Shown here: positions 1-64,000 of the stretch, piece by piece
Numbering within the stretch: position 1 is the stretch's first letter
Layout of the letters: each line of letters starts with the position of its first letter
Origin: Eubacteriaceae bacterium ES3
Lineage (GTDB): Bacteria; Bacillota; Clostridia; Eubacteriales; Eubacteriaceae
NCBI GenBank assembly: GCA_030586155.1
Contig: CP130741.1
Span: 2,784,680 to 2,848,679, forward strand
Direction of reading: 5' to 3'
DNA length: 64,000 nucleotides
Program-made: the position numbers and the translations under genes
The notes under the pieces: generated by a model
Told to the model about the DNA's origin: nothing
The model's input: the letters and a program-made list of their open reading frames with translations, nothing else
Databases searched by the model: none

Positions 1-2196
1 TTCTAACAACTGTTCAGGATTGGTTTTTAAAGCACCTGCAACCTCCAGCAACGTATCATCCATTTTTTCAACCAGGTTAACTGCATTGAAACCAGTCGCT
101 GCTTCAATTCGTCTTACGCCTGCCGCAACACCAGCTTCGCTGATTATTTTAAACATTCCGGCTTTGGCAGAATTTGTCATGTGGCATCCTCCACACAACT
201 CTGTACTGTAATCGCCAATTTTAACAACCCGGACAATTTCGCCGTACTTTTCGCCAAATAATGCTGTCGCACCCAAAGCTTTAGCCTTATCAATAGACGT
301 TTCAAATATTTCTACATCATAAGCTTCCAGAATTGCTTCATTAACGATTTCTTCAACCTGTCTGATTTCGTCATGGGTCATCGCCTGATAATGATTAAAG
401 TCAAAACGTAATCTTTCCGGTGATACAAAAGAACCCGCCTGTTCTACATGTTCTCCCAAAACCTTTCGTAATGCCCGGTGCATCATATGCGTGGAAGTAT
501 GGTTTCTTTCCACTGCTTTTCTGAGTTTTTTATTGACTTCCGTAATAACCGTATCACCAACTTTAAAACTTCCGGATTTAACAATCCCGAAATGCAGATG
601 TCGATTGAGGCTTCCCTTTTTACAATCAGTGATCTCAATTTCTCCACTGCCGCTCTGGATTAAACCTTTATCTCCGGTTTGTCCACCGCTTTCGGCATAA
701 AAAGAAGTTTCATCAAGGAGAAGGATCACTTCATCTCCGGTTTTTGCTTCATCAACCAACTCTTCCTTAACTACCAGACCAAGAATTTCGCCTTCGGTTG
801 TCAGATTATCGTAGCCAACAAAACGGCTTACGGCATCAGGACCTAAAGGATTAAAAGGATCATCAGCCCATACGGCATGGTCACTGTTGGCCCGGTCTTG
901 TCGAGCGCGGTCTCTCTGAGCCTGCATTGCAGCTTCATATTCGCTAAGTTCTACTATCAACCCTCTCTCTTCAACAATTTCTTTTGTCAGATCAATAGGG
1001 AAACCATATGTATCGTAAAGTTTAAAGGCACCAAAACCAGGAAAAACCGATTTTTCCATTGCTATTAATTCACCAATTTCCTTGTTTAATAGCGACAGTC
1101 CCTGATCGATGGTTTGCTTGAATTTCTCTTCTTCGATGGTAATCAGTTTCTTAATAAAAGACTCTTTTTCTTTAAGTTCCGGGTAGGCACCTTCAGAAAC
1201 CCGGATCGCTTCTTTCGCTACATCATACAGAAACAGCCCCTTGATACCCAATAATTTCCCGTGGCGAACCGCCCGTCGCAACAGTCGTCGCAAAACATAG
1301 CCACGACCTTCGTTGCCCGGCATAACCCCATCAGCAATCATAAAGGTAACACTTCTGATGTGGTCTGTGATGACGCGAATCGAAATATCATCTTCAGTAT
1401 TCTCGCCATATTTCACACCGGCTTTTTGACAGATATAGTTTAAAACATGACCAACGGTATCCACTTCAAAAATGGTTCCCACGCCCTGCATTATCGTGGC
1501 TAAACGCTCCAGACCCATACCGGTATCAATATTAGGGTTTTCCAGTGGATTATAGTTTCCTGCTTCATCTTTGTCAAACTGGGTAAAAACAAGGTTCCAG
1601 AACTCAATGTAGCGGTCGCACTCGCAGCCTACACCACAGTCGGGGCTGTCACAACCATATTCTTCACCGCGATCATAGTAGAGCTCTGAACAGGGACCAC
1701 AAGGTCCTAAACCATGCTCCCAGAAATTATCTTCCTTGCCCAGTCGAACAATGCGCTCAGCAGGAATTCCGACATCATTATGCCAGATATCATAAGCCTC
1801 ATCATCATCCAAATAAATTGAAATATGAATCTTTTCAGCTGGCATTTCCATCACCTGAGTACAGAATTCCCAGGCCCATGGAATGGCTTCCTTTTTAAAA
1901 TAATCGCCAAACGAAAAATTTCCGAGCATTTCAAAAAATGTCCCGTGTCGGGCTGTCTTGCCAACATTTTCGATGTCAGGTGTACGAATACATTTCTGAC
2001 AGGTAGTCACCCGATTTCTTGGTGGTACTTCATCACCGGTAAAATAGGGTTTCATTGGTGCCATTCCCGAATTGATTAAAAGCAGACTTTTATCGTTGAT
2101 TGGAACCAGGGGAAAGCTTTTGAGCCGCAAATGATCTTTCCCTTCAAAAAATTCCAAATACTTTTCTCTAATTTCATTAAGTCCTAATGGTTTCAT
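1..2196 (-). CDS. alaS: alanyl-tRNA synthetase (partial, 3' end outside window)
   Basis: Charges tRNA-Ala with alanine and edits mischarged Ser/Gly in the cytoplasm. Translation from the ATG at 2196 opens MKPLGLNEIREKYLEFFEGK, with the class II core after it (RHGTFFEMLGNFSFGDYFKK, WEHGLGPCGPCSE). The editing domain follows, with zinc-site motifs HTSTH near residue 570 and CGGCH near residue 670. About 732 codons lie in the window; the usual length is near 880, so the C-terminal part (rest of the DHHA1 region) is missing at the left edge. The gene is preceded by a T-box leader, so expression should respond to uncharged tRNA-Ala. Family assignment is secure. Confidence 0.97.
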   Translation of the reverse strand, partial: MKPLGLNEIREKYLEFFEGKDHLRLKSFPLVPINDKSLLLINSGMAPMKPYFTGDEVPPRNRVTTCQKCIRTPDIENVGKTARHGTFFEMLGNFSFGDYFKKEAIPWAWEFCTQVMEMPAEKIHISIYLDDDEAYDIWHNDVGIPAERIVRLGKEDNFWEHGLGPCGPCSELYYDRGEEYGCDSPDCGVGCECDRYIEFWNLVFTQFDKDEAGNYNPLENPNIDTGMGLERLATIMQGVGTIFEVDTVGHVLNYICQKAGVKYGENTEDDISIRVITDHIRSVTFMIADGVMPGNEGRGYVLRRLLRRAVRHGKLLGIKGLFLYDVAKEAIRVSEGAYPELKEKESFIKKLITIEEEKFKQTIDQGLSLLNKEIGELIAMEKSVFPGFGAFKLYDTYGFPIDLTKEIVEERGLIVELSEYEAAMQAQRDRARQDRANSDHAVWADDPFNPLGPDAVSRFVGYDNLTTEGEILGLVVKEELVDEAKTGDEVILLLDETSFYAESGGQTGDKGLIQSGSGEIEITDCKKGSLNRHLHFGIVKSGSFKVGDTVITEVNKKLRKAVERNHTSTHMMHRALRKVLGEHVEQAGSFVSPERLRFDFNHYQAMTHDEIRQVEEIVNEAILEAYDVEIFETSIDKAKALGATALFGEKYGEIVRVVKIGDYSTELCGGCHMTNSAKAGMFKIISEAGVAAGVRRIEAATGFNAVNLVEKMDDTLLEVAGALKTNPEQLLE

Positions 2197-2249
2197 TCTT
2201 TCTCCTTTATTCTTACATTATGTCAGAAGCTGACATTTTCATACAAACA

Positions 2250-2510
2250 AAAAAAGCCCTGCATCACGCAAGGGACGGTTATTTTTCCGCGGTACCACCC
2301 AAATTAGCAGTGCTAAGCACTGCTCTCTTTTTTGGATAACGGTTTCCCGGCAAAAAATACTTAGTTCTTCTCTGCAGCTCGGGCGCGGCAACTAAAACAT
2401 ACTTATAAAAGAATTCCACCAGCTTCTTTCTCTCTGCAATAACCATTGTTTGAGTCTTCGCCTTCAACGCTTTTTATTAATTCACAAACTTGATTATATT
2501 CATAAAACTT
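2250..2510 (-). promoter_or_regulatory. T-box leader of alaS
   Basis: On the minus strand the leader contains the conserved T-box sequence AGGGTGGTACCGCGG (complement of 2286-2300). About 10 nt later comes a terminator hairpin with GC-rich arms (CCCTTGCG...GCAGGG, about 2256-2276) and a T-run. This layout is the classical antiterminator/terminator switch: uncharged tRNA pairs with the T-box bulge and allows readthrough into alaS. The specifier loop lies about 2400-2480, but I did not fix its codon. The 62-codon open frame across this stretch is not a gene. Confidence 0.93.
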
Positions 2511-2528
2511 TTAATTGTCAACCTCTAT

Positions 2529-3173
2529 TTAAGAATTAGCCAAAAGCTCAATCATTTGTGATTTAATCGAATATTTAATCGTTAATTTGCTACTTTTAAA
2601 ATCATTGACATGACCACCGATTGTTTTATCATCTGAAATATAATGAAAATGCCAACCAACAACATTTCGGCCTTTTGCCGATAGCGGACAGCGAATTCCT
2701 ATCATCGTCCCCTTCTGCCTTTTTAGTTTAACAACTTTCTGTTTTGAAACAATTTCTGAAAGACTTTGGTATGGCTTCTCCTGAGGCCAGACACTGTGGA
2801 GGATTAAATCAGGAAAGTCTCCTCGCAGAACAGCCAGAACGATCGGATCATCACCAGCAATCGCCTGATCCAATGCCTGGCCACACTCTTTCATCCCAGG
2901 CAAAGACTTGAGAACTATATTTTCTGATACTTCCAGAAATCCCATCACTGCAAAAGGAATCTTTTTTTGATTATTAATTGCTTTTATGAAACAATCTCCA
3001 TCAGCCTGATAAACTTGACCGTCAATCAGCATTAATTCACCATCCAGTCCATTAAAAGTTCCAAGCCCGGTATCACCAAACTTTTTTAATCTTTCAATAG
3101 TCAGTTTCCCATCATAGCCTTTGTTGGTAAATGCTTCTAATGTAGAAAATTGATACAAAACGTTCTGATCCAT
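2529..3173 (-). CDS. budA: alpha-acetolactate decarboxylase
   Basis: Converts 2-acetolactate to acetoin and CO2, the committing step of acetoin/butanediol formation. Acetoin is a neutral overflow product, and the enzyme also drains surplus acetolactate from branched-chain amino acid synthesis. The 214-residue length is normal for the family. The zinc site is visible as GWHFHYISDDKTIGGH, with H175, H177 and H188 as expected ligands, and an Arg-containing GIRCP segment precedes it. No acetolactate synthase or butanediol dehydrogenase lies beside it, so it appears to be monocistronic between iscU and the alaS leader. No secretion signal is present. Confidence 0.92.
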   Translation of the reverse strand: MDQNVLYQFSTLEAFTNKGYDGKLTIERLKKFGDTGLGTFNGLDGELMLIDGQVYQADGDCFIKAINNQKKIPFAVMGFLEVSENIVLKSLPGMKECGQALDQAIAGDDPIVLAVLRGDFPDLILHSVWPQEKPYQSLSEIVSKQKVVKLKRQKGTMIGIRCPLSAKGRNVVGWHFHYISDDKTIGGHVNDFKSSKLTIKYSIKSQMIELLANS

Positions 3174-3271
3174 TTCGCCTCCAATTTCACATCAATTTTT
3201 GATGTTTATTACCGATAATATTATAAAAAAGCCTTTAATTGCAGACTATGACTCCAATTAAAGGCTTTTAA

Positions 3272-3649
3272 TTATTCCGTGATACTTTTTTTATAATCTT
3301 CGATAGCAGCCTGAATCGCTTCAGCAGCCAGCACCGAGCAATGGATTTTTTCGTTAGGGAGTCCGCCCAGGGCTTCAACTACTTCTGAATTCTTTAGTTT
3401 TGCAGCTTCTTCAATATTCATCCCGATAATCATGTCCGTGGCCATACTGCTACTGGCTATAGCCGCTCCACACCCAAATGTTTTAAAAGATGCGTCCTGA
3501 ATGATTCCCTCATCATCAATCTGCAGGAATATCTTCATGATATCACCACAAGCCGGGCTACCTACTTGTCCCACTCCATTTGCCTGTTCTAATTCACCAA
3601 CATGTTTGGGGTTCTGAAAGTTCTCCATTACTTTATCTGTATAATCCAT
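3272..3649 (-). CDS. iscU: Fe-S cluster scaffold protein IscU/NifU-N type
   Basis: Scaffold on which Fe-S clusters are assembled from cysteine-desulfurase sulfur before transfer to apoproteins. At 125 residues it is the U-type scaffold domain alone, without the NifU C-terminal domains. The three cluster-ligand cysteines are present: C34 (SPACGD), C60 (FGCGAA) and C104 (IHCSVL), with the Asp after C34. It lies 20 bp downstream of the desulfurase and is the last gene of the iscR-iscS-iscU operon. Clostridial genomes often call this pair nifS/nifU; no nitrogenase genes are nearby, so housekeeping use is more likely. Confidence 0.95.
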   Translation of the reverse strand: MDYTDKVMENFQNPKHVGELEQANGVGQVGSPACGDIMKIFLQIDDEGIIQDASFKTFGCGAAIASSSMATDMIIGMNIEEAAKLKNSEVVEALGGLPNEKIHCSVLAAEAIQAAIEDYKKSITE

Positions 3650-3669
3650 TTTTATCTCCTTTTCTAACC

Positions 3670-4875
3670 TTAATGATGGTGGCCGGCATTCTCAAATACG
3701 GCATCATCAATAGGACAATTCACATCGATTGGCGACATCTTTCGAAGTCTTTCAATAATAACAACCAGCTGTTCAATCACATATTCAATATCTGCTTCTG
3801 TGGTGTGCTTTCCAATGCTAAGTCTTAATGACCCATGGGCTACACCAGCTGGCAAACCAATGGCCAACAGAACATGGGAAGGATCCAGCGATCCCGATGT
3901 ACAAGCCGAGCCACTTGAAGCTGCAATACCTGCCAGATCAAGACTTAATAAAATCGATTCACCTTCAATATAGTCAAAACAGAAATTCACATTACCTGGT
4001 AGTCGCTTTGTCGGATGACCATTTAACCGAACTTGAGGTATTTTATCCATCACGCCAGCAATCAATAAGTCTCTGAGTTTCTTTTCATGATTGCTATTAG
4101 CTTCCAAATCTGCGACAGCCAGTTCTGCAGCCTTTCCGAAAGCCGCTATACCCGCGGTGTTTTCAGTCCCGGCTCTTTTTTTACGCTCCTGGGCACCTCC
4201 ATGAATCAGATTTTCAATCAGGACACCTTTTCTGATAAAAAGTGCTCCCATTCCTTTAGGACCGTAAATTTTATGTGCCGACAGCGACAAAAGATCAACA
4301 TTGAGCTCCTTGACATCAATTGGCACATTACCAAAAGCCTGTACGGCATCAGTATGAAAAATAATTCCCTTTTCCTTTACAATCTCGCCTATTTCTTTAA
4401 TTGGTTCAATTGTACCAATTTCGTTATTAGCAAACATAATCGAAACCAGAATAGTATCTTTGCGAATAGCCTGTTTTAGATCTTCTAAAGAAATTAGACC
4501 AAATTCATCAACAGGTAGATAGGTCACATCAAACCCCTCTTTTTCGAGATATTCACAAGTATGTAAAATTGCATGATGTTCTATTTGAGTTGTAATGATG
4601 TGGTTTCCTTTAGCACGATTCTTCATGGCTACGCCTTTAATAGCCCAATTATCCGCTTCTGATCCGCTACCAGTGAAATAAATTTCACGAATATCTGCAT
4701 TAATAGCTTTAGCCAGTTGTTCTCTGGCAGCTTCCACGTACTTTTTCACACGCCGCCCTTCTTGGTATATTGATGAAGGATTTCCGTATTCTTCAGTTAA
4801 TACCTTAGACATGACCTCAAATACCTGGGGATCAACAGGTGTGGTTGCCGCATGATCTAAATAAATTCTTTTCAT
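3670..4875 (-). CDS. iscS: cysteine desulfurase (IscS/NifS)
   Basis: PLP enzyme that turns cysteine into alanine and a protein-bound persulfide, supplying sulfur to IscU. Visible features are the N-terminal YLDHAATTPVD, the PLP-lysine segment SLSAHKIYGPKG, and the catalytic-Cys loop GSACTSGSLDPSHVL near residue 325. The start is placed at the ATG reading MKRIYLDHAA because AAGAGG sits 6 nt upstream. The ATG six codons earlier would lie inside iscR and lacks a good ribosome site. The stop of iscR is 1 nt away, so the two are translationally close. The C-terminus is histidine-rich (AGHHH). Confidence 0.96.
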   Translation of the reverse strand: MKRIYLDHAATTPVDPQVFEVMSKVLTEEYGNPSSIYQEGRRVKKYVEAAREQLAKAINADIREIYFTGSGSEADNWAIKGVAMKNRAKGNHIITTQIEHHAILHTCEYLEKEGFDVTYLPVDEFGLISLEDLKQAIRKDTILVSIMFANNEIGTIEPIKEIGEIVKEKGIIFHTDAVQAFGNVPIDVKELNVDLLSLSAHKIYGPKGMGALFIRKGVLIENLIHGGAQERKKRAGTENTAGIAAFGKAAELAVADLEANSNHEKKLRDLLIAGVMDKIPQVRLNGHPTKRLPGNVNFCFDYIEGESILLSLDLAGIAASSGSACTSGSLDPSHVLLAIGLPAGVAHGSLRLSIGKHTTEADIEYVIEQLVVIIERLRKMSPIDVNCPIDDAVFENAGHHH

Positions 4876-4876
4876 T

Positions 4877-5284
4877 TTACGCCTCTTTTCCATCCAGTAA
4901 ATCTTGTAAAGTCCGATTATCGATAACCTGACTGATACTAGCCATAACGTCTGTCCACAATCCTCTGGTTAGACACTCAGCTGACTTCTCACAATTATAT
5001 CCGGCGATGCAATCTGCCAGCTCAATCGGACCTTCCAGCGCTCTAATAATATCGCCAATGATAATTTCATCCGGATCACGCGACAAGATGTAGCCACCTC
5101 TCGCTCCGCGAATACTTTTAACCAGACCAGCTCTTTTTAAAGCCGAGAACAGTTGCTCCATATATGAGTCAGAAAAACTCTGTTTTTCTGCTATTTCCTT
5201 AATAGATATCGGACCTTTCCCATAGTGCAGTGACAATTCAACCATAGCCAGCACTCCATATCGTCCTTTTGTAGATAATTTCAA
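4877..5284 (-). CDS. iscR: Rrf2-family regulator, IscR-like
   Basis: Winged-helix repressor of the Rrf2 family that probably senses Fe-S status and controls the isc operon it heads. The start is most likely a TTG codon reading (M)KLSTKGRYG, because AGGAGG stands 6 nt upstream. The ATG at 5308 would place that ribosome site inside the coding region. The family signature KLSTKGRYGVLAMVEL is followed by the winged-helix segment RGARGGYIL. A three-cysteine cluster (DCIAGYNCEKSAEC) matches the cluster-ligand region of IscR-type members. A 25-bp palindrome overlaps its promoter, which suggests autoregulation. Confidence 0.92.
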   Translation of the reverse strand: MKLSTKGRYGVLAMVELSLHYGKGPISIKEIAEKQSFSDSYMEQLFSALKRAGLVKSIRGARGGYILSRDPDEIIIGDIIRALEGPIELADCIAGYNCEKSAECLTRGLWTDVMASISQVIDNRTLQDLLDGKEA

Positions 5285-5300
5285 AATAAGCCTCCTATTC

Positions 5301-5338
5301 AAATCCAAGTATTCCGCTTGGATTTAATAGTATTATAT
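5301..5338 (-). promoter_or_regulatory. iscR promoter -10 with palindromic operator
   Basis: A perfect inverted repeat with 9-bp arms (AAATCCAAG, 7-nt spacer, CTTGGATTT) occupies 5301-5325. It lies immediately downstream of a TATAATACT -10 element (complement of 5330-5338) and upstream of the iscR ribosome site. Position and symmetry suit a dimeric repressor blocking initiation, most simply IscR itself. The half-site does not look like the E. coli IscR type 1 or type 2 consensus. Confidence 0.7.
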
Positions 5339-5374
5339 CACGCTCAAAAAAAAATGCAACAAAAAAAAATAAAA

Positions 5375-5412
5375 CCTGTGACAAAGTTCATTTTCAATGA
5401 CTTTGTTACAGG
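5375..5412. terminator. terminator hairpin after the ispH-rpsA gene
   Basis: Inverted repeat CCTGTGACAAAG (5375-5386) with CTTTGTTACAGG (5401-5412), one mismatch, flanked by A-runs on the left and CTTTTTC on the right. It can therefore terminate in either direction. It separates the iscR operon promoter from the 3' end of the ispH fusion gene. Confidence 0.75.
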
Positions 5413-5501
5413 CTTTTTCTGAATCTTAAAGTTTGTTTTATCAGATCATCAAACTACTGCTATTTTGTAGTTCACCTGAAATACAAACTCTTCAGACCAT
5501 C

Positions 5502-7715
5502 TTATTCTTCGTTATCGTCAAACAATCCACTAAACATATCACCGAATGAATCACCCAGTGTTACGCCAGCATTTTCTTCGTATACAGTAGTATTACGGTT
5601 TTCATTCCCCTGTGGTCGCGGTTTACGAGCTCTTGGTGCAGAACTTGAACTTCTTTCACGTTCGCCACGGTTGCTGCTCTGTTCTCTTCTAGGAGCCGGA
5701 CGTTCCGGAGCTTCTTCTGTCGCTTTTTTACTTAAACTGATTTTTTCTTTTTCTTCATTGATACCAATGATTTTAACCTTCAGCGTTTCACCAACACTTA
5801 ATACTGAAGCAACCGATTCAACACGGCTGTAGCTGATTTCAGAAATATGAATCAGACCTTCTACACCTGGAATAATTCGAGCGAAAGCACCAAAATCAAG
5901 GATATTAGTGATGGTAACTTCTACTTCATCATCAACTTTATACTCACTGATAAATGCATCCCATGGTCGTGGCATTAAAACTTTTACGCTTAATTTGATT
6001 TTTTTGTCTTCATCGTTCTTGCCAATAACTTTGGCTTCGATTTCCTGACCTTTTTCAACAGCGTCTTTAGGATCGCCAATTTTTTCCCATGTCAGATCTG
6101 AACGGTGAACGAATCCATCAATACCATCAAGATCAACAAAAATTCCAAAACTAGTAATAGTTTTTACAGTACCTTTTACGATATCATCAACATTCAATTC
6201 ATCAAATCGTTTGTCCTTGACCTGTTTAGCCTGTTCACGTCTTTCTTTAATATCTTTTTCAAGAATTACTTTCTGCGAAAGAATCGCACGACGACGTTTT
6301 GGATTATAGTCAATGATTAAGCCTTTGACTTTTTCACCAATCAGCGTTTTTAGATCTTTAACGTAACGAACATGATATTGTGAAGCCGGCATATAGATAT
6401 CAGTAAATCCAATATCCACAATCAGGCCATTTCCTGAAATATCTTTTACTGTTCCTTCCAGAACTGTTTTATTTTCAAAAGCATCACGCAGCTGATCCTG
6501 AATCAGTCGATTATCATACTTGATTTTTGAAAGTTTAACATTTCCAGAACCTTCATTCAAATCAGTAACGATGCACCAAATCTTATCATTCATTTTTACA
6601 AGTTCTGATAAAGATTCTTCACTTTTCCAGGTAAAATCGCTTTTCTTGATGACTCCGTCCGCTTTGTATCCGATGTTTAAAATAACTTCATCTTCATCAA
6701 TATGAATAACTTCACCTTCTACTGCTGCACCACGTCGAATTGTCTTTAATGACTCTTCTATTTCGGCAGCAAAATCAAAGTTAGCATCATCATACTCGTC
6801 TTTGACAGCCTCACCAGCTTCCACTTCTACCTCTGCATTCGTAACTTCTTCGACTGCATTTTCTTCAGCAAATTTGTTTTGCTCTTCCATACCTTCCAAT
6901 ACCTCCTTAACGATCCAATCCGGTGTTGATGCGCCTGCCGTTATGCCTATTCTCTGATACTGCATAACCTCATTCATATCTAAATCCCGGATGGTTTCTA
7001 TATGACAAGTTTTTTCGCAGAAGGATTTACAGATATCAAACAGTTTTTGGGTATTTGAACTGTGATATCCTCCAACTACGATCATATATTCTACTTCCTC
7101 TGCAGTGTTTTTCGCAGCTGCCTGTCGTTCAGCTGTGGCACTACAAATAGTATTAAATATAACTATTTCACGGGCTTTTGGAGCTACTGTTTCACAAATT
7201 TCTGTGAATTTAGCTTCCACAATAGTGGTTTGAGCCACAATACATATTTTATCATAGTTTTCAAACTTTTCCAACTCATTTATTTTATTAATTATTAAAG
7301 CTTGCTCTTCACACCAGCCGTTGGCGCCAATGACTTCCGGATGATTTTTATCGCCGACAATCAGAATTTGATAGCCAAGACGGTGATACTCTTCAACCTT
7401 TTTCTGAACCGCCCGAACATATGGGCAAGTTGCATTAACAATTGTCAGCCCCTTTTTTTCGAGTCTTTCTATTATCTGTTTACTAACTCCATGAGATCTT
7501 AAAATCACATAACCTTCAGATAACGATTCGATTTTATCTTCAGAAATAATTTCGACGCCTTTTTTTTTAAGTCTTTCAATTTCCTGTTTATTGTGACTGA
7601 CCGGTCCCAGCGAATATATTTTTTGATCATTTTCCTGAAGAGTTTCCATAACCAACTTCATTGCATTTTTAATTCCAAAACAATATCCTGATTTCTCTGA
7701 AACAATTATTTCCAT
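5502..7715 (-). CDS. ispH: HMBPP reductase fused to S1 RNA-binding domains (IspH-RpsA)
   Basis: The N-terminal ~280 residues are IspH (LytB), the [4Fe-4S] enzyme making IPP/DMAPP in the last step of the MEP pathway. Cluster cysteines are seen in SGYCFGIK (C12), NATCPYV (near 96) and TICSATAERQ (near 190). After an acidic linker (about 285-320) come four S1-type OB folds (about 330-400, 415-485, 500-570 and 590-655), as in ribosomal protein S1. A basic, disordered Arg/Ser/Pro tail follows. This fusion is known from several Clostridia and serves as the S1-like protein there. At 737 residues the length is as expected. plsC and cmk, common neighbours of ispH or rpsA, lie upstream in the operon. 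Confidence 0.96.
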   Translation of the reverse strand: MEIIVSEKSGYCFGIKNAMKLVMETLQENDQKIYSLGPVSHNKQEIERLKKKGVEIISEDKIESLSEGYVILRSHGVSKQIIERLEKKGLTIVNATCPYVRAVQKKVEEYHRLGYQILIVGDKNHPEVIGANGWCEEQALIINKINELEKFENYDKICIVAQTTIVEAKFTEICETVAPKAREIVIFNTICSATAERQAAAKNTAEEVEYMIVVGGYHSSNTQKLFDICKSFCEKTCHIETIRDLDMNEVMQYQRIGITAGASTPDWIVKEVLEGMEEQNKFAEENAVEEVTNAEVEVEAGEAVKDEYDDANFDFAAEIEESLKTIRRGAAVEGEVIHIDEDEVILNIGYKADGVIKKSDFTWKSEESLSELVKMNDKIWCIVTDLNEGSGNVKLSKIKYDNRLIQDQLRDAFENKTVLEGTVKDISGNGLIVDIGFTDIYMPASQYHVRYVKDLKTLIGEKVKGLIIDYNPKRRRAILSQKVILEKDIKERREQAKQVKDKRFDELNVDDIVKGTVKTITSFGIFVDLDGIDGFVHRSDLTWEKIGDPKDAVEKGQEIEAKVIGKNDEDKKIKLSVKVLMPRPWDAFISEYKVDDEVEVTITNILDFGAFARIIPGVEGLIHISEISYSRVESVASVLSVGETLKVKIIGINEEKEKISLSKKATEEAPERPAPRREQSSNRGERERSSSSAPRARKPRPQGNENRNTTVYEENAGVTLGDSFGDMFSGLFDDNEE

Positions 7716-7723
7716 CTTATATC

Positions 7724-8299
7724 CTACTTAAGTTCATAAACCTGATCCATAATTTCTTCACTTATTTTTTTTAATTCTTCTTCAGAATGTTTTTTCCCAT
7801 AGTATTCTGTCAGGTATATAGGTTCTCCTACAACAATTTCAATTTTCCGGCGAAATCCATACTTACCAACAATTCGAACGGGAATGATCGGCGACTTAGT
7901 TTTCAGTGCAAAAACCACAAATCCCGATGCCGGAGGAATCCTTTCCCCCTCCTTCACTCGGGTGCCTTCCGGAAAAATACCCAGCAATTCCTGTTCACGC
8001 AGAACCTTTAAGGAAGTCTTAATGGTTTCCATCCCTACATTTCCCCGATTAACCGGAAAGGCATACAGGTGCGTCAACAGCCATCTTAAAAAGGGGTTTT
8101 TAAACAACTCAGCTTTGGCCATAAAGTGAATATAACGTGGCGTTATAGACGCAATGACACACGGATCATATATACTCACATGATTAGGACATATTAGTGC
8201 GCTGCCTGTCTTGGGAATGTTTTCTTTCCCACGGATTTTAAAATTAAAAATCAACAAATTAATAAAATAAACGATAACCCGACAAATACTATAAATCAT
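7724..8299 (-). CDS. plsC: 1-acyl-sn-glycerol-3-phosphate acyltransferase
   Basis: Membrane-associated acyltransferase that makes phosphatidic acid from lysophosphatidic acid. The catalytic motif NHVSIYD (NHx4D type) lies near residue 38, and the substrate-binding FPEGTR lies near residue 113. A hydrophobic N-terminal segment (about 1-20) anchors it. The 191-residue length is typical of short PlsC proteins. It overlaps cmk by 4 nt upstream and ends 8 bp before ispH-rpsA, so the three are one transcript. Confidence 0.92.
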   Translation of the reverse strand: MIYSICRVIVYFINLLIFNFKIRGKENIPKTGSALICPNHVSIYDPCVIASITPRYIHFMAKAELFKNPFLRWLLTHLYAFPVNRGNVGMETIKTSLKVLREQELLGIFPEGTRVKEGERIPPASGFVVFALKTKSPIIPVRIVGKYGFRRKIEIVVGEPIYLTEYYGKKHSEEELKKISEEIMDQVYELK

Positions 8300-8949
8300 A
8301 AATCCGCTCCATCAATCACCTTACAGAGCATTGCAACCACTTCGTCAATACTATGACCAGTCGTATCTATTAAAACAGCATCCTCAACTTTGCAAAGAGG
8401 TGCAACTTCCCGATTTTTATCATTTTCATCACGGATTTCAATTTCTGTTTTTATCTGCTCCAGACTTTTCTCCATATCTTTACCAGTCATTTCCTTATGC
8501 CGGCGATTTGCCCGCTCTGTTACATCAGCATCAAGATAAAATTTAAACTGGGCATCAGGGAGTACTACCGACCCAATATCCCGACCATCCATTACAACTG
8601 ATGTCTTTTTTGCATAAGCCTGTTGCTGCTTTACCATGATATTTCGGACCGCTGATATTTTAGCCACATCTGATGTATGTCTTGATACCAAAGGAGTTCT
8701 AATCAATAAGGTAACATCCTCCCCATTACAAAACACCCGTTCTGCCTTGAATTCAATAACTGAATTCAAGGCAATGCGAATAATCTCTTCCTCATCTGAA
8801 AAACAGTCTCCCAATTCTTTCAGGACACAATGAGCAACACACCGATACATAGCTCCTGTATCCAAATAGGTGATTCCATAAACTTCAGCCAGTTTTTTGG
8901 CGATGGTACTTTTTCCCGCCCCTGCCGGGCCGTCAATGGCTATTTGCAT
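8296..8949 (-). CDS. cmk: cytidylate kinase
   Basis: Phosphorylates CMP/dCMP to the diphosphates in pyrimidine salvage and RNA turnover. The Walker A motif GPAGAGKST is at residues 7-15, YLDTGAMYR follows near 30, and MDGRDIGSVVLPDA gives the CMP-binding region. At 217 residues it matches the family. It overlaps plsC by 4 nt and lies 12 bp after the flavoprotein gene. The cmk-plsC-ispH/rpsA order is a well-known Clostridial arrangement. Confidence 0.96.
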   Translation of the reverse strand: MQIAIDGPAGAGKSTIAKKLAEVYGITYLDTGAMYRCVAHCVLKELGDCFSDEEEIIRIALNSVIEFKAERVFCNGEDVTLLIRTPLVSRHTSDVAKISAVRNIMVKQQQAYAKKTSVVMDGRDIGSVVLPDAQFKFYLDADVTERANRRHKEMTGKDMEKSLEQIKTEIEIRDENDKNREVAPLCKVEDAVLIDTTGHSIDEVVAMLCKVIDGADL

Positions 8950-8961
8950 TCTTTTCCTCCA

Positions 8962-10182
8962 TTAAACATTTTGTCCGGCCAGAAATCCCGTTGAAACAGC
9001 TAATTGAATATTAAATCCACCGGTAAAGGCATCAATATCAAGCATTTCACCAGCTAAATACAGTCCTTTTATCAGCTTGGATTCCATGGTGCTGGGATTG
9101 ACTTCTTTAACAGATATCCCACCTGCTGTAATTACAGCCTCCTTAAAACCGCGAAGAGATTCCACTCTTATTTCAAGGTTTTTCATAAGTTTAGCCAGAT
9201 TTTGTCGATTTTCTCTGGTAATCTGATTAGTTTTCTGATTCGGATTTATCCCTGACATCTGAGTTATTACCGGAATCATTTTTGCTGGCAATAAATCATT
9301 TAGACTATTGGAAAAATCCCGATTCTGATACTTTAAAAAATCACGACTGATTCTTTTATCCAGCTGTTCTTCACTAAGACCAGGTTTCAAATCCAAATTC
9401 AAAGAATAGTCAGCAGGCTCTTTTCTCATCAGAGAACTCATCGATAAAACAAGGGGACCGGAAACGCCAAAATGTGTAAACAGCATTTCTCCCAGATCAC
9501 TGCTAATCTTTTTTCTTCTTTCCAGAAGAGTCAATTCGACATTTTTAAGCGACAAGCCCTGAAGGCTTTTAGGCCACTGTTCACGAGTATTCATTGGTAC
9601 CAGCGCCGGTCTTAATGGCGTAACAGTATGACCCGCCTGGCTTAGAATTTCGAAAAAAGCTCCGTCGGATCCCGTCGAAGGATATGATTTCCCCCCCGTT
9701 GCCAGAATTATAGCATCATAACATTTACTTGTCTTGCTGTTCAATTCAAGTCCCAATATGCTGCCATCTTCAATTCTAAGACCCGTGACTTTCTGATTTA
9801 AAAAAACCTCTACTTTATTTCTTTCAAGTTTTTTTGCAAACCCTTTGATTACGTCACTTGATTTGTCTGAAGCCGGAAATACCCGATCTCCCCTTTCAAT
9901 TTTCAAAGCGACCCCGGCATCTTCCATAAAAGCCATAAAATCCTGATTATTAAACCTGTTTAGGGCAGAATACATAAAACGCGGATTACTTATAATCATC
10001 TTCAAAAATTGCTCAGCATCACAGGCATTAGTTAAATTACATCGCCCTTTGCCGGTAATATAAAGTTTCTTCCCCAACTTCTCATTCTGATCGTATAAAT
10101 CCACCTGATGTCCAGCCTCTGCCGCAATAACAGCCGCCATCATCCCCGCCGGACCACCACCAACAATTCCTATCTTACTCAT
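8962..10182 (-). CDS. NAD(P)/FAD-dependent oxidoreductase, HI0933/BaiN family
   Basis: Flavoprotein of the HI0933 family. The N-terminal Rossmann motif is GIVGGGPAGMMAAVIAAEAG, followed by the family signature GKGRCNLTNA near residue 45. ILATGGKSYPSTGSDG lies near 160, and the C-terminal FAD segment is GLYLAGEMLDIDAFTGGFN. Known members include a bile-acid 3-dehydro-4-reductase, but most have no assigned substrate and none is claimed here. It overlaps the RpiR regulator by 8 nt and lies upstream of cmk, as in many Firmicutes. Confidence 0.88.
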   Translation of the reverse strand: MSKIGIVGGGPAGMMAAVIAAEAGHQVDLYDQNEKLGKKLYITGKGRCNLTNACDAEQFLKMIISNPRFMYSALNRFNNQDFMAFMEDAGVALKIERGDRVFPASDKSSDVIKGFAKKLERNKVEVFLNQKVTGLRIEDGSILGLELNSKTSKCYDAIILATGGKSYPSTGSDGAFFEILSQAGHTVTPLRPALVPMNTREQWPKSLQGLSLKNVELTLLERRKKISSDLGEMLFTHFGVSGPLVLSMSSLMRKEPADYSLNLDLKPGLSEEQLDKRISRDFLKYQNRDFSNSLNDLLPAKMIPVITQMSGINPNQKTNQITRENRQNLAKLMKNLEIRVESLRGFKEAVITAGGISVKEVNPSTMESKLIKGLYLAGEMLDIDAFTGGFNIQLAVSTGFLAGQNV

Positions 10183-11095
10183 CTTTCTCCTTCTGACTCA
10201 CTTCTTCATCAGTATAAATATAATGATCTTTCCAGATTGTTTCCAGTTCATTAAAAGCTTCTTTTGTTCTGCTAATATTTCGAAGTCCAACAGAAATAAC
10301 CAATGCATTGATCAGCGATAAGGGAGCTACCAGCGAATCCACAAATGAATAGACGTTGCTTTTGGCAATTAGCCGATATCTGGTAAAATCATTTATTGGT
10401 GCAGTATTACTATCGGAAATCGTAATGATTTGTACCCCTTTTGCTTCAAGAAATTCAACCGCTTCATAAGTTTTCTGAGCGTATCGCGGAAAACTGATAG
10501 CAATCACCAGATCTTCTTCATTTACATGAATCAGGTGCTCATAGATATCCGAAACCCCATAATTAACAACCCTGACATTATCAAGGATTAGATTAAGATA
10601 ATAACCCAGATGTTCCGTTAGTAGGGTGGTTGTTCGAAAGCCGATGATAATAACCTTTCTGGCTGCTAAAATCAAATCAATACACTCAGTAAATAGATCA
10701 TAGTCAAATTCTTCGAATGTCGAATTAATATTTCGCATATCGGTTTTCAAGACATTCTGAACCGTCTCCTGGAAGGCTTTTTCTTTTTCTTCAAGTTTAA
10801 TGGATTGCTCGATTCTTTCCAGTGTTGTCAGTTTCCTATTGATTTCATTCTTTAACGCCCGGCGAAATTCCGGATACCCTTCATAGCCAATCGCAACCGA
10901 AAAACGGCCTACCGTCGCTTCGCTGACATTCACCTCATTAGCCACTTTAATGGCAGACATTTCTGGAACCTTTTCATAATACTCAAGAATAAAGTCCGCA
11001 ATCCGCTTATGACTCTTGCTAAGCTGCTGATATATTTTTCTGATATAGGATAAAGTATCTCGATTTTCATTACGATTTACTTCTGCTTCTTTCAT
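10175..11095 (-). CDS. MurR/RpiR-family transcriptional regulator
   Basis: The N-terminal ~80 residues form the HTH_6 DNA-binding domain (KIYQQLSKSHKRIADFILEY, then AIKVANEVNVSEATVGRF). Residues about 120-260 form a SIS sugar-isomerase-like domain that binds phosphosugars in this family. No sugar catabolic genes are adjacent. It sits inside a housekeeping string, overlapping mnmM by 4 nt and the flavoprotein gene by 8 nt, so its effector cannot be read from context. The C-terminus is charged (EEVSQKEKDE). Confidence 0.9.
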   Translation of the reverse strand: MKEAEVNRNENRDTLSYIRKIYQQLSKSHKRIADFILEYYEKVPEMSAIKVANEVNVSEATVGRFSVAIGYEGYPEFRRALKNEINRKLTTLERIEQSIKLEEKEKAFQETVQNVLKTDMRNINSTFEEFDYDLFTECIDLILAARKVIIIGFRTTTLLTEHLGYYLNLILDNVRVVNYGVSDIYEHLIHVNEEDLVIAISFPRYAQKTYEAVEFLEAKGVQIITISDSNTAPINDFTRYRLIAKSNVYSFVDSLVAPLSLINALVISVGLRNISRTKEAFNELETIWKDHYIYTDEEVSQKEKDE

Positions 11096-11685
11096 ATAAC
11101 CCCCATTTTTTGAACGATTAAAAGGGTCGGTGGGTGATTTCGATTCAGAGTCTGAAAATGGTGTGAAACAAAGGGTTTTTCGAGATTTCTCGCCCAGTCA
11201 AGTACCGTTGCCGTTTCCTTTTGTCCTTCGGGATGACCTGGATAAAGACAAACCGTCATCAAGCCACCTGCTTCAAGAAAGCACAGACATTTGTTTAAAA
11301 GCACCATGGTCGTTTCAGTTTTAGTTACTACTTCCTGCGTACCACCTGGCAAATAACCCAAATTGATCGTCACTGCTTTTATACTGTTGACTCCATCATC
11401 TTCCAGATATTTGTCAAAGTTACTATGTTCTGCCTGAATCAACCTTACCCGATGTCTTAATTCATTTTGTTCTAAAAGCAGCTGCGTCTTATCAATAGCT
11501 GATTTCTGAATATCAAACGCAAATACTTTTCCAGTTTCCCCTACTGCACGGGCTAAGCCTAGTGTATCATTGCCATTCCCGGCAGTCGCATCCAAGACCT
11601 TATCGCCAGTGCAAATAACCGGTTCCAGAAATCTCCAGACAAGATCGGTAATTCGCAGCGAATTATTGACCACGGCACCCCTCAC
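11092..11685 (-). CDS. mnmM: tRNA (mnm5s2U34) methyltransferase MnmM (YtqB family)
   Basis: Class I SAM methyltransferase of the YtqB family. In Gram-positive bacteria this family performs the last step of mnm5s2U34 formation in tRNA wobble positions. SAM motif I is DATAGNGNDT near residue 33, the acidic motif II is FAFDIQ, and the family signature NLGYLPGG lies near residue 109. At 197 residues the length fits. The start overlaps the preceding gene by 23 nt, and a GTG four or five codons later is a possible alternative. Function is by family; no substrate evidence is in the window. Confidence 0.85.
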   Translation of the reverse strand: MRGAVVNNSLRITDLVWRFLEPVICTGDKVLDATAGNGNDTLGLARAVGETGKVFAFDIQKSAIDKTQLLLEQNELRHRVRLIQAEHSNFDKYLEDDGVNSIKAVTINLGYLPGGTQEVVTKTETTMVLLNKCLCFLEAGGLMTVCLYPGHPEGQKETATVLDWARNLEKPFVSHHFQTLNRNHPPTLLIVQKMGVI

Positions 11686-12061
11686 ATGGTTTGAAAAACT
11701 CTGCCGGAAAATCCTCGTTTACCAGTCCATCTAAGCCTTTAATAAATTTATGTCCTAAAAAGTATTCGTCAAACACATTTCCCGATGGTTTTACCAGAGC
11801 TTTTTTGAATTCCATCTCAGCCATCTTATAAAAAAGCGTTCGTACGATTCCATCAAGAACTGAAAGACGGTTTTCACTCTGACAAGGCATTTTAATTTCA
11901 TAAATGCTAACCTGAGCGTCATCATAATAAAAACGGATTGCCCCTAAAACTTCATCCGTTTCAGTATCTTCAGCCGCAATATAAAGGTCTTTTTGTTTTT
12001 CTTTTTCGGGAAAAAGAAAGCTAATTTTATCAAATTCCCGGGGAAAGCCAATTTTTACCAT
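11663..12061 (-). CDS. hypothetical protein, possibly GNAT-like
   Basis: 132 residues, no family firmly recognised. The pattern of an N-terminal acidic and aromatic part, a central strand region (EVLGAIRFYYDDAQVSIYEI) and a C-terminal helix with FLGHKFIKGLDG is loosely like an acetyltransferase fold, but no acetyl-CoA loop is visible. Two cysteines close the protein (PCEGCRGQ). It lies between rluB (7-nt overlap) and mnmM (23-nt overlap), so it is certainly translated as part of the operon. Confidence 0.7.
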   Translation of the reverse strand: MVKIGFPREFDKISFLFPEKEKQKDLYIAAEDTETDEVLGAIRFYYDDAQVSIYEIKMPCQSENRLSVLDGIVRTLFYKMAEMEFKKALVKPSGNVFDEYFLGHKFIKGLDGLVNEDFPAEFFKPCEGCRGQ

Positions 12062-12765
12062 TTATTTATCTCCTTCAAGTAATTCACTTCTTCTTCTTTG
12101 AGCCTTCGACTCTCACCGCTTTTTAGTGTACCAAGCTCAAGTTTTCCGATAGCCGTTCTCTTTAGACTGATTATCGGTGTCCCCATGGCCTGACACATTT
12201 TTCGAATCTGCCGTTTCTTTCCTTCATGAATAATCATTTCAAGTAAGGTTCTGCCTTTTTGAGAAGCCAATATCCGAATTTTCGCTGGCGATGTCTGATA
12301 ATTTTCGATTTGCATCCCTTTTGCAAACTCCTGTAAGGCTCGTTCCGATGGACATCCCTCTACCCAGCCCTGATATGTTTTTGTAAACTCATGTTTAGGA
12401 TGGGTCAGTAAAAAGGTCAGCTCACCATCGTTCGTTAAGAGCAACAGCCCCTCTGTATCCATATCAAGTCGTCCCACCGGATGCAGGCCAGGTATTTGGG
12501 GAAACAAATCCATTACACAGGGTCTGTCATGAGTATCCTTAACCGTTGTTACAACCCCTTTAGGCTTGTTAAGAAACAGGTAGACCAGACCTGGCTTTTC
12601 TAAAATGCGACCGTCCACTTCAATCTTATCGATAAAAGGATCAATCTGACTGCCCAACTCGTTCACAAGCTGGCCATTTACTTTTACACGACCATCAAGT
12701 ATCAGGTTTTCAGACTTTCTTCTCGAAGCAACACCGCAGGCTGCCATATATTTTTGCAGTCTCAT
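12055..12765 (-). CDS. rluB: 23S rRNA pseudouridine synthase, RluB/RsuA family
   Basis: Isomerises a uridine in large-subunit rRNA. The N-terminal S4 RNA-binding domain is residues 1-60 (MRLQKYMAACGVASRRKSE). The catalytic region has the family motif HPVGRLDMDTEGLLLLTNDG with the catalytic Asp near residue 103, then GKKRQIRKM near 182. At 236 residues it is typical for Firmicute RluB. It overlaps scpB by 4 nt; scpA-scpB-rluB is a conserved order in Firmicutes. Confidence 0.94.
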   Translation of the reverse strand: MRLQKYMAACGVASRRKSENLILDGRVKVNGQLVNELGSQIDPFIDKIEVDGRILEKPGLVYLFLNKPKGVVTTVKDTHDRPCVMDLFPQIPGLHPVGRLDMDTEGLLLLTNDGELTFLLTHPKHEFTKTYQGWVEGCPSERALQEFAKGMQIENYQTSPAKIRILASQKGRTLLEMIIHEGKKRQIRKMCQAMGTPIISLKRTAIGKLELGTLKSGESRRLKEEEVNYLKEINKW

Positions 12766-13367
12766 TTAGTTTCTCCCTCAACAAACTCATCTGATCCAGG
12801 CATAGCTTTGACTTCATTGGCTTCGTCAAAGCTAAATATCTGCTGTTGCCCCTCGGAGAAGGTCTCATAATCCGGCATCTCCTTTAAATCCTTAAAACCC
12901 ATTGCTTTTAAAAACTCGTTAGTTGTTTTGTAAAGATAGGGCCTGCCTGGTGCTTCCAGCCGTCCACTTTCACAAATCAGCTGTTGATCAAGAAGTCTTT
13001 GGATTGCCTTACTGGAGGCAACACCACGGATTTCATCAATTACCTGCCTGGTTATCGGCTGCCGATAGGCAATAATTGCCAGGGTTTCCATGGCGGCCCG
13101 GGAAATCCCATTTTTCTGTTCCTGACCCATAATCTGTTGAATCTGTTGGTGCAGTTCCGGTTTAGTTGACAACTGAAAAGTCTCTTTGACCTCGATAAGG
13201 CGGATTCCTCTGGCTTTTGAGCGATAATCCTGTCGTAAAACCTCCATCGCAAAACGAATATCTGCCGCCGGTACTTCAAGGACTTTAACAAGACTGCTTA
13301 ATGAAACTGCATCACCCGCTCCAAATAATATCCCCTCTAAGATTCCCGCCAGTTCATCACTATCCAT
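12762..13367 (-). CDS. scpB: segregation and condensation protein B
   Basis: Kleisin-partner subunit of the SMC-ScpAB condensin, which compacts and segregates the chromosome. Two winged-helix domains are seen; the conserved stretch AAMETLAIIAYRQPITRQVI lies near residue 92, followed by GRPYLYKTTNEFL. The start is the ATG at 13367, with GAGGAGG 7 nt upstream, forming a TAATG junction with the scpA stop. The GTG two codons earlier is less likely. The acidic C-terminal tail is variable in the family. Confidence 0.94.
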   Translation of the reverse strand: MDSDELAGILEGILFGAGDAVSLSSLVKVLEVPAADIRFAMEVLRQDYRSKARGIRLIEVKETFQLSTKPELHQQIQQIMGQEQKNGISRAAMETLAIIAYRQPITRQVIDEIRGVASSKAIQRLLDQQLICESGRLEAPGRPYLYKTTNEFLKAMGFKDLKEMPDYETFSEGQQQIFSFDEANEVKAMPGSDEFVEGETK

Positions 13368-14089
13368 TAACACGCCTCCTCATGGATCGAAATATCAAAA
13401 AACAACCTTTCCTGGAACAATCTGATACCCTTGAATTTCACCATCTCCAATAGCGATAACAAAATCACCACTACTTCTTCTCGACAGATTTCCGGACGCA
13501 ACAGGTCAGTGAAACTCAATCCTTTGTCTCCTGCTTCTCTTAACACTTGCGTAATTTCCACAATTTTATCTTCAATACTGTAAATCTCCTTGGCAATTTC
13601 CTGTTCTTTAATTGAAGTATCCGATACAGCTTCCTTTTTGATCAGTACTTTTTTTAAGGCTTCGGCTAACGCAAAGGGGTCAATCGACAGATCAATCGGC
13701 TGACTCTTTACTGGCAGATATTCAGGATCTTTGTATATAGCCATTAGTTCATACTCTTCACGTTCTTTCAGGTAAGCACTAATTTCCTTGAATATTTTAT
13801 ATTCCATTAACTGGCGAACCAGCTTCTTTTCAAGGTCTTCGGGTTCTTCTTCGGTCTTCGTCTTGGGCAGCAGGGCTTTAGCCTTAATTTCCAATAGTCT
13901 TGACGCCATTAAAACAAATTCACTAGCAATCTCCAGGTCCATTTCCTGCCATTCTTTCATCTGTTTCAGATACTGACCAGTAATCTCTGAGATAGAGATT
14001 TCACATATATTGATCTTATTCTTCTGAATCAAATGAATCAGAAGATCTAATGGTCCTTCAAATCCATTTAAATTAACATCAACACTCAT
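13367..14089 (-). CDS. scpA: segregation and condensation protein A (kleisin)
   Basis: Kleisin that bridges the SMC heads. The N-terminal signature FEGPLDLLIHLIQKNKINI is near residue 9, followed by the central EFVLMASRLLEIKAKALLP. The C-terminal winged helix (about 160-240) binds the SMC head. The 240-residue length is normal. It begins 1 bp after the M50 protease stop and shares a TAATG junction with scpB. Confidence 0.95.
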   Translation of the reverse strand: MSVDVNLNGFEGPLDLLIHLIQKNKINICEISISEITGQYLKQMKEWQEMDLEIASEFVLMASRLLEIKAKALLPKTKTEEEPEDLEKKLVRQLMEYKIFKEISAYLKEREEYELMAIYKDPEYLPVKSQPIDLSIDPFALAEALKKVLIKKEAVSDTSIKEQEIAKEIYSIEDKIVEITQVLREAGDKGLSFTDLLRPEICREEVVVILLSLLEMVKFKGIRLFQERLFFDISIHEEAC

Positions 14090-14090
14090 T

Positions 14091-14732
14091 TTAAGACCAA
14101 ATCAACATAAAAAGCGGTGAAAGCATAAACGAATATAAACTAGCTATTCCGTTGATTACAGGATTAATAATCATACTAAGTAAACCTGTAATTGCCAGAC
14201 CTAGAATAATAAACATCCCATACTTCTGAAACTCATAAAAGGTCGGTAAAGCCTTATTAGGCAAAAATACCAGAAGCACTTTAGATCCATCTAGAGGAGG
14301 AATAGGTAACAGATTAAATACCGCAAAGACAATATTGTAAATATAAATATAATATAAAATAGTCATTAATATATCATTCTGCAGGGGGACGACCAGTAAA
14401 TAGGTCGCCATACCCAGAAATCCAAGTAAAAGATTGGTCAAAATTCCTGATAAGGCGACAATGATCATCCCCTTTTTGCGATCTTTAAAATTCAGTGGAT
14501 TTACCGGGACAGGTTTTGCCCAACCAAAACGAAACAAAACCATCGATAAAAGACCCAGCGGATCGATGTGTTTTAATGGATTAACGGTTAACCTGCCAGC
14601 AAGTTTAGGAGTTGGATCTCCCATTGCATCGGCTGCAAAACCATGAGCCATCTCATGAAAGGAAATCGCCAGAAGAATTCCCGGCATACTCAGCAAGAGA
14701 CTCAAAAAATAGTCTGCTGAAAAATTAAACAT
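14091..14732 (-). CDS. M50-family (site-2-like) membrane metalloprotease
   Basis: Polytopic membrane protein with the zinc motif HEMAHG (HExxH) near residue 26, inside the first membrane segment, and a second metal site NLLPIPPLDGSK near residue 140. Hydrophobic segments lie at about 8-30, 90-115, 120-140 and 170-210. This is the short YwhC/Rip-type without a PDZ domain. Its substrate is unknown; genes of this type commonly precede scpA in Firmicutes. Translation may be coupled to a 25-codon reading frame whose stop overlaps the region just 5' of this start. Confidence 0.88.
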   Translation of the reverse strand: MFNFSADYFLSLLLSMPGILLAISFHEMAHGFAADAMGDPTPKLAGRLTVNPLKHIDPLGLLSMVLFRFGWAKPVPVNPLNFKDRKKGMIIVALSGILTNLLLGFLGMATYLLVVPLQNDILMTILYYIYIYNIVFAVFNLLPIPPLDGSKVLLVFLPNKALPTFYEFQKYGMFIILGLAITGLLSMIINPVINGIASLYSFMLSPLFMLIWS

Positions 14733-14802
14733 TTTGACACCACCTTCGTTTACTGTCTCTATTTACTTGTCTTTCTTCCATAAATGATTCTATTTTATTC
14801 AT
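14725..14802 (-). CDS. possible 25-codon leader peptide ahead of the M50 protease
   Basis: A short open frame starts at the ATG ending at 14802 with AAGGAG 7-8 nt upstream. It reads MNKIESFMEERQVNRD and continues to a stop at 14725-14727, just inside the M50 start. The product would be basic at the C-terminus (SKRRW). Good ribosome site, right orientation and overlap with the next start support real translation or translational coupling. The small size leaves it uncertain. Confidence 0.4.
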   Translation of the reverse strand: MNKIESFMEERQVNRDSKRRWCQNV

Positions 14803-14865
14803 AAATTTACTCTCCTTGGCCTTGATGACTACCATTTCGGACTTGTCATAAAGCTTTACTCAATC

Positions 14866-14914
14866 AAAAAGATGATTCATTTAAATGCCCGGCATCGAAA
14901 TAAATCATCTTTTT
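14866..14914 (-). terminator. terminator after the NUDIX gene
   Basis: Imperfect inverted repeat AAAGATGATT...AATCATCTTT ending in a T-run on the minus strand. It lies just beyond the NUDIX stop and closes the ftsZ-nrdR-NUDIX unit. Confidence 0.7.
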
Positions 14915-14927
14915 CCGTTGAAAATTA

Positions 14928-15473
14928 TTAACCTTTTCGGCTGATGCTTTTAGCTGTAAAATAATAACCCAGCGCCGCAGTTGTCTTTCCGTCAGTAAAC
15001 TGGCCATTTAAAAACAAAGCCCGAGCAGTCCTAATTGGAATTCGTAGCAGTTTTAGAAATTCATCAGGATCTTCTTTTAAGGGATCCTCCACAAAACTGG
15101 TTGCCGCAAATAAGCTGATCTTCTCCGTACAATAGCCTGGGGTAGGCATAAATTCACCTAATTTGAAAAGTTCAAGTGGACGAAGGCCAATTTCTTCACG
15201 ACATTCACGAATTGCTGCATCATAGGGATCTTCTCCATCTTCAAGAAGGCCTGCCGGGATTTCAGTCATAATTTTTCCGGCTGCAATCCGATACTGCCTG
15301 ACAAAATAAATGGAACCTTTGACTATTGGCAGTAAAGCTACGGCACCGTGGTGGGAAACTACTTCCCGCTTTGCGGTATTCCCGTCAGGCAAACGCACAT
15401 CATGCACGCTGAGATCAAGAATTCGACCTCTAAAAATCGACTCTGTTTTTGTTATTTCTTCAAACTGTTTCAT
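14928..15473 (-). CDS. nudF: NUDIX hydrolase, ADP-ribose pyrophosphatase type
   Basis: Hydrolyses ADP-ribose or related nucleoside diphosphate sugars to AMP and a sugar phosphate. The Nudix box is complete: G-x5-E, then RECREEIG near residue 90 (segment [18 protein letters not shown]). The preceding [13 protein letters not shown] and the following [15 protein letters not shown] are typical of ADPR pyrophosphatases. 181 residues. It overlaps nrdR by 4 nt. Confidence 0.9.
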
Positions 15474-15943
15474 GACCTTTCCTCCGACTCTTTTTCCTGA
15501 CGCAGACGATTTAACTCGTCCATAAAAGAATCGACATCTTTGAATTGTCGATAAACAGAAGCAAAACGAACATATGCAACTTCATCCATTTTTTTTAGAG
15601 CTTCCATCACCCGTTCACCAATATAATGCGAGGTGATCTCTTTCGTTTCACTCTGATAAAGGTTTCTTTCCAGGTCATCCACAAAATCTCGGATAACATC
15701 CAAAGGAACCGGTCGTTTTTCGCAAGCTTTTACCATACCATTGAGCACCTTATTTTTATCAAAGGGTGTTCGTTGACCGTTTTTCTTCACTACCATCAAG
15801 GGAACCATTTCGACTCGTTCGTAGGTGGTAAAGCGCTTTCGGCAGGAAAGACATTCACGTCTGCGACGAATCATCGCTCCTTCGTCACTGGGACGGGAAT
15901 CGACAACCCGACTTTCGTCATGGGCGCAAAAAGGACATTTCAT
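15470..15943 (-). CDS. nrdR: transcriptional repressor NrdR
   Basis: Nucleotide-sensing repressor of ribonucleotide reductase genes. The N-terminal zinc ribbon has CPFC near residue 3 and CLSC near residue 32 with the typical RRRREC and RFTTYERVE context. The ATP-cone domain covers about 49-139 ([20 protein letters not shown]). 157 residues, normal. It lies 5 bp downstream of ftsZ and overlaps the NUDIX gene; no ribonucleotide reductase is in the window. Confidence 0.96.
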
Positions 15944-15948
15944 TTATA

Positions 15949-17010
15949 TTAATCTTCTCGTGTTAAGAAATCCGGAATTGAAAATTCACCGGCCTGTTCT
16001 GGCGTATTGGCAGTTTTCACAACTTTTTTAATCGCAGCTTTTTTCTCTTTTTCTCCGCCTGATAAGAATCCGGTTGCAATTACTGTGATCTTAATTTCAT
16101 CACCCAGTGATTCGTCAATAGTTGCGCCAAAAATAACGTTGGCATCAGGATCAGAAGCTTCACGTGCAATGCTGGCCGCTTTATCCACTTCAAACAGTGA
16201 CAGATCTTCGCCAGCCGTAATATTCAAGAGGACTCCAGTAGCACCGTCGATCTGAGTTTCCAGTAGCGGACTTAAAATAGCCTGTTTTGCAGCTTCTTCG
16301 GCACGGTTATCGCCAGATGCAGTACCAACACCCATATGCGCAAGCCCAGTATCTTTCATAATCGTTTTTACATCGGCAAAGTCCAGACTGATTAAACCAG
16401 GCATGGCAATCAGGTCGGAAATACTTTTCACCCCTTGTAACAGTACATCATCAGCCAGTTTAAAGGCGTCTTTAAGAGATGTCGATTTATCAGCCATTCT
16501 AAGCAAACGGTCATTGGGAATCGTCACTAGCGAATCTACATTTTCCTGTAAAAATTCACTGGCAATCTGCGCATTTCGCATCCGCACCCGGCCTTCAAAA
16601 GAAAAGGGCTTAGTAACTACACCAATAGTCAAAATGCCCATATCTTTAGCAATTCGGGCAATAATCGGAGCAGCACCAGAACCAGTACCACCACCCATTC
16701 CAGCTGTCAAAAACAGAAGGTCTGTGTCTTTAATCATGTCAGCTACAGCGTCCTTGCTTTCTTCAGCTGCTTTTTGTCCAATTTCCGGATTACCTCCAGA
16801 ACCAAGACCCTGGGTGATTTTTTCTCCGATCTGCAGTTTCTTTTCAGCTAAGGCCAAAGCCAACGCTTGCTTATCCGTATTCACGGCAATGAAATCAACA
16901 CCTTTCATTCCCGCTTCGATCATCCGGTTAATCGCATTGTTTCCGCCGCCACCGACTCCTACAACTCGAATTTTTGCGAAATTATCATAATTTCCATCTA
17001 ATTCAAACAC
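15949..17010 (-). CDS. ftsZ: cell division protein FtsZ
   Basis: Tubulin-like GTPase that forms the cytokinetic Z-ring. The N-terminal [17 protein letters not shown] is followed by the tubulin signature [17 protein letters not shown] near residue 105 and the T7 loop [14 protein letters not shown]. The linker is short, and the C-terminal conserved peptide IPDFLTRED is present, so FtsA/SepF-type partners can bind. The start is a GTG with GAGGAGG 7 nt upstream. It has its own upstream region of 270 bp after ftsQ, with several TATAAT-like elements but no clear -35/-10 pair. ftsA does not precede it. Confidence 0.97.
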
Positions 17011-17280
17011 TTTTTATCCTCCTCATCACTAACAGCATTATATTAGCTTCTTCATTATTATATTGTCATCTTTCGTGGTTTCGCCTCTTAAATCATTGAA
17101 CGAAAGAGCGGATTATACACCTCAGTCTCTTTCTAGCTGTTGAAATCTTAAAAAAAGCTTCACTCCATTATATTAACCTGTAATTGCAAATTTTTCAACT
17201 GTTGAATCGAAAATTAATAAAATTTATCTAAAGGATTATACATAAAAATACTTTATTATTTCTGAGTTCTTTCTTAACTT

Positions 17281-18210
17281 TTATCTGGCTTTAACGATGG
17301 GCTGATTGCCAGTCGTCAGATTAATGCTCATGTTACTTGTATTCTTATCGAGATTCGTATAGATATAAGCCTCATTCTCCTGATAATTGCTATAATCCCA
17401 AACTATGAAAACCGTCCCGCTCTTAGTCAGGATTTCATAGGTATTATCAGTTGTAATCCTAATCTCAGAAATTTTCGATAAATACCCCTGACTGTCAAGT
17501 TCATTCAAAATACGCAAAACTATATTAAACCGCCAGTATGGATCAACTTCTACACTTCTCCCAATAGAATCTGCTGTAACCGTGCCAACCCCATAAATAA
17601 TTGGAATATCGGTTTTTCTCAGATATTCGCTGTTTTCAATAAGATTACCGTCCCGATCAAGATAATACAGCTTGTCGTCAAAATTTATTACCCCGATAGG
17701 ATCTTTTTCGACCATTCTGATCAGAATTTTATTGGGGAATATTTTTGATATTTCCAATTCATCTAAACCCATAATTTCATTAATATTGTAATTAGCCTGA
17801 TTCAAATCCACGAAAAAAATACTATCACCCAGATTAATTCCCGACGCATTAACAACGGCATCTGTATCAACTATTTCATTGCCAACGACCTCAATTTCAG
17901 CAATATCAAAAACGCCCAGCCGCATAGCCTGAACAAACCCAAACCCTATCAGCCCCAAGACGACAAGTATAGTGATGATTGTCATAAGCCATCTGGCAAT
18001 TCGTTTTCTTTTTCGCGATTTAAGTTCTTTACGTTTTTGCTTCCGTCGCTCTTCCCGGCTTAGGGTTTTAGACTGCTGAGGTTTCTTTTGATTTTTCACC
18101 GTCTTTTTCTGACCCTTCTCCGGTTTCGACAATATGTCTTCCAGATTTTCCGTCGTTTGAGGCTTGTTTTCCGGCTTTGTGTTCTTTCGACTACTTTTTC
18201 TTTTTTTCAT
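17281..18210 (-). CDS. ftsQ: cell division protein FtsQ/DivIB
   Basis: Bitopic divisome protein with a long basic cytoplasmic N-terminus (about 1-70, very rich in K, R and Q). One membrane helix follows near 74-93 (WLMTIITILVVLGLIGFGF). The POTRA domain begins FDIAEIEVVGNEIVDTDAVV near residue 100, and the FtsQ beta domain (about 170-300) ends it. 309 residues. It overlaps murG by 4 nt. In other bacteria it joins FtsL and FtsB; no ftsB homologue is seen here. Confidence 0.92.
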   Translation of the reverse strand: MKKRKSSRKNTKPENKPQTTENLEDILSKPEKGQKKTVKNQKKPQQSKTLSREERRKQKRKELKSRKRKRIARWLMTIITILVVLGLIGFGFVQAMRLGVFDIAEIEVVGNEIVDTDAVVNASGINLGDSIFFVDLNQANYNINEIMGLDELEISKIFPNKILIRMVEKDPIGVINFDDKLYYLDRDGNLIENSEYLRKTDIPIIYGVGTVTADSIGRSVEVDPYWRFNIVLRILNELDSQGYLSKISEIRITTDNTYEILTKSGTVFIVWDYSNYQENEAYIYTNLDKNTSNMSINLTTGNQPIVKAR

Positions 18211-19313
18211 GATCTCTCCATGAGCTTTAAAAGTTCTTCGTAGATCCGATCGCCCGCATCAGGAATGCCCTTTTCTCTGGTCTTAATCCTCATTTTTGCA
18301 AGTTTTTGCGGATGTTCCAGTAAATCTTTTACATTTTCAACCAGCCATGCACCTGATAGTTTTTCATCATTAATTAGAATTCCAGCTCCACATTCGGTTA
18401 AGACTTTGGCATTGAACTCCTGATGATTGCCAGCAGCCAATGGATAAGGCACCAGGATCGAAGCAACGCCAACGACCGCAATTTCTGCCACCGACATGGC
18501 ACCTGCTCGACTGATTACCAGATCAGCAGCACCAAGGAGATTATAGAGCTTTTGGTGATATGCCTGAATAACCAGGTTTTTTGACTGTCTCAGACCTCTG
18601 TTTTCAACTTCCTGCATGATTTCTTCAATCTGTTCTTTTCCCGTCAGATGATAAATATATACATTATTTTGTGTCTTGACAGCTTCCATCAGATCCAGAG
18701 CTGCCAGATTAATTGAAGCAGCCCCCTGACTTCCACCCATTATCAAAATCATTTGGCTATTCTCGTTCAATCCCAGATTGTTTCTCAAGCTATTACGGTC
18801 AGAGCCAATATATTCCGGCCGAACCGGATTCCCACATAGTACAGTTTTACCGACAGGAAAATAAGCCTGCGCCTCCTTAAAGCTGATCGCAACCCGGTCA
18901 ACCTTTTTTCCCAGCATCCGATTGGCTCTGCCTGGATAGGCATTCTGTTCATGAATCAGAGTGGGAATACGCTTTTGGGTCGCTACATACAGCAGGGCGG
19001 CAGCCGTAAAGCCCCCTGTCCCGATTACCAGGTCAGGCTGATATTTTTTCAGCACCCTTCTGGCATCTGAAAGCGCGTCAAAAATACCTTTGACCGCTGC
19101 AATAGTCTCAAATGAAAATCCCTTTTCAAAGCCACGGGCTCGAAGATATTCAATCGGATATCCGGCCTGGGGAACAATATTCTTTTCCATCCCTACATGA
19201 GATCCGATAAAAATAATTTCAGCCTCACTGTTTCTGGATTTAATTTTTTCGGCTATAGCCAGTCCCGGATAAATATGTCCGCCAGTACCACCCGCTGCAA
19301 TTAATATTTTCAT
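18207..19313 (-). CDS. murG: UDP-GlcNAc-lipid I GlcNAc transferase MurG
   Basis: Peripheral membrane GT-B glycosyltransferase that adds GlcNAc to lipid I to form lipid II. Motifs: AAGGTGGHIYPGLAIAE at the N-terminus (glycine loop), GTGGFTAA near 95, HEQNAYPG near 122, and MGGSQGA near 189. The C-terminal SRAGAMSVAEIAVVG binds the UDP-sugar. 368 residues. It lies between ftsW and ftsQ, as in many Firmicutes. Confidence 0.97.
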   Translation of the reverse strand: MKILIAAGGTGGHIYPGLAIAEKIKSRNSEAEIIFIGSHVGMEKNIVPQAGYPIEYLRARGFEKGFSFETIAAVKGIFDALSDARRVLKKYQPDLVIGTGGFTAAALLYVATQKRIPTLIHEQNAYPGRANRMLGKKVDRVAISFKEAQAYFPVGKTVLCGNPVRPEYIGSDRNSLRNNLGLNENSQMILIMGGSQGAASINLAALDLMEAVKTQNNVYIYHLTGKEQIEEIMQEVENRGLRQSKNLVIQAYHQKLYNLLGAADLVISRAGAMSVAEIAVVGVASILVPYPLAAGNHQEFNAKVLTECGAGILINDEKLSGAWLVENVKDLLEHPQKLAKMRIKTREKGIPDAGDRIYEELLKLMERS

Positions 19314-19322
19314 TGAAACCTC

Positions 19323-20417
19323 CTACTTTTTCAGATCCGTCTCCACATAGCGCGATATATTCAGAATCGGCCCCATCATCCCAAATAGCACGATCATCGA
19401 CGAGCCGCCGGCACTGATAAACGGAAGCGCCATTCCTGTTACCGGAATAACCGCTGAAGCTACACCGATGTTAATTAATACCTGGAAGGCCAGCAGCAGC
19501 ATTACAGCACTGACATAGAGATACCCAAAAGTATCTGGTGCCTTCTGAGCAATTTTAAAGCCCCGAAAAATCAGAAATGCAAAAAGCCCCAATACCAATA
19601 TACAACCGATAAAGCCAAATTCTTCAGCGATATTGGAAAAGATAAAATCGTTCTGAAGCTCAGGTAAAAACAAAAATTTTTGCTTACCATTCCCCAAACC
19701 TTTTCCAAAAATTCCTCCCGTGCTGATCGCTAAAAGCGACTGGGTGATCTGATAGTCATAACCGCCTTTACCCAAAAACACGTTGAAACGGTCCAATCGC
19801 CAGGGTTCCAAAATCATTAGACCAATAATTGCGAGAACCCCCATCCCCATATAGGGCATAAACTGACGCAACCGCATCCCACCAAAATACAGAACACCGC
19901 ACATCCCCAGCGCAATAGCCATAGCCGCACTCAGCGAAGGTTCGATTGCCGTTAAACCACAAATTACTCCCATTGGCAGGATAAATTTTTGGAAAAACGA
20001 TTTTGGGTTTCGCATTAACCGCGGTTCATCTGCGATCAGTGTTGAAAAGTACAGAATTCCGGCAACTTTTGCAAATTCTGAAGGCTGGAAAGTGGTAAAT
20101 CCCAGATTAAGCCATCGTCTGGCATCATTAACCTTGAGACCAATCCCGGGTATCAGAACAATTGCCAGCAAAAAAGCGGCAACAATCATTGCTGTTTTAG
20201 AATATTTTTTATAAATCCGGTAGTCGATTCGGCTCATGACAAGCATTAAAACTACCCCGAGTACGACAAATATCAGCTGTCTAAGAAAAAGAGTATAACC
20301 CTTTTCTCCACTGTAGGTAGCTGAATACATACTGGCACTAAAGACCATGATCACGCCAATACCGGCAATAATCATCAGTGTGATGATAAAGGCCCGATCA
20401 ATTTTCCCAGGTTTCAT
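19323..20417 (-). CDS. ftsW: SEDS-family peptidoglycan polymerase FtsW/SpoVE
   Basis: Polytopic membrane glycosyltransferase that polymerises lipid II at the septum with a class B PBP. About ten hydrophobic segments are seen. SEDS signatures include ARRWLNLGFTTFQPSEFAK near residue 105 and GMALPFISAGGSSMIVLFGM near 330. 364 residues. Whether it is FtsW or the sporulation paralogue SpoVE cannot be told from sequence; its place in the mur cluster favours a division role. Confidence 0.95.
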   Translation of the reverse strand: MKPGKIDRAFIITLMIIAGIGVIMVFSASMYSATYSGEKGYTLFLRQLIFVVLGVVLMLVMSRIDYRIYKKYSKTAMIVAAFLLAIVLIPGIGLKVNDARRWLNLGFTTFQPSEFAKVAGILYFSTLIADEPRLMRNPKSFFQKFILPMGVICGLTAIEPSLSAAMAIALGMCGVLYFGGMRLRQFMPYMGMGVLAIIGLMILEPWRLDRFNVFLGKGGYDYQITQSLLAISTGGIFGKGLGNGKQKFLFLPELQNDFIFSNIAEEFGFIGCILVLGLFAFLIFRGFKIAQKAPDTFGYLYVSAVMLLLAFQVLINIGVASAVIPVTGMALPFISAGGSSMIVLFGMMGPILNISRYVETDLKK

Positions 20418-20425
20418 ATTTCACC

Positions 20426-21790
20426 TCAGTTATTTACTTCCCTGACAAGCTGCTTAAAGGTTTCCCCACGAATTTCAAAATTCTCAAACATATCCCAGCT
20501 TGCACATGCAGGAGATAAGAGCACAGTATCTCCCGGTTCTGATAAAGCTTTTGCCGTTGCTACGGCCTCGCTGTAATCAGCAACCTTTTGCACTTGTTCG
20601 TATTCTGCATTATCAGCCGAATGAATCAGATCATCTGCTGTAGCTCCCAGTACAAGGAGCTTTTTAACCCGCTTTTTAATCAGCTCCATCAATTCCGAAT
20701 AATCTTCTTTTTTATCATAACCACCTGCCAGCAGGATAATCGGTCCATCAAAAGCATTGATAGCAGTGATCGTTGCACTGGTATTGGTTCCCTTGGAATC
20801 ATTGATATAGGTTACCCCATCGTATTCAGCGACAAACTCCAACCGGTGGGAAACGCCTTTGAAGCGTTTTAAAACCGCTACTATTATATCCAGATCTACA
20901 CCCTGAAAATATGCCATCGCTAAGGCTGCCATAGCATTCATGGTATTATGCGGACCAATAATGCCCAGTTCCTTTTCCTTCATGACTTCACGGGTACCCG
21001 TTTCATCATTGATGTAAATCAGTCCCTGTTCGCAAAAAACACCTGGCTCCTGCATTTTTTTATAGCTGAACCAGATTTTCTTTGAAACCGCCTGTTCACC
21101 AAGTTTTTTCACCAGCTCATCATCCGCATTCAAAACCAGCAAATTATCTGATGTCTGGTTTTCAAAAATCCGTCCTTTTGCTTTAATGTAATTCTCCATG
21201 GTCAAATGTCGATCCAGATGATCAGGCGTAATATTTAAAATAGCTGCTGCTGCTGGCCGAAAATCATTAATGGTTTCAAGCTGAAAACTGCTGATCTCGG
21301 TAACAAAAACATCGCCTTTCGCTGCTGCCAGGATGTAGTTGGAAATTGGATCACCAATATTACCGACCACAAAGGTTTTTTTATCTGTAGCCTTGAAAAT
21401 CTCGCCCAGTAGAGTAGTTGTTGTGGTCTTTCCATTGGTTCCAGTAATTGCCAGAAATGGAGTCTCGGTAAGTCGATGGGCCAATTCCACCTCACCCGTC
21501 ACAACAATGTTTTTAGCTCTGGCTTCCTTAATAACAGGAATGGTTAAAGGCACTCCAGGTGAAATAATAATTTCCTTAACTGATTCAAGTACTTTTATAT
21601 CTGGCTGTCCCCCAAAAATTGATTCGAACAGAGGATTCTCACGGAATGTATTAATCTGTGGGAAAGCCTCAACCACTGCAGCTTCTGTTCTGGTATCACC
21701 TAAAATAACTGCCTCATTTCGCTCAAGCAGGAGTTTTGCTACTGCCACACCGCTTCTGGCGGCTCCAATTATCAGAATTTTTTTATGCAT
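20426..21790 (-). CDS. murD: UDP-N-acetylmuramoylalanine-D-glutamate ligase
   Basis: Adds D-glutamate to UDP-MurNAc-L-Ala in the cytoplasm using ATP. The N-terminal UDP-binding Rossmann motif is IIGAARSGVAVAKLL. The Mur ligase ATP loop is ITGTNGKTTTTTLLG near residue 113, followed by EISSFQLETI and NITPDHLDRH. The C-terminal GGYDKKEDYSEL segment is typical. 454 residues. It lies 17 bp downstream of mraY. Confidence 0.97.
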   Translation of the reverse strand: MHKKILIIGAARSGVAVAKLLLERNEAVILGDTRTEAAVVEAFPQINTFRENPLFESIFGGQPDIKVLESVKEIIISPGVPLTIPVIKEARAKNIVVTGEVELAHRLTETPFLAITGTNGKTTTTTLLGEIFKATDKKTFVVGNIGDPISNYILAAAKGDVFVTEISSFQLETINDFRPAAAAILNITPDHLDRHLTMENYIKAKGRIFENQTSDNLLVLNADDELVKKLGEQAVSKKIWFSYKKMQEPGVFCEQGLIYINDETGTREVMKEKELGIIGPHNTMNAMAALAMAYFQGVDLDIIVAVLKRFKGVSHRLEFVAEYDGVTYINDSKGTNTSATITAINAFDGPIILLAGGYDKKEDYSELMELIKKRVKKLLVLGATADDLIHSADNAEYEQVQKVADYSEAVATAKALSEPGDTVLLSPACASWDMFENFEIRGETFKQLVREVNN

Positions 21791-21807
21791 CGTTTAAATC
21801 TCCTAAC

Positions 21808-22779
21808 TTAGATAAAGGCTATAAAGGCAATTGTCACGAACAAACCCGTTACCATCCAAAATACGGTAACGACCCTGGTTTCACTCCATCCCTTTAATTC
21901 AAAATGATGATGAATGGGAGCCATCTTAAAAAAACGCTTCCCCTTTGTCATTTTAAAGTAAGACACCTGGATAACCACAGATAAGGCTTCGATCACGAAA
22001 AGTGCTCCGGCTATCAGGACAAACCACTGCATCTGCATAACAATAGACATGCCAATAACAGCTCCGCCTAAAGCCATCGAGCCAGTATCTCCCATAAATA
22101 TATCAGCCGGATTGGAATTATACCTTAAAAATCCCATCAAAGCACCCATCACACTGCCGATAAAAATTGAAGACCCGCTTTGTGCCGCCATTCCTGCCGC
22201 GACAAAGAAAAATATTGAAACAATCAGCGTTACACCCGAGGCCAGTCCATCCAGACCATCAGTCAGATTAACTGCATTAACTACGGCTACAATCGCAAAA
22301 AAAGTAAAGGGTACCGCTAAAACACCCATATCAACAAGCGTTCCGGTAAAGGGAATAAGCATGTCTGTTCCAATGTCCGGGCTCAGATAAGCAAAGACAG
22401 AAAAACCCAGCGCCCCCATAAACTGCAGAACGAGTTTCTGCCAGGCCCGCAAACCAAGATTATGTTTTTTAACGACTTTGATATAGTCATCAATAAAACC
22501 CACTAATCCAAAATACAAAACCATGGCTACCGGTAAAATTTCAAACTGTCCAGCAATCAAAGCAAAGACCAGTACCGTAATAACAATTCCTATAACAATG
22601 ACGATACCACCCATGGTCGGAGTCCCGGATTTTGCCAGATGGCTTTGAGGTCCTTCTTCTCTAATCGCCTGTCCAAATTTCAAGCGTTTCAACAGTGGTA
22701 TGATCCAAGGAGTCAAGAAAAACACCAATACAAAACTTAATAACAACCCCACTAAACCCGATTTTATCGCCTCTTCCAT
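21808..22779 (-). CDS. mraY: phospho-MurNAc-pentapeptide translocase MraY
   Basis: Integral membrane transferase that links phospho-MurNAc-pentapeptide to undecaprenyl phosphate to form lipid I. Conserved motifs: GTPTMGG near residue 51, GFIDDYIKV near 93, NLTDGLDGLASG near 168, MGDTGSMALGG near 230, and MAPIHHHFELKGWSE near 285. About ten membrane segments. 323 residues. It starts 1 bp after the murF stop. Confidence 0.97.
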   Translation of the reverse strand: MEEAIKSGLVGLLLSFVLVFFLTPWIIPLLKRLKFGQAIREEGPQSHLAKSGTPTMGGIVIVIGIVITVLVFALIAGQFEILPVAMVLYFGLVGFIDDYIKVVKKHNLGLRAWQKLVLQFMGALGFSVFAYLSPDIGTDMLIPFTGTLVDMGVLAVPFTFFAIVAVVNAVNLTDGLDGLASGVTLIVSIFFFVAAGMAAQSGSSIFIGSVMGALMGFLRYNSNPADIFMGDTGSMALGGAVIGMSIVMQMQWFVLIAGALFVIEALSVVIQVSYFKMTKGKRFFKMAPIHHHFELKGWSETRVVTVFWMVTGLFVTIAFIAFI

Positions 22780-22780
22780 C

Positions 22781-24151
22781 TTACTTCCCTTCTTTTATCG
22801 CAACGACCAGCCGTTCCAGGTGAATTCCCCTGGATGCCTTGATCAGAATCACATCATCTTTTTTAATCAGCTTTAGAAAAGGCTCAATTGCATCCTCGAC
22901 CTTATTAAAATGATAGGCCATTCCCTGATGATTAAAACCTTCGGCTATCTTCTGACTCAGATCACCCACCGTAATCAGGATATCAGCCTTATCACGGGCA
23001 TACTGGCCAATCTTAAGATGCTCTGGCGGACCATATTCACCCATTTCCAGCATATCACCCAATACCGCAACCCGTCTTTTACGACCGCCGCTATAGGTGT
23101 CCAGAACATCCAGAGCGCCTCTCATTGCATCTGGATTGGCATTATAGGAGTCATTGATCACCATCATTTCCTGGAATTCAAAAATGTCCATCCGGTTGGC
23201 ACTGGGTTCAAAGGCATCTAAACCTGCCTGAATCTCTGCTTTTGACAACCCAAAATGTTTGCCCAGAAATACCGCAACTAAGCAATTATATACATTATGC
23301 TCCCCGGGTATCTTAAAAGTATAGGTTTCAGACTCTTCATCTGATACCATTTTCATTTGCAGTCCGGCAGCATCTGCCTGCCAGCAACTGACATACAGGT
23401 CGGAATCTTCTGTCATTCCAAAGGACTTAAGGCAATATGGATGTTTTTCATCCGCCAGGGTCTTCAAGCAATCATCATCGCCATTTACCAAAGCAATATC
23501 TTTTGCACCCAGCGTTGTCAGAATTTCTTTTTTTGCTCGAAAAATATTCTCTCGCGTTTTTAATATTTCGATATGGGTCAAACCCACATTTGTAATCACA
23601 CTAATATCAGGTCTCACAAGTCCAATTGACTTTTCAATATCGCCAAGATGATCCATTCCCATTTCAATCACTGCCATTTGGTGGCTTTCATCCAGCTGTA
23701 AAAGAGTCTGGGGAATCCCATATTCATTATTAAAGTTCCCCTGCGTCTTTAAAGTTTTAAACTTTTGTCCTAAAACAGAAGCAAGCAGATCTTTGGTCGT
23801 TGTTTTTCCGCTGGAACCAGTGATCGCAATTACCGGTATGTCATAGCGGTTTCGATTATACTTTGATAGTATTTGAAGCGCTTTAAACGTCGACTCCACC
23901 AAAATAACTGTCATCTGTTCGGGAAATTCCCGATTTACTTCCTGTGTCAGGGTGATTTTTGCCCCGTTTTTTCCGGCCGAAGCTATAAAGTCATGACCGT
24001 TATTGTTGTCTCCTACTATCGGAATGTACAAAGAATTTTCATCGCATTTGCGACTATCTATCGTAACAGCATCGACACTGCCTTCCAGGCTACCCTTTAT
24101 CAGTCGCCCACTGGAAATTTCCATAATTTCCGTAAAACTATAACTTTTCAA
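22781..24151 (-). CDS. murF: UDP-MurNAc-tripeptide D-Ala-D-Ala ligase
   Basis: Adds D-Ala-D-Ala to the UDP-MurNAc tripeptide, the last cytoplasmic step. The ATP loop is ITGSSGKTTTKDLLASVLG near residue 110, with NFNNEYGIPQTLL and MGMDHLGDI typical of MurF. The C-terminal part has INDSYNANPDAM and LGDMLEMG. 456 residues. A 150-bp gap with a hairpin separates it from the PBP gene upstream, so murF may have its own promoter. Confidence 0.96.
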   Translation of the reverse strand: MKSYSFTEIMEISSGRLIKGSLEGSVDAVTIDSRKCDENSLYIPIVGDNNNGHDFIASAGKNGAKITLTQEVNREFPEQMTVILVESTFKALQILSKYNRNRYDIPVIAITGSSGKTTTKDLLASVLGQKFKTLKTQGNFNNEYGIPQTLLQLDESHQMAVIEMGMDHLGDIEKSIGLVRPDISVITNVGLTHIEILKTRENIFRAKKEILTTLGAKDIALVNGDDDCLKTLADEKHPYCLKSFGMTEDSDLYVSCWQADAAGLQMKMVSDEESETYTFKIPGEHNVYNCLVAVFLGKHFGLSKAEIQAGLDAFEPSANRMDIFEFQEMMVINDSYNANPDAMRGALDVLDTYSGGRKRRVAVLGDMLEMGEYGPPEHLKIGQYARDKADILITVGDLSQKIAEGFNHQGMAYHFNKVEDAIEPFLKLIKKDDVILIKASRGIHLERLVVAIKEGK

Positions 24152-24239
24152 TATATTACCACACTTTCAAAAACATCCTGTCATTATACCAAAGTTTTAA
24201 ATAAATTTAAAGCTTATCTGCACCTTTAGCCCAAATCAA

Positions 24240-24266
24240 TGCCGACTGAAAAATCCAGCCGGCATC
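24240..24266. terminator. hairpin between the PBP gene and murF
   Basis: Inverted repeat TGCCGACTG...CAGCCGGCA with a short loop. The T-run lies on the plus-strand side (AATATTTTTT), while the minus-strand side is only GATTTGGG. On the minus strand it may pause or partly terminate the mraZ-PBP transcript before murF. It is weak as a minus-strand terminator. Confidence 0.4.
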
Positions 24267-24302
24267 AATATTTTTTATCATCGGATTATTTATAACCGCT
24301 TA

Positions 24303-26711
24303 TCAATTTGAAAAGAAAACTGTCACATCACTACCCTTTTCCACAACTGTCGTTGCCGCAGGTGTCTGACTGCTGGCAAAACCGCTGCCAGATATTTTTA
24401 TATTCAAACCAAGGCCAGTTAAAAGTTCATTGGCACTTTGAATGGAAAGACCTTTCAGGTCCGGCACAACCACAGTTTGAACTTCTTCCAGATTGACATC
24501 GGTGAGGGCCAGCACCAATTCCTGACTTCCGTCATAGACTGTTCCATTAGCAAGGCTCTGAGCTGCAATGACACTGCCTGATGTCGTTTCATCAATTGTA
24601 TAGGGAATACCTTTTTCAGCTAAAATAGAAGCCGCAAACTCAAGCTCCTGACCAACCAGATCCGGAACCGTTACCGCTCCTGTCTGAATCTCCTGGGTTT
24701 CCCCCATATCTACTGAAGATGCCGCGGAATTATAATCAAGCACCTGTTTCATTAAACTAATAGCTGTTGGCGCCGCACTGGTTGATCCGTATGCCCCAGC
24801 TTTAGGTTCATCAAGGACGACATACACTGAATACTGCGGATCCTCCACTGGTGCAAAGCAATAAAAAGAAGTAACATATTTAGTTGATGAATATTCTCCG
24901 TCAATAAATTTTTCGGCGGTTCCGGTTTTTCCACCAATTGAGTAACCTTCAGAAAGCGCCGTCATACTTGAATCATACAGAACCACTTTTCGCATAATTT
25001 CACGCATGGCCGATGAAGTTTCTGTGGAAATAATCTGTTTAGGTGAATCAGCTTCTTCACCTTTTGTAGCTGCCGAAATGATTGTTGGTTCCACATAATA
25101 ACCATCATTAACAACACTGTTAAGTGCCGTAATCATCTGAATCGGAGTAGTTGCCAAACCCTGTCCAAAGGAAAAGGTCGCATAATCAACCTCATTAATC
25201 CCACCGTTTTCGGTTGAAAGACGATTGATAATACCAGCTTCTTCACCGGTTAATTCAATCCCGGTAGTTTTTCCAAAGCCAAAATTGTAAACGTACTGAT
25301 AGAATACATCCGGATCTAATTTTTCAATAATCTGAACCAGACCCGGGTTACACGAAGTTGCAATGGCATCGGATACCGTTTCGGTGTAATGGGGGCCAGT
25401 CGCACAATGGATCACCGCTTCACCGATTTGAATATACCCAGGATCGTACACAGTAGTATCTGGCGTCACCACACCCTCTTCCAGGGCCGCTGCGCCGGTA
25501 ATGGCCTTGAAGGTTGATCCCGGTTCGTAGATAAAACTGACCCCCGGATTCTGGTACATTTCCAAAAGCTGTTCATCCTCCGTCATGTCTTCCAACTCTT
25601 CTTTGTTTGCCGCCAAAAAATTGGGATCCAGTGTATAAGGATCATTTAAATTATAATCAGGCGTTGTCGCCATGGCCAATACTTCTCCCGTATCTGTATC
25701 CATAATGATAGCTGTTACCGTTGTTGTCTGCCAGGTCGCAGCCGCTGCTTCCACCGCCTTTTCAGCAATCAGCTGAATATTTGAATCAACGGTCAGGGTA
25801 ATATCTTCCCCCTGAACCGGCTCTTTTAATATTTTAGTCTGAGAGGCTATCTGATTTCCATCCGCGTCTTTCTGGTAATAAACAACCCCATCTTCACCGC
25901 TTAAGACATCATCATAGGTTGCCTCAACCCCATAAAGACCGGTATAATCAGAGCCGGTAAAACCTAATATATATGAGGCAAAATTTCCGTTGGTATAATA
26001 ACGGCGATAATCATCCAGAAGCTCAACCCCATTATAACTTTCTATGTCGCCATCCTCATCATAAATCGCTTCTGAATTCTTTATTGCCAAAGCCAAGGAA
26101 TTGTCTACCTTACTTTTAATCAGAAGTGGTTGATTCTCCTTTCTGGTAGCTGCATCATAAATCGATTCATAATCATATTCCAGATCGTTAGCAAGCGCGG
26201 CCGCCACAACAGCCGGATCTAAAATTTCATCCGGCACCACATAAAGTGTTCCGTCAATCACTTCTACACCATCAAAATTATGCCCCATCACTACCACTTC
26301 AAGGGCACTGCTGATTCCGCTTTTAACCTCGACGATATCATCCTCTAAAGATGAAAGTTTCTCTAAAACTTCTGTGTATTCAAGCCCCAGATTGTCAGCC
26401 AGGGTCTTTGCCAGCTGTTCTGGTTCTTCTACCTGATAGGGGATGATATTAAGGGCAGTTGCTGACGAATCCTTTGCCAGGACATTTCCGTTGCGATCGT
26501 AAATATCCCCTCGAGAAGCTTTGATGGCTACCTCTTCCACCAGTTGGTCCACCTGACGTTCATACTTTCCCTCAGAACTGACGATCTGAAGATAGAAAAG
26601 ATTCCCAATGACAATCAAAAGACAGACTGATAAAACTGCCATAGCTCCCAATATTTTATTCTGTTTCGCCTCAGGTCTAATCTCCCTTGGCCTTTTTTTT
26701 ATATTACTCAC
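24303..26711 (-). CDS. class B penicillin-binding protein with PASTA domains (PBP2/SpoVD-like)
   Basis: Septal transpeptidase that crosslinks peptidoglycan together with a SEDS polymerase. One N-terminal membrane helix (about 24-45) is followed by the dimerisation region from KASRGDIYDRNGNVLA. The transpeptidase domain has SxxK in EPGSTFKAITG near residue 400, SCN in ATSCNPGL near 455, and KTG in IGGKTGTAEKF near 595. Two PASTA domains close the protein (TVPDLVGQEL and VVPDLKGLSI). 802 residues. Either FtsI/PbpB or SpoVD; its position after ftsL fits both. Confidence 0.94.
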   Translation of the reverse strand: MSNIKKRPREIRPEAKQNKILGAMAVLSVCLLIVIGNLFYLQIVSSEGKYERQVDQLVEEVAIKASRGDIYDRNGNVLAKDSSATALNIIPYQVEEPEQLAKTLADNLGLEYTEVLEKLSSLEDDIVEVKSGISSALEVVVMGHNFDGVEVIDGTLYVVPDEILDPAVVAAALANDLEYDYESIYDAATRKENQPLLIKSKVDNSLALAIKNSEAIYDEDGDIESYNGVELLDDYRRYYTNGNFASYILGFTGSDYTGLYGVEATYDDVLSGEDGVVYYQKDADGNQIASQTKILKEPVQGEDITLTVDSNIQLIAEKAVEAAAATWQTTTVTAIIMDTDTGEVLAMATTPDYNLNDPYTLDPNFLAANKEELEDMTEDEQLLEMYQNPGVSFIYEPGSTFKAITGAAALEEGVVTPDTTVYDPGYIQIGEAVIHCATGPHYTETVSDAIATSCNPGLVQIIEKLDPDVFYQYVYNFGFGKTTGIELTGEEAGIINRLSTENGGINEVDYATFSFGQGLATTPIQMITALNSVVNDGYYVEPTIISAATKGEEADSPKQIISTETSSAMREIMRKVVLYDSSMTALSEGYSIGGKTGTAEKFIDGEYSSTKYVTSFYCFAPVEDPQYSVYVVLDEPKAGAYGSTSAAPTAISLMKQVLDYNSAASSVDMGETQEIQTGAVTVPDLVGQELEFAASILAEKGIPYTIDETTSGSVIAAQSLANGTVYDGSQELVLALTDVNLEEVQTVVVPDLKGLSIQSANELLTGLGLNIKISGSGFASSQTPAATTVVEKGSDVTVFFSN

Positions 26712-26762
26712 GCACGTTCTCCCGTTTTTGCACTATTATACCGAGCATCATTTGATCTAACC

Positions 26763-27140
26763 TTAAAATAAACTCTGTAGCCATTCTATCACAACTTCTG
26801 TCTCCGTCTGAGCAGTCTGCTCTTCAACGGGATTGACGATTTCCCGGCGATACTGATCCTGAACCGGCTCAACCATCCCGTAACCTCGGGCTTCAGCCTC
26901 AATGGCCTGGAGATCCATGTTGGTTACCAGCTGCCCCTCAGTACTGTCATTAGCCTGAATAGCAGAATTCAGTGTTTCCTGTAGTTCTCTGATCTCGGTA
27001 TTGATTTCATTGATTCTCGAATGCTGAAATAAAAGTCCGGACATAAGAAAAAAGGCAATAATGGCTCCCATCATCACAAAGGATGACATGGTCAGCTTTT
27101 TCTCGCCTTTAGGTTTGTTTTTATTTCTGATATTTGACAT
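26763..27140 (-). CDS. ftsL: FtsL-like division protein
   Basis: Small bitopic protein with a basic N-terminus, one membrane helix near 20-40 (SFVMMGAIIAFFLMSGLLF), and a coiled coil at about 43-75 (RINEINTEIRELQETLNSA). The segment IEAEARGYGMVEP is like the FtsL/DivIC tail. Sequence conservation in this family is poor. The call rests on topology plus position between rsmH and the class B PBP. Confidence 0.82.
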   Translation of the reverse strand: MSNIRNKNKPKGEKKLTMSSFVMMGAIIAFFLMSGLLFQHSRINEINTEIRELQETLNSAIQANDSTEGQLVTNMDLQAIEAEARGYGMVEPVQDQYRREIVNPVEEQTAQTETEVVIEWLQSLF

Positions 27141-27153
27141 TTTGCACTCCTTT

Positions 27154-28101
27154 TTACAACCCTAATTTTTCAGCAATACGTAGTTTTGCACTACGGGAAC
27201 GATTATTTTGGGTCAGTTCAGAGTTGCCTGGAAGAATAGGTTTTCGCGTCACCAGCTTCAATGATGCCGTTTTCCCACAGACACACTGAGGAAAATCAGG
27301 CGGACAGGTACACGGATTTGCCTGTTCTCTGAATAATTGTTTAACAATGCGGTCCTCAAGGGAATGAAAAGTGATCACACAGATTCTGCCCCCTGGTTTT
27401 AACGCATTAATACCCTGCTGCAGGGCATCTTCCAATATTTTAAGTTCTCCGTTCACTTCCAGGCGGATCGCCTGAAAGGTTTTTCGGGAAGGATGTTTCT
27501 CTTTGAACCGCTCTTTCGGCGGGTAAGCGTTTTTGACAATCTCACTGAGCTCAGTTGTTGTCTCTAGTGGTTTTTTCTCTCTGGCTTTTATGATTGCCCG
27601 AACTATATAAGGAGCAAAACGCTCTTCACCGTAAACCCTTAAAATCCTGACTAGTTGATCGTATGAATAAGTATTAACTACCTGACTGGCCAAAAGTGAC
27701 CCACTCTGATCCATTCGCATATCAAGAGGCCCCTCCCTATGATAGGAAAAGCCTCGGGTATCATCATCCAATTGAAATGATGAAACCCCGAGGTCATATA
27801 GAATACCATCGACTTCAGAGAGATGGAGGCCCTCTAAAATCTCAGTTAAACTGGCAAAATTACTTTTGACAAACTGTCTTTGACATTTAAAATCATTAAG
27901 CCGTTCCTGGGCATAGGACAGCGCAAAATCATCCTGATCGATTCCGACCAGTAAGCCCTCTTCACTAAGTCGCTGGCAGATGCCGCTGGAATGTCCGCCG
28001 CCGCCAAGTGTGCAATCCACATAAATCCCATCAGGATTTATATTTAAGGCCTCAAGGCTCTCTTCATAGAGTACTGAAAAATGTGACATCGCTTCAGTCA
28101 T
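27154..28101 (-). CDS. rsmH: 16S rRNA (cytosine-1402-N4) methyltransferase RsmH
   Basis: SAM-dependent methyltransferase (MraW) acting on C1402 in the decoding centre. Motifs: DCTLGGGGHSSGI near residue 29, DLGVSSFQLDDDTRGFSY near 107, GPLDMRMDQ, the substrate segment FQAIRLEVNGEL near 219, and ICVITFHSLEDRIVK near 251. A four-cysteine cluster near 275 (CTCPPDFPQCVCG) is common in Firmicute members. 315 residues. It starts 2 bp after the mraZ stop. Confidence 0.97.
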   Translation of the reverse strand: MTEAMSHFSVLYEESLEALNINPDGIYVDCTLGGGGHSSGICQRLSEEGLLVGIDQDDFALSYAQERLNDFKCQRQFVKSNFASLTEILEGLHLSEVDGILYDLGVSSFQLDDDTRGFSYHREGPLDMRMDQSGSLLASQVVNTYSYDQLVRILRVYGEERFAPYIVRAIIKAREKKPLETTTELSEIVKNAYPPKERFKEKHPSRKTFQAIRLEVNGELKILEDALQQGINALKPGGRICVITFHSLEDRIVKQLFREQANPCTCPPDFPQCVCGKTASLKLVTRKPILPGNSELTQNNRSRSAKLRIAEKLGL

Positions 28102-28103
28102 AA

Positions 28104-28535
28104 CTATATCCCAAGCATTGCCATATTTCCGGCAATTTCTTCATAATTCAGATCCTCCGATTCGTTATAGCTTTCCCAGCACTGACTATCCCAGATTTCC
28201 AACCGATTGGATACTCCAATAATGGTAACTTCCCGGGATATTTTAGCATACTTTCTGAGTGATGCCGGAATGGTCGCCCGCCCCTGTCGATCTAATTCAC
28301 AATCCGCCGCACCGGCAAAGAAAAAGCGGGTAAAAGCACGGGCGTTTTTATCTGAAACTGGTAAGGATTTAAGTTTACCTTCAAAATCCTCCCATTCAGC
28401 CATGGAAAAAACAAAAAGGCAACAGTCCAGACCTTTGGTAAGAACAAATTGTCCACCCAGAGACTCTCTGAACTTAGAAGGAATAATTAGTCGTCCTTTA
28501 TCATCGATATTATGTATATGTTCTCCAAAAAACAT
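28104..28535 (-). CDS. mraZ: transcriptional regulator MraZ
   Basis: DNA-binding protein with two SpoVT/AbrB-like halves that represses the division and cell wall cluster it heads. Motifs: GEHIHNIDDKGRLIIPSKFR in the first half and DCELDRQGRATIPASLRKYA in the second. The ATG reading MFFGEHIHNID is preferred because AGGGGGG is 8 nt upstream; a TTG two codons earlier would crowd it. 143 residues. Four MraZ-type boxes lie in its own promoter. Confidence 0.95.
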   Translation of the reverse strand: MFFGEHIHNIDDKGRLIIPSKFRESLGGQFVLTKGLDCCLFVFSMAEWEDFEGKLKSLPVSDKNARAFTRFFFAGAADCELDRQGRATIPASLRKYAKISREVTIIGVSNRLEIWDSQCWESYNESEDLNYEEIAGNMAMLGI

Positions 28536-28565
28536 TCGCAATTCCCCCCTTTCACTCTTTCTCTT

Positions 28566-28608
28566 CCATTATGCTCCACATTATACCACAGTCCACCACC
28601 CTCTACAA
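28566..28608 (-). promoter_or_regulatory. mraZ promoter with four MraZ boxes at 10-bp spacing
   Basis: On the minus strand a -35 TTGTAG (28603-28608), a 17-bp spacer and a -10 TATAAT (28580-28585) form a near-consensus sigma-A promoter. Overlapping it are three GTGG units and one ATGG unit whose first bases are exactly 10 bp apart (plus-strand CCAC/CCAT at 28596, 28586, 28576 and 28566). This agrees with the known MraZ target, short GTGG-type repeats on one helix face. Binding would occlude the -10. Confidence 0.88.
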
Positions 28609-28858
28609 GATATGAGCCTCCTGCTTAAGTAAAAATAATCAGGATAATTTGTAAAAATTCTGTTACTTTTTTTAAACAAACTCCAACAATCTTTGTATTC
28701 TATGAACAAGTTTTCACTAAAGCTGCTGTTATTTTACCCTCATGCCTTATTATTGATAAGATTTTTTCTCCTGACGGTCTTTAACCACAGCTTTTACTTG
28801 TGCAGTTTCTGATTTTGGTTTAAACTATTAGCACAATGAACATTAAGGAGTAATTTAA

Positions 28859-29128
28859 ATGAGAGCAGTTTTAACGGTTATTGGAAAAGACCGCACCGGC
28901 ATTATTTACCGGGTTTCTGAAATATTGGCCAAACATGAAGTAAATATCGAAGATATTAGCCAGACCATCATGAATGATTTTTTCACCATGATTATGCTGG
29001 TTGATTTAAGTAACATGAACATTCATTTCAACGATCTGAAGAGTTCTCTGGAACAATGCGGAGAAGAAATTGGCATGTCCATCCGTATTCAGCACGAAGA
29101 TCTGTTCAATGCCATGCACAAGATTTAG
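28859..29128 (+). CDS. ACT-domain protein (UPF0237)
   Basis: 89 residues forming one ACT domain (MRAVLTVIGKDRTGIIYRVS at the N-terminus). ACT domains bind small ligands, usually amino acids. The family nearly always sits upstream of the UPF0210 gene, as here (9 bp). A GGAG ribosome site lies before the ATG. The 316-bp gap before it holds the divergent mraZ promoter and, nearer this gene, no promoter I can define with confidence. Function is not established. Confidence 0.88.
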   Translation: MRAVLTVIGKDRTGIIYRVSEILAKHEVNIEDISQTIMNDFFTMIMLVDLSNMNIHFNDLKSSLEQCGEEIGMSIRIQHEDLFNAMHKI

Positions 29129-29137
29129 GGGGGGAAG

Positions 29138-30496
29138 ATGACAGTATTTAAAAACGTCCTCGAAACCGTCCGGATGATCGAAAAAGAGAAACTGGATATT
29201 CGTACCATCACCATGGGGATTTCCTTGCTCGACTGCGTCGATTCTTCAGGCGAAAAAAGCCGGCAGAAAATTTATGATAAAATTACCGGCCTGGCCAAGA
29301 ATCTAGTCAGTGAAGGTGAACGCATTGAAACCGAACTGGGAATTCCAATCGTCAACAAACGAATCTCTGTCACCCCGATCTCACTGATTGCCGGTGCCAG
29401 TGATGACAACTCTTATGTCGAATATGCTAAAACTTTAGACCGAGCTGCTAAAGAAGTGGGCGTAAACTTTATCGGTGGCTTCTCAGCACTGGTTCCCAAA
29501 GGTTTTACCAAGGGTGATCAAATCCTTTTTAATTCTATCCCTGAAGCCTTAGCCTGCACTGAACATGTCTGTTCATCTGTTAATCTGGGTTCTTCAAAGA
29601 CCGGCATTAATATGGATGCCGTCAAACAGCTGGGCGAGTTAATTAAACAGACTGCCTATCTGACCCGTGATGCCGATTCTATCGGATGTGCCAAATTTGT
29701 TGCCTTCGCTAATGCGGTAGATGACAACCCTTTTATGGCTGGTGCTTTTCACGGTATTACCGAAGCTGAATCTGTCTTAAATGTCGGCGTCAGCGGTCCA
29801 GGAGTTGTAAAACGGGCCCTGGAAAAGGCTCAGGATGCCTCTTTTGGCGAAATGGCTGAAATTATTAAGAAAACTGCTTTCAAAATCACCCGTGCCGGTC
29901 ACCTGGTGGGAACGACTGTAGCCGAACGATTAGGGGTTCCTTTCGGAATTCTTGATCTCTCACTGGCTCCTACACCAGAAATTGGCGATAGTGTGGCTCG
30001 AATCCTCGAAGAAATGGGACTGGCCCACTGTGGAACTCACGGTACCACAGCCGCTCTGGCAATGCTTAACGATGCTGTTAAAAAGGGTGGCATTATGGCT
30101 TCTACCTCAGTCGGTGGATTTAGCGGTGCTTTTATCCCGGTCAGTGAAGATGAAGGAATGATCGAGGCCGTCGAAGTTGGCGCACTTTCTTTTGATAAAC
30201 TGGAAGCAATGACCAGCGTCTGCTCAGTTGGTATCGATATGGTCGCTATTCCCGGCGACACTCCAGCTTCTACTATTTCTGCCATTATTGCTGATGAAGC
30301 TGCAATCGGTGTAATCAACAATAAAACTACCGGCGTGCGAATTATTCCAGTACACGGTAAAACAGTGGGCGACTCTGCTGAATTTGGCGGGCTTCTTGGT
30401 CGAGCTCCTATCATGCCGGTCAACCCCCACGACAGTTCAGTCTTTATCAATCGCGGCGGACAGATTCCAGCCCCGATTCACAGTTTTAAAAACTAG
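29138..30496 (+). CDS. UPF0210 (DUF711) family protein
   Basis: 452 residues with the family's glycine-rich segments ([43 protein letters not shown]). It is distantly related to glycyl radical enzyme folds, but no radical glycine or catalytic motif is claimed. It follows the ACT protein in the usual two-gene order. The GGGGGG run before the ATG is the ribosome site. The biochemical role is unknown to me. Confidence 0.9.
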
Positions 30497-30549
30497 CAAT
30501 TTTACCTGACCTTTTCCAGATTACAACCAGTATTTTCATACCAACACCA

Positions 30550-30580
30550 GTTGGTCAGTGGGCCTGCCCCACCGACCAAC
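30550..30580. repeat. long hairpin upstream of the ABC transporter
   Basis: GTTGGTCAGTGGG (30550-30562) and CCCACCGACCAAC (30568-30580) form 13-bp arms with one mismatch and a 5-nt loop. No T-run follows on either strand, so it is not an ordinary intrinsic terminator. It lies 54 bp after the UPF0210 stop and about 70 bp before the transporter gene. It could be an mRNA-processing or attenuation element, or an operator. Confidence 0.55.
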
Positions 30581-30652
30581 CGGTACGATAATATCGGTCT
30601 GTTTTCTGAAATTTCAGGTTTTAAATTGAATATATCCAATGGAGGAAAAGAA

Positions 30653-31657
30653 ATGAAAAAGAAATTGTTGGCAGTATTTCTACTGTCTGCCCTGGCCATT
30701 TTTGGTGCAGGTTGTTCAAGTGAAAGCGCTGATGACGCTTCGACAAGTGACATTACTGTAGGCATTATCCAGTATGTGGATCATGTAGCCCTGGATGCTG
30801 CTCGTGACGGCTTTATTGACGGACTGGCTGATAACGGTTACGTTGACGGTGACAACATCACTATTGATCTGCAAAACGCTCAGGCTGATCAGAGTAATCT
30901 AGCAACAATCAGTGACCGTTTTATCAGTAATAATGTCAATCTGATTCTGGCGATTGCTACTCCTGCTGCTCAGTCAATTGCCGGTAAAACAACAGAGATT
31001 CCAATTCTGGGAACCGCTATCACCGATTACGAAAGTGCCCGTCTGGTCGACTCTAATGAAGCTCCTGGCGGAAATGTTTCCGGTACCACCGATATGAATC
31101 CAATAGCTGAACAAATTGATCTGCTGGTTAAACTGGTGCCTGACGCTAAAACTGTTGGTGTGCTTTATACATCAAGCGAAGACAACTCAGTTGTTCAGGC
31201 TGAGATTGCTAAACAAGCCATTGAAGCGCTTGGCTTAAACTATGTGGAGGTAACTGTAACCAACTCAAATGATGTCCAGCAGGCAACTCAGTCAATCGTT
31301 AGTCAGTGTGATGCGATCTACATCCCAACTGATAACGTCTTTGCCTCGGCTATGCCTCAGGTGCGAAGTATTACAGCCGAATCTAAAACACCAGTGATTG
31401 TTGGTGAATCAGGAATGGTTGAAAGTGGTGCTTTGGCTACTTTGGGAATCAATTATTATGATCTTGGTTATCAGACCGGTATCATGGGTGCTAAAATCCT
31501 CAGTGGCGAAGCAGAAACAGCAACCATGCCAATTGAATCTTCTGAAAATTTCGATTTTGTAATTAACGGTGAAGTCGCCGATGAAATTGGCATCACTATC
31601 CCAGAAGATATGCAGCAATATGTGATTACACCATCTGATGTTGCCGCAACCGAGTAA
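30653..31657 (+). CDS. ABC transporter substrate-binding lipoprotein (TrpX-like)
   Basis: Secreted lipoprotein: signal peptide MKKKLLAVFLLSALAIFG with lipobox AGC near residue 21, then a periplasmic-binding-like fold of the ABC_sub_bind family. Motifs: VGIIQYVDHVALDAARDGF near 40 and the LAIATPAAQSIAG region. The start is the ATG at 30653 with GGAGG upstream; the long in-frame extension upstream lacks a ribosome site. 334 residues. Members in streptococci bind tryptophan, but the ligand here is not fixed. It heads a three-gene operon. Confidence 0.9.
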   Translation: MKKKLLAVFLLSALAIFGAGCSSESADDASTSDITVGIIQYVDHVALDAARDGFIDGLADNGYVDGDNITIDLQNAQADQSNLATISDRFISNNVNLILAIATPAAQSIAGKTTEIPILGTAITDYESARLVDSNEAPGGNVSGTTDMNPIAEQIDLLVKLVPDAKTVGVLYTSSEDNSVVQAEIAKQAIEALGLNYVEVTVTNSNDVQQATQSIVSQCDAIYIPTDNVFASAMPQVRSITAESKTPVIVGESGMVESGALATLGINYYDLGYQTGIMGAKILSGEAETATMPIESSENFDFVINGEVADEIGITIPEDMQQYVITPSDVAATE

Positions 31658-31679
31658 TTTTTAGAATCGAGGAAATTTA

Positions 31680-32576
31680 ATGTTACAAATACTTTTAGGC
31701 GCGATTTCTCTGGGACTTCTTTGGGCAGTCATGACAATCGGCGTTTACATTACATATCGAATCCTGGACATAGCTGATTTAACTGTTGAAGGAAGTATCG
31801 CCATGGGCGCTGCCATTGCCGCATTCTCTATCGTCAACGGAACGAATCCAATTCTGGCGACGTTTTACGCTTTTATTGGAGGATTGCTGGCCGGACTTGT
31901 AACAGGCCTTCTTCACACCAAACTTAAAATACCGGCACTTTTATCCGGTATTCTGACCATGATTGCTTTGTATTCTGTTAACCTGCGTATTATGGGAAGG
32001 GCCAACCTTTCCCTCTTACGCATGGATACTGTCTTTACCGTCTTTGAAAAAATGGGACTGAGTTCCACAAATGCTGTGATGTTATTCGGTTTCTTAAGTG
32101 TAGTTGTTATTATTGCTATTCTCTACTGGTTTTTCGGAACGGAAATGGGCTGTGCGATCAGGGCTACTGGAGATAATCCGCAAATGGCCCGGGCTCAAGG
32201 GATTAATACCAATAACATGATTATCCTGGGGCTTGTTTTAAGTAATGGTCTGGTTGCTCTGTCAGGGTCTTTAATTGCCCAAAGCCAGAGCTTTGCCGAT
32301 GTCCAGATGGGGATTGGTTCCATCGTTATTGGTCTGGCATCTGTTATCATTGGGGAGGTCATCTTCGGCACCCGTAATTTTCTCAATTGCCTGGTCTCAT
32401 TGGTACTGGGAGCCATTACTTACCGAATCATTATTGCCCTGGTTTTAAAACTGGGTATGCCAGCCAACGATTTAAAGCTGTTTACCGCGATCACCGTAGT
32501 TATCGCTTTATCCTTACCAGTCTTTAAGAAATACCTGCAACCTATAAAAAAATCTGTTAAAGGAGGCGATCTCTAA
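31680..32576 (+). CDS. ABC transporter permease
   Basis: Integral membrane protein of the branched-chain/ribose-type permease superfamily, with about eight or nine hydrophobic segments. The cytoplasmic coupling region is GCAIRATGDNPQMARAQGI near residue 155, typical of the family. 298 residues. Its stop overlaps the ATPase start as TAATG. It pairs with the lipoprotein upstream. Confidence 0.93.
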   Translation: MLQILLGAISLGLLWAVMTIGVYITYRILDIADLTVEGSIAMGAAIAAFSIVNGTNPILATFYAFIGGLLAGLVTGLLHTKLKIPALLSGILTMIALYSVNLRIMGRANLSLLRMDTVFTVFEKMGLSSTNAVMLFGFLSVVVIIAILYWFFGTEMGCAIRATGDNPQMARAQGINTNNMIILGLVLSNGLVALSGSLIAQSQSFADVQMGIGSIVIGLASVIIGEVIFGTRNFLNCLVSLVLGAITYRIIIALVLKLGMPANDLKLFTAITVVIALSLPVFKKYLQPIKKSVKGGDL

Positions 32577-33370
32577 TGCTGACAATTCAAGAAATTACAA
32601 AAAAATTCAACGCTGGAACTGTCAATGAAAAAATAGCCTTAAGCGGATTGTCCCTGACTTTAAATGAAGGAGACTTTGTGACCTTAATCGGCGGAAACGG
32701 CGCCGGCAAGTCAACCCTGCTCAATTGCGTAGCAGGTGTTCATCCTGTGGATTCGGGTTCTATTACTATCGATTCTATTGATGTCACAAAGCTTTCTGAA
32801 CATAAAAGAGCCTCTTATATTGGTCGCGTCTTTCAGGATCCGATGCTGGGAACTGCCGGCAATATGGGTATTGAAGAGAATCTGGCACTGGCCTACCGCC
32901 GGGGAAAATCTCGTGGTCTGCGCTGGGGGATCAGTAATCAGGAACGAGAAATCTACAAAGAATTACTGAGTCACCTGGACTTGGGTCTTGAAAACCGGCT
33001 TCATGCCAAGGTCGGTCTGCTTTCCGGCGGTCAGAGACAGGCCCTTACACTCCTAATGGCCACACTTAAAAAACCCCGTCTCCTGCTCCTCGATGAACAT
33101 ACAGCGGCACTTGATCCTAAAACTGCCGACAAGGTGCTAAAGTTAAGTGACCGGTTTGTCAAAGAAGGTAAACTGACAACCATGATGGTTACCCACAATA
33201 TGCGACACGCCATTGAATTTGGAAACCGCTTGATTATGATGCATGAGGGCCGAATTATCCTGGATATTAAAGGTCCAGAAAAAGAAAAGCTGACGGTTGA
33301 GGACCTACTGAAACAGTTCGGACAGGTCAGTGGTGAAGAGTTCGCCAACGACCGTGCACTTTTAGCCTAG
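32576..33370 (+). CDS. ABC transporter ATP-binding protein
   Basis: Walker A GGNGAGKST near residue 38, Q-loop RVFQDPMLG, signature LSGGQRQALTLLMA near 148 and Walker B LLLLDEHTAALDP near 168. The Walker B Glu is present, as is the switch histidine (MVTHNM). 264 residues, a single nucleotide-binding domain. It ends the operon before a strong terminator. Confidence 0.96.
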   Translation: MLTIQEITKKFNAGTVNEKIALSGLSLTLNEGDFVTLIGGNGAGKSTLLNCVAGVHPVDSGSITIDSIDVTKLSEHKRASYIGRVFQDPMLGTAGNMGIEENLALAYRRGKSRGLRWGISNQEREIYKELLSHLDLGLENRLHAKVGLLSGGQRQALTLLMATLKKPRLLLLDEHTAALDPKTADKVLKLSDRFVKEGKLTTMMVTHNMRHAIEFGNRLIMMHEGRIILDIKGPEKEKLTVEDLLKQFGQVSGEEFANDRALLA

Positions 33371-33398
33371 CCTGAGAAACTATCAATTCAAACGAAAA

Positions 33399-33434
33399 AC
33401 CCATAAGTCAGATCGATGAATCTGACTTATGGGT
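33399..33434 (+). terminator. terminator of the ABC transporter operon
   Basis: Perfect 14-bp arms ACCCATAAGTCAGA and TCTGACTTATGGGT with an 8-nt loop, followed by CTTTTTTATTTT. An A-run on the left side lets it also serve the convergent sirtuin gene. Confidence 0.92.
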
Positions 33435-33477
33435 CTTTTTTATTTTCCCGCTCTTCTTGGCTTAACTTTCAAATCTA

Positions 33478-34194
33478 TTAAAGCTCGATCTCTTTAAACA
33501 CCTTTCCTATCGCCTCGTGAATAACCAGATCTGCCTGTAAATCCATCTCTGTTCTATTTTTATTAATCAGAATAAGATTATTCCCCTGGAAATAATGAAC
33601 AAAACCAGCAGCCGGATAAACGGCCAATGAAGTTCCCCCAATTATCAGAGTATCTGCCTGAGAAATAGCCTTAACACTGGCATTAATGACCTCAGTATCC
33701 AGACCTTCTTCGTAAAGCACCACATCAGGCTTGATCATTCCTTTGCAGAAACAGGTTGGAATACCCTCGCCGTTTAAAACCGCTTCCATTTCATAGAAGC
33801 TATGGCACTTCATACAGTAGTTGCGATAAACCGATCCATGAAGTTCCAATACTTTTTGACTGCCCGCTTTCTGATGTAGTCCGTCAATATTTTGGGTAAT
33901 CACAGCTTTGAGTTTTCCTGCTTTTTCCAGCTCCGCCAACTTTAGATGGGCCGCATTTGGCTTTGCTTTAGGAAATAACATTTTCTGCCGATAAAACTTA
34001 AAAAACTCCTGCGGATGACCCATAAAAAAAGTATGGGATAAAATCGTTTCCGGAGGATAATCATATTCTTTATTATATAATCCGTCTTCACTTCGAAAAT
34101 CAGGAATGCCACTTTCCGTGGACACACCAGCACCTCCAAAGAAAACGATATTATCAGAGTCACTGATGATCTTTTGCAATTGCTTTACTGACAT
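33478..34194 (-). CDS. cobB: Sir2-family NAD-dependent protein deacylase
   Basis: Removes acyl groups from lysine using NAD+. Motifs: GGAGVSTESGIPDFRSEDGL near residue 19, ITQNIDGLHQKAG near 99, catalytic His in ELHGSVYRN near 117, and GGTSLAVYPAAGF near 190. The zinc site has CMKC near 126 and a second pair in PTCFC near 147. 238 residues. No acetyltransferase or acetyl-CoA synthetase partner is adjacent. Confidence 0.95.
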   Translation of the reverse strand: MSVKQLQKIISDSDNIVFFGGAGVSTESGIPDFRSEDGLYNKEYDYPPETILSHTFFMGHPQEFFKFYRQKMLFPKAKPNAAHLKLAELEKAGKLKAVITQNIDGLHQKAGSQKVLELHGSVYRNYCMKCHSFYEMEAVLNGEGIPTCFCKGMIKPDVVLYEEGLDTEVINASVKAISQADTLIIGGTSLAVYPAAGFVHYFQGNNLILINKNRTEMDLQADLVIHEAIGKVFKEIEL

Positions 34195-34403
34195 TTTGTC
34201 TCCTTTCCAGATGACATACGGGATTGTATATTTATTATCGCGTATTGGTCCTTAAAAGAAAAGAGACTAATTGGACCTGTTGCATTGTGTTTTATCCTTG
34301 TTGCCATTTTTCGTCCAAATTTCGCACACAAACTGCAACAATTTTTATAGAAAACTGCAGATTATTGCTTTAATCCAAAATAGTTGCACTATTTCTTAAA
34401 AAT
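34195..34403. other. intergenic stretch with no gene seen
   Basis: About 210 bp of A/T-rich sequence between the sirtuin start and the next terminator. It presumably contains the minus-strand sirtuin promoter. I see no conserved RNA element or convincing open frame here. Confidence 0.4.
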
Positions 34404-34433
34404 AGGCCCCATGATTCATTTATCATGGGGCCT
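34404..34433 (-). terminator. terminator after the zinc-ribbon gene
   Basis: Perfect 12-bp arms AGGCCCCATGAT and ATCATGGGGCCT with a 6-nt loop, followed on the minus strand by TATTTTT. It lies 30 bp beyond the stop of the frameshifted zinc-ribbon gene. Confidence 0.9.
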
Positions 34434-34461
34434 GCAGCAAGTCTGGTAAATAGTTTTTTAC

Positions 34462-35351
34462 TTAATACGTAACATATGATGCGTAATAGCCATTAATATA
34501 AATCGCATTGTCTCCCATCGGATTACAGTCAATATACATGGTCTGACCACCGCCATAAACAGTCCCAATAGTTCCGTTAGTTCCAGATTCTATACTAAAT
34601 GTATAAGACCCTTCATATCCATAAGCACCCCCATCACCAGCATAGAAATAACCATCATAAAAATCATAATAGATCAGATACCCACTTCCATCATCGACTA
34701 CCCAGGTCCCTCTGATATTATCTTCGAAGATCGCCCGCTCCGATGCGGTCGTATCAACTACCGGCGTTTCAACAACTGGTGTCTGCACTGCCGCAATCAC
34801 ATATTCTGCCGTTTTAACCTCACTTTTATTGCCGCTTTCATCAATGGCAATACTGCGTAGCGTTGTATTGGATGAAATGATCACGGGTGACTCATATTTA
34901 ATCGATTGTTCACTCGGGGTTGACCCGTCAATGGAATAATAAAGAGAAATGTTTTGTCCCTCAGGTTTATTGATCACCACTGTCTGTTCTCCGGTATAGG
35001 TCCCCCCGGCAGTGAATATGTCGGTAATTGAAGTACTACTGCAGAGGTTTCACTCTCTTGCTCATCCTTAGTCTCAGGATTAGTCATAAAACCTTCGGTC
35101 AACCGTAATGCCACCAGAATCCCTACCCCAATCAAAATTAGCGCACCAACTATTGAAACAACAATAATCAGTGCTTTATTGGAATTCCCCGATGGTTTCT
35201 CATTTGTAACCGGAACATTTTCCTGATGCACTGGTTGACTATTTTCTGCATTTCCATTTTCTTCATTAAATTTATATCCACACTGTGTACAAAAGTGTGC
35301 ATCTGACTCAACTTCATTTTGACAATTTGGACAAATTCTCCCCATTTTCAT
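34462..35351 (-). pseudogene. zinc-ribbon/TM/chitobiase-like protein, frameshifted
   Basis: One gene in two frames. The 5' part (34974 to about 35345-35351) gives a zinc ribbon CPNC...CTQCG, a low-complexity linker and one membrane helix (ALIIVVSIVGALILIGVGIL). It then runs to LPTYSLPGG and breaks. The 3' part (34462-34980 and upstream in the second frame) continues TYTGEQTVVINKPEG, SLYYSIDGSTPSEQS (chitobiase C-terminal/Big-like fold) and a C-terminal domain rich in Tyr and Gly. The break is a run of six G (plus-strand C at 35002-35007); a seventh G restores LPGGTYTGEQ. Either a one-base loss, a phase-variable tract or an assembly error. The repaired product would be a bitopic surface protein of unknown role. 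Confidence 0.82.
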
Positions 35352-35465
35352 TCCCTCACTCTCTTTGTCTATCAGTTTCCAGCCATTATTCATACTGAAC
35401 TTCCGGCACACTAATTTTTACCCTTTTTTTAGTATTTATATCAGAAATATTGACGATTAATAAAG

Positions 35466-36236
35466 CTAAATCCGCCTACCCTGATTTTTCCGTCTAACTG
35501 AAAATGTCACCGAATTAAGCGCTGCAATTTCTTTTGCAACCTGCTTGGCCTCTTCCTCCCTGTTTTTCGGAACTGGAATCCTACAAGTCTGTGGCTGAGG
35601 TCCGGTTCGCTGAAAAACGACAAACTCTACAATGATCAGAGGACTCTCATCTTCTGAATCCGCAAGAATAACTTCACTGATTTCCGTCATAGGCGCTACC
35701 CATTGGATGTATTGCCCCATAACCCAGGCACTTTTTGAGCTGATGTATACTTCAGCAAGAGACTTCTTCATTTTTCTGTATCCTGCAGTCGGGGCCAAAA
35801 AAGCTGCAAGTGCAACAATAGCAAAGACACCTAACATAATGAGAAAAAAGAATAGCGCATCTTCCCCGTCATCAAAGCCAAAAATCAGGAATAAGGCAGT
35901 AATCACAACAAAAAAGAAGGTCATAATCCCAAAGAGACTTTTATTGTTGGCTTTACGGTCCTGATATTCTTCCTTAATTTTCTTCTGATGTTCATCGCCA
36001 TCGAATATCCAGTGAGCAAGCACCTCTTCGCCAGCAAACATCTTATTAAGCAGTTTGTACTGTCCATAAAATACAAATATCAAAATAAAGAATGTCAGAA
36101 AAACCAACAACCCCACTAAAATCATCCAATAGAAATCATAATCATCCAGCATAATTCCAGATACAATCATTAATCCACCTGCTACTGTCATTATCACTGC
36201 AAACAGCAACCATCTGGCCGCATTATTTACCGGCAT
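35466..36236 (-). CDS. hypothetical membrane protein
   Basis: 256 residues with four hydrophobic segments: two near the N-terminus (about 9-30, 37-58) and two central (about 100-120, 128-150). They are joined by a charged cytoplasmic loop (GDEHQKKIKEEYQDRKANNK). The C-terminal ~90 residues are soluble, mostly strand-like (PLIIVEFVVFQRTGPQPQTC) and end basic. No family recognised. It lies between the zinc-ribbon gene and a c-di-GMP protein, same strand. Confidence 0.7.
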   Translation of the reverse strand: MPVNNAARWLLFAVIMTVAGGLMIVSGIMLDDYDFYWMILVGLLVFLTFFILIFVFYGQYKLLNKMFAGEEVLAHWIFDGDEHQKKIKEEYQDRKANNKSLFGIMTFFFVVITALFLIFGFDDGEDALFFFLIMLGVFAIVALAAFLAPTAGYRKMKKSLAEVYISSKSAWVMGQYIQWVAPMTEISEVILADSEDESPLIIVEFVVFQRTGPQPQTCRIPVPKNREEEAKQVAKEIAALNSVTFSVRRKNQGRRI

Positions 36237-36269
36237 TTTATCCTCCTTTTTATTTTAAAGCGCATCAGG

Positions 36270-38774
36270 TCAGCAGCTTTTCTGACTGGAGTTCTTATCA
36301 AACTCAATCTTTTTCAGAAATGCAAGCGCATCCATTTCAGACAAAGGCTTACTGACAAGATAGCCCTGGATCATATCACAGCCAAATTTTTTTAAAAGCT
36401 CACGCTGAGTCTCATATTCAACCCCTTCGGCTACTACATGATGTCTCTGTTTATGGGCCATTGAAATAATTTCAGCGATTATTACTTTTTCAGGGGGGGA
36501 AGTCATCAGTTTATCAACAAAAGACTTATCGATTTTTAGATAATTTACATTTAGATCCTGTTCTCTTGAAAGTGTTGAGTATCCGGTTCCAAAATCATCA
36601 ATTGAAATTTTAAAACCAGCTTCCATTAATGCCATTAGGATCTTATTCATCGCGTTAAAGTCGGATTCAAAAAAAGATTCAGTAATCTCTATAGTAATCA
36701 TTTGGGGATTTATTTCCATTTCTTCTACCAGCTTAAACAGGCCTTTTATAAAACCCTTCTCTCTAAACTGAATAATTGAAACATTAACTCCAATTCGAAG
36801 CTCCGTATACCCCTGCGCTTCGATAATTTTTAAAAAACGAAAAGCCATCTCAAAAATCTTATAACCAAGGGGCACAATAAGCTTGGTTTTCTCGGAAATC
36901 GGAATAAAGTCGAGAGGGGCTACCCTTCCCAAATTTAGGCTGTTCATCCTGGCTAAGGACTCAAAACCGCAAACCTGTCCTGTTTCGAGATCAAGTATCG
37001 GCTGAAAATCAAGACTGAATTCCGCATGCAAATCTTTATTGATAATCCGGTTTAGGGTTCTTTCAATCTCCTTTTCACGTTCAATCTGCTTTTCCACCTG
37101 GTCATCATAAAATCGGATCGCAAATTCCTGAAGCCGTACTGCATTTTCTGAGGTAATTAAAAGATTTTTTAGAAGCCGTTCTGTATTCCAGCGCTTATCA
37201 TCATTTATTTCAATAATCCCAATTCCACCGCCAAGTCTTTCTGAAATCAAAAAGGCTTTTAGATCTTCGGCAATTTTTTCACAAAAGCGCAGAAGCTCCT
37301 GCTTGTCCCTGTACCCCCTGACATAAAAAGCAAAACGATCAACATAGGTACTAAAGAGTAAATAGTTATCGGAAGAAAAAGGTTTAAGTATCTCCGCCAC
37401 CTGCTTAATTAAATCCAGTGTATAGTGATGACCATAAACCACTGACAGAGACTGTACAGTATTTAGGTTAATGCTGATCACTGCCCGCTTTTCCTGATGT
37501 GACTCATGCCAATCATTCTCCAGCAAAGCTTCGAGAGCTGCCCTGTTATAAAGACCGGTATTGATATCATGCTCATAGTTGTATTTCAGTTTGTTTTCAA
37601 CAACTTTACGCTCAGAGATATCAATCACAATACCTTCAAAAGCATAAGCTTCATCCTGATCATTAAAAATTGCTTCCCCGACCTCAAGGACCCATTTCCT
37701 CTTCCCGGATGCGGTTAAAATTTCGTACTCAAATTTAAATGAAATATGCTCCTGTGCACAGCGAACACATTCATTCCAGACAGGTTCCCGGTACTCTGGA
37801 GCAATAATCTCATTATAGGTAACATCCCGATTATTTAAAAGACTTTCAACCGGATAACCAGTCAGCTTCAGGCAACCTTGCGATACAAAACGCATGGTCC
37901 AATCGGGAACAAAATCGCAACGATATGCCAATCCTGGCAGATGTGACAACAGCACTGATTTACTTCGTTCACTCTCGGCCAAGGCATTTTCTGCCTCTTT
38001 TCTTTTAGTAATATCCTGTGCCAGGCAAACATACCGTCTCCCGCTTTCTCCCAGTACATTCAAAGACGCTACCACCATAAAAACCCAGACAATCGAGCCG
38101 TCTGGTCTAAAGTAACGTTTTTCCATAGAATAGCGTTCGGTTTGACCGGCAGATAGGAGGCGGAAATTCTCCTGTTCTTCTTGCCGATCATCTGGATGGG
38201 TAATTTTCTTCCAGTCCACTTGTCTGGCTTCCTTAACAACTCTGCCGATAATCTGCTCAAACATCGGATTCATAATATCAAAAACCGGCAGTGCAATTTC
38301 CTTTTCCATCTGATTGCTGTCTGAAATCGCCACCCCAATTGGTGACTGTTCAAACATGATATCAAAAGTCAATCCCTGATTATAAACACGCTCTTCCAGA
38401 GTTTTTTGGATTTCAAGTAGCTGAACGTGGATGTCTATCCTGACGCGGAGGGTTTCAGGATGGATGGGCTTACGAATATAGTCTACTGCCCCTAGTTTTA
38501 AACCAGCCAGTTCATTTTCGATCTCATCAAAACTGGACAGAATAATAACCCGCATATCTTTATATCGCGGATTTGATTTCATTGATTTAAGCATCTGAAA
38601 TCCGTCCATTACCGGCATATTCAGATCCAAAATAATTAATCTGATTTCGTCATCTTCAAATAATTTTTGCAGTCCATCCAGGCCATCAGCAGCCATAACA
38701 AGCTGATAATCACTTAAAATATTTTGTATCAAATAGCGATCTGTTGCAGAATCATCAACTGCCAGTATTTTCAT
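36270..38774 (-). CDS. response regulator with PAS-PAS-GGDEF-EAL domains
   Basis: 834-residue cytoplasmic signalling protein. A receiver domain (1-120) has LIILDLNMPVMDG with the phospho-acceptor Asp near 50. Two PAS/PAC domains (about 140-265 and 275-395) follow, then a GGDEF domain (about 400-560) whose active site reads DRFAF, so cyclase activity is unlikely. The EAL domain (575-830) keeps catalytic residues (ESL, NVSIIQF, EITESFFE, IDDFGTGYS, KIDKSF, AEGVEYE). It is expected to hydrolyse c-di-GMP, with the GGDEF part perhaps a GTP sensor. No histidine kinase is adjacent. 33 bp upstream of the membrane protein gene. Confidence 0.9.
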   Translation of the reverse strand: MKILAVDDSATDRYLIQNILSDYQLVMAADGLDGLQKLFEDDEIRLIILDLNMPVMDGFQMLKSMKSNPRYKDMRVIILSSFDEIENELAGLKLGAVDYIRKPIHPETLRVRIDIHVQLLEIQKTLEERVYNQGLTFDIMFEQSPIGVAISDSNQMEKEIALPVFDIMNPMFEQIIGRVVKEARQVDWKKITHPDDRQEEQENFRLLSAGQTERYSMEKRYFRPDGSIVWVFMVVASLNVLGESGRRYVCLAQDITKRKEAENALAESERSKSVLLSHLPGLAYRCDFVPDWTMRFVSQGCLKLTGYPVESLLNNRDVTYNEIIAPEYREPVWNECVRCAQEHISFKFEYEILTASGKRKWVLEVGEAIFNDQDEAYAFEGIVIDISERKVVENKLKYNYEHDINTGLYNRAALEALLENDWHESHQEKRAVISINLNTVQSLSVVYGHHYTLDLIKQVAEILKPFSSDNYLLFSTYVDRFAFYVRGYRDKQELLRFCEKIAEDLKAFLISERLGGGIGIIEINDDKRWNTERLLKNLLITSENAVRLQEFAIRFYDDQVEKQIEREKEIERTLNRIINKDLHAEFSLDFQPILDLETGQVCGFESLARMNSLNLGRVAPLDFIPISEKTKLIVPLGYKIFEMAFRFLKIIEAQGYTELRIGVNVSIIQFREKGFIKGLFKLVEEMEINPQMITIEITESFFESDFNAMNKILMALMEAGFKISIDDFGTGYSTLSREQDLNVNYLKIDKSFVDKLMTSPPEKVIIAEIISMAHKQRHHVVAEGVEYETQRELLKKFGCDMIQGYLVSKPLSEMDALAFLKKIEFDKNSSQKSC

Positions 38775-39134
38775 CCTTGTTCTCCTCGGAGCCTATCAGC
38801 TGGTTTCAGATAAGCTATTATTTAATATCTTCTTCGGCGGTTTCTGGGGAAATCTAAAAACAGGTCTTTAATTATCCATAATTATGTATTTTTTAGTTAT
38901 ACCCATTTTAACAAATATTATTAGTTTACAAAAGAGAATTATGTTTTTATTTGAATCTACAAGTTTTAGAAAATTTATTTGTTACTCCTCTTTTTAGAAT
39001 TCTCTGTATAAATATCCTTGCGAGCATGAAAGCCCCATGAAAATCAACCATTAGTTAACAAATTCCATTAAAATCGATTGCTACTCCATTGTTAAATATC
39101 CATAAAGGTCTTATAATCAAAGCGAGGTGATGAA
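38775..39134. other. divergent intergenic region
   Basis: 360 bp between the minus-strand c-di-GMP gene and the plus-strand XRE gene. A/T-rich, with promoters for both presumably inside. The last 20 bp carry GCGAGGTGATGAA, the ribosome site of the XRE gene. I see no hairpin or conserved RNA. Confidence 0.4.
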
Positions 39135-40253
39135 ATGAACGCATTAAACATCGGTAAAAATATTTTAGATAAACGTCGTAAAAGAGGTATTACCCAGGAA
39201 GAACTGGCACATTTTCTTGGTGTTTCAAAAGCTTCCGTTTCAAAATGGGAAACCCAGCAGAGTTATCCTGATATCCTGCTGCTGCCAGAACTCAGCGCTT
39301 TTTTTAATATCAGCATTGACGAATTGCTAGGTTATGCGCCGCAAATGACTAGCCAGGATATTAAAAAAGCCTATCGTCAACTGGCTGAAGACTTTGCTGT
39401 CAAACCTTTTGAAGTTGTTTATGCAAGCTGTCAAAAGCTGATCAAAGAGTATTACTCCTGCTTTCCCTTATTAAATGAAATGGCCCTTTTGCTCATTAAT
39501 CATCATATGCTGATTGAAGATGCCGAGAAAAGAAAAGCAATTTTGAATGAAGCTGTAAACTTGTGTCAACGGGTAAAAACTGAATCTGATGACCTGCAGC
39601 ACATGAAGGAAGCAATTAATCTGGAAGCCACTGCCTATCTGATGCTGTCCGAGCCCCATGCCGTACTTGATCTGCTCGGCGAAACCGTTTCTTTGCTTCC
39701 GCTGGATACTGAGATGATTTCAAAGGCCTATGAACTGCTTGGCAATATTCCCAAAGCTAAAGAAATCCTCCAGATCAGTATGTATCAGCACCTGATTATT
39801 CTGGTTGGTACCGCGCCCTCCTATTTGATGATGCATACAGATGAGCCGGAAAAATTTGAAGAAATCCTTAGTCGTACCCTGGACCTTTCTAAGATTTATA
39901 ATCTGGAATCTCTCCATCCCAATACCATGGCCCAGGTTTATTACACCGCTGCCCATCATTACGCTGTGCATCAAAAAAAGGAGCTTTCGCTCAAGATGCT
40001 AGCGGCTTACGCCAGTGTATGTCAGTCCAACTTTTTCCCCTTTTCAATCCATGGTGATGACTATTTCGATCAGATTGACGGCTGGTTTGAAGAGTTGAAA
40101 ATTTCTACCAGCGCACCAAGAAGTGATGCTGTAATCATCGACAGTATGGTTGAATCCCTCTTGCATAACCCGGCTTTTGAACCACTTAAAAACGAAAAAG
40201 AATTTAAAAAAATTGTTTTACAGTTTAAAAATCTGAAAGGAGAAAAGAAATGA
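39135..40253 (+). CDS. XRE-family regulator with helical C-terminal domain
   Basis: N-terminal helix-turn-helix (RRKRGITQEELAHFLGVSKA at about 13-32, then SVSKWETQQSYPDI). A long all-helical C-terminus (about 70-370) like tetratricopeptide-type sensor domains of Rgg/PlcR-like regulators follows. 372 residues. Its last codons overlap the CPBP protease gene by 4 nt, so the two form a unit. Such regulators often respond to peptides; that role here is inference. Confidence 0.85.
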   Translation: MNALNIGKNILDKRRKRGITQEELAHFLGVSKASVSKWETQQSYPDILLLPELSAFFNISIDELLGYAPQMTSQDIKKAYRQLAEDFAVKPFEVVYASCQKLIKEYYSCFPLLNEMALLLINHHMLIEDAEKRKAILNEAVNLCQRVKTESDDLQHMKEAINLEATAYLMLSEPHAVLDLLGETVSLLPLDTEMISKAYELLGNIPKAKEILQISMYQHLIILVGTAPSYLMMHTDEPEKFEEILSRTLDLSKIYNLESLHPNTMAQVYYTAAHHYAVHQKKELSLKMLAAYASVCQSNFFPFSIHGDDYFDQIDGWFEELKISTSAPRSDAVIIDSMVESLLHNPAFEPLKNEKEFKKIVLQFKNLKGEKK

Positions 40254-41125
40254 AACGTATTTATATTTTCCTGGGCATCTGCTTTGCCCTGACCTGGTCT
40301 CTGGAATTCTTTATGATGGCTAATGGAGGGCTATCTTCCACCTTTGGACTGCTGATGCTCTCAGCCGTCATGTTAATTCCTGCTATTTCGACCATCCTAA
40401 CCCGACTTATTACCAAAGAAGGCTTTAAAAATTTTGGTATAAGACCTCATCTTAAAGGAAATGTCCGCTGGTATCTGTCAGCCTGGTTTCTGCCCTCAAT
40501 TCTCATCGGTTTAGGTGCCATCCTCTACTTCCTGATTTTTCCTGAGCATTTTGACCCGACCATGAGTCAGATGGTCAGTCAGTATGAAGCCCAGGGAGTC
40601 GCTTTACCGGAAGGCTCAATGACAGCACTCTTTATTTCCCAGCTGGCGATGGGGTTACTGCTCGGACCAGCCCTTAATATCATAACCACTTCCGGCGAAG
40701 AAATCGGTTGGCGAGGCTATTTATTGCCCAAGCTAATGGATAAGTTCAGCCCTCGGCTATCGGTCATCATTTCCGGTGCCATCTGGGGACTATGGCACGC
40801 ACCCGTTATTGCCATGGGCCATAATTACGGACTTGATTATCCCTTTTTTCCATGGCTCGGCATCTTTGCCATGATTCTCTGGTGCATTGTTTTAGCCGCT
40901 TTCTTTTCATTTGTTACCATCAAAACAAAGAGCTGGCTACCAGCTTCTATCGCCCATGGCTCAGTTAACAGTTTCGCTTCAATCTCAGTTTTTTTTACCA
41001 TCGGTGATGTCAGCCCCTTTATTGGGCCATTGCCAGTGGGTATTGTTGGTGGGGCTGGTGTGATCCTACTTGGGATTATCAGCTTTATCAAACTGGGTAA
41101 AGAACAGACTGACCTGACTTTTTAA
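40250..41125 (+). CDS. CPBP-family intramembrane metalloprotease
   Basis: Polytopic membrane protein (about seven or eight helices) with ABI/CPBP motif 1 SGEEIGWRGYLLPKL (EExxxR) near residue 145 and motif 2 IWGLWHAPVIAMGHN near 180. The third motif is in SWLPASIAHGSVN. 291 residues. The family includes prenyl-protein proteases and bacteriocin immunity proteins. Cotranscription with an XRE regulator is common for the latter, but no bacteriocin gene is seen nearby. Confidence 0.87.
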   Translation: MKRIYIFLGICFALTWSLEFFMMANGGLSSTFGLLMLSAVMLIPAISTILTRLITKEGFKNFGIRPHLKGNVRWYLSAWFLPSILIGLGAILYFLIFPEHFDPTMSQMVSQYEAQGVALPEGSMTALFISQLAMGLLLGPALNIITTSGEEIGWRGYLLPKLMDKFSPRLSVIISGAIWGLWHAPVIAMGHNYGLDYPFFPWLGIFAMILWCIVLAAFFSFVTIKTKSWLPASIAHGSVNSFASISVFFTIGDVSPFIGPLPVGIVGGAGVILLGIISFIKLGKEQTDLTF

Positions 41126-41188
41126 AATTTTAGTAATCAAAAGTGATTACCATCGTTCCCTTTTCTTTGGTTTAATCATCACGAGAAT

Positions 41189-41230
41189 AATGCCAATCCA
41201 TATTTATTTACAATCATATGGATTGGCATT
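41189..41230 (+). terminator. terminator after the CPBP gene
   Basis: Perfect 15-bp arms AATGCCAATCCATAT and ATATGGATTGGCATT with a 12-nt loop. The flanks are A/T-rich rather than a clean T-run, so strength is moderate. It sits between convergent genes. Confidence 0.75.
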
Positions 41231-41331
41231 TAATATTTGAAAAACTATGTATAAAAAAAGCGCCTTGCCCAAGCTATCGATTGCCTTTATACAACTATCA
41301 AAGAGCATTGATGCTATTCAGACATACTTGC

Positions 41332-42141
41332 TTATGTACATGATTCTTCTATAAATTTTTCAATCTCCAGATTTACCTGACTGGGATTATCGCCATTGGA
41401 AAAATGAGCGGCATTTTTTATAATGTGTAGAGGATATCCTGTTCTCCTGGCCCAGTCTTGGTTATATTGCCGGACTTTTCCGGTTTTATCTGAATCTCCC
41501 AGAAGTAGAAGAACCGGACATTGAAAACTCATATCTTTATTTTCACGGGCAAAATTACCATAGGCTATATCCATCTGTTCGATGATTTCATCTTTGGTGA
41601 ATGGTTTAAGCATTGCAAGCATTTTATGATAGGAATATTCAGTATTAGAAACGGATTTGGCCATATTTTCTCTTAGAACTCGATCCGGGTATAGTTTTGC
41701 CAGGGGTGCAACCCGTTTTAGCCACCATAAATCTGATTTAGAATAATATTCAAGACCAAACGGGGTGGTATCAAGCATCACCAATTTTTCTACACTTTGG
41801 GGATAGCGGCTGGCAAATTCCTGACAGGGATAGCCACCCATTGACATCCCCACTAGAATAGCTTGCTCAATACCTTCGCGATTAAGAATTGTTTTTAGTG
41901 CTACTGCTGTGTTTTCATAAGAGAAATTGCTGTAGGGCCTTGATAATCCATGCAGCGGCACATCCCAGGTTATTACTGTACAGCTTTTTTCAAAATACTC
42001 AACCTGTTTTTCAAACATGGTATGATCAGCTGTCAGACCATGGGTAAAAAGAAGGCAGGGCGCCTCTTTAACAGCGCTTTTGCTGATCCAGTAATGGACA
42101 GTACCGTTGTCGGTTTGAATCTCTTTATGTTCTTGATTCAT
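41332..42141 (-). CDS. alpha/beta hydrolase
   Basis: 269 residues. Oxyanion segment LLFTHGLTADHTMFEKQ near residue 31, nucleophile elbow GMSMGG with the Ser near 100, and the acid in LLLGDSDKTG near 215. The final His is in NAAHFSNGDNP near 247. No lid domain or substrate clue. It is in a small single-gene transcript between the CPBP terminator and the AraC gene. Confidence 0.9.
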   Translation of the reverse strand: MNQEHKEIQTDNGTVHYWISKSAVKEAPCLLFTHGLTADHTMFEKQVEYFEKSCTVITWDVPLHGLSRPYSNFSYENTAVALKTILNREGIEQAILVGMSMGGYPCQEFASRYPQSVEKLVMLDTTPFGLEYYSKSDLWWLKRVAPLAKLYPDRVLRENMAKSVSNTEYSYHKMLAMLKPFTKDEIIEQMDIAYGNFARENKDMSFQCPVLLLLGDSDKTGKVRQYNQDWARRTGYPLHIIKNAAHFSNGDNPSQVNLEIEKFIEESCT

Positions 42142-42227
42142 AACATTCTCCCCCTAAAAATTAAAACAAGTGATTATGTCACCCATTTTCACAGTATAAC
42201 ACATTCACTTGTTCTCAATTGAATTAT

Positions 42228-43151
42228 TTAGTTGTTCTTATTTACCGCTTTTACCGGCCATGCTTCAATATATCCGCGATAGCCCATCGGTACCAGCTGG
42301 AACCTCGGCGCAGACTCCTGGTCCCACTCATAACCATATAGTGTTGGATCATATGATTTCACATGCGCCCACATCTCTTTGATCGCTTCCTCAAAATGAT
42401 TATCATCATAGGGTTCACCCTGAAAAACCATCATTGTACATGGGGGAAGCTGAATCAATTCGTAACCATCAGGAATCTGATTGGAATAATCCAGCGGTAA
42501 CTCAACCCCCTGGACATATCGGGAAGTCCCATCCGGTATAAGGTGTTTTGGCAACCACATTCCGATGGGTTCATAGAGTGCTTCCTTAACACTGCACAGC
42601 ACCGACCAGATTTCACATCCGACTTCCTCACAATAGTCAAAATAATCTTCAGCTTTGATTCCCCGTTTTATGAGCAACTTCCGTGCCGGTCTTTCAATCA
42701 TCTGAACAAAAACCGTTTTCGTTTTTTGAGCTTCATTCATTTGATTACCTCCTTTGTTCATAAACTGATAGGTATCGAAAACTTTCTGAGGCATAAACAG
42801 AGCAATCGGCGGCGTCTTTTTTCCATATAAACTGGGAGACATCCCAAATTCTCTTGAAAAAGCCCGGGTGAATCCCTCATGCGAGTCAAACACAAAATCC
42901 AATGCAACATCAATAATCTTGACTTCCTGATCTCTCAATCTAAGAGCCGCTACTGTAAGCCTTCGCGCTCGGATATAGTCAAAAGGTGCTTTCCCAGTTA
43001 TTTCCTTAAATCGCCTGGCTGCATACCATGGTGAATATCCTGCTTCATTAGCTAAGTCCTTTAAAGTAATTCTTTGATTCAGATGCCCTTCAATATAATC
43101 CTGCATTCTCTGTACAGCTCGAAAAATCTCTTCCTCATCCACTTTTCTCAC
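42228..43151 (-). CDS. AraC-family regulator with GyrI-like effector domain
   Basis: N-terminal pair of HTH motifs (LKDLANEAGYSPWYAARRFK near residue 29 and HEGFTRAFSREFGMSPSLYG near 83). A GyrI-like small-molecule-binding domain covers about 145-300 (ERPARKLLIKRG and VQGVELP). This is the Rob/SoxS-type plus effector layout found in multidrug-responsive regulators. 307 residues. No efflux gene is adjacent. Confidence 0.9.
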   Translation of the reverse strand: MRKVDEEEIFRAVQRMQDYIEGHLNQRITLKDLANEAGYSPWYAARRFKEITGKAPFDYIRARRLTVAALRLRDQEVKIIDVALDFVFDSHEGFTRAFSREFGMSPSLYGKKTPPIALFMPQKVFDTYQFMNKGGNQMNEAQKTKTVFVQMIERPARKLLIKRGIKAEDYFDYCEEVGCEIWSVLCSVKEALYEPIGMWLPKHLIPDGTSRYVQGVELPLDYSNQIPDGYELIQLPPCTMMVFQGEPYDDNHFEEAIKEMWAHVKSYDPTLYGYEWDQESAPRFQLVPMGYRGYIEAWPVKAVNKNN

Positions 43152-43298
43152 CTCCTGAACAGATTATAAACTATTTACGCTAAGTCTTCTTGACAATCCT
43201 TGCGCTTCCAGTCTTTTCTTATCAAGTTAAGGGCCCTATTATCCACTCTAAACAAAACATCAAAATATCAACTGTTATTTTAAGTCAACTATTTTTTA

Positions 43299-44624
43299 TT
43301 ACGCAGCTTTAGTCGTGTTACGACCACTTTCTTTTGCAAAGTACAAAGCCTCATCAATTTTTTTTATCAGCCTTTCAAAACTGTTGACCTGACATTCTGG
43401 GATAGATGTATAACCAATACTGCAAGTAACCATAATTTGAAATTCGCCATAACTTACTTTCAATTCATTGACTACCCGTCTAATTTTTTCAGCAATCAGC
43501 TCTGTATCTTTTTGTGAGGCTCCAGGTAAAACAATAATGAATTCCTCACCGCCATAGCGCATTAAATTATCCCCTTCACGAAGTAATTCCTTTAGCTGTT
43601 TAGTGAAGGTAACTAACACACGATCCCCTGCCAGATGTCCGTACTGATCATTGATTCTTTTAAAATGATCCAGATCCAGCATCATAATTCCCATTGGAAT
43701 ATTCGTCCGGGCACTTCTTGCATACTCTTCACGAAGCCTATCCATCCCAAAACGACGATTAAGTACACCGGTTAATGGGTCGATCGCTGCTAGCTTTTGG
43801 ACCTGTTCATGAATAATTGCGTTATGTAGTGCTAAAGACAGAGCTCTCAAATTAAGACGCACTTTATCGAGTTCAAATTCATCAAATTTTTGAGATGAAA
43901 CAACCAGACATACACCAAGACTACTGCCATTAAAGGCTAATGGCTCGATACATGCAGAAGCTGGCTGAAATTTTGTAATTATTCCATCCATTTTCATGTC
44001 CTCTGGATATTCCAAATAAACTGATCGATAATCAGCCGCAACTGATAATAGAATTTTATTTTTACTCAAAGATTCTGGATCAGTTAGCCCGAAACTTGCT
44101 GAAACGCTTAAGGCTCCATCTAATTCAAGAAAAATAGCACCCGCTTCTGCAGTTGTACTTTTCATAATTTGAATCAATGCTTGATTAGAGATGGCATTTT
44201 TTTCCAATAAACTATTGAGCTGTTGCGCACTCATGGTAATTGACAATGTATCTACCAATGAATTAAAATTTTGAGCATTGTTTCCAAAAACGTCCATCGA
44301 ACTAGTATCCAAATGACAAGAAGTAATGTCACACTGCTCAACTTCAAATCCCTGAGCTGCCTTTGTAAACTTGTTTTTTATCATTTCCATCTTTTCTGCC
44401 ATTACAGTCATTTGTTTTTTGACAATAATTTTCGTCAAAAAAATGTTTACAAACCCTACTAATGCTCCTGCTATTATACAAGCAAAAACAAAAATCGGTG
44501 AAAATGCAATTTGTGGATCTATACCAAATAAAATGGTAAATAAAGGGAAAACAATCCCAATTAATACACCGAAACCTATCATATAAATTGATAAATCTCG
44601 AAAAATACTCTTTGATAACTTCAA
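43299..44624 (-). CDS. diguanylate cyclase (TM-GAF-like-GGDEF)
   Basis: Two membrane helices near 12-33 and 42-62, a central region about 140-270 that looks like a GAF domain, then a GGDEF domain from about 280. The active site is intact: RYGGEEFIIVLPG, with the upstream DLDHFKRINDQYGHLAGDRV. No RxxD inhibitory site is obvious before it. 441 residues. It should make c-di-GMP. The IS21 element lies 300 bp upstream of its start. Confidence 0.92.
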   Translation of the reverse strand: MKLSKSIFRDLSIYMIGFGVLIGIVFPLFTILFGIDPQIAFSPIFVFACIIAGALVGFVNIFLTKIIVKKQMTVMAEKMEMIKNKFTKAAQGFEVEQCDITSCHLDTSSMDVFGNNAQNFNSLVDTLSITMSAQQLNSLLEKNAISNQALIQIMKSTTAEAGAIFLELDGALSVSASFGLTDPESLSKNKILLSVAADYRSVYLEYPEDMKMDGIITKFQPASACIEPLAFNGSSLGVCLVVSSQKFDEFELDKVRLNLRALSLALHNAIIHEQVQKLAAIDPLTGVLNRRFGMDRLREEYARSARTNIPMGIMMLDLDHFKRINDQYGHLAGDRVLVTFTKQLKELLREGDNLMRYGGEEFIIVLPGASQKDTELIAEKIRRVVNELKVSYGEFQIMVTCSIGYTSIPECQVNSFERLIKKIDEALYFAKESGRNTTKAA

Positions 44625-44922
44625 ATCAACTTCTCCTGTTTTTTAATGTTTTTTCACTTTCTCAAAATGCATTACGAACCCTAAAACTATGTATTTCAAA
44701 AATTCCCCTAATCAATTCTAGTGAATAGAAAGGCTTGTTTTATTACATTCTAAAGTAGTATTCATTACTGTTACACTATCCTAGCATATTTTTTAAATTT
44801 TGTATATATCTAAATAACATCTAATATCTTTTTTAACACCCTTAGCAGGATAAGATGGTTACAAACCCCAAATGAAATCATTGTCGACACCGAAAAGATT
44901 ATTGTTTTTTGCAAGTTCTTTT
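44625..44922. other. intergenic stretch left of the IS21 element
   Basis: Nearly 300 bp, A/T-rich, presumably the minus-strand promoter region of the diguanylate cyclase. I find no supported gene in it. A 63-codon frame runs across its right end into the IS and has no ribosome site. Confidence 0.4.
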
Positions 44923-45037
44923 TGCAGAAAGTTGCAAGTGAAAAATACAGAATGTTGCATTCTGGAAAATCCATAGTTTTGCAAACTGAAATACAAAGCA
45001 ATTTCAGCAGAAATTACCGCATTGCAGGCAATGTTTG

Positions 45038-45799
45038 TCAGTTTTTCGGCTGATTCTCCGAAATCGATCGATATAAGTCATTAATGCTGGATTCTCGCAT
45101 CCGGTTACTGGGACCCGGGAATAAAATCAGATGACAGTGATGCAGCAACCGATCCAGCATGGCAGCCGTCATCTGTTCATCATAAAGGACATTGACCCAT
45201 CGGGAAAATTCCAGATTGGTATTAAGAATAATACTTCTGTTCTGATAACAGTCGGAGATAATCTCAAACAGCAGCTGGGAGCCCGTCCGATCCAGCGGCA
45301 CATAGCCATATTCATCGAGAATAAGCAACTCAGCTTTATTCAGTTTTTTAAGAAAAGCAGTCAATGTTCCGGCTGCTTTTGCTTCAGAAAGCTTATTGAC
45401 CAGTGCCGCTGTTCGAAAAAATTTAACTGGTATACCCTGAAGGCAGGCTGCCACACCAAGGGCGGTTGACAACATGGTTTTACCGGTTCCGGTACCGCCG
45501 TACATGATGATATTTTTGTGGTCATTAATAAAAGCAAGTGATTTCAGGCTTTCAGGGGTCAGATCCGCAGGCAGCGTGATTTCGTCAAAGCGGTAGCCTT
45601 CAAAAGTCTGACGGCTGTAGAATCCGGCACTGTTGACCAGCTTTTCAGTCCGGGAGATCTCCCGATACTGGAGTTCCTCGCTGAGAATCCGGTACAGATA
45701 TTCCTGATGACTGTCACCTTCGGCAGTCTGAGCCAATTCGGCCAGGTTCCGGCTGAGACGCAGTTTCCGGCAGCATTCAGAGATTTCATTGTCAAGCAT
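45038..45799 (-). CDS. istB: IS21 transposition helper ATPase IstB
   Basis: AAA+ ATPase that assembles with IstA on target DNA. Walker A MYGGTGTGKTMLSTALG near residue 100, Walker B ELLILDEYGYVPLDR near 165, and the downstream NTNLEFSRWVNVLYDEQ. The start is the ATG at 45799 with GGAGG 9 nt upstream, overlapping the istA stop by 8 nt. The longer upstream frame lies inside istA. About 253 residues, normal. Confidence 0.93.
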   Translation of the reverse strand: MLDNEISECCRKLRLSRNLAELAQTAEGDSHQEYLYRILSEELQYREISRTEKLVNSAGFYSRQTFEGYRFDEITLPADLTPESLKSLAFINDHKNIIMYGGTGTGKTMLSTALGVAACLQGIPVKFFRTAALVNKLSEAKAAGTLTAFLKKLNKAELLILDEYGYVPLDRTGSQLLFEIISDCYQNRSIILNTNLEFSRWVNVLYDEQMTAAMLDRLLHHCHLILFPGPSNRMRESSINDLYRSISENQPKN

Positions 45800-47324
45800 G
45801 GGGGCTAACCTCCTTCTGATTAAGTAGCCGGTCATAAGCATCCAGATTCGGCATCAGCGGCTGCATTTGAGGAATTCCGGGCTGCAGATTCATGGCCGGA
45901 AGTTCAGGAACATCGGCATACAGCCTCCGGTAGAGACTTGCAAGACTGTCAGCATCCTTTACCTGACAGGCAATGGCATGATCGACTGTATTCAGAGCGC
46001 TCTCAAAACCGGATCGATTGGTCAGTTCTGAAAGCAGTCTGATGACCTGAGCGGTTTCACTGTCTGAGCAGGAGGCCAAAAAAGACCGCATGGTTTCGGG
46101 CATCATTTCATAAATTCCCGAATATTTGACCGCTCGTGGTCGCTGAGATAACTGCTTCAGATAGGGCAGCCAGTCCATCTGTTCCTGTTTGCTGTCACCG
46201 TATAATCGTCGATGGCGGACGATTTCTCTAAAGTTTTCATCCTGAATGATAACAGCAGCTGACGTCAGTACCAGATGAACCGAACACTGGGCATATTTAG
46301 GGGCCACTGAATAGGCATGCCTGCCTTTATTCAGATAAACCTTTGCCCATTTGTCGGCTTTCAGGGTCTTATGCCCATTAAGATTAAAAGGAACAGACGG
46401 CAATTCGCGCGATGCCTTCAGATCAGCCTGAAAACGCGATTCAATCGTCTCATCGTACCGGTAATGATCCCGCTGTGCATCCTCCTCGCATTGATTAAAC
46501 AAACCACGATTATAATCCGGCAGTGACAGAAAGTGCGGAACCGGCACCAGAAAGTTACGGCGCTGATAGCCGACCTTGTTCTCAACATTGCCTTTTTCAT
46601 GGCCTTCGTTTGGATTCATGAAGACTGCCTTGAAACCGTAATGTTCCCGGAAACGCTCGAATTTTTCGGTGAGTTTACGCCCACCGCCACGGATAATGTC
46701 CGTAACAATAACTTTTGTGTTGTCAAACCAGAGTTCAGCCGGAACACACCCGATATGCCGAAAGATGGCATCAAGTCCTTCCAGCAGGCATTCCATGTTT
46801 TCGCCGTAGAACAGCTGAAGATAACCTTTGTTGCTGTACGGAAAAGAGACCTCCAGGTATTTTCCGGTCAGCTTGCGGCCATTTTCATAAAATTCAGCAG
46901 TGCCAAAATCGACCTGCGCTTCGCCTGGTTGATGTACCAGTGGCAGAAATGCTTTTGGGTTCTGTTTAAAAATTTCTTTGTGTTTTTCTGCATAATAACT
47001 GGCAACGGTCCGATAGGAACAGTCAAAACCGGGTGTTTCTTTCTGCAGACGTTCAAACACCCGTTTGGCGGTATGACGCTGTTTTCTGGGAGCAGATTTG
47101 TCATTGAGCAGCCATTCATCGATGATCGCTTTATAAGGTTCTAACTTGGGACAGAATTTTTTTTCAACTGCCGGCCTGGGTGCCGGTTCGTTGAAATCCG
47201 TCTGATCAATATATTTGCGGACAGTCCGCCAGTCCATGTGCAGTGCTTCAGCGATTTGTGAAATATTTTCCCCTTTCTCATAAAACCGAAATCTGATATC
47301 ATGTATTTGATCCATTGTGAGCAT
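45792..47324 (-). CDS. istA: IS21 transposase IstA
   Basis: DDE transposase. An N-terminal HTH (YEKGENISQIAEALHMDWRT) is followed by the catalytic core. First Asp in GEAQVDFGTAEF, second in LWFDNTKVIV, Glu in NEGHEKGNVENKVGYQRRNF. A C-terminal beta-barrel region closes it. The start is the ATG reading MLTMDQIHD or the one three codons later, both after GGAGG/GGAG; the frame extends further upstream without a ribosome site. About 510 residues. Confidence 0.93.
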   Translation of the reverse strand: MLTMDQIHDIRFRFYEKGENISQIAEALHMDWRTVRKYIDQTDFNEPAPRPAVEKKFCPKLEPYKAIIDEWLLNDKSAPRKQRHTAKRVFERLQKETPGFDCSYRTVASYYAEKHKEIFKQNPKAFLPLVHQPGEAQVDFGTAEFYENGRKLTGKYLEVSFPYSNKGYLQLFYGENMECLLEGLDAIFRHIGCVPAELWFDNTKVIVTDIIRGGGRKLTEKFERFREHYGFKAVFMNPNEGHEKGNVENKVGYQRRNFLVPVPHFLSLPDYNRGLFNQCEEDAQRDHYRYDETIESRFQADLKASRELPSVPFNLNGHKTLKADKWAKVYLNKGRHAYSVAPKYAQCSVHLVLTSAAVIIQDENFREIVRHRRLYGDSKQEQMDWLPYLKQLSQRPRAVKYSGIYEMMPETMRSFLASCSDSETAQVIRLLSELTNRSGFESALNTVDHAIACQVKDADSLASLYRRLYADVPELPAMNLQPGIPQMQPLMPNLDAYDRLLNQKEVSPHA

Positions 47325-47587
47325 TCTCCATTTCCTCCTTGTTCTTTGGTCAGATACAAGGATATTTGATTTGAGTTTTGCCCGCAATGGATTTTTGCAT
47401 TATTCTGGATTTTGCAGCTTGCAATACTCTGGATTTTGCTTTTGCAACTTTCTGTATTTATAGCTTACACTAAACAATTATCATTACATCCTGGCGTAAT
47501 TGCTATTCGTTGGCTGAAGTTATCATATACTTCTACTTTTCAAATATTTAATTACAACGCTTAAATAATTTGTTCAACCATATAAAA

Positions 47588-47623
47588 AAACCGCCGAAAT
47601 TCGTCTCGAAAATCAGGCGGTTT
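47588..47623 (-). terminator. terminator after the ribokinase gene
   Basis: AAACCGCC (47588-47595) pairs with GGCGGTTT (47616-47623); A-run left and T-run right make it bidirectional. It lies 26 bp past the ribokinase stop. Confidence 0.85.
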
Positions 47624-47649
47624 TTATATCATTTAATTTTAACTTAAGG

Positions 47650-48570
47650 CTACTTTTGCTTGACCAGAAAATCTTCAATCTCTGCCGCGGTTGGTAACGA
47701 TGGCTGTGCACCTAGTTGTGTACAAGTCAACGCTCCGGAAGCACTGGCGTATTTGACTGCTTCAACCAAATCTCCCATTTCAACATAAGCCTTTGCTAAA
47801 GTCCCGGTAAAAGCGTCCCCGGCTGCGGTAGGATCAATGGCATCAACTTTATAAGATGGTACCATTATATCCAGCCCTTCTCCATAAATATAGGAGCCTC
47901 GCTCACCGAGTTTAAGGACTACATACTTACAGTGATTACGTTCCATCAGTTTTTTCGATGCTTCAAGACATGTTTCATGATCAGCAGGAAAAATCCCAAC
48001 CAGCGCTTTTGTTTCTGTTTCATTCGGTGAAAGAATTGTTACTGGAGGAAGTTTTTCTAACGGATAATCTTGTGCCGGACCAGCATCCAAGACCGTTATG
48101 ATCCCTTTGCTATTGGCAATTTCGATGGCCTTTGCATTGGTTTCCAAGGGAATTTCAAACTGCAGCAGAACTGCATCAAATTCATCTTTAAATGCTTCTT
48201 CCAATTGATCCGGTGGTGTTAACATATTAGCGCCGGGAAAAATGATCAGACGGTTTTGCCCGCTGTCTTCAAGAGTAATTGCAACAAACCCTGTGTTCGC
48301 ACCATCTTTAATGATTGTATGAGTCGTATCTACCCCTTCTTTTTTCCAGCAATCCAGTAGATATTCGCCGTTGGAATCATTTCCAACAGTCGCATAAGCA
48401 GAGACTTTTGCGCCTGTACGAGCAGCAGCTACCGCTGCATTACTGCCTTTTCCCCCAGGTGCATTGCGGTAATCATGGCCTAATACACTTTCACTTGGTT
48501 CTGGTGCGCGTTCGCACCGAAGAATCAGATCCATCATCACACTACCAACTAATAAAATACGTGCCGCCAT
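47650..48570 (-). CDS. rbsK: ribokinase (PfkB family)
   Basis: Phosphorylates ribose to ribose-5-phosphate. PfkB signature 1 in APGGKGSNAAVAAARTGAKV near residue 38 and signature 2 in DPTAAGDAFTGTLAKAYVEM near 250, with the catalytic Asp in GDAF. The ATG at 48570 is the likely start (GGAGG 6 nt upstream); a GTG one codon earlier is possible. 306 residues. No ribose transporter or rbs regulator adjoins it, so a different nucleoside-derived sugar is possible. Confidence 0.9.
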   Translation of the reverse strand: MAARILLVGSVMMDLILRCERAPEPSESVLGHDYRNAPGGKGSNAAVAAARTGAKVSAYATVGNDSNGEYLLDCWKKEGVDTTHTIIKDGANTGFVAITLEDSGQNRLIIFPGANMLTPPDQLEEAFKDEFDAVLLQFEIPLETNAKAIEIANSKGIITVLDAGPAQDYPLEKLPPVTILSPNETETKALVGIFPADHETCLEASKKLMERNHCKYVVLKLGERGSYIYGEGLDIMVPSYKVDAIDPTAAGDAFTGTLAKAYVEMGDLVEAVKYASASGALTCTQLGAQPSLPTAAEIEDFLVKQK

Positions 48571-48845
48571 CACTTGCCTCCTTCATTTTTTACTGGTCTG
48601 TTATCTTCATTTAAAACAAACCTGCTATAGCCTTCTAATGAAAACCTTATCATGATAGGACAAGTGTGTCAACGACCATACAGGCGAAATAATTATCTAC
48701 TAACAGGAATTTTTCAACTTTAAACAAATCAGACTTTAATTTGCGGAATCATTTTTTCCATTCTCATTTTAGCCATACAGGCCCAATCAATCAGAATATC
48801 CAATATTATCATTTCCTAATATCGTTGCTTAATGCTCAATGGTGA

Positions 48846-48874
48846 TTGAAGATTATAATCATTCGTGATATACT
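48846..48874 (+). promoter_or_regulatory. sigma-A type promoter of the 73-residue gene
   Basis: TTGAAG (48846-48851), 17-bp spacer, TATACT (48869-48874), followed by a leader of about 90 nt. The leader includes a small hairpin CAAGCCA...TGGCTTG (48900-48935). The rest of the 48574-48970 gap shows no other feature I can support except the unseen ribokinase promoter. Confidence 0.65.
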
Positions 48875-48970
48875 TAAAATACTTAAATTTCTATTCATCC
48901 AAGCCAATCTGGTTCAAGAGCAATAATCTGGCTTGAATGACAGAAGTTATTACTTCTACAGGAGGAAAAA

Positions 48971-49192
48971 ATGAAAGATCTAACTAAATTATCAGACAAA
49001 GAATTAAAAGATATGCTGACAAACCTGAAAGAAGAATTGCAGGATGTAGAAATGGAGCGGGGATTTATGACTAAACAATCCGGAGTCCATGTGTCCAGCA
49101 GTAAAATTTCATCACAGATGGAAGAATTTGACACAGAAATTGAAAAACTCAAGAATCAGATAAAAGACTGCGAAGATGCAATGTGCAAGTAA
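48971..49192 (+). CDS. small coiled-coil hypothetical protein
   Basis: 73 residues, highly charged and almost entirely helical with heptad-like Leu/Ile spacing (DKELKDMLTNLKEELQDVEM at about 8-27 and EFDTEIEKLKNQIKDCEDAM at about 52-71). AGGAGG lies 7 nt before the ATG; a promoter and a terminator frame it. Real expression is therefore likely. No family recognised; the middle MTKQSGVHVSSSK is a short non-helical hinge. Confidence 0.75.
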   Translation: MKDLTKLSDKELKDMLTNLKEELQDVEMERGFMTKQSGVHVSSSKISSQMEEFDTEIEKLKNQIKDCEDAMCK

Positions 49193-49206
49193 ACTGCTAA
49201 AATAAG

Positions 49207-49239
49207 AGACGCAGAGACTGTCTAAATGTCCCTGCGTCT
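49207..49239 (+). terminator. terminator after the 73-residue gene
   Basis: AGACGCAG (49207-49214) pairs with CTGCGTCT (49232-49239), followed by TTTATTAATTT. Confidence 0.75.
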
Positions 49240-49298
49240 TTTATTAATTTCTTAGTGGAAGAAAAATATCTTTTAGCTTCCGCTAAGATATTTTACAA

Positions 49299-49907
49299 CT
49301 AATTTGGTACTATGGCTGGTAATAAAAACATTCTTTCCAACTCTCCAATCAAATACATTTCAAGTAACAATCTTAGTGAAAATTCACCATAGTACTCTTC
49401 TATTTCAGATTCAAATACAACCTTTGTTCCACTTGTAAAAATCTTATAATCACCTAGCCATGATTTTAAGTAACTGACCATATCGTCAATGTCAATATTA
49501 GGATTAACTTTTTTTGCTATTCGATAAGCAAACTCTTCGGGACTTATATTGTTAAGATTAATGTAACCAGTTGTTTTTCTTAGCCCAGGAATTTGAGTTT
49601 CATCTAATCTAGCAGGTAAAATATATTCTTCTCTACTTTCAAATGCTCTTGCTTGAGCACTCTCTCTTTCATAATTAGTCCACAACTTTTCTTTGTAGTT
49701 CTTTGATATAAACATTACACAGTATTTAGATTTCTTTTGATAAATTTCATCAAGATGAGTATATAAGTTCTTACCCCATAAATCAATTTCCACATATTTA
49801 TCATAAAAAACTTCAATTCCCATTTCTTATAATACATCAGCAACTTTTTCAACATAATCTCTATCTTCTCCCGCAAAAGAAAGAGCAACATCATATTCAT
49901 AAGTCAT
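49299..49907 (-). pseudogene. TIR-domain protein with in-frame stop
   Basis: From the ATG at 49907 (GGGGGTG upstream) the frame reads MTYEYDVALSFAGEDRDYVE, the first strand and BB-loop approach of a bacterial TIR domain. It hits TAA at codon 27 (49827-49829), then continues GIEVFYDKYVEIDLWGKNLY and YCVMFISKNYKEKLWTNYER. The presumed NADase Glu is in NYERESAQARAF. A C-terminal ~55 residues follow the TIR fold. An ATG two codons after the stop (49823) could restart, losing the first beta strand. Restored length is 202 residues. It is the third gene of an operon with the endonuclease (25 bp) and methyltransferase. Either a nonsense mutation or a sequence error. Confidence 0.88.
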
Positions 49908-49931
49908 TTTTTCACCCCCAAGAATCATTTA

Positions 49932-51230
49932 TTATCTAGCTAAATCCAAAATCCAATTAATCCAACCTGATATTGTTGATGCTCTACGTTTATAGGTTGA
50001 CTCTGAATTAACATTATATAATCCTGACTCTTCCATAATTTTTACAATATCATTTCTTGATGGAAGTTCAAGTTCAGATAAATATTCTTTAAATGCTTCA
50101 TTAAACGCCCTTTTTTCCAATATACATTTAACAAACGAAAGATTTCTGTTTTTAAGATTTAATCTAAAAATACTCCTTCCTTTATCTGTCAAAAAGTATT
50201 TAACCCCTTCAATTCGTTCTCGTTCCTTATCTACTAATCCCAAATATCTACATGCATCAGTATAATAATTCGTTTGCCTTATATCAAAATCATAATTGTA
50301 TGTTATCTCTTCACGAGTCAAAAACTCATTTTCATTTAGTAACTCGCAAATATTTATCACTCTTTTAAAACTATCAGCTTGTGGGAAAGGAATTCCATCA
50401 GGCTCATTGGTAATTGAAATTTGATTCATCATAGAAATAATCTCATCTATTTGAATATCTTCTTGCTCGAGTGTATAGTTTTTTTGTTTTACTAAAACTA
50501 GTGAGCTATAGTTATTTGGATCCTGAAATTCATATTCGCAAAGATTAAATACACCATTTGTATAGGTTAAGAACACTGGCTTAACAGGTTTTCTTACTTT
50601 TCCTTGCCACAATCTAAATGGATAATACAATTGCCTTACCAAAAAATCATCAGACAGCGAGTTTTTAGCTTCAATCAATGTAAGCGAATCAAATCCTTCA
50701 TATCCACCGTCAATTTCAATCTGCGAGTTTACAACAGCAATATTTTGAAGTTGCCTAGATACTTTATTATAAATATTAAAGTCAAACCTTTCAGAACTCA
50801 TCCTACCATTGACAGTAGGTAATAATGTTTCCTCTCCGATAAAATCCGCTAAAATTCCTGATAGATAAGCAACATTAATTGCTGTTGCTTCACTTGTTAT
50901 ATTTTCAAAATCTATACTATGAATAAAGTCAGGAGCAACCACTTTATTAATTCCTGTGACAGGTGATTCAAAATCATGATAGGCTTCAAAATTAGCAATT
51001 ACATAACTGCCACGTGTGATAGGCAATATAGATAATTTATTTTCTTCAAACAGAATAGGCAAGTTACTTCTATGATCAAATTTGGTCATAAGCCTTGCCT
51101 CTCTAAACTCATTTATTTGTTTTGCTGTAATTTCATAAAGACCGCTTTCCTCAACGCATCTAATGATATTATACTTATCAAATATCTTTTCCCATGCTTT
51201 ATCATTGAGGGTTTTCGGTTTATTACTCAT
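49932..51230 (-). CDS. probable type II restriction endonuclease
   Basis: 432 residues. A central PD-(D/E)XK-like core is visible: IEIDGGYEGFDSLTLIEAKN near residues 172-191 (Asp then E-A-K), followed by a QLYYPFRLWQGK helix. The C-terminal half has winged-helix-like segments (EFLTREEITYNYDFDIRQTN) and an odd repeat of N-terminal wording (CVEESGLYEITA and MEESGLYNVNSE). The start overlaps the D12 methyltransferase stop by 8 nt, which strongly suggests a restriction-modification pair. Specificity cannot be read; GATC is a guess from the methyltransferase class. Confidence 0.82.
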   Translation of the reverse strand: MSNKPKTLNDKAWEKIFDKYNIIRCVEESGLYEITAKQINEFREARLMTKFDHRSNLPILFEENKLSILPITRGSYVIANFEAYHDFESPVTGINKVVAPDFIHSIDFENITSEATAINVAYLSGILADFIGEETLLPTVNGRMSSERFDFNIYNKVSRQLQNIAVVNSQIEIDGGYEGFDSLTLIEAKNSLSDDFLVRQLYYPFRLWQGKVRKPVKPVFLTYTNGVFNLCEYEFQDPNNYSSLVLVKQKNYTLEQEDIQIDEIISMMNQISITNEPDGIPFPQADSFKRVINICELLNENEFLTREEITYNYDFDIRQTNYYTDACRYLGLVDKERERIEGVKYFLTDKGRSIFRLNLKNRNLSFVKCILEKRAFNEAFKEYLSELELPSRNDIVKIMEESGLYNVNSESTYKRRASTISGWINWILDLAR

Positions 51231-52059
51231 AGTTCCTCACCAATACTTCGTCTACTTCACCACGAGCATCACCATTTGAATTAATGGCCCTCTTTGCTTG
51301 TATAATTTCAATTGTATAATCCTTATACAAGTCAAGAATAAAATCAGTTGATGCATTTGATAGAAGAAATTTTATTCCTCTTTGATTCAATTTATCACAC
51401 AATCTTTTCAACCGAATTTGCTCATCTCTGTCAAAACCACCTTTAGCGTATCCTGTAAAATTGGAACTATCTGAAACAGGATCATAAGGTGGATCAAAAT
51501 AAACAAAAGCACCTTGCCTAATTCCTTTTACTGCATCTTCAAAGTCTGTATTCCTAAACTCAACCTTAGCTTCATTAAAATATTTACTTACTGCTCTTAA
51601 TGTGATTGGGTTCTCAATATTTGGATTTTTATATCTTCCAAAGGGAGAGTTAAATTGCCCAGCTTGGTTAACTCTAAATAATCCGTTATAGCAAGTTTTG
51701 TTCAGATAATGAACTCTTGAAGCACGCTCAACACTTGTAAGTTTATTATAAATTGAAGGGTCTCGATCCCATGCACGTATCTCATAGAAATAATCTGCTT
51801 CATTCTTGTGTTTAGTTAAATCTTCAATTAATGCTTCAACATCATCTTTAACTACTTGGTACAGATTAATCAACTCACTATTGACATCATTTACAATTGC
51901 TTTTTGTGGTTGAATATCAAATAATACTGCACCGCCACCAACAAAAGGCTCATAGTAAGAAGTAATCTTTTTCGGTATGTACTTTCGTATTTCAGGTAAC
52001 AATTGTCTCTTTCCACCAACCCATTTAAGTATTGGTGAAGCCAATTTATTGTATTTCAT
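51223..52059 (-). CDS. D12-class DNA adenine N6-methyltransferase
   Basis: Dam/DpnM-type enzyme. The SAM-binding region is PILKWVGGKRQLLPEI with YYEPFVGGGAVLFD (motif I). The catalytic motif IV is VYFDPPYDP (DPPY) near residue 195. The conserved NKTCYNGLFRVN region lies between. The start is taken at MKYNKLASPILKW with GGAG upstream; an ATG 11 codons earlier is less likely. About 278 residues. First gene of the modification-restriction-TIR operon. Confidence 0.93.
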   Translation of the reverse strand: MKYNKLASPILKWVGGKRQLLPEIRKYIPKKITSYYEPFVGGGAVLFDIQPQKAIVNDVNSELINLYQVVKDDVEALIEDLTKHKNEADYFYEIRAWDRDPSIYNKLTSVERASRVHYLNKTCYNGLFRVNQAGQFNSPFGRYKNPNIENPITLRAVSKYFNEAKVEFRNTDFEDAVKGIRQGAFVYFDPPYDPVSDSSNFTGYAKGGFDRDEQIRLKRLCDKLNQRGIKFLLSNASTDFILDLYKDYTIEIIQAKRAINSNGDARGEVDEVLVRNYE

Positions 52060-52180
52060 ATCATTAACTCCAATCCATAGAACATTATGCATCTTTTGTC
52101 AAGAAAACTTTCCCGAAAATCATTGCATACCATTCTCATTATACATCATTTGCCTAGTAATATAAATAGGCTGATTAGAA

Positions 52181-52430
52181 TTATCCATTCAAAATCTGTC
52201 CATTTACTACTTCAAAAAGCTTTTCATATTGAACCCTCAATTCATCAACATCACGTTCAGTAACTTCATTCTGAAAATTCACTTGCCTTGCTATTTGATT
52301 TATATTAACTCCAATAGCATTGACCTCCTTTAATCCATGTAAATCATGCTTTATTATGTAGCCATCTACACTAACACTTCTTAAATAATCGCTCATAGAA
52401 AAATTACAATAGCTGCTGTTAGAATATAAA
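52181..52430 (-). pseudogene. mobC fragment (mobilisation protein, 5' end lost)
   Basis: The reading frame ends with MobC-type wording: DYLRSVSVDGYI, GVNINQIARQVN and a C-terminal coiled segment (VDELRVQYEKLFEVVNG). MobC assists relaxases at oriT. The N-terminal part stops at the left end of the IS3-family element at 52430; the codons before it in the same frame belong to the IS end. The missing 5' part is not on the other side of the element, so the insertion came with a deletion. No relaxase remains next to it. Confidence 0.8.
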
Positions 52431-52508
52431 TAGTACAAGTGAAAATGAGAAAGTCCAAAATAGAAAAACATGATACAATAAATCTATCATTAAACGGAGG
52501 ATCTCATT

Positions 52509-52793
52509 ATGGCAAAACACTTTGATAAACAGTTTAAGTTCGATGCAGTTCAATACTATCAGGACCACAACGATCTTGGATTACAGGGATGTGCATCGAA
52601 TCTTGCTATCAGTCAGCAGACGCTTTCCAGATAGAAGAAAGAGCTGCAAGATTCTGGCGACATTGAATGTCGGGGATCTGGTAATTATGCTTCTGATGAA
52701 GAAAAAGAAATTGCCAGATTAAAACGTGAATTACGTGATACCCAGGATGCGCTTGATGTATTAAAAAAAGCCATCGGCATTCTGGGAAAATAA
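52509..52793 (+). pseudogene. IS3-family OrfA with amber codon
   Basis: HTH_8-type transposase subunit: the frame opens MAKHFDKQFKFDAVQYYQDH, then LAISQQTLSR, and meets TAG at 52632-52634 where relatives carry Trp (SRWKKEL). The rest, including the leucine-zipper LKRELRDTQDALDVLKKAIG, is intact up to TAA at 52791. One base change (TGG to TAG) explains it. OrfA and the OrfAB fusion should be absent unless the stop is suppressed. Confidence 0.9.
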
Positions 52794-52870
52794 CAGAAGC
52801 CATCTATCAGGAGGTTTCTGAAAAGGCAAAAATTACCCATAAGGAAGACCGCCGAGTTTCTGTCTCCGGA

Positions 52871-53704
52871 GTGCTGAAAATTTTAGGCGTTTCCCGGTCC
52901 GGATACCGGGCCTGGCTTAACCATGTGCCTTCTGATTTACAGAAACGTAAGGAAGCCGTAAAAAGTAAAATCAAAGAAATCTATCATGACTCCCATCAGA
53001 ATTATGGTGCGCCTAAAATCAGGATAGAGCTGCAAAAGGGCGGTGAAACCATTTCAGAACGCACTGTCGGTAAATATATGAAAGAAATGGGCATCAGAGC
53101 TCAATGGATCAGACCCTGGACAACGACAACTAGAGATTCAGATTTTAGTCATGAACTTCAGAATATTCTGGATGAACGCTTCAATCCTGAACGCCCAAAC
53201 GCGGTTTGGTGCAGCGACATAACGTATATCTGGACAATTTATGGTTTTGTCTATCTGACAAGTATTATGGATCTCTACTCCCGAAAAATCATTGCCTGGA
53301 CGCTTTCAAAAACGATGGAAGTATCTTGTGTAATTGATACGATTAATAAAGCAAAAGCACGGCGTTGTACTGAACTGCCATTGATTTTGCATTCAGATCG
53401 CGGCAGCCAATTTGTTTTAAAAGAGTATCGAAAGGCAACGGCTAAAATGCAACGAAGCTACTCTAAAAAGGCATTTCCCTGTGACAATGCATGTATTGAA
53501 TCTTTTCATTCCCTCCTTAAACGGGAATGGATAAAGCGCTTTAAAATCAGTGATTTCAAGCATGCCTATCGGCTTGTATTTGAATATATTGAATCCTTTT
53601 ATAATACAAAACGGATTCACAGTCATTGCGATTTTATGTCGCCCGATGATTTTGAAAAACTATTTACAAAATTGAACAAATCAGATTTGCAATTAGCTGG
53701 TTAA
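52871..53704 (+). CDS. IS3-family transposase OrfB
   Basis: rve-type DDE integrase core: Asp in WCSDITYIWT, Asp in LHSDRGSQF, Glu in DNACIESFHSLLKREW. The listed start is a GTG. The frame is open further upstream (TEAIYQEVSEKAKITHKEDR) to the orfA end, and it is normally reached by -1 slippage on the AAAAAAAG run near 52761. 277 residues as listed, about 310 with the upstream part. Catalytic residues are intact, but synthesis needs orfA. Confidence 0.9.
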   Translation: MLKILGVSRSGYRAWLNHVPSDLQKRKEAVKSKIKEIYHDSHQNYGAPKIRIELQKGGETISERTVGKYMKEMGIRAQWIRPWTTTTRDSDFSHELQNILDERFNPERPNAVWCSDITYIWTIYGFVYLTSIMDLYSRKIIAWTLSKTMEVSCVIDTINKAKARRCTELPLILHSDRGSQFVLKEYRKATAKMQRSYSKKAFPCDNACIESFHSLLKREWIKRFKISDFKHAYRLVFEYIESFYNTKRIHSHCDFMSPDDFEKLFTKLNKSDLQLAG

Positions 53705-53764
53705 AATGAGGATAAACTTCTCATTTTAATTTGTACTAAATCTTGACAGAAGACCCGTCTAGGA

Positions 53765-53971
53765 TACGCCATTACCTATAACGACCTAAAAATGAACAGT
53801 CGATTGGAGCAGTGGTACAATCGCTATCAAGAAAAGAAAAGTGATTTAAAGGACAGTGAAGAAAATAAAGAGCAAATTGAATCAGATTATTTAGAGTGGA
53901 AAACTCGATATCCGTTTAGCATTGCAGAGAATCAAAAGAAATTGATATACAAGGAAAGAAATAAAGACTAA
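53765..53971 (+). pseudogene. unrecognised C-terminal gene fragment
   Basis: An open frame from a stop just inside the IS end encodes GYAITYNDLKMNSRLEQWYN and a charged helical tail ending KKLIYKERNKD. No start codon or ribosome site precedes it, so it looks like the 3' remnant of a gene cut by the IS3-family insertion. Family not recognised. It converges on the guaA scar. Confidence 0.5.
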
Positions 53972-54015
53972 AAAATGTTTTTGGAGTCAAAAGTCAGTCA
54001 AAAGACAAAAATAAA

Positions 54016-54049
54016 ACCCGAAACCCCTGTGTTTACAAGGTTTTCGGGT
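54016..54049 (-). terminator. terminator following the guaA remnant
   Basis: ACCCGAAACC (54016-54025) pairs with GGTTTTCGGGT (54039-54049); T-rich on the minus strand (TTTTATTTTTG). It lies 11 bp beyond the guaA stop and is presumably the native guaA terminator. Confidence 0.8.
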
Positions 54050-54059
54050 ATTTTTGTCG

Positions 54060-54131
54060 CTACTCCCACTCAATCGTTGAAGGTGGCTTACTGGTAATGT
54101 CATAAACAATTCTGCTGACGTGTTTTACCTC
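54060..54131 (-). pseudogene. guaA: 3' end of guaA (GMP synthase), attachment-site scar
   Basis: The last 23 codons of GMP synthase are present on the minus strand: [20 protein letters not shown] followed by EWE and TAG (54060-54062). This is the most conserved stretch of GuaA and a known integration site for genomic islands. Upstream of codon 1 of the remnant (above 54131) the reading frame turns into unrelated sequence. No other part of guaA is in the window. Most simply it is the att copy left when an island integrated into guaA. Confidence 0.88.
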
Positions 54132-54393
54132 GAAAGGGCTTACGCAAACGGCTCTGTTATGCGATTTTTCAATTAGGAATGCCGGTATTGGCTACGAAGT
54201 AAAGCCGATAACTGGCTACGTTTTAATCATCATAACATGAATTTTAAATTATGACAATATGGGATTGAGATAAATTTTTTAAACCAATAGTTGATATAAT
54301 TTAATTATAGTATACCAAAATACAACCCCAAAGTTACCCGTTAAACAACAACAATCAACACAATTATTGATTTCTATCAATTTGGACTTTCAA
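54132..54393. other. junction region right of the guaA scar
   Basis: 262 bp without a gene. It has two copies of TGGCTACG (54188 and 54212 area) with AAGCCGATA between them, then A/T-rich sequence that leads to the convergent 3' end of the membrane protein gene. Likely island-end sequence. Confidence 0.4.
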
Positions 54394-55818
54394 TTAATTA
54401 ATGTATTCACTCATACATAAGTGAACTTTATTAAAATTTCTAATCTCTCTTTTTAATAGCTCTGCTTGTTCTTTCTTATTCACTTTTAAACTCGCATAGT
54501 ATAAGATGTATTTTAAATCATCCGTCATAAAAAGCCACAAATCATTATTGAGAAGCGATTCTATTTTCCCGTAATCCTTCCCTAACATGAATAACACTAT
54601 TGCATATTCTTCGACTACATCATAAAACAACATTTCATTATCTGATCTCTTGTTAATCTTTTCTAAATACTTAGCTTTCTCCGTCAAAGATTCGTATTTA
54701 TCAATATGTACAAAATAGTCTATTCCATTGATAAGCATACTTTCCTTTTGATACTGTTTATCATTATATATTTTTAATAATTCTTTTATTTCTGATAACT
54801 CAAGTTTCCAATATATAATAATCTGTCTAATCAATAATTTTTCAGATATTGATTCACTCATTTCAGTTGTAATATTTATTACCTCTTTAATCAACTTATC
54901 ACAATCTGTCACCTCATTTAGTAGAAATCTGTTGCTTTCCGTTTCAATTTTGTTTTTTAACTCTTTAAATAAATTTATTACTCGTTCTATTGAGAAAAAC
55001 ACTGCAACTAAGACTAATCCTATATTTAGGATACTCAAATTAAAAGTGTTATTGTTCAATAATACAAATGGAATAATAATTGCATATACAAGTATCTTTC
55101 TTATTATATTCGTCACCATATTTTCTGATGAATTGATCCATATTAACAATACTATTGAAAAAAATAATATCGTTAAAAGCACCCCTGAAAAAACTGGAAA
55201 CAAATATTTAAATGCTATTACAAATCCAATACAACCTAAAATCAATTTTATACTTGTCCAAATTTTGTTTTTATGCCCATGATATACATATATGTCATTG
55301 AAATAACTTCCATATCTAATTAACTCAAAATACTTTCCTTTTCCAAAAGGAACAAATATTCTTAATGCAATAAAAACAGCAACCATTATGAAGATAATAA
55401 ATTTAGTCTCTTCATACATTAAAAAAAGTAAAATTCCTTGAATCGCTACAATTATGACAAAAATACTTTTTCTCTTTATTTTGAATTTTAATAATATTAA
55501 AGCAATACCAACAATTCCAACACTACTTAAAATTAATTTCAATTCAGCTGGTGAAAACCCGATAAAATATGGTGTTACATATACATCTCTATTTCCCATA
55601 CTAAATAACAAAATATTATTTAATTCCTCTGAGAAACTAATAGGAAATGTATTCCTAATCAAGGAAAGGAATACACCAATAATCAATCCTAACTCACAAA
55701 AAAAGAAACATGAGTAAAAATCTTTCTTTTTTAATGATTCCCCGCTGTACTTTTTGATCAATAGCATTATCATATTATTAATATTATTAAGTATCACAAA
55801 AATATCTTCACCTTGCAT
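54394..55818 (-). CDS. unrecognised membrane protein with cytoplasmic helical domain
   Basis: 474 residues. About eight hydrophobic segments lie at about 33-57, 88-107, 110-126, 130-147, 183-203, 205-226, 238-255 and 262-282. A soluble, almost entirely helical and charged C-terminal domain (about 285-474) follows. GGAGG stands just before the ATG. It starts 18 bp after the stop of the preceding gene, so the two form an operon. No family recognised. Codon use is much more A/T-rich than the chromosome to the left, which fits transfer. Confidence 0.75.
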   Translation of the reverse strand: MQGEDIFVILNNINNMIMLLIKKYSGESLKKKDFYSCFFFCELGLIIGVFLSLIRNTFPISFSEELNNILLFSMGNRDVYVTPYFIGFSPAELKLILSSVGIVGIALILLKFKIKRKSIFVIIVAIQGILLFLMYEETKFIIFIMVAVFIALRIFVPFGKGKYFELIRYGSYFNDIYVYHGHKNKIWTSIKLILGCIGFVIAFKYLFPVFSGVLLTILFFSIVLLIWINSSENMVTNIIRKILVYAIIIPFVLLNNNTFNLSILNIGLVLVAVFFSIERVINLFKELKNKIETESNRFLLNEVTDCDKLIKEVINITTEMSESISEKLLIRQIIIYWKLELSEIKELLKIYNDKQYQKESMLINGIDYFVHIDKYESLTEKAKYLEKINKRSDNEMLFYDVVEEYAIVLFMLGKDYGKIESLLNNDLWLFMTDDLKYILYYASLKVNKKEQAELLKREIRNFNKVHLCMSEYIN

Positions 55819-55836
55819 ATTCCCTCCAGTTATGAT

Positions 55837-56943
55837 TTACACATTTATAAAATACTGCAATGTTAAAATAAGTGCTTCTAAATTTTCTTTCATATATATA
55901 AACATTTTATTGAAATCACTCACTGTAAGGTTATGCCTTGTTTTAAAGCTGTTGTAATAATCCATACCTGTTTCCAAATCATCATGATTATAATGAACTG
56001 TATTTCGTATTGCTTGAATCACTTCCCGATAACTAGCATTATCAAAATCAACTTGTGAATCTGCAAAAATATAATTGAGCTTGCTTTTTGACTGAGAATA
56101 CTTTAAAAGGTTTTCGATACTATCAAATATTTCGTCATATTTAATAGAAAGATTTTTTAAAACGATCCATCTAGACTTAGAATTATCGAATAGCTTATCA
56201 CCATCTATAACTTTAAAATACTGAATATATGTCCAACTTGCAACAGCAAGACATAACAATATCCTAAAGTTCGTACTAACATCAATACCATTTTTATTTA
56301 AAAAGTCATCACTCTTTTCATCAGATAATGAAATTTCAAAGTTGAGGGGTCTAATTTGTACTGAAGGCAATTTAACCTTGCTAATACCAAAATTTACTAT
56401 ACATGATAAAGTTCCGCTAATATTTTCAGCAAATTCTTTAAAGTCTTCGCCTTTATACTCTTGTGCAAAATGGTAAACAAAGTAACTGCATCCTAAAAAA
56501 ATAGATTGCTTTCCGTCATTGTAATACATACAGCTGATATCATCATTGGTAAGATCATTATTTTCATCAGCCCAAGCTTCAAATTCATCTATTCTATCAC
56601 CAATAATTTGGTTAGCTTTTTTTTGATATGATCCTTTTTTGTTATATAGATGCATATTATTCCTAACATCTTTTATTCTTTCATAGCTCTCAACAGTCAG
56701 ATGCTCAAATATTTCAGTATATAGTTCCTCATTATGTTCTTCAAAATACTGAATGCATTCATAGATAAACACTGCACTATCAAAACAAATATTTGTACTC
56801 AAAAATACAATCAATCCATCCCCATCACCAAATTTTGTTTTTGGATGCAAGATATTCGTTTTAATAACATGCTTTATTAGCTCAAGATAAAATTGCGCAC
56901 GAAGTGAAATATCACTTTCAATTGGATTTTTTATTTTCATCAT
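55837..56943 (-). CDS. unrecognised protein with two RNxxH motifs (HEPN-like?)
   Basis: 368 residues, mostly helical, soluble. Two similar motifs occur: VRNNMHLYN near residue 95 and IRNTVHYNH near 326. Each sits in a charged helix (ERIKDVRNNMHLYNKKGSY; EVIQAIRNTVHYNHDD). RN-x-x-H-like wording recalls the Rx4-6H active site of HEPN ribonucleases, though the spacing in both is R-x3-H (the second also fits R-x6-H). Other parts show no known motif. First gene of the operon with the membrane protein; a 640-bp repeat-rich region lies upstream. Confidence 0.65.
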   Translation of the reverse strand: MMKIKNPIESDISLRAQFYLELIKHVIKTNILHPKTKFGDGDGLIVFLSTNICFDSAVFIYECIQYFEEHNEELYTEIFEHLTVESYERIKDVRNNMHLYNKKGSYQKKANQIIGDRIDEFEAWADENNDLTNDDISCMYYNDGKQSIFLGCSYFVYHFAQEYKGEDFKEFAENISGTLSCIVNFGISKVKLPSVQIRPLNFEISLSDEKSDDFLNKNGIDVSTNFRILLCLAVASWTYIQYFKVIDGDKLFDNSKSRWIVLKNLSIKYDEIFDSIENLLKYSQSKSKLNYIFADSQVDFDNASYREVIQAIRNTVHYNHDDLETGMDYYNSFKTRHNLTVSDFNKMFIYMKENLEALILTLQYFINV

Positions 56944-57209
56944 TCAGCTCCTTAAATTTTAGCTACAGCAGATCATACAATTGATCCAATTTCTAAATTT
57001 AATTACTGTTAAATTCTATCAATTAATACTGAGTAATTCAAGAAAATTCAGATTATTGTGTTCTAACACCAATCTCATTCACCGAAGTGTCAAGATCTTA
57101 ATTATAAACATGAGTCGACAAGTGATATGTATGGTTGCTCTTGTGATATCTTGCTGTTCGTGAATATGGCTCATGTAACCAGATTCCTAAATATCACCAC
57201 TTTTAATTA

Positions 57210-57535
57210 GGGTGAGAAGTTTATTTCTCTATATATAAGAACAATCTTTTCACCCTTTTATATAAACCCTTCTAGCATTCCATTTGTAAAACAAACATTA
57301 GCAACTGACTGTAAAGAAGTTGCCTGTCATCATATTACGAGAATACGGGTAATTGATGACAAGAATCACCATAATTAGATCGTTCTCCAAGAATTAGAGA
57401 CTAATATCATGGGTGACAAATCACTTTTTCCTATATAAAGAATATCTATTTGTCACCTTTTAATTACTGCTACTTTAATGTTATTCAGCAATGACAAAGA
57501 TTTTTTTACTTATATAGAATATTTCTTTGTCATTG
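57210..57535. repeat. cluster of four spaced inverted repeats
   Basis: Four separate palindromes in 326 bp. (1) GGGTGAGAAG 57210-57219 with CTTTTCACCC 57246-57255, one mismatch. (2) TGTCATCA 57325-57332 with TGATGACA 57354-57361. (3) GGTGACAAAT 57412-57421 with ATTTGTCACC 57448-57457, perfect. (4) CAATGACAAAGA 57489-57500 with TCTTTGTCATTG 57524-57535, perfect. Arms share TGACA-type wording. Spacers are 26, 21, 26 and 23 bp. Spacers 1, 3 and 4 share a CTATATA/TATAGAATA-like core. The whole 56944-57584 gap has no other feature. Confidence 0.8.
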
Positions 57536-57584
57536 TATTCTAAGCTCATTGACAGTCATCAATGATCTTTGAACCCCATAAGTC

Positions 57585-58158
57585 CTACGAATTATGGGCT
57601 TCGATATTGTTAAGATCCATCAACAGACTATATAATTCCTTATCATCTGTAAGTGTTTCAAGATTATCTAAACAGGAAATATTTATAAAGTACTCATCCT
57701 CATTAATTGGTATCACTTCAATATCTGGCTTTAATTTCAAAATCTTCTTAGCTGATTCAATCGGGTATTTAGCATAACCATATTTAGCAAAATTAACTCC
57801 ATAATTATCACAGCATTCACATACTTGATAAATGTCATAATCATGAAACAAGCTGTAAGAACGTTTGCTACTGGTTCTTTCTGTCTCAATCATCACTAAG
57901 TCAAGTTCACATTGTTTGATAAATGGCTTCAATTGAGTTGTTATCCCAAGCTTATTATCTGATAGACTCATCAATTCAGCAATTTCATCTTGTGTTGTAA
58001 AATTAGCTTTGCTAAATGCAAGCCTTTCAAGATGGCTTTTAATCCTTCGCTCTTCCTCATATGAACACAGTCCATAATAAGGATTTTGGCTTTTACACTT
58101 GTTGATTGTAAAACAGTTTGTATTGTCTTCAATCAGCTCATGGCTGAAACTGGAGTGT
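57585..58158 (-). pseudogene. 3' part of a helicase gene split by an IS
   Basis: The open frame begins within a few codons of the left end of the IS3-family element (after TAA near 58158) and reads HELIEDNTNCFTINKCKSQ, YYGLCSYEEERRIKSHLERL, a small HTH-like segment (FTTQDEIAELMSLSDNKLG) and a C-terminal helical domain. It ends in NIEAHNS. A hairpin CCCATAA...TTATGGG overlaps its stop region. No start codon with a ribosome site lies near its beginning. It is the continuation of the helicase at 59409-60767, which breaks off at the other end of the same IS. Confidence 0.75.
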
Positions 58159-58227
58159 TATCATAAAAGTGCAGTCCCAAATTGCAAGGAAATGAGGTAA
58201 AATAGAAATAAAAAGGACTGACTAATA

Positions 58228-58515
58228 ATGAAAAAAATATATAGTGCTGAAGAACGCTATGAAGCGTTGAAACTGGCAAATGAGATTGGCAACAAAGCGG
58301 CAGCAGAGCGATTAGGTATAAAAATCGATACATTATACACATGGATCAGCAAAGCTAAAAGTGGAAAGGTTGGTTTTTGTGATGATCCAGGGAATATCCC
58401 TCCAACAGATCCCAATCGTTTAAAGCAGCTCGAAAAAGAGCTACGGGAAGCAAAAGAAGAGATTGAGATTCTTCAGGATGCGCTTGGTTTTTTTGTCAAG
58501 CGCCGAAAGAAATAG
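58228..58515 (+). CDS. IS3-family transposase OrfA
   Basis: 95 residues. An HTH_8-type domain (YSAEERYEALKLANEIGNKA then RLGIKIDTLYTWISK) is followed by a leucine-rich coiled coil (LKQLEKELREAKEEIEILQD). It ends RRKK. The frame leads into OrfB through -1 slippage on the CGAAAGAAAT region near 58502, as OrfB wording (KEIAKQQR) continues in the -1 frame. Intact. Confidence 0.9.
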   Translation: MKKIYSAEERYEALKLANEIGNKAAAERLGIKIDTLYTWISKAKSGKVGFCDDPGNIPPTDPNRLKQLEKELREAKEEIEILQDALGFFVKRRKK

Positions 58516-58529
58516 CAAAACAGCAGCGG

Positions 58530-59405
58530 ATGTCATATATTACCGACCGCCGGGACCGTTGGCCGGTTGCCCTGCTCTGTCGTACGCTTGGTGTCAGCGA
58601 ATCAGGTTACTATAAATTTCTGCGATCAAATAGTAAACCAGATAAGCATGCGAATCTTTTGGCGCAAATCTATGAATTAATTCAGGAAGACGAAGAAAAC
58701 GCCAATTATGGTGTTCGACGTATTTATGATTATCTTCGATTAAATCGGGACTATCATGGGAGTTTAAGGACGATCTACCGGATCTGTAAAGAAAATAATC
58801 TGATGATCTGCATGAAGCGTAAACCCAATGGGATCACGAAAGCCGATGCCGAAGCGCAAAAGTCTGAAAACCTCATCAAACAGGATTTCACAGCGGAAGC
58901 GCCGAATCAAAAATGGCTTACGGATATCACGGAAATCCCCTGTAAAGATGGAAAACTTTATCTGGCACCCATTTTTGATTGTTATGACGGCAGTATCCGG
59001 GGCTTCAGGATGGATGACAACATGCGGGCAGACCTTTGTGTTGAAGCGTTTCAGAAGGCCTGCAGAGATGATGGTGCCGAAGGAATGATCCTTCATTCCG
59101 ATCGAGGCACGCAGTTTAACAGCCAACGCTTTCGAAATGTATTGAAAAAAGCAAATGCCATCCAGAGTATGAGTGGCACCGGGCGTTGTTATGATAATGC
59201 CCGGATGGAAAGTTTTTTCGCAACGCTGAAAAAAGAGAAGCTCTATAAAATTAATACCAAAAGTATGCCCATGGTTGAAGTCAAAACGGTTGTTTACCGC
59301 TATATCCATTATTATAATCGACGACGAATTTACAGCACAAATAATGGGTATCCACCGCTGGTTTATCGGGGGCTTTTTATCGACAATCAACAGCTCGCTG
59401 CATAG
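58530..59405 (+). CDS. IS3-family transposase OrfB
   Basis: 291 residues with an HTH_21-type N-terminus (ANYGVRRIYDYLRL) and an rve core: Asp in KWLTDITEIP, Asp in LHSDRGTQF, Glu in DNARMESFFATLKKEK. The listed ATG lies in the -1 frame relative to orfA and is open upstream for a few codons. Catalytic residues all present. Confidence 0.92.
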   Translation: MSYITDRRDRWPVALLCRTLGVSESGYYKFLRSNSKPDKHANLLAQIYELIQEDEENANYGVRRIYDYLRLNRDYHGSLRTIYRICKENNLMICMKRKPNGITKADAEAQKSENLIKQDFTAEAPNQKWLTDITEIPCKDGKLYLAPIFDCYDGSIRGFRMDDNMRADLCVEAFQKACRDDGAEGMILHSDRGTQFNSQRFRNVLKKANAIQSMSGTGRCYDNARMESFFATLKKEKLYKINTKSMPMVEVKTVVYRYIHYYNRRRIYSTNNGYPPLVYRGLFIDNQQLAA

Positions 59406-59408
59406 CAT

Positions 59409-60767
59409 TTAAAATTGTGAAGGCTGTTCCCGACGATGAGGGCTGGTTATCCCATAGGGACTCGGATAATTCCTTGCAGGTTTTGACTGAACTATTATTG
59501 ACAATTCCAAACTGACCTTTTCCAGTATTTTATACAGCAAATACCTGACAGGAATTGGTGAGAATTTGGCAATATCAGGTTGGTATTGACCAAAATATAT
59601 CCCTGTTACTGACTCCAATGTTTCCTTAATAATGAATCTATCATAATATTGTTCAATCAAATATTGTGCCATATCACAAAAATGTTTATACAGATATGAA
59701 TATACCTTGCTTTCAATGCCATCATTGTACATTCTCATGAACTCTTCTTTAACGTCTTCATTTGTCAGACTAAAATGTGATGCAGCATTATTTATTAAAC
59801 CCTCTTCATATTCTGTTAGAACTGGTCTGGTAATATAAAATACTGGCTTAACGTTTCTCGCCCTTGCCATGAACTGCCATAACAGGGTAAAGTCTCCCCT
59901 TCTATATTCATCATCAAACATACAATAGATATCTGTAATATTTTCATTAACAAAGTTGATCCCAACATCTACCCATGATGTAGCAATCAGGACATTGTAA
60001 TCAATTTGGTTATTTTTGGTCAGTTCTTTAAAAATCCGTTCTTCATCACTGCATGGATCTCTGTTCTGTGAACTTATCCCAATAGATTTAATTCCGGTAT
60101 TGTTTAATTTTTCTGCCAATTTCTCAACTCTTTTAGTATTGTTAATCAAAACAACCTGCATGGAATCATTGTCTGAATTGTATCGCTCTTTTATAAGATC
60201 TTCAACCTTACTTTCAGCATATCCCTCCATCACACGAACTTCTTTAACATATTCTTTGTCTGTAATGATCTCAATTCTGGCACAAATATCATCATATATT
60301 GGAAAACCTTCCAGACACTTAAGAATATCCGGTGTCGCTGTGGTCAGAATGATTGGCTTACCTGATTTTTTGAACTCATCAAAAGCTTTTATGATGTTAT
60401 CTGTCTGTTGATAGGCGAAACTGCTATACTGAACAGCCTTGTGGATCTCATCTATTACCAGAAAATCAACGTCATTCGCATTCTCTTGAATATGTTCAAC
60501 AGATTGAAAGAATGTATTGGGTAAAGCTTTTGTATCGCCATATTTGTCTTTTATAGATGCTGAGAAATATTGGTTTGTTAATGCCCTTGTTGGTGAAATG
60601 ATGATACTGGGGGTTTCAATATTCTGAAAATAATAACTCTTGCCTGTTCCCTGTGGTGCTACCAATAAGATAACCTGATGCTTTTCAGCCGTATCTTTAA
60701 TTAATTCCATAAGTTCAGTGTCTTCCATGATGTAGTCAGACTTTAGTTTATATTTAATTGCCTCCAA
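59409..60767 (-). pseudogene. DEAD/DEAH-type helicase, 3' end displaced by IS
   Basis: Superfamily 2 helicase: Walker A VAPQGTGKSYYFQ near residue 38, SPTRALTNQYF (Ia), Walker B FLVIDEIHKA (DEIH) near 120, LTTATP (III), LINNTKRVEKLAEKL (IV), TSWVDVGINF (V) and QFMARARNVKP (VI, QxxxRxxR-like). Host sequence ends near SIIVQSKPARN; the following YPSPYGITSPHRREQPSQ is IS-derived. The remaining ~190 codons are at 57585-58158. It overlaps the recombinase gene by 14 nt, so it belongs to the mobile element. The truncated product keeps all helicase motifs. Confidence 0.85.
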
Positions 60768-61350
60768 TCACATCACCACCTTTGTTTTGTTTAGCTTCAT
60801 AAGCCTTAACTTTCCTGTAAAATGTGGGTTTCGATAAATTTAGCTTTTCCATTGCTTCAACAGCCATGATCTTTTCAGCCTTCCATTCGTCATAAACCTC
60901 TTTAAACTGCTTTTGATCAACTTCAATGGGCTTACGTCCTTTATATTTACCTTCAGCTTTAGCAATGGCAATACCTTCTTTCTGTCTTTCAAGCATACAT
61001 TCACGCTCAAACTGATAAATACCTGCGAAAATAGTCATCATTAACTTGCCTTGTGCTGTTGTTGTATCAATCTTTTCTTTCTGGCTTATAAAATCCACAC
61101 CCTTTTCATTGAGTCTTTCAACAGTTTTAATAAGATCAACTGTTGACCGTGACAATCTGGAATAGGATTCCACCACTAAGGTATCACCTTTTCTGAGGTA
61201 CTCCATCATTTTCTTGAACTGTGGTCGATTAGTATCCTTGCCAGATACTTTGTCGACATAGATCTCTTCAGCACCCAAACAATTCAGAATTTCTATCTGT
61301 CTTGCTTCGTTCTGTTCCTCTGTACTGACTCTCACATATCCTACCTTCAT
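60754..61350 (-). CDS. serine recombinase (resolvase/invertase family)
   Basis: Site-specific recombinase: catalytic Ser in VGYVRVSTEEQNEARQ near residue 9, then VDKVSGKDTNRPQF, VVESYSRLSRSTVDLI (RLSR) and the E-helix QFERECMLERQKEGIAIAK. It closes with a small HTH (EAMEKLNLSKPTFYRKVKAY). The start is the ATG at 61350 with GGAGG 8 nt upstream; an ATG five codons earlier has none. About 198 residues. It overlaps the helicase gene by 14 nt. Confidence 0.94.
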   Translation of the reverse strand: MKVGYVRVSTEEQNEARQIEILNCLGAEEIYVDKVSGKDTNRPQFKKMMEYLRKGDTLVVESYSRLSRSTVDLIKTVERLNEKGVDFISQKEKIDTTTAQGKLMMTIFAGIYQFERECMLERQKEGIAIAKAEGKYKGRKPIEVDQKQFKEVYDEWKAEKIMAVEAMEKLNLSKPTFYRKVKAYEAKQNKGGDVIGGN

Positions 61351-61365
61351 TTCTCTGACCTCCAT

Positions 61366-61989
61366 TCGTTTAATCTTCTATAGAATAGCATGAATCATTT
61401 TACGTGTCAATAGGATATATTTTTATATCGATACGTTTCTTTATTGTATATCCAGTTCTTGTGAAACGTAAATCACCACATATATTTAGTATCACTAGAC
61501 TATGCCCTAATGATACTCAAATGCAATACTCTACCAATATCTGTTCCCGTTGTAATTCTTTATTATTTATATGGATATAACAACCTGACACAACCTCAAA
61601 ATCAATACCATTATATTTAGAGGGGGTAGTTTACTAAAAAAATAAGTGCTAGAATTCCCTGACACAGCGGGGTTCCCTAACACTACAATCTGGAAATAAT
61701 TGACCGATGCTCGATCACCAAACTAAAAAAATTTGGTAAGCTGTTCCCATGTTACCGTTGCATTCATTATCGTTGTCAAACATCTTTTATTCATTAAAAA
61801 AAGCCCTTGATACAGGCTTTTCATAGTAAATATAGTGTTTTCTTGAACCTGTCAGACTCTTTAAAATTTCAGGGTATATAAGAACACCTAAAATTAATTT
61901 TCTCTTGTCTGACGGCCTCTCAGGGCTTTATTTTGCCATTATAATGCTGTTAATTCATTTTAATATCTCTTTATTTCATATATATTGAT
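61366..61989. other. recombinase upstream region and integrase 3' flank
   Basis: 624 bp without a gene. Near the recombinase start is an inverted repeat ACGTTTC (61433-61439) with GAAACGT (61463-61469), a candidate res-type site. Further on, TTCCCTGACAC and TTCCCTAACAC form an imperfect direct repeat (61654 and 61672 area). The right half holds the integrase terminator and A/T-rich sequence with CTGTCAGA/TCTGACGG wording. Confidence 0.5.
61800..61820 (-). terminator. terminator after the tyrosine integrase
   Basis: AAAGCC (61800-61805) pairs with GGCTTT (61815-61820); on the minus strand it is followed by a run of T (TTTTTTTAATG). Confidence 0.65.
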
Positions 61990-62961
61990 TTATCTTGTCT
62001 TATACTTACCAAAATCATGTTTTTTCTTAATACTGAAATCTTCCAGAGGGTTTATGTCATCCACAATATTAACGATATCATTAACATCAAAATTATAATA
62101 ATGATTGAGCATTGTCAGATTTTTATGACCTGTGATTCTTTTCAATACCAGTGGTGAAACACCTTTTCTCACGCTCAATGTAATAAATGTATGTCTAAAC
62201 AAATGGACTGATGTCTTACTAACTCCATGCTCTTTGCAATACTTTGTGACACTTGCCTGTAATGTGGTTCTTGCTAAAGGTTCCCCAAATATATTACAGA
62301 ATAGCGGCTCATCTGGCAGACCATTTCTAGCTTTCAGATATTCATTAAGCACAACAAATAAGGTACTGCTGATAGGAATCACACGGGGTTTCCTGTTCTT
62401 TGTATGATCTAAAGATATTAGGTTATTTTCTAAATCAACATTTTTAATTTTTAGTTCTCGTAACTCTTTTGACCTTATACCTGTTGAGATTAATGTATTG
62501 ATGATAACCCAGGTGCGATAGTTTGAGAATGATTTATTTGCCGGTCTTTTTAACAATGCTTCAAGTTCACTGTTTGAATAGATTTCTTTCGTTGTTTCCT
62601 GTTCGATCACCTTTCTAAATTCAATTTTATTTGGTATATAGCCCTTTTTCGCTCCATAATTGATAATAGGGGAAATCTTATACTGATAGGAATTGATTGA
62701 AGTGTCCTTAATCCCTTTGTCTGCAAGCCAAATAACATAATCATCAACAAGTTCTTGCGTTATATCACAACATTTAACATTCTTACCTGCAAAGTCCATA
62801 AAATATTTACTGGCATACTCATAACCTTTAAATGTAATATCCGATGTTCCTTTTCGCATACACTCCTTTTCATATAGATCAACTAGTTCTTTATAAGTCA
62901 TTTTTTCAATCTCAATATTACCAACTCTCTTTTTGCCTGTAGATTTCCACCCTTTTTTCAT
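61990..62961 (-). CDS. tyrosine-family site-specific integrase
   Basis: 323 residues. A SAM-like N-terminal DNA-binding domain (about 20-110, YKELVDLYEKECMRKGTSDI) precedes the catalytic domain. Catalytic Arg is in STGIRSKELREL near 168, HLFRHTFITL (HxxR) near 257, GHKNL near 280, and the nucleophile Tyr in LNHYYNF near 290. Typical of integrative elements and small phages. The N-terminal AP2-like arm is absent. It may be the integrase for the guaA-linked island, or of a nested phage remnant. Confidence 0.93.
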   Translation of the reverse strand: MKKGWKSTGKKRVGNIEIEKMTYKELVDLYEKECMRKGTSDITFKGYEYASKYFMDFAGKNVKCCDITQELVDDYVIWLADKGIKDTSINSYQYKISPIINYGAKKGYIPNKIEFRKVIEQETTKEIYSNSELEALLKRPANKSFSNYRTWVIINTLISTGIRSKELRELKIKNVDLENNLISLDHTKNRKPRVIPISSTLFVVLNEYLKARNGLPDEPLFCNIFGEPLARTTLQASVTKYCKEHGVSKTSVHLFRHTFITLSVRKGVSPLVLKRITGHKNLTMLNHYYNFDVNDIVNIVDDINPLEDFSIKKKHDFGKYKTR

Positions 62962-62975
62962 TGTGTTTAACTCCT

Positions 62976-63230
62976 TTATACTACAATAAAATCCTGAACC
63001 TCTTCATTTTTGAACTTTTTAATAAAGTAATCATCAATATCCTCACAGAATAAATTATATCTGCTGATATCACCACCTAAGTTCATGATTAACTGGTCAT
63101 CAACTTCCAATAGTTCACCAACCAGACACCTTGTAACATCTTCAGATATTGCACCACTGTCAAACAAATCGGATAATCTCACACAAAATATCTCGATTTT
63201 CTCTTTAATTCCATTACAACATTCGTTCAT
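62976..63230 (-). CDS. small acidic hypothetical protein
   Basis: 84 residues, acidic, with two N-terminal Cys (NECCNGIKEKIEIF) and helical wording (DVTRCLVGELLEVDDQLIMN). It has AGAGG before its ATG and ends 15 bp before the integrase start, so it is probably cotranscribed with it. No family recognised. Possibly a phage-type accessory or excisionase-like protein, but no HTH is seen. Confidence 0.6.
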   Translation of the reverse strand: MNECCNGIKEKIEIFCVRLSDLFDSGAISEDVTRCLVGELLEVDDQLIMNLGGDISRYNLFCEDIDDYFIKKFKNEEVQDFIVV

Positions 63231-63265
63231 TTAATTACCTCTTTCAAGTTTTTATTTTAATTGTT

Positions 63266-64000
63266 TTAAATCACCTTCGCAAATTCCCCAACACTTATAC
63301 TGTTATTGCACTTAAGCATACAATCAGCAAAATCGGCTTTAGGTTGCAAGGCTTTAATGATACTGTCCTTATCTGCCAGTGTATTTTGCATGATATTAAG
63401 GGCCTTTGCCATAATCATCAAATCACTGTCACCTTGATCCACTGGAATGTAACCACCTGTTTTGCGGATCTGTGGGAGAACCTCATCAAATATCCATGCT
63501 TCAAATCTTATGGCTGAAGGAAGTTGGCTGCTTGCAATAAGTCGGTATAAATCACCTTCAGGAATGAAAAGCATTTGTTGGACTCCGCCATTGGTAGGGA
63601 TGCCCTGTTTTAGGGCACCCTTGCAATGAATGTTAATTGCATTTTGTGGTCTTGCATACCCCAACGCACTGGCCACATCACTTCCACAAAAGTACGTTTT
63701 ACCATCTTGATCAATCACCCGAATAGCGCCAAATTCTGAATTTTCAAAGTTCATTAAATCGCTAAAATCCCCATTTAAAGCCATTTGAGTGGTGTTGATG
63801 TTTTTAACTTGTGGCATCACATCATCGTCAATCCATCGTTTAAAGCGTTTGGCTGAGGGTAGTTTACTTGACATGATGAGTGAGTAAAGACCGGATTCGT
63901 TGATTAAGATAGTATCTTGCATTCTTCCTAGTTTATCTATGAGGCCCTGTTTTAGGGCATCATCATCATCAACATGAGTTGCAATAGCATTTCTTGCTTT
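63266..64000 (-). CDS. phage antirepressor with repeated BRO-N domains (partial)
   Basis: The frame is open to the right edge (codons read KARNAIATHVDDDDALKQG at the boundary), so the N-terminus is outside. Two BRO-N units are seen. The first is cut by the edge and ends LPSAKRFKRWIDDDVMPQV. The second has VIDQDGKTYFCGSDVASALG through LPSAIRFEAWIFDEVLPQI. The C-terminus begins the KilAC-type wording ISVGEFAKVI and stops there, so the usual C-terminal DNA-binding domain is missing. Likely a phage-derived regulator that has lost its tail. Confidence 0.8.
   Translation of the reverse strand, partial: KARNAIATHVDDDDALKQGLIDKLGRMQDTILINESGLYSLIMSSKLPSAKRFKRWIDDDVMPQVKNINTTQMALNGDFSDLMNFENSEFGAIRVIDQDGKTYFCGSDVASALGYARPQNAINIHCKGALKQGIPTNGGVQQMLFIPEGDLYRLIASSQLPSAIRFEAWIFDEVLPQIRKTGGYIPVDQGDSDLMIMAKALNIMQNTLADKDSIIKALQPKADFADCMLKCNNSISVGEFAKVI

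Follow-up and report, generated by a model that had tools for sequence, protein, structure and literature searches.

The HEPN superfamily is defined by the Rx4-6H motif, and many of its families, although not all, also have an acidic residue in helix 2, often within an Ex3[KR] signature. PrrC-type anticodon nucleases carry an N-terminal ABC ATPase, and their genes are embedded among hsd genes. In most cases, N, D, or H follows the arginine of the HEPN motif (PMC3710099), and the motif is described as ending helix 3 (PMC3710099, section 7). Links to restriction-modification (RM) systems are described for at least 16 HEPN clades (PMC3710099, section 10); the same section describes PrrC of the PrrI hsdMSR locus, which the restriction enzyme keeps in check until a phage disables this enzyme. 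The two HEPN domains of Cas13 pair within a single chain, whereas AbiF, a representative of the AbiD/AbiF (Abi_2) proteins, has one RNQCAH site (Rx4H) per chain and forms homodimers (PMC12373285). AbiF is accompanied by an RNA antitoxin encoded upstream, the non-coding RNA RCd22 (PMC12373285). Finally, bacterial membrane-associated HEPN proteins are described as having one or two helices fused to the HEPN domain (PMC3710099, section 15).

The genes studied here, P1 and P2, lie at positions 54394-56943 of the window, by which we mean the whole 64,000-nt stretch of DNA that was analyzed. Similarly to the RM-linked HEPN toxins, P1 has a relative that is a guest in a type I restriction locus, an RN-containing motif, and a presumed action on RNA. 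It differs from PrrC in that no ABC ATPase part and no match to HEPN profiles were found, in the Rx3H spacing of its motifs, and, in the window, in adjoining a membrane protein rather than type I genes. According to the ORF list and family scans, embedding among hsd genes is a feature of the relative and not of P1 of the window. P1 shares with Cas13 the presence of two R-N...H sites per chain, but it is only 368 aa long, has a shorter motif spacing, and shows no detectable homology to Cas13. An RN..H-type motif and structured non-coding DNA upstream are common to P1 and the AbiD/AbiF group; however, P1 has two Rx3H sites, no Abi_2 match, and no demonstrated RNA motif in common with AbiF. The combination of a membrane part with a putative cytoplasmic RNase recalls the membrane-associated HEPN proteins, but here eight helices reside in a separate protein, P2.

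The P1 and P2 Genes

The coordinates of all features are collected in Table 1. A sequence-only reading of the window had described a two-gene operon with genes 18 bp apart on one strand, encoding a soluble protein with paired RNxxH motifs and a membrane protein of about eight helices with a cytoplasmic domain of approximately 190 residues. This description of the genes was confirmed. Both ORFs are uninterrupted, are separated by an 18-bp gap, and have a Shine-Dalgarno-like stretch ahead of the start codon (AAGGAG for P1 and GGAGGG for P2). The GC content of P1 (28.5%) and P2 (25.5%) is below that of the rest of the island (33.4%, positions 48600-64000). Given the short gap, the common strand, and the low GC of both genes, their co-transcription and shared history are plausible.

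P1 is probably soluble; the only 19-residue stretch past the hydrophobicity threshold (residues 43-61) exceeds it barely (1.64 vs. 1.6). In P2, eight hydrophobic segments were computed, followed by a tail of 197 residues. Under an alternating model with the N-terminus inside, 15 lysines and arginines fall among the 78 residues of the inner loops (tail excluded), compared with 3 among the 47 residues of the outer loops.

Table 1. Features of the P1-P2 locus and of the element that carries it (window coordinates).
Feature	Position	Strand	Basis and remarks
73-bp direct repeat (guaA 3' end), left element boundary	54060..54132	minus	Identical copies
P2, membrane protein, 474 aa	54394..55818	minus	Uninterrupted ORF; no homologues in the collections searched
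P2, C-terminal tail, 197 residues, predicted cytoplasmic	54397..54987	minus	Positive-inside count
P2, eight predicted membrane helices, residues 36-277	54988..55713	minus	Hydrophobic segments; probably N-in/C-in
P1, 368 aa	55837..56943	minus	Uninterrupted ORF; one relative (genome G010), no convincing family match
P1 motif 2, RNTVH, residues 313-317	55993..56007	minus	Within identical run IRNTVHYN
P1 motif 1, RNNMH, residues 94-98	56650..56664	minus	Within 18-residue identical run IKDVRNNMHLYNKKGSYQ
Non-coding structured stretch with several hairpins of ~48 bp	56944..57584	minus	Folding vs. shuffles; operon membership doubtful
Helicase piece similar to C. difficile plasmid helicases	59409..60767	minus	Same element, outside the operon
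Tyrosine integrase of the element	61990..62961	minus	Profile match

Conservation of the RNxxH Motifs

Both reported RNxxH motifs of P1 were found, one in each half of the protein. Of 100,000 shuffles of P1, 12 contain two RNxxH motifs; when the broader pattern R[NHD]x2-5H is allowed, two motifs turn up in 1.3% of 20,000 shuffles. Since the motif was chosen after the sequence had been read, its conservation is a better test than these shuffle statistics. The single relative of P1, encoded in genome G010 (another species of the genus to which the host of the window belongs), is 56% identical to P1 and does not differ from it in either RNxxH block, so that the conservation expected of homologues was observed in the one relative available. 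Motif 1 is included in the longest identical run (18 residues, IKDVRNNMHLYNKKGSYQ); runs this long arise in 0.3% of 20,000 column shuffles. The motif-bearing parts of P1 (residues 1-138 and 215-368, with 53.6 and 64.9% identity, respectively) are better conserved than the middle (residues 139-214, 42.1%). Three of the nine histidines of P1 are conserved in the relative, two of them being the motif histidines, and the six conserved arginines (of 10) include those of both motifs. As the comparison is based on one pair of sequences, it supports, rather than proves, the functional importance of the motifs.

Relation of P1 to HEPN Proteins

The spacing is Rx3H in both motifs of P1 and of its relative, which is outside the Rx4-6H range; because this applies to all four sites, we describe P1 as possibly HEPN-like in action rather than as a member of the superfamily. 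H320 of P1, which would give an Rx6H spacing, is N in the relative. In all four sites the arginine is followed by N, as is typical of HEPN proteins. Acidic residues are kept between the two proteins in the segments FDSAVFIYE and YDEIFDSIENL, and the Ex3K signature at residues 277-281 of P1 is ExxxE in the relative. Our literature search found no paper coupling HEPN with the Rx3H, RxxxH, or RNxxH forms of the motif.

As had been noted from the sequence, neither protein matches a recognizable family: Pfam, NCBIfam, PADLOC, and PHROGs yielded no convincing match for P1 or P2. Neither protein had a PADLOC or NCBIfam match when the E-value limit was set to 1 (0.1 for NCBIfam); at the limit of 1, Pfam gave one match each, both far below the cut-off (E = 0.087 for P1 and 0.2 for P2), and PHROGs gave weak matches, two for P1 (E = 0.033 and 0.054) and one for P2 (E = 0.2). 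The relative and the separate halves of P1 were scanned at limits of 5 (Pfam and PHROGs) and 1 (PADLOC), with weak matches or none. The best match of the relative is the helical bundle T6PP_N (E = 0.002, 18.5 bits vs. a cut-off of 25), which is absent for P1. HEPN models of Pfam, PADLOC, and PHROGs (and of NCBIfam for P1) matched neither P1 nor its relative nor the P1 halves, although divergent HEPN proteins can escape such models. No ABC ATPase domain was detected by Pfam in P1 or the relative, and a comparison of the P1 halves by hhalign revealed no sequence similarity that would indicate an internal duplication (E = 0.13-0.3). Two HEPN families of Pfam, PF18730 and PF18739, were sought as a source of comparison profiles, but were found in 1 and 0 of 99 genomes, respectively, with the control genomes negative, which is too few for this purpose.

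AlphaFold2 models built without an alignment were unusable, with a mean pLDDT of 38.2 for the full P1 and 48.7 for residues 215-368. A helix ends near motif 1 in the full-length model (84-95) and near motif 2 in the model of residues 215-368 (305-316); the two models conflict at motif 2, since the full-length one has a single helix running through it (305-337). The folds that Foldseek and VIA-align matched to these two poor models were unrelated and did not rise above the noise. One match, to the HEPN-MNT complex SO_3166-SO_3165 (Z = 4.8), also lay within the noise and was given no weight. Sequence searches against solved structures gave nothing credible. Membership of P1 in the HEPN superfamily is thus unproven.

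Distribution of P1 and P2

P1 was found in 2 of 61 genomes (its own and G010), 2 of 67 genomes of the order, and 2 of 391 genomes of the class, and in its own genome only among 398 genomes of the phylum; these four sets overlap. The class count excludes five of seven matches, weak ones dropped by eye (two penicillin-binding proteins, MurD, an ABC transporter protein, and a hydrolase), and the phylum count excludes one of two, another weak match to a penicillin-binding protein. The relative used as a query had no match in 324 genomes of the phylum, a set without a positive control. P2 was found solely in its own genome, both among 40 genomes of the family and, after inspection, among the 391 genomes of the class, where nine of ten matches were dropped (an iron-sulfur hydrogenase-like protein, two related proteins of flagellar loci, a cation efflux protein, MurF, other membrane proteins, and short frames containing stops).

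Outside these sets, plasmids and phages searched by tblastn gave nothing for P1, P2, or the P1 relative, and viral contigs had no P1 or P2 match to exact peptide patterns, which reach close relatives only. No P1 was detected in E. coli genomes at the DNA level. In the genome_contigs collection, the two-row P1 alignment produced 161 pattern matches, none of which was confirmed. A DNA pattern for I[RS]NT[IVM]HYN found 28 stretches in the same collection, 2 in long enzyme-like ORFs and 26 in ORFs shorter than 70 codons; no P1-like gene was recognized in any of them, with two of the short-ORF stretches (L033 and L036) beyond judging, as they are cut by the locus end. Within the searchable collections, P1 therefore represents a very rare family and P2 is an orphan.

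The P1 Relative in a Type I Restriction Locus

In G010, the relative of P1 is located inside a type I restriction locus (L012), where a piece of hsdS, hsdR, the P1 relative, hsdS, and hsdM follow each other on one strand. The GC content of the P1 relative (27.8%) is far below that of hsdR (45.7%), hsdM (47.4%), and hsdS (39.0%), and for this reason it looks like a separately acquired guest. A Fic/DOC-family gene (L012, positions 2668-3432) is situated upstream of the same locus; DOC toxins are mentioned near RM-HEPN loci (PMC3710099).

A P2-like gene is absent beside the P1 relative, and none was found elsewhere in the G010 genome. Co-occurrence of the two genes, proposed as a check of the system, was thus not observed in the one other locus (0/1): the only case open to checking lacks the dedicated pairing of P1 and P2, which weakens this interpretation, and P2 is best regarded as a local, optional partner of P1. 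Of the defense system proposed in the sequence-only reading, a defense role of P1 gained support from the restriction locus, whereas the pair as one dedicated two-gene system lost ground. The two genomic contexts, a restriction locus and the end of a mobile element, favor a role of P1 in defense.

The guaA Element

The left 73-bp repeat has a second copy 751-823 bases past the end of the window (genome G000, 2849430-2849502, corresponding to about 64751-64823 in window coordinates). The right copy constitutes the 3' end of an intact gene of 515 codons, which we take to be guaA, as recognized by eye from the translation. Tyrosine-integrase elements are known to insert at the 3' ends of guaA genes, and the direct repeats described in the study consulted measure 12 to 54 bp (PMC4701971). 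The window thus contains most of an element of ~10.7 kb that is integrated in the guaA 3' end and bounded by the 73-bp direct repeat; P1 and P2 are its leftmost genes, i.e., its end cargo. Other genes of the element encode a tyrosine integrase, a serine recombinase, a Bro-N antirepressor, and a plasmid-type helicase. The helicase has partial matches in 49 plasmid records, all from Clostridioides, and no viral relative was found for it. By eye, an IS3 element at about 58163-59408 appears to interrupt the helicase gene (57585-60767), and the 129-aa ORF at 57585-57974 looks like its remaining end.

Structured DNA Upstream of P1

Compared with 20 shuffles per strand, the 641 nt upstream of P1 fold more stably, with z = -4.84 for the minus strand and z = -5.66 for the plus strand, but the minus-strand 160-nt windows adjoining P1 are ordinary (z = -0.55, 1.44, and 0.07). 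Four of 185 windows, all located elsewhere (-6.05, -4.74, -4.61, and -4.03), are more structured than the best upstream window (-3.88). Hairpins of ~40-55 bp occupy positions 57143-57565; three of them (57489-57536, 57410-57458, and 57208-57258) share a loop of the TATTCT/TGTTCT-TATATA type and differ in their stems. This hairpin series is possibly a replication origin or an RNA. Rfam produced no match inside 56944-57584 (two matches at E ≤ 5 lie outside the stretch and are sub-threshold), and no terminator-like site was found in 54300-57700. Apart from its own genome, the stretch has short matches in 8 of 60 relatives (about 22-52 bases, E = 0.0016-0.0099), which we take as chance, and no match in plasmids.

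The 258 nt that separate hsdR from the P1 relative (L012, 8771-9028) are also structured (z = -5.92, with 0 of 200 shuffles as stable) and crowded with near-perfect hairpins; they share no sequence with the upstream stretch of the window. As this upstream stretch comes after a helicase gene of the replication type, a plasmid origin is at least as likely as an RNA antitoxin. The gap at the corresponding place in one C. difficile plasmid, folded for comparison, is structured as well (z = -3.19, 100 shuffles).

Proposed Role of P1 and Alternatives

Our tentative preference, a little short of an even balance, is to see in P1 a HEPN-like RNase effector whose two halves carry one site each, a mobile guest of defense loci with P2 as a possible partner here. 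Each half, carrying one R-N-x-x-H site, would pair with the other within the chain into a composite metal-independent active site, in the manner of the Cas13 HEPN domains. P1 would be kept inactive in healthy cells, and infection would free it to cut RNA, either of the host or of the phage, leading to abortive infection or dormancy. By analogy with PrrC, the restriction subunits could restrain the P1 relative in G010, and P2, which is probably co-transcribed with P1, could perhaps do so in the window as a tether, sensor, or inhibitor. It is improbable that P1 and P2 form a new defense system in which the eight-helix P2 gates P1 as a soluble single-chain Rx3H RNase, with membrane damage or change in infection releasing RNA cutting and a type I enzyme controlling the same effector elsewhere, i.e., a swappable effector with exchangeable sensors.

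P1 may instead be a helical defense protein of another, undescribed fold, in which RNxxH is a structural or binding motif and the protein acts as a sensor or regulator of the neighboring restriction genes. We consider this rather unlikely, since the R, N, and H of each motif copy are conserved and N after R is the typical HEPN choice (PMC3710099); it would agree with the non-HEPN spacing, the missing HEPN profile matches of P1, its relative, and its halves, the sub-threshold T6PP_N helical-bundle match of the relative, and the dissimilarity of the P1 halves. A serious candidate, held just as tentatively as the HEPN-like effector and overlapping with it as far as P1 is concerned, is that P1 and P2 are unrelated neighboring cargo, P1 acting alone or with the restriction system and P2 serving, e.g., transport or the exclusion of related elements. 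The sole P1 relative has restriction genes and no P2 as neighbors, and P2 is confined to its own genome among both 40 and 391 genomes, whereas the 18-bp gap, the same strand, and the GC of both genes below that of the island speak for a closer connection.

The structured DNA raises the question of whether P1 belongs, as the toxin, to a module controlled by RNA, with the upstream stretch as its RNA antitoxin in the way of RCd22 and AbiF (PMC12373285). The z-scores of this stretch (-4.84) and of the hsdR-relative gap (-5.92) point in this direction, but the two stretches are dissimilar in sequence, both strands are structured, the windows adjoining P1 are ordinary while more structured ones exist elsewhere, a terminator-like site is missing from 54300-57700, and an origin is as likely, the C. 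difficile plasmid gap being structured at the same place; we regard such a module as very unlikely. About as little weight can be given to P1 and P2 as decaying, functionless passengers: the genes are very rare in the searched genomes and, by eye, an IS3 element seems to have broken the helicase gene that they share the element with, but the reading frames are intact and have ribosome sites, and conservation is concentrated around the motifs.

If P1, as the preferred reading has it, is an RNase, a HEPN-type site tolerates a spacing shorter by one residue, and profile libraries miss such effectors. The occurrence of a P1-type effector in two contexts, a restriction locus and the vicinity of a membrane protein, would then make it possible to test whether the partners that control suicide RNases can be exchanged. 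If P1 is not an RNase, a rare defense-island family with a strictly kept pair of RNxxH motifs is still to be explained.

Surroundings of the Element

Defense and mobility genes, which had been noticed around P1 and P2, are indeed present: apart from those within the element, there are, to the left of the 73-bp repeat, a MobC-like gene, an IS3-family transposase, genes for a Dam-type methylase and for a type II restriction enzyme, and a TIR piece. The latter, an ORF of 174 aa at 49299-49900 that encodes a TIR domain, overlaps a second short frame upstream and adjoins the type II restriction pair; it may be a broken TIR defense gene.
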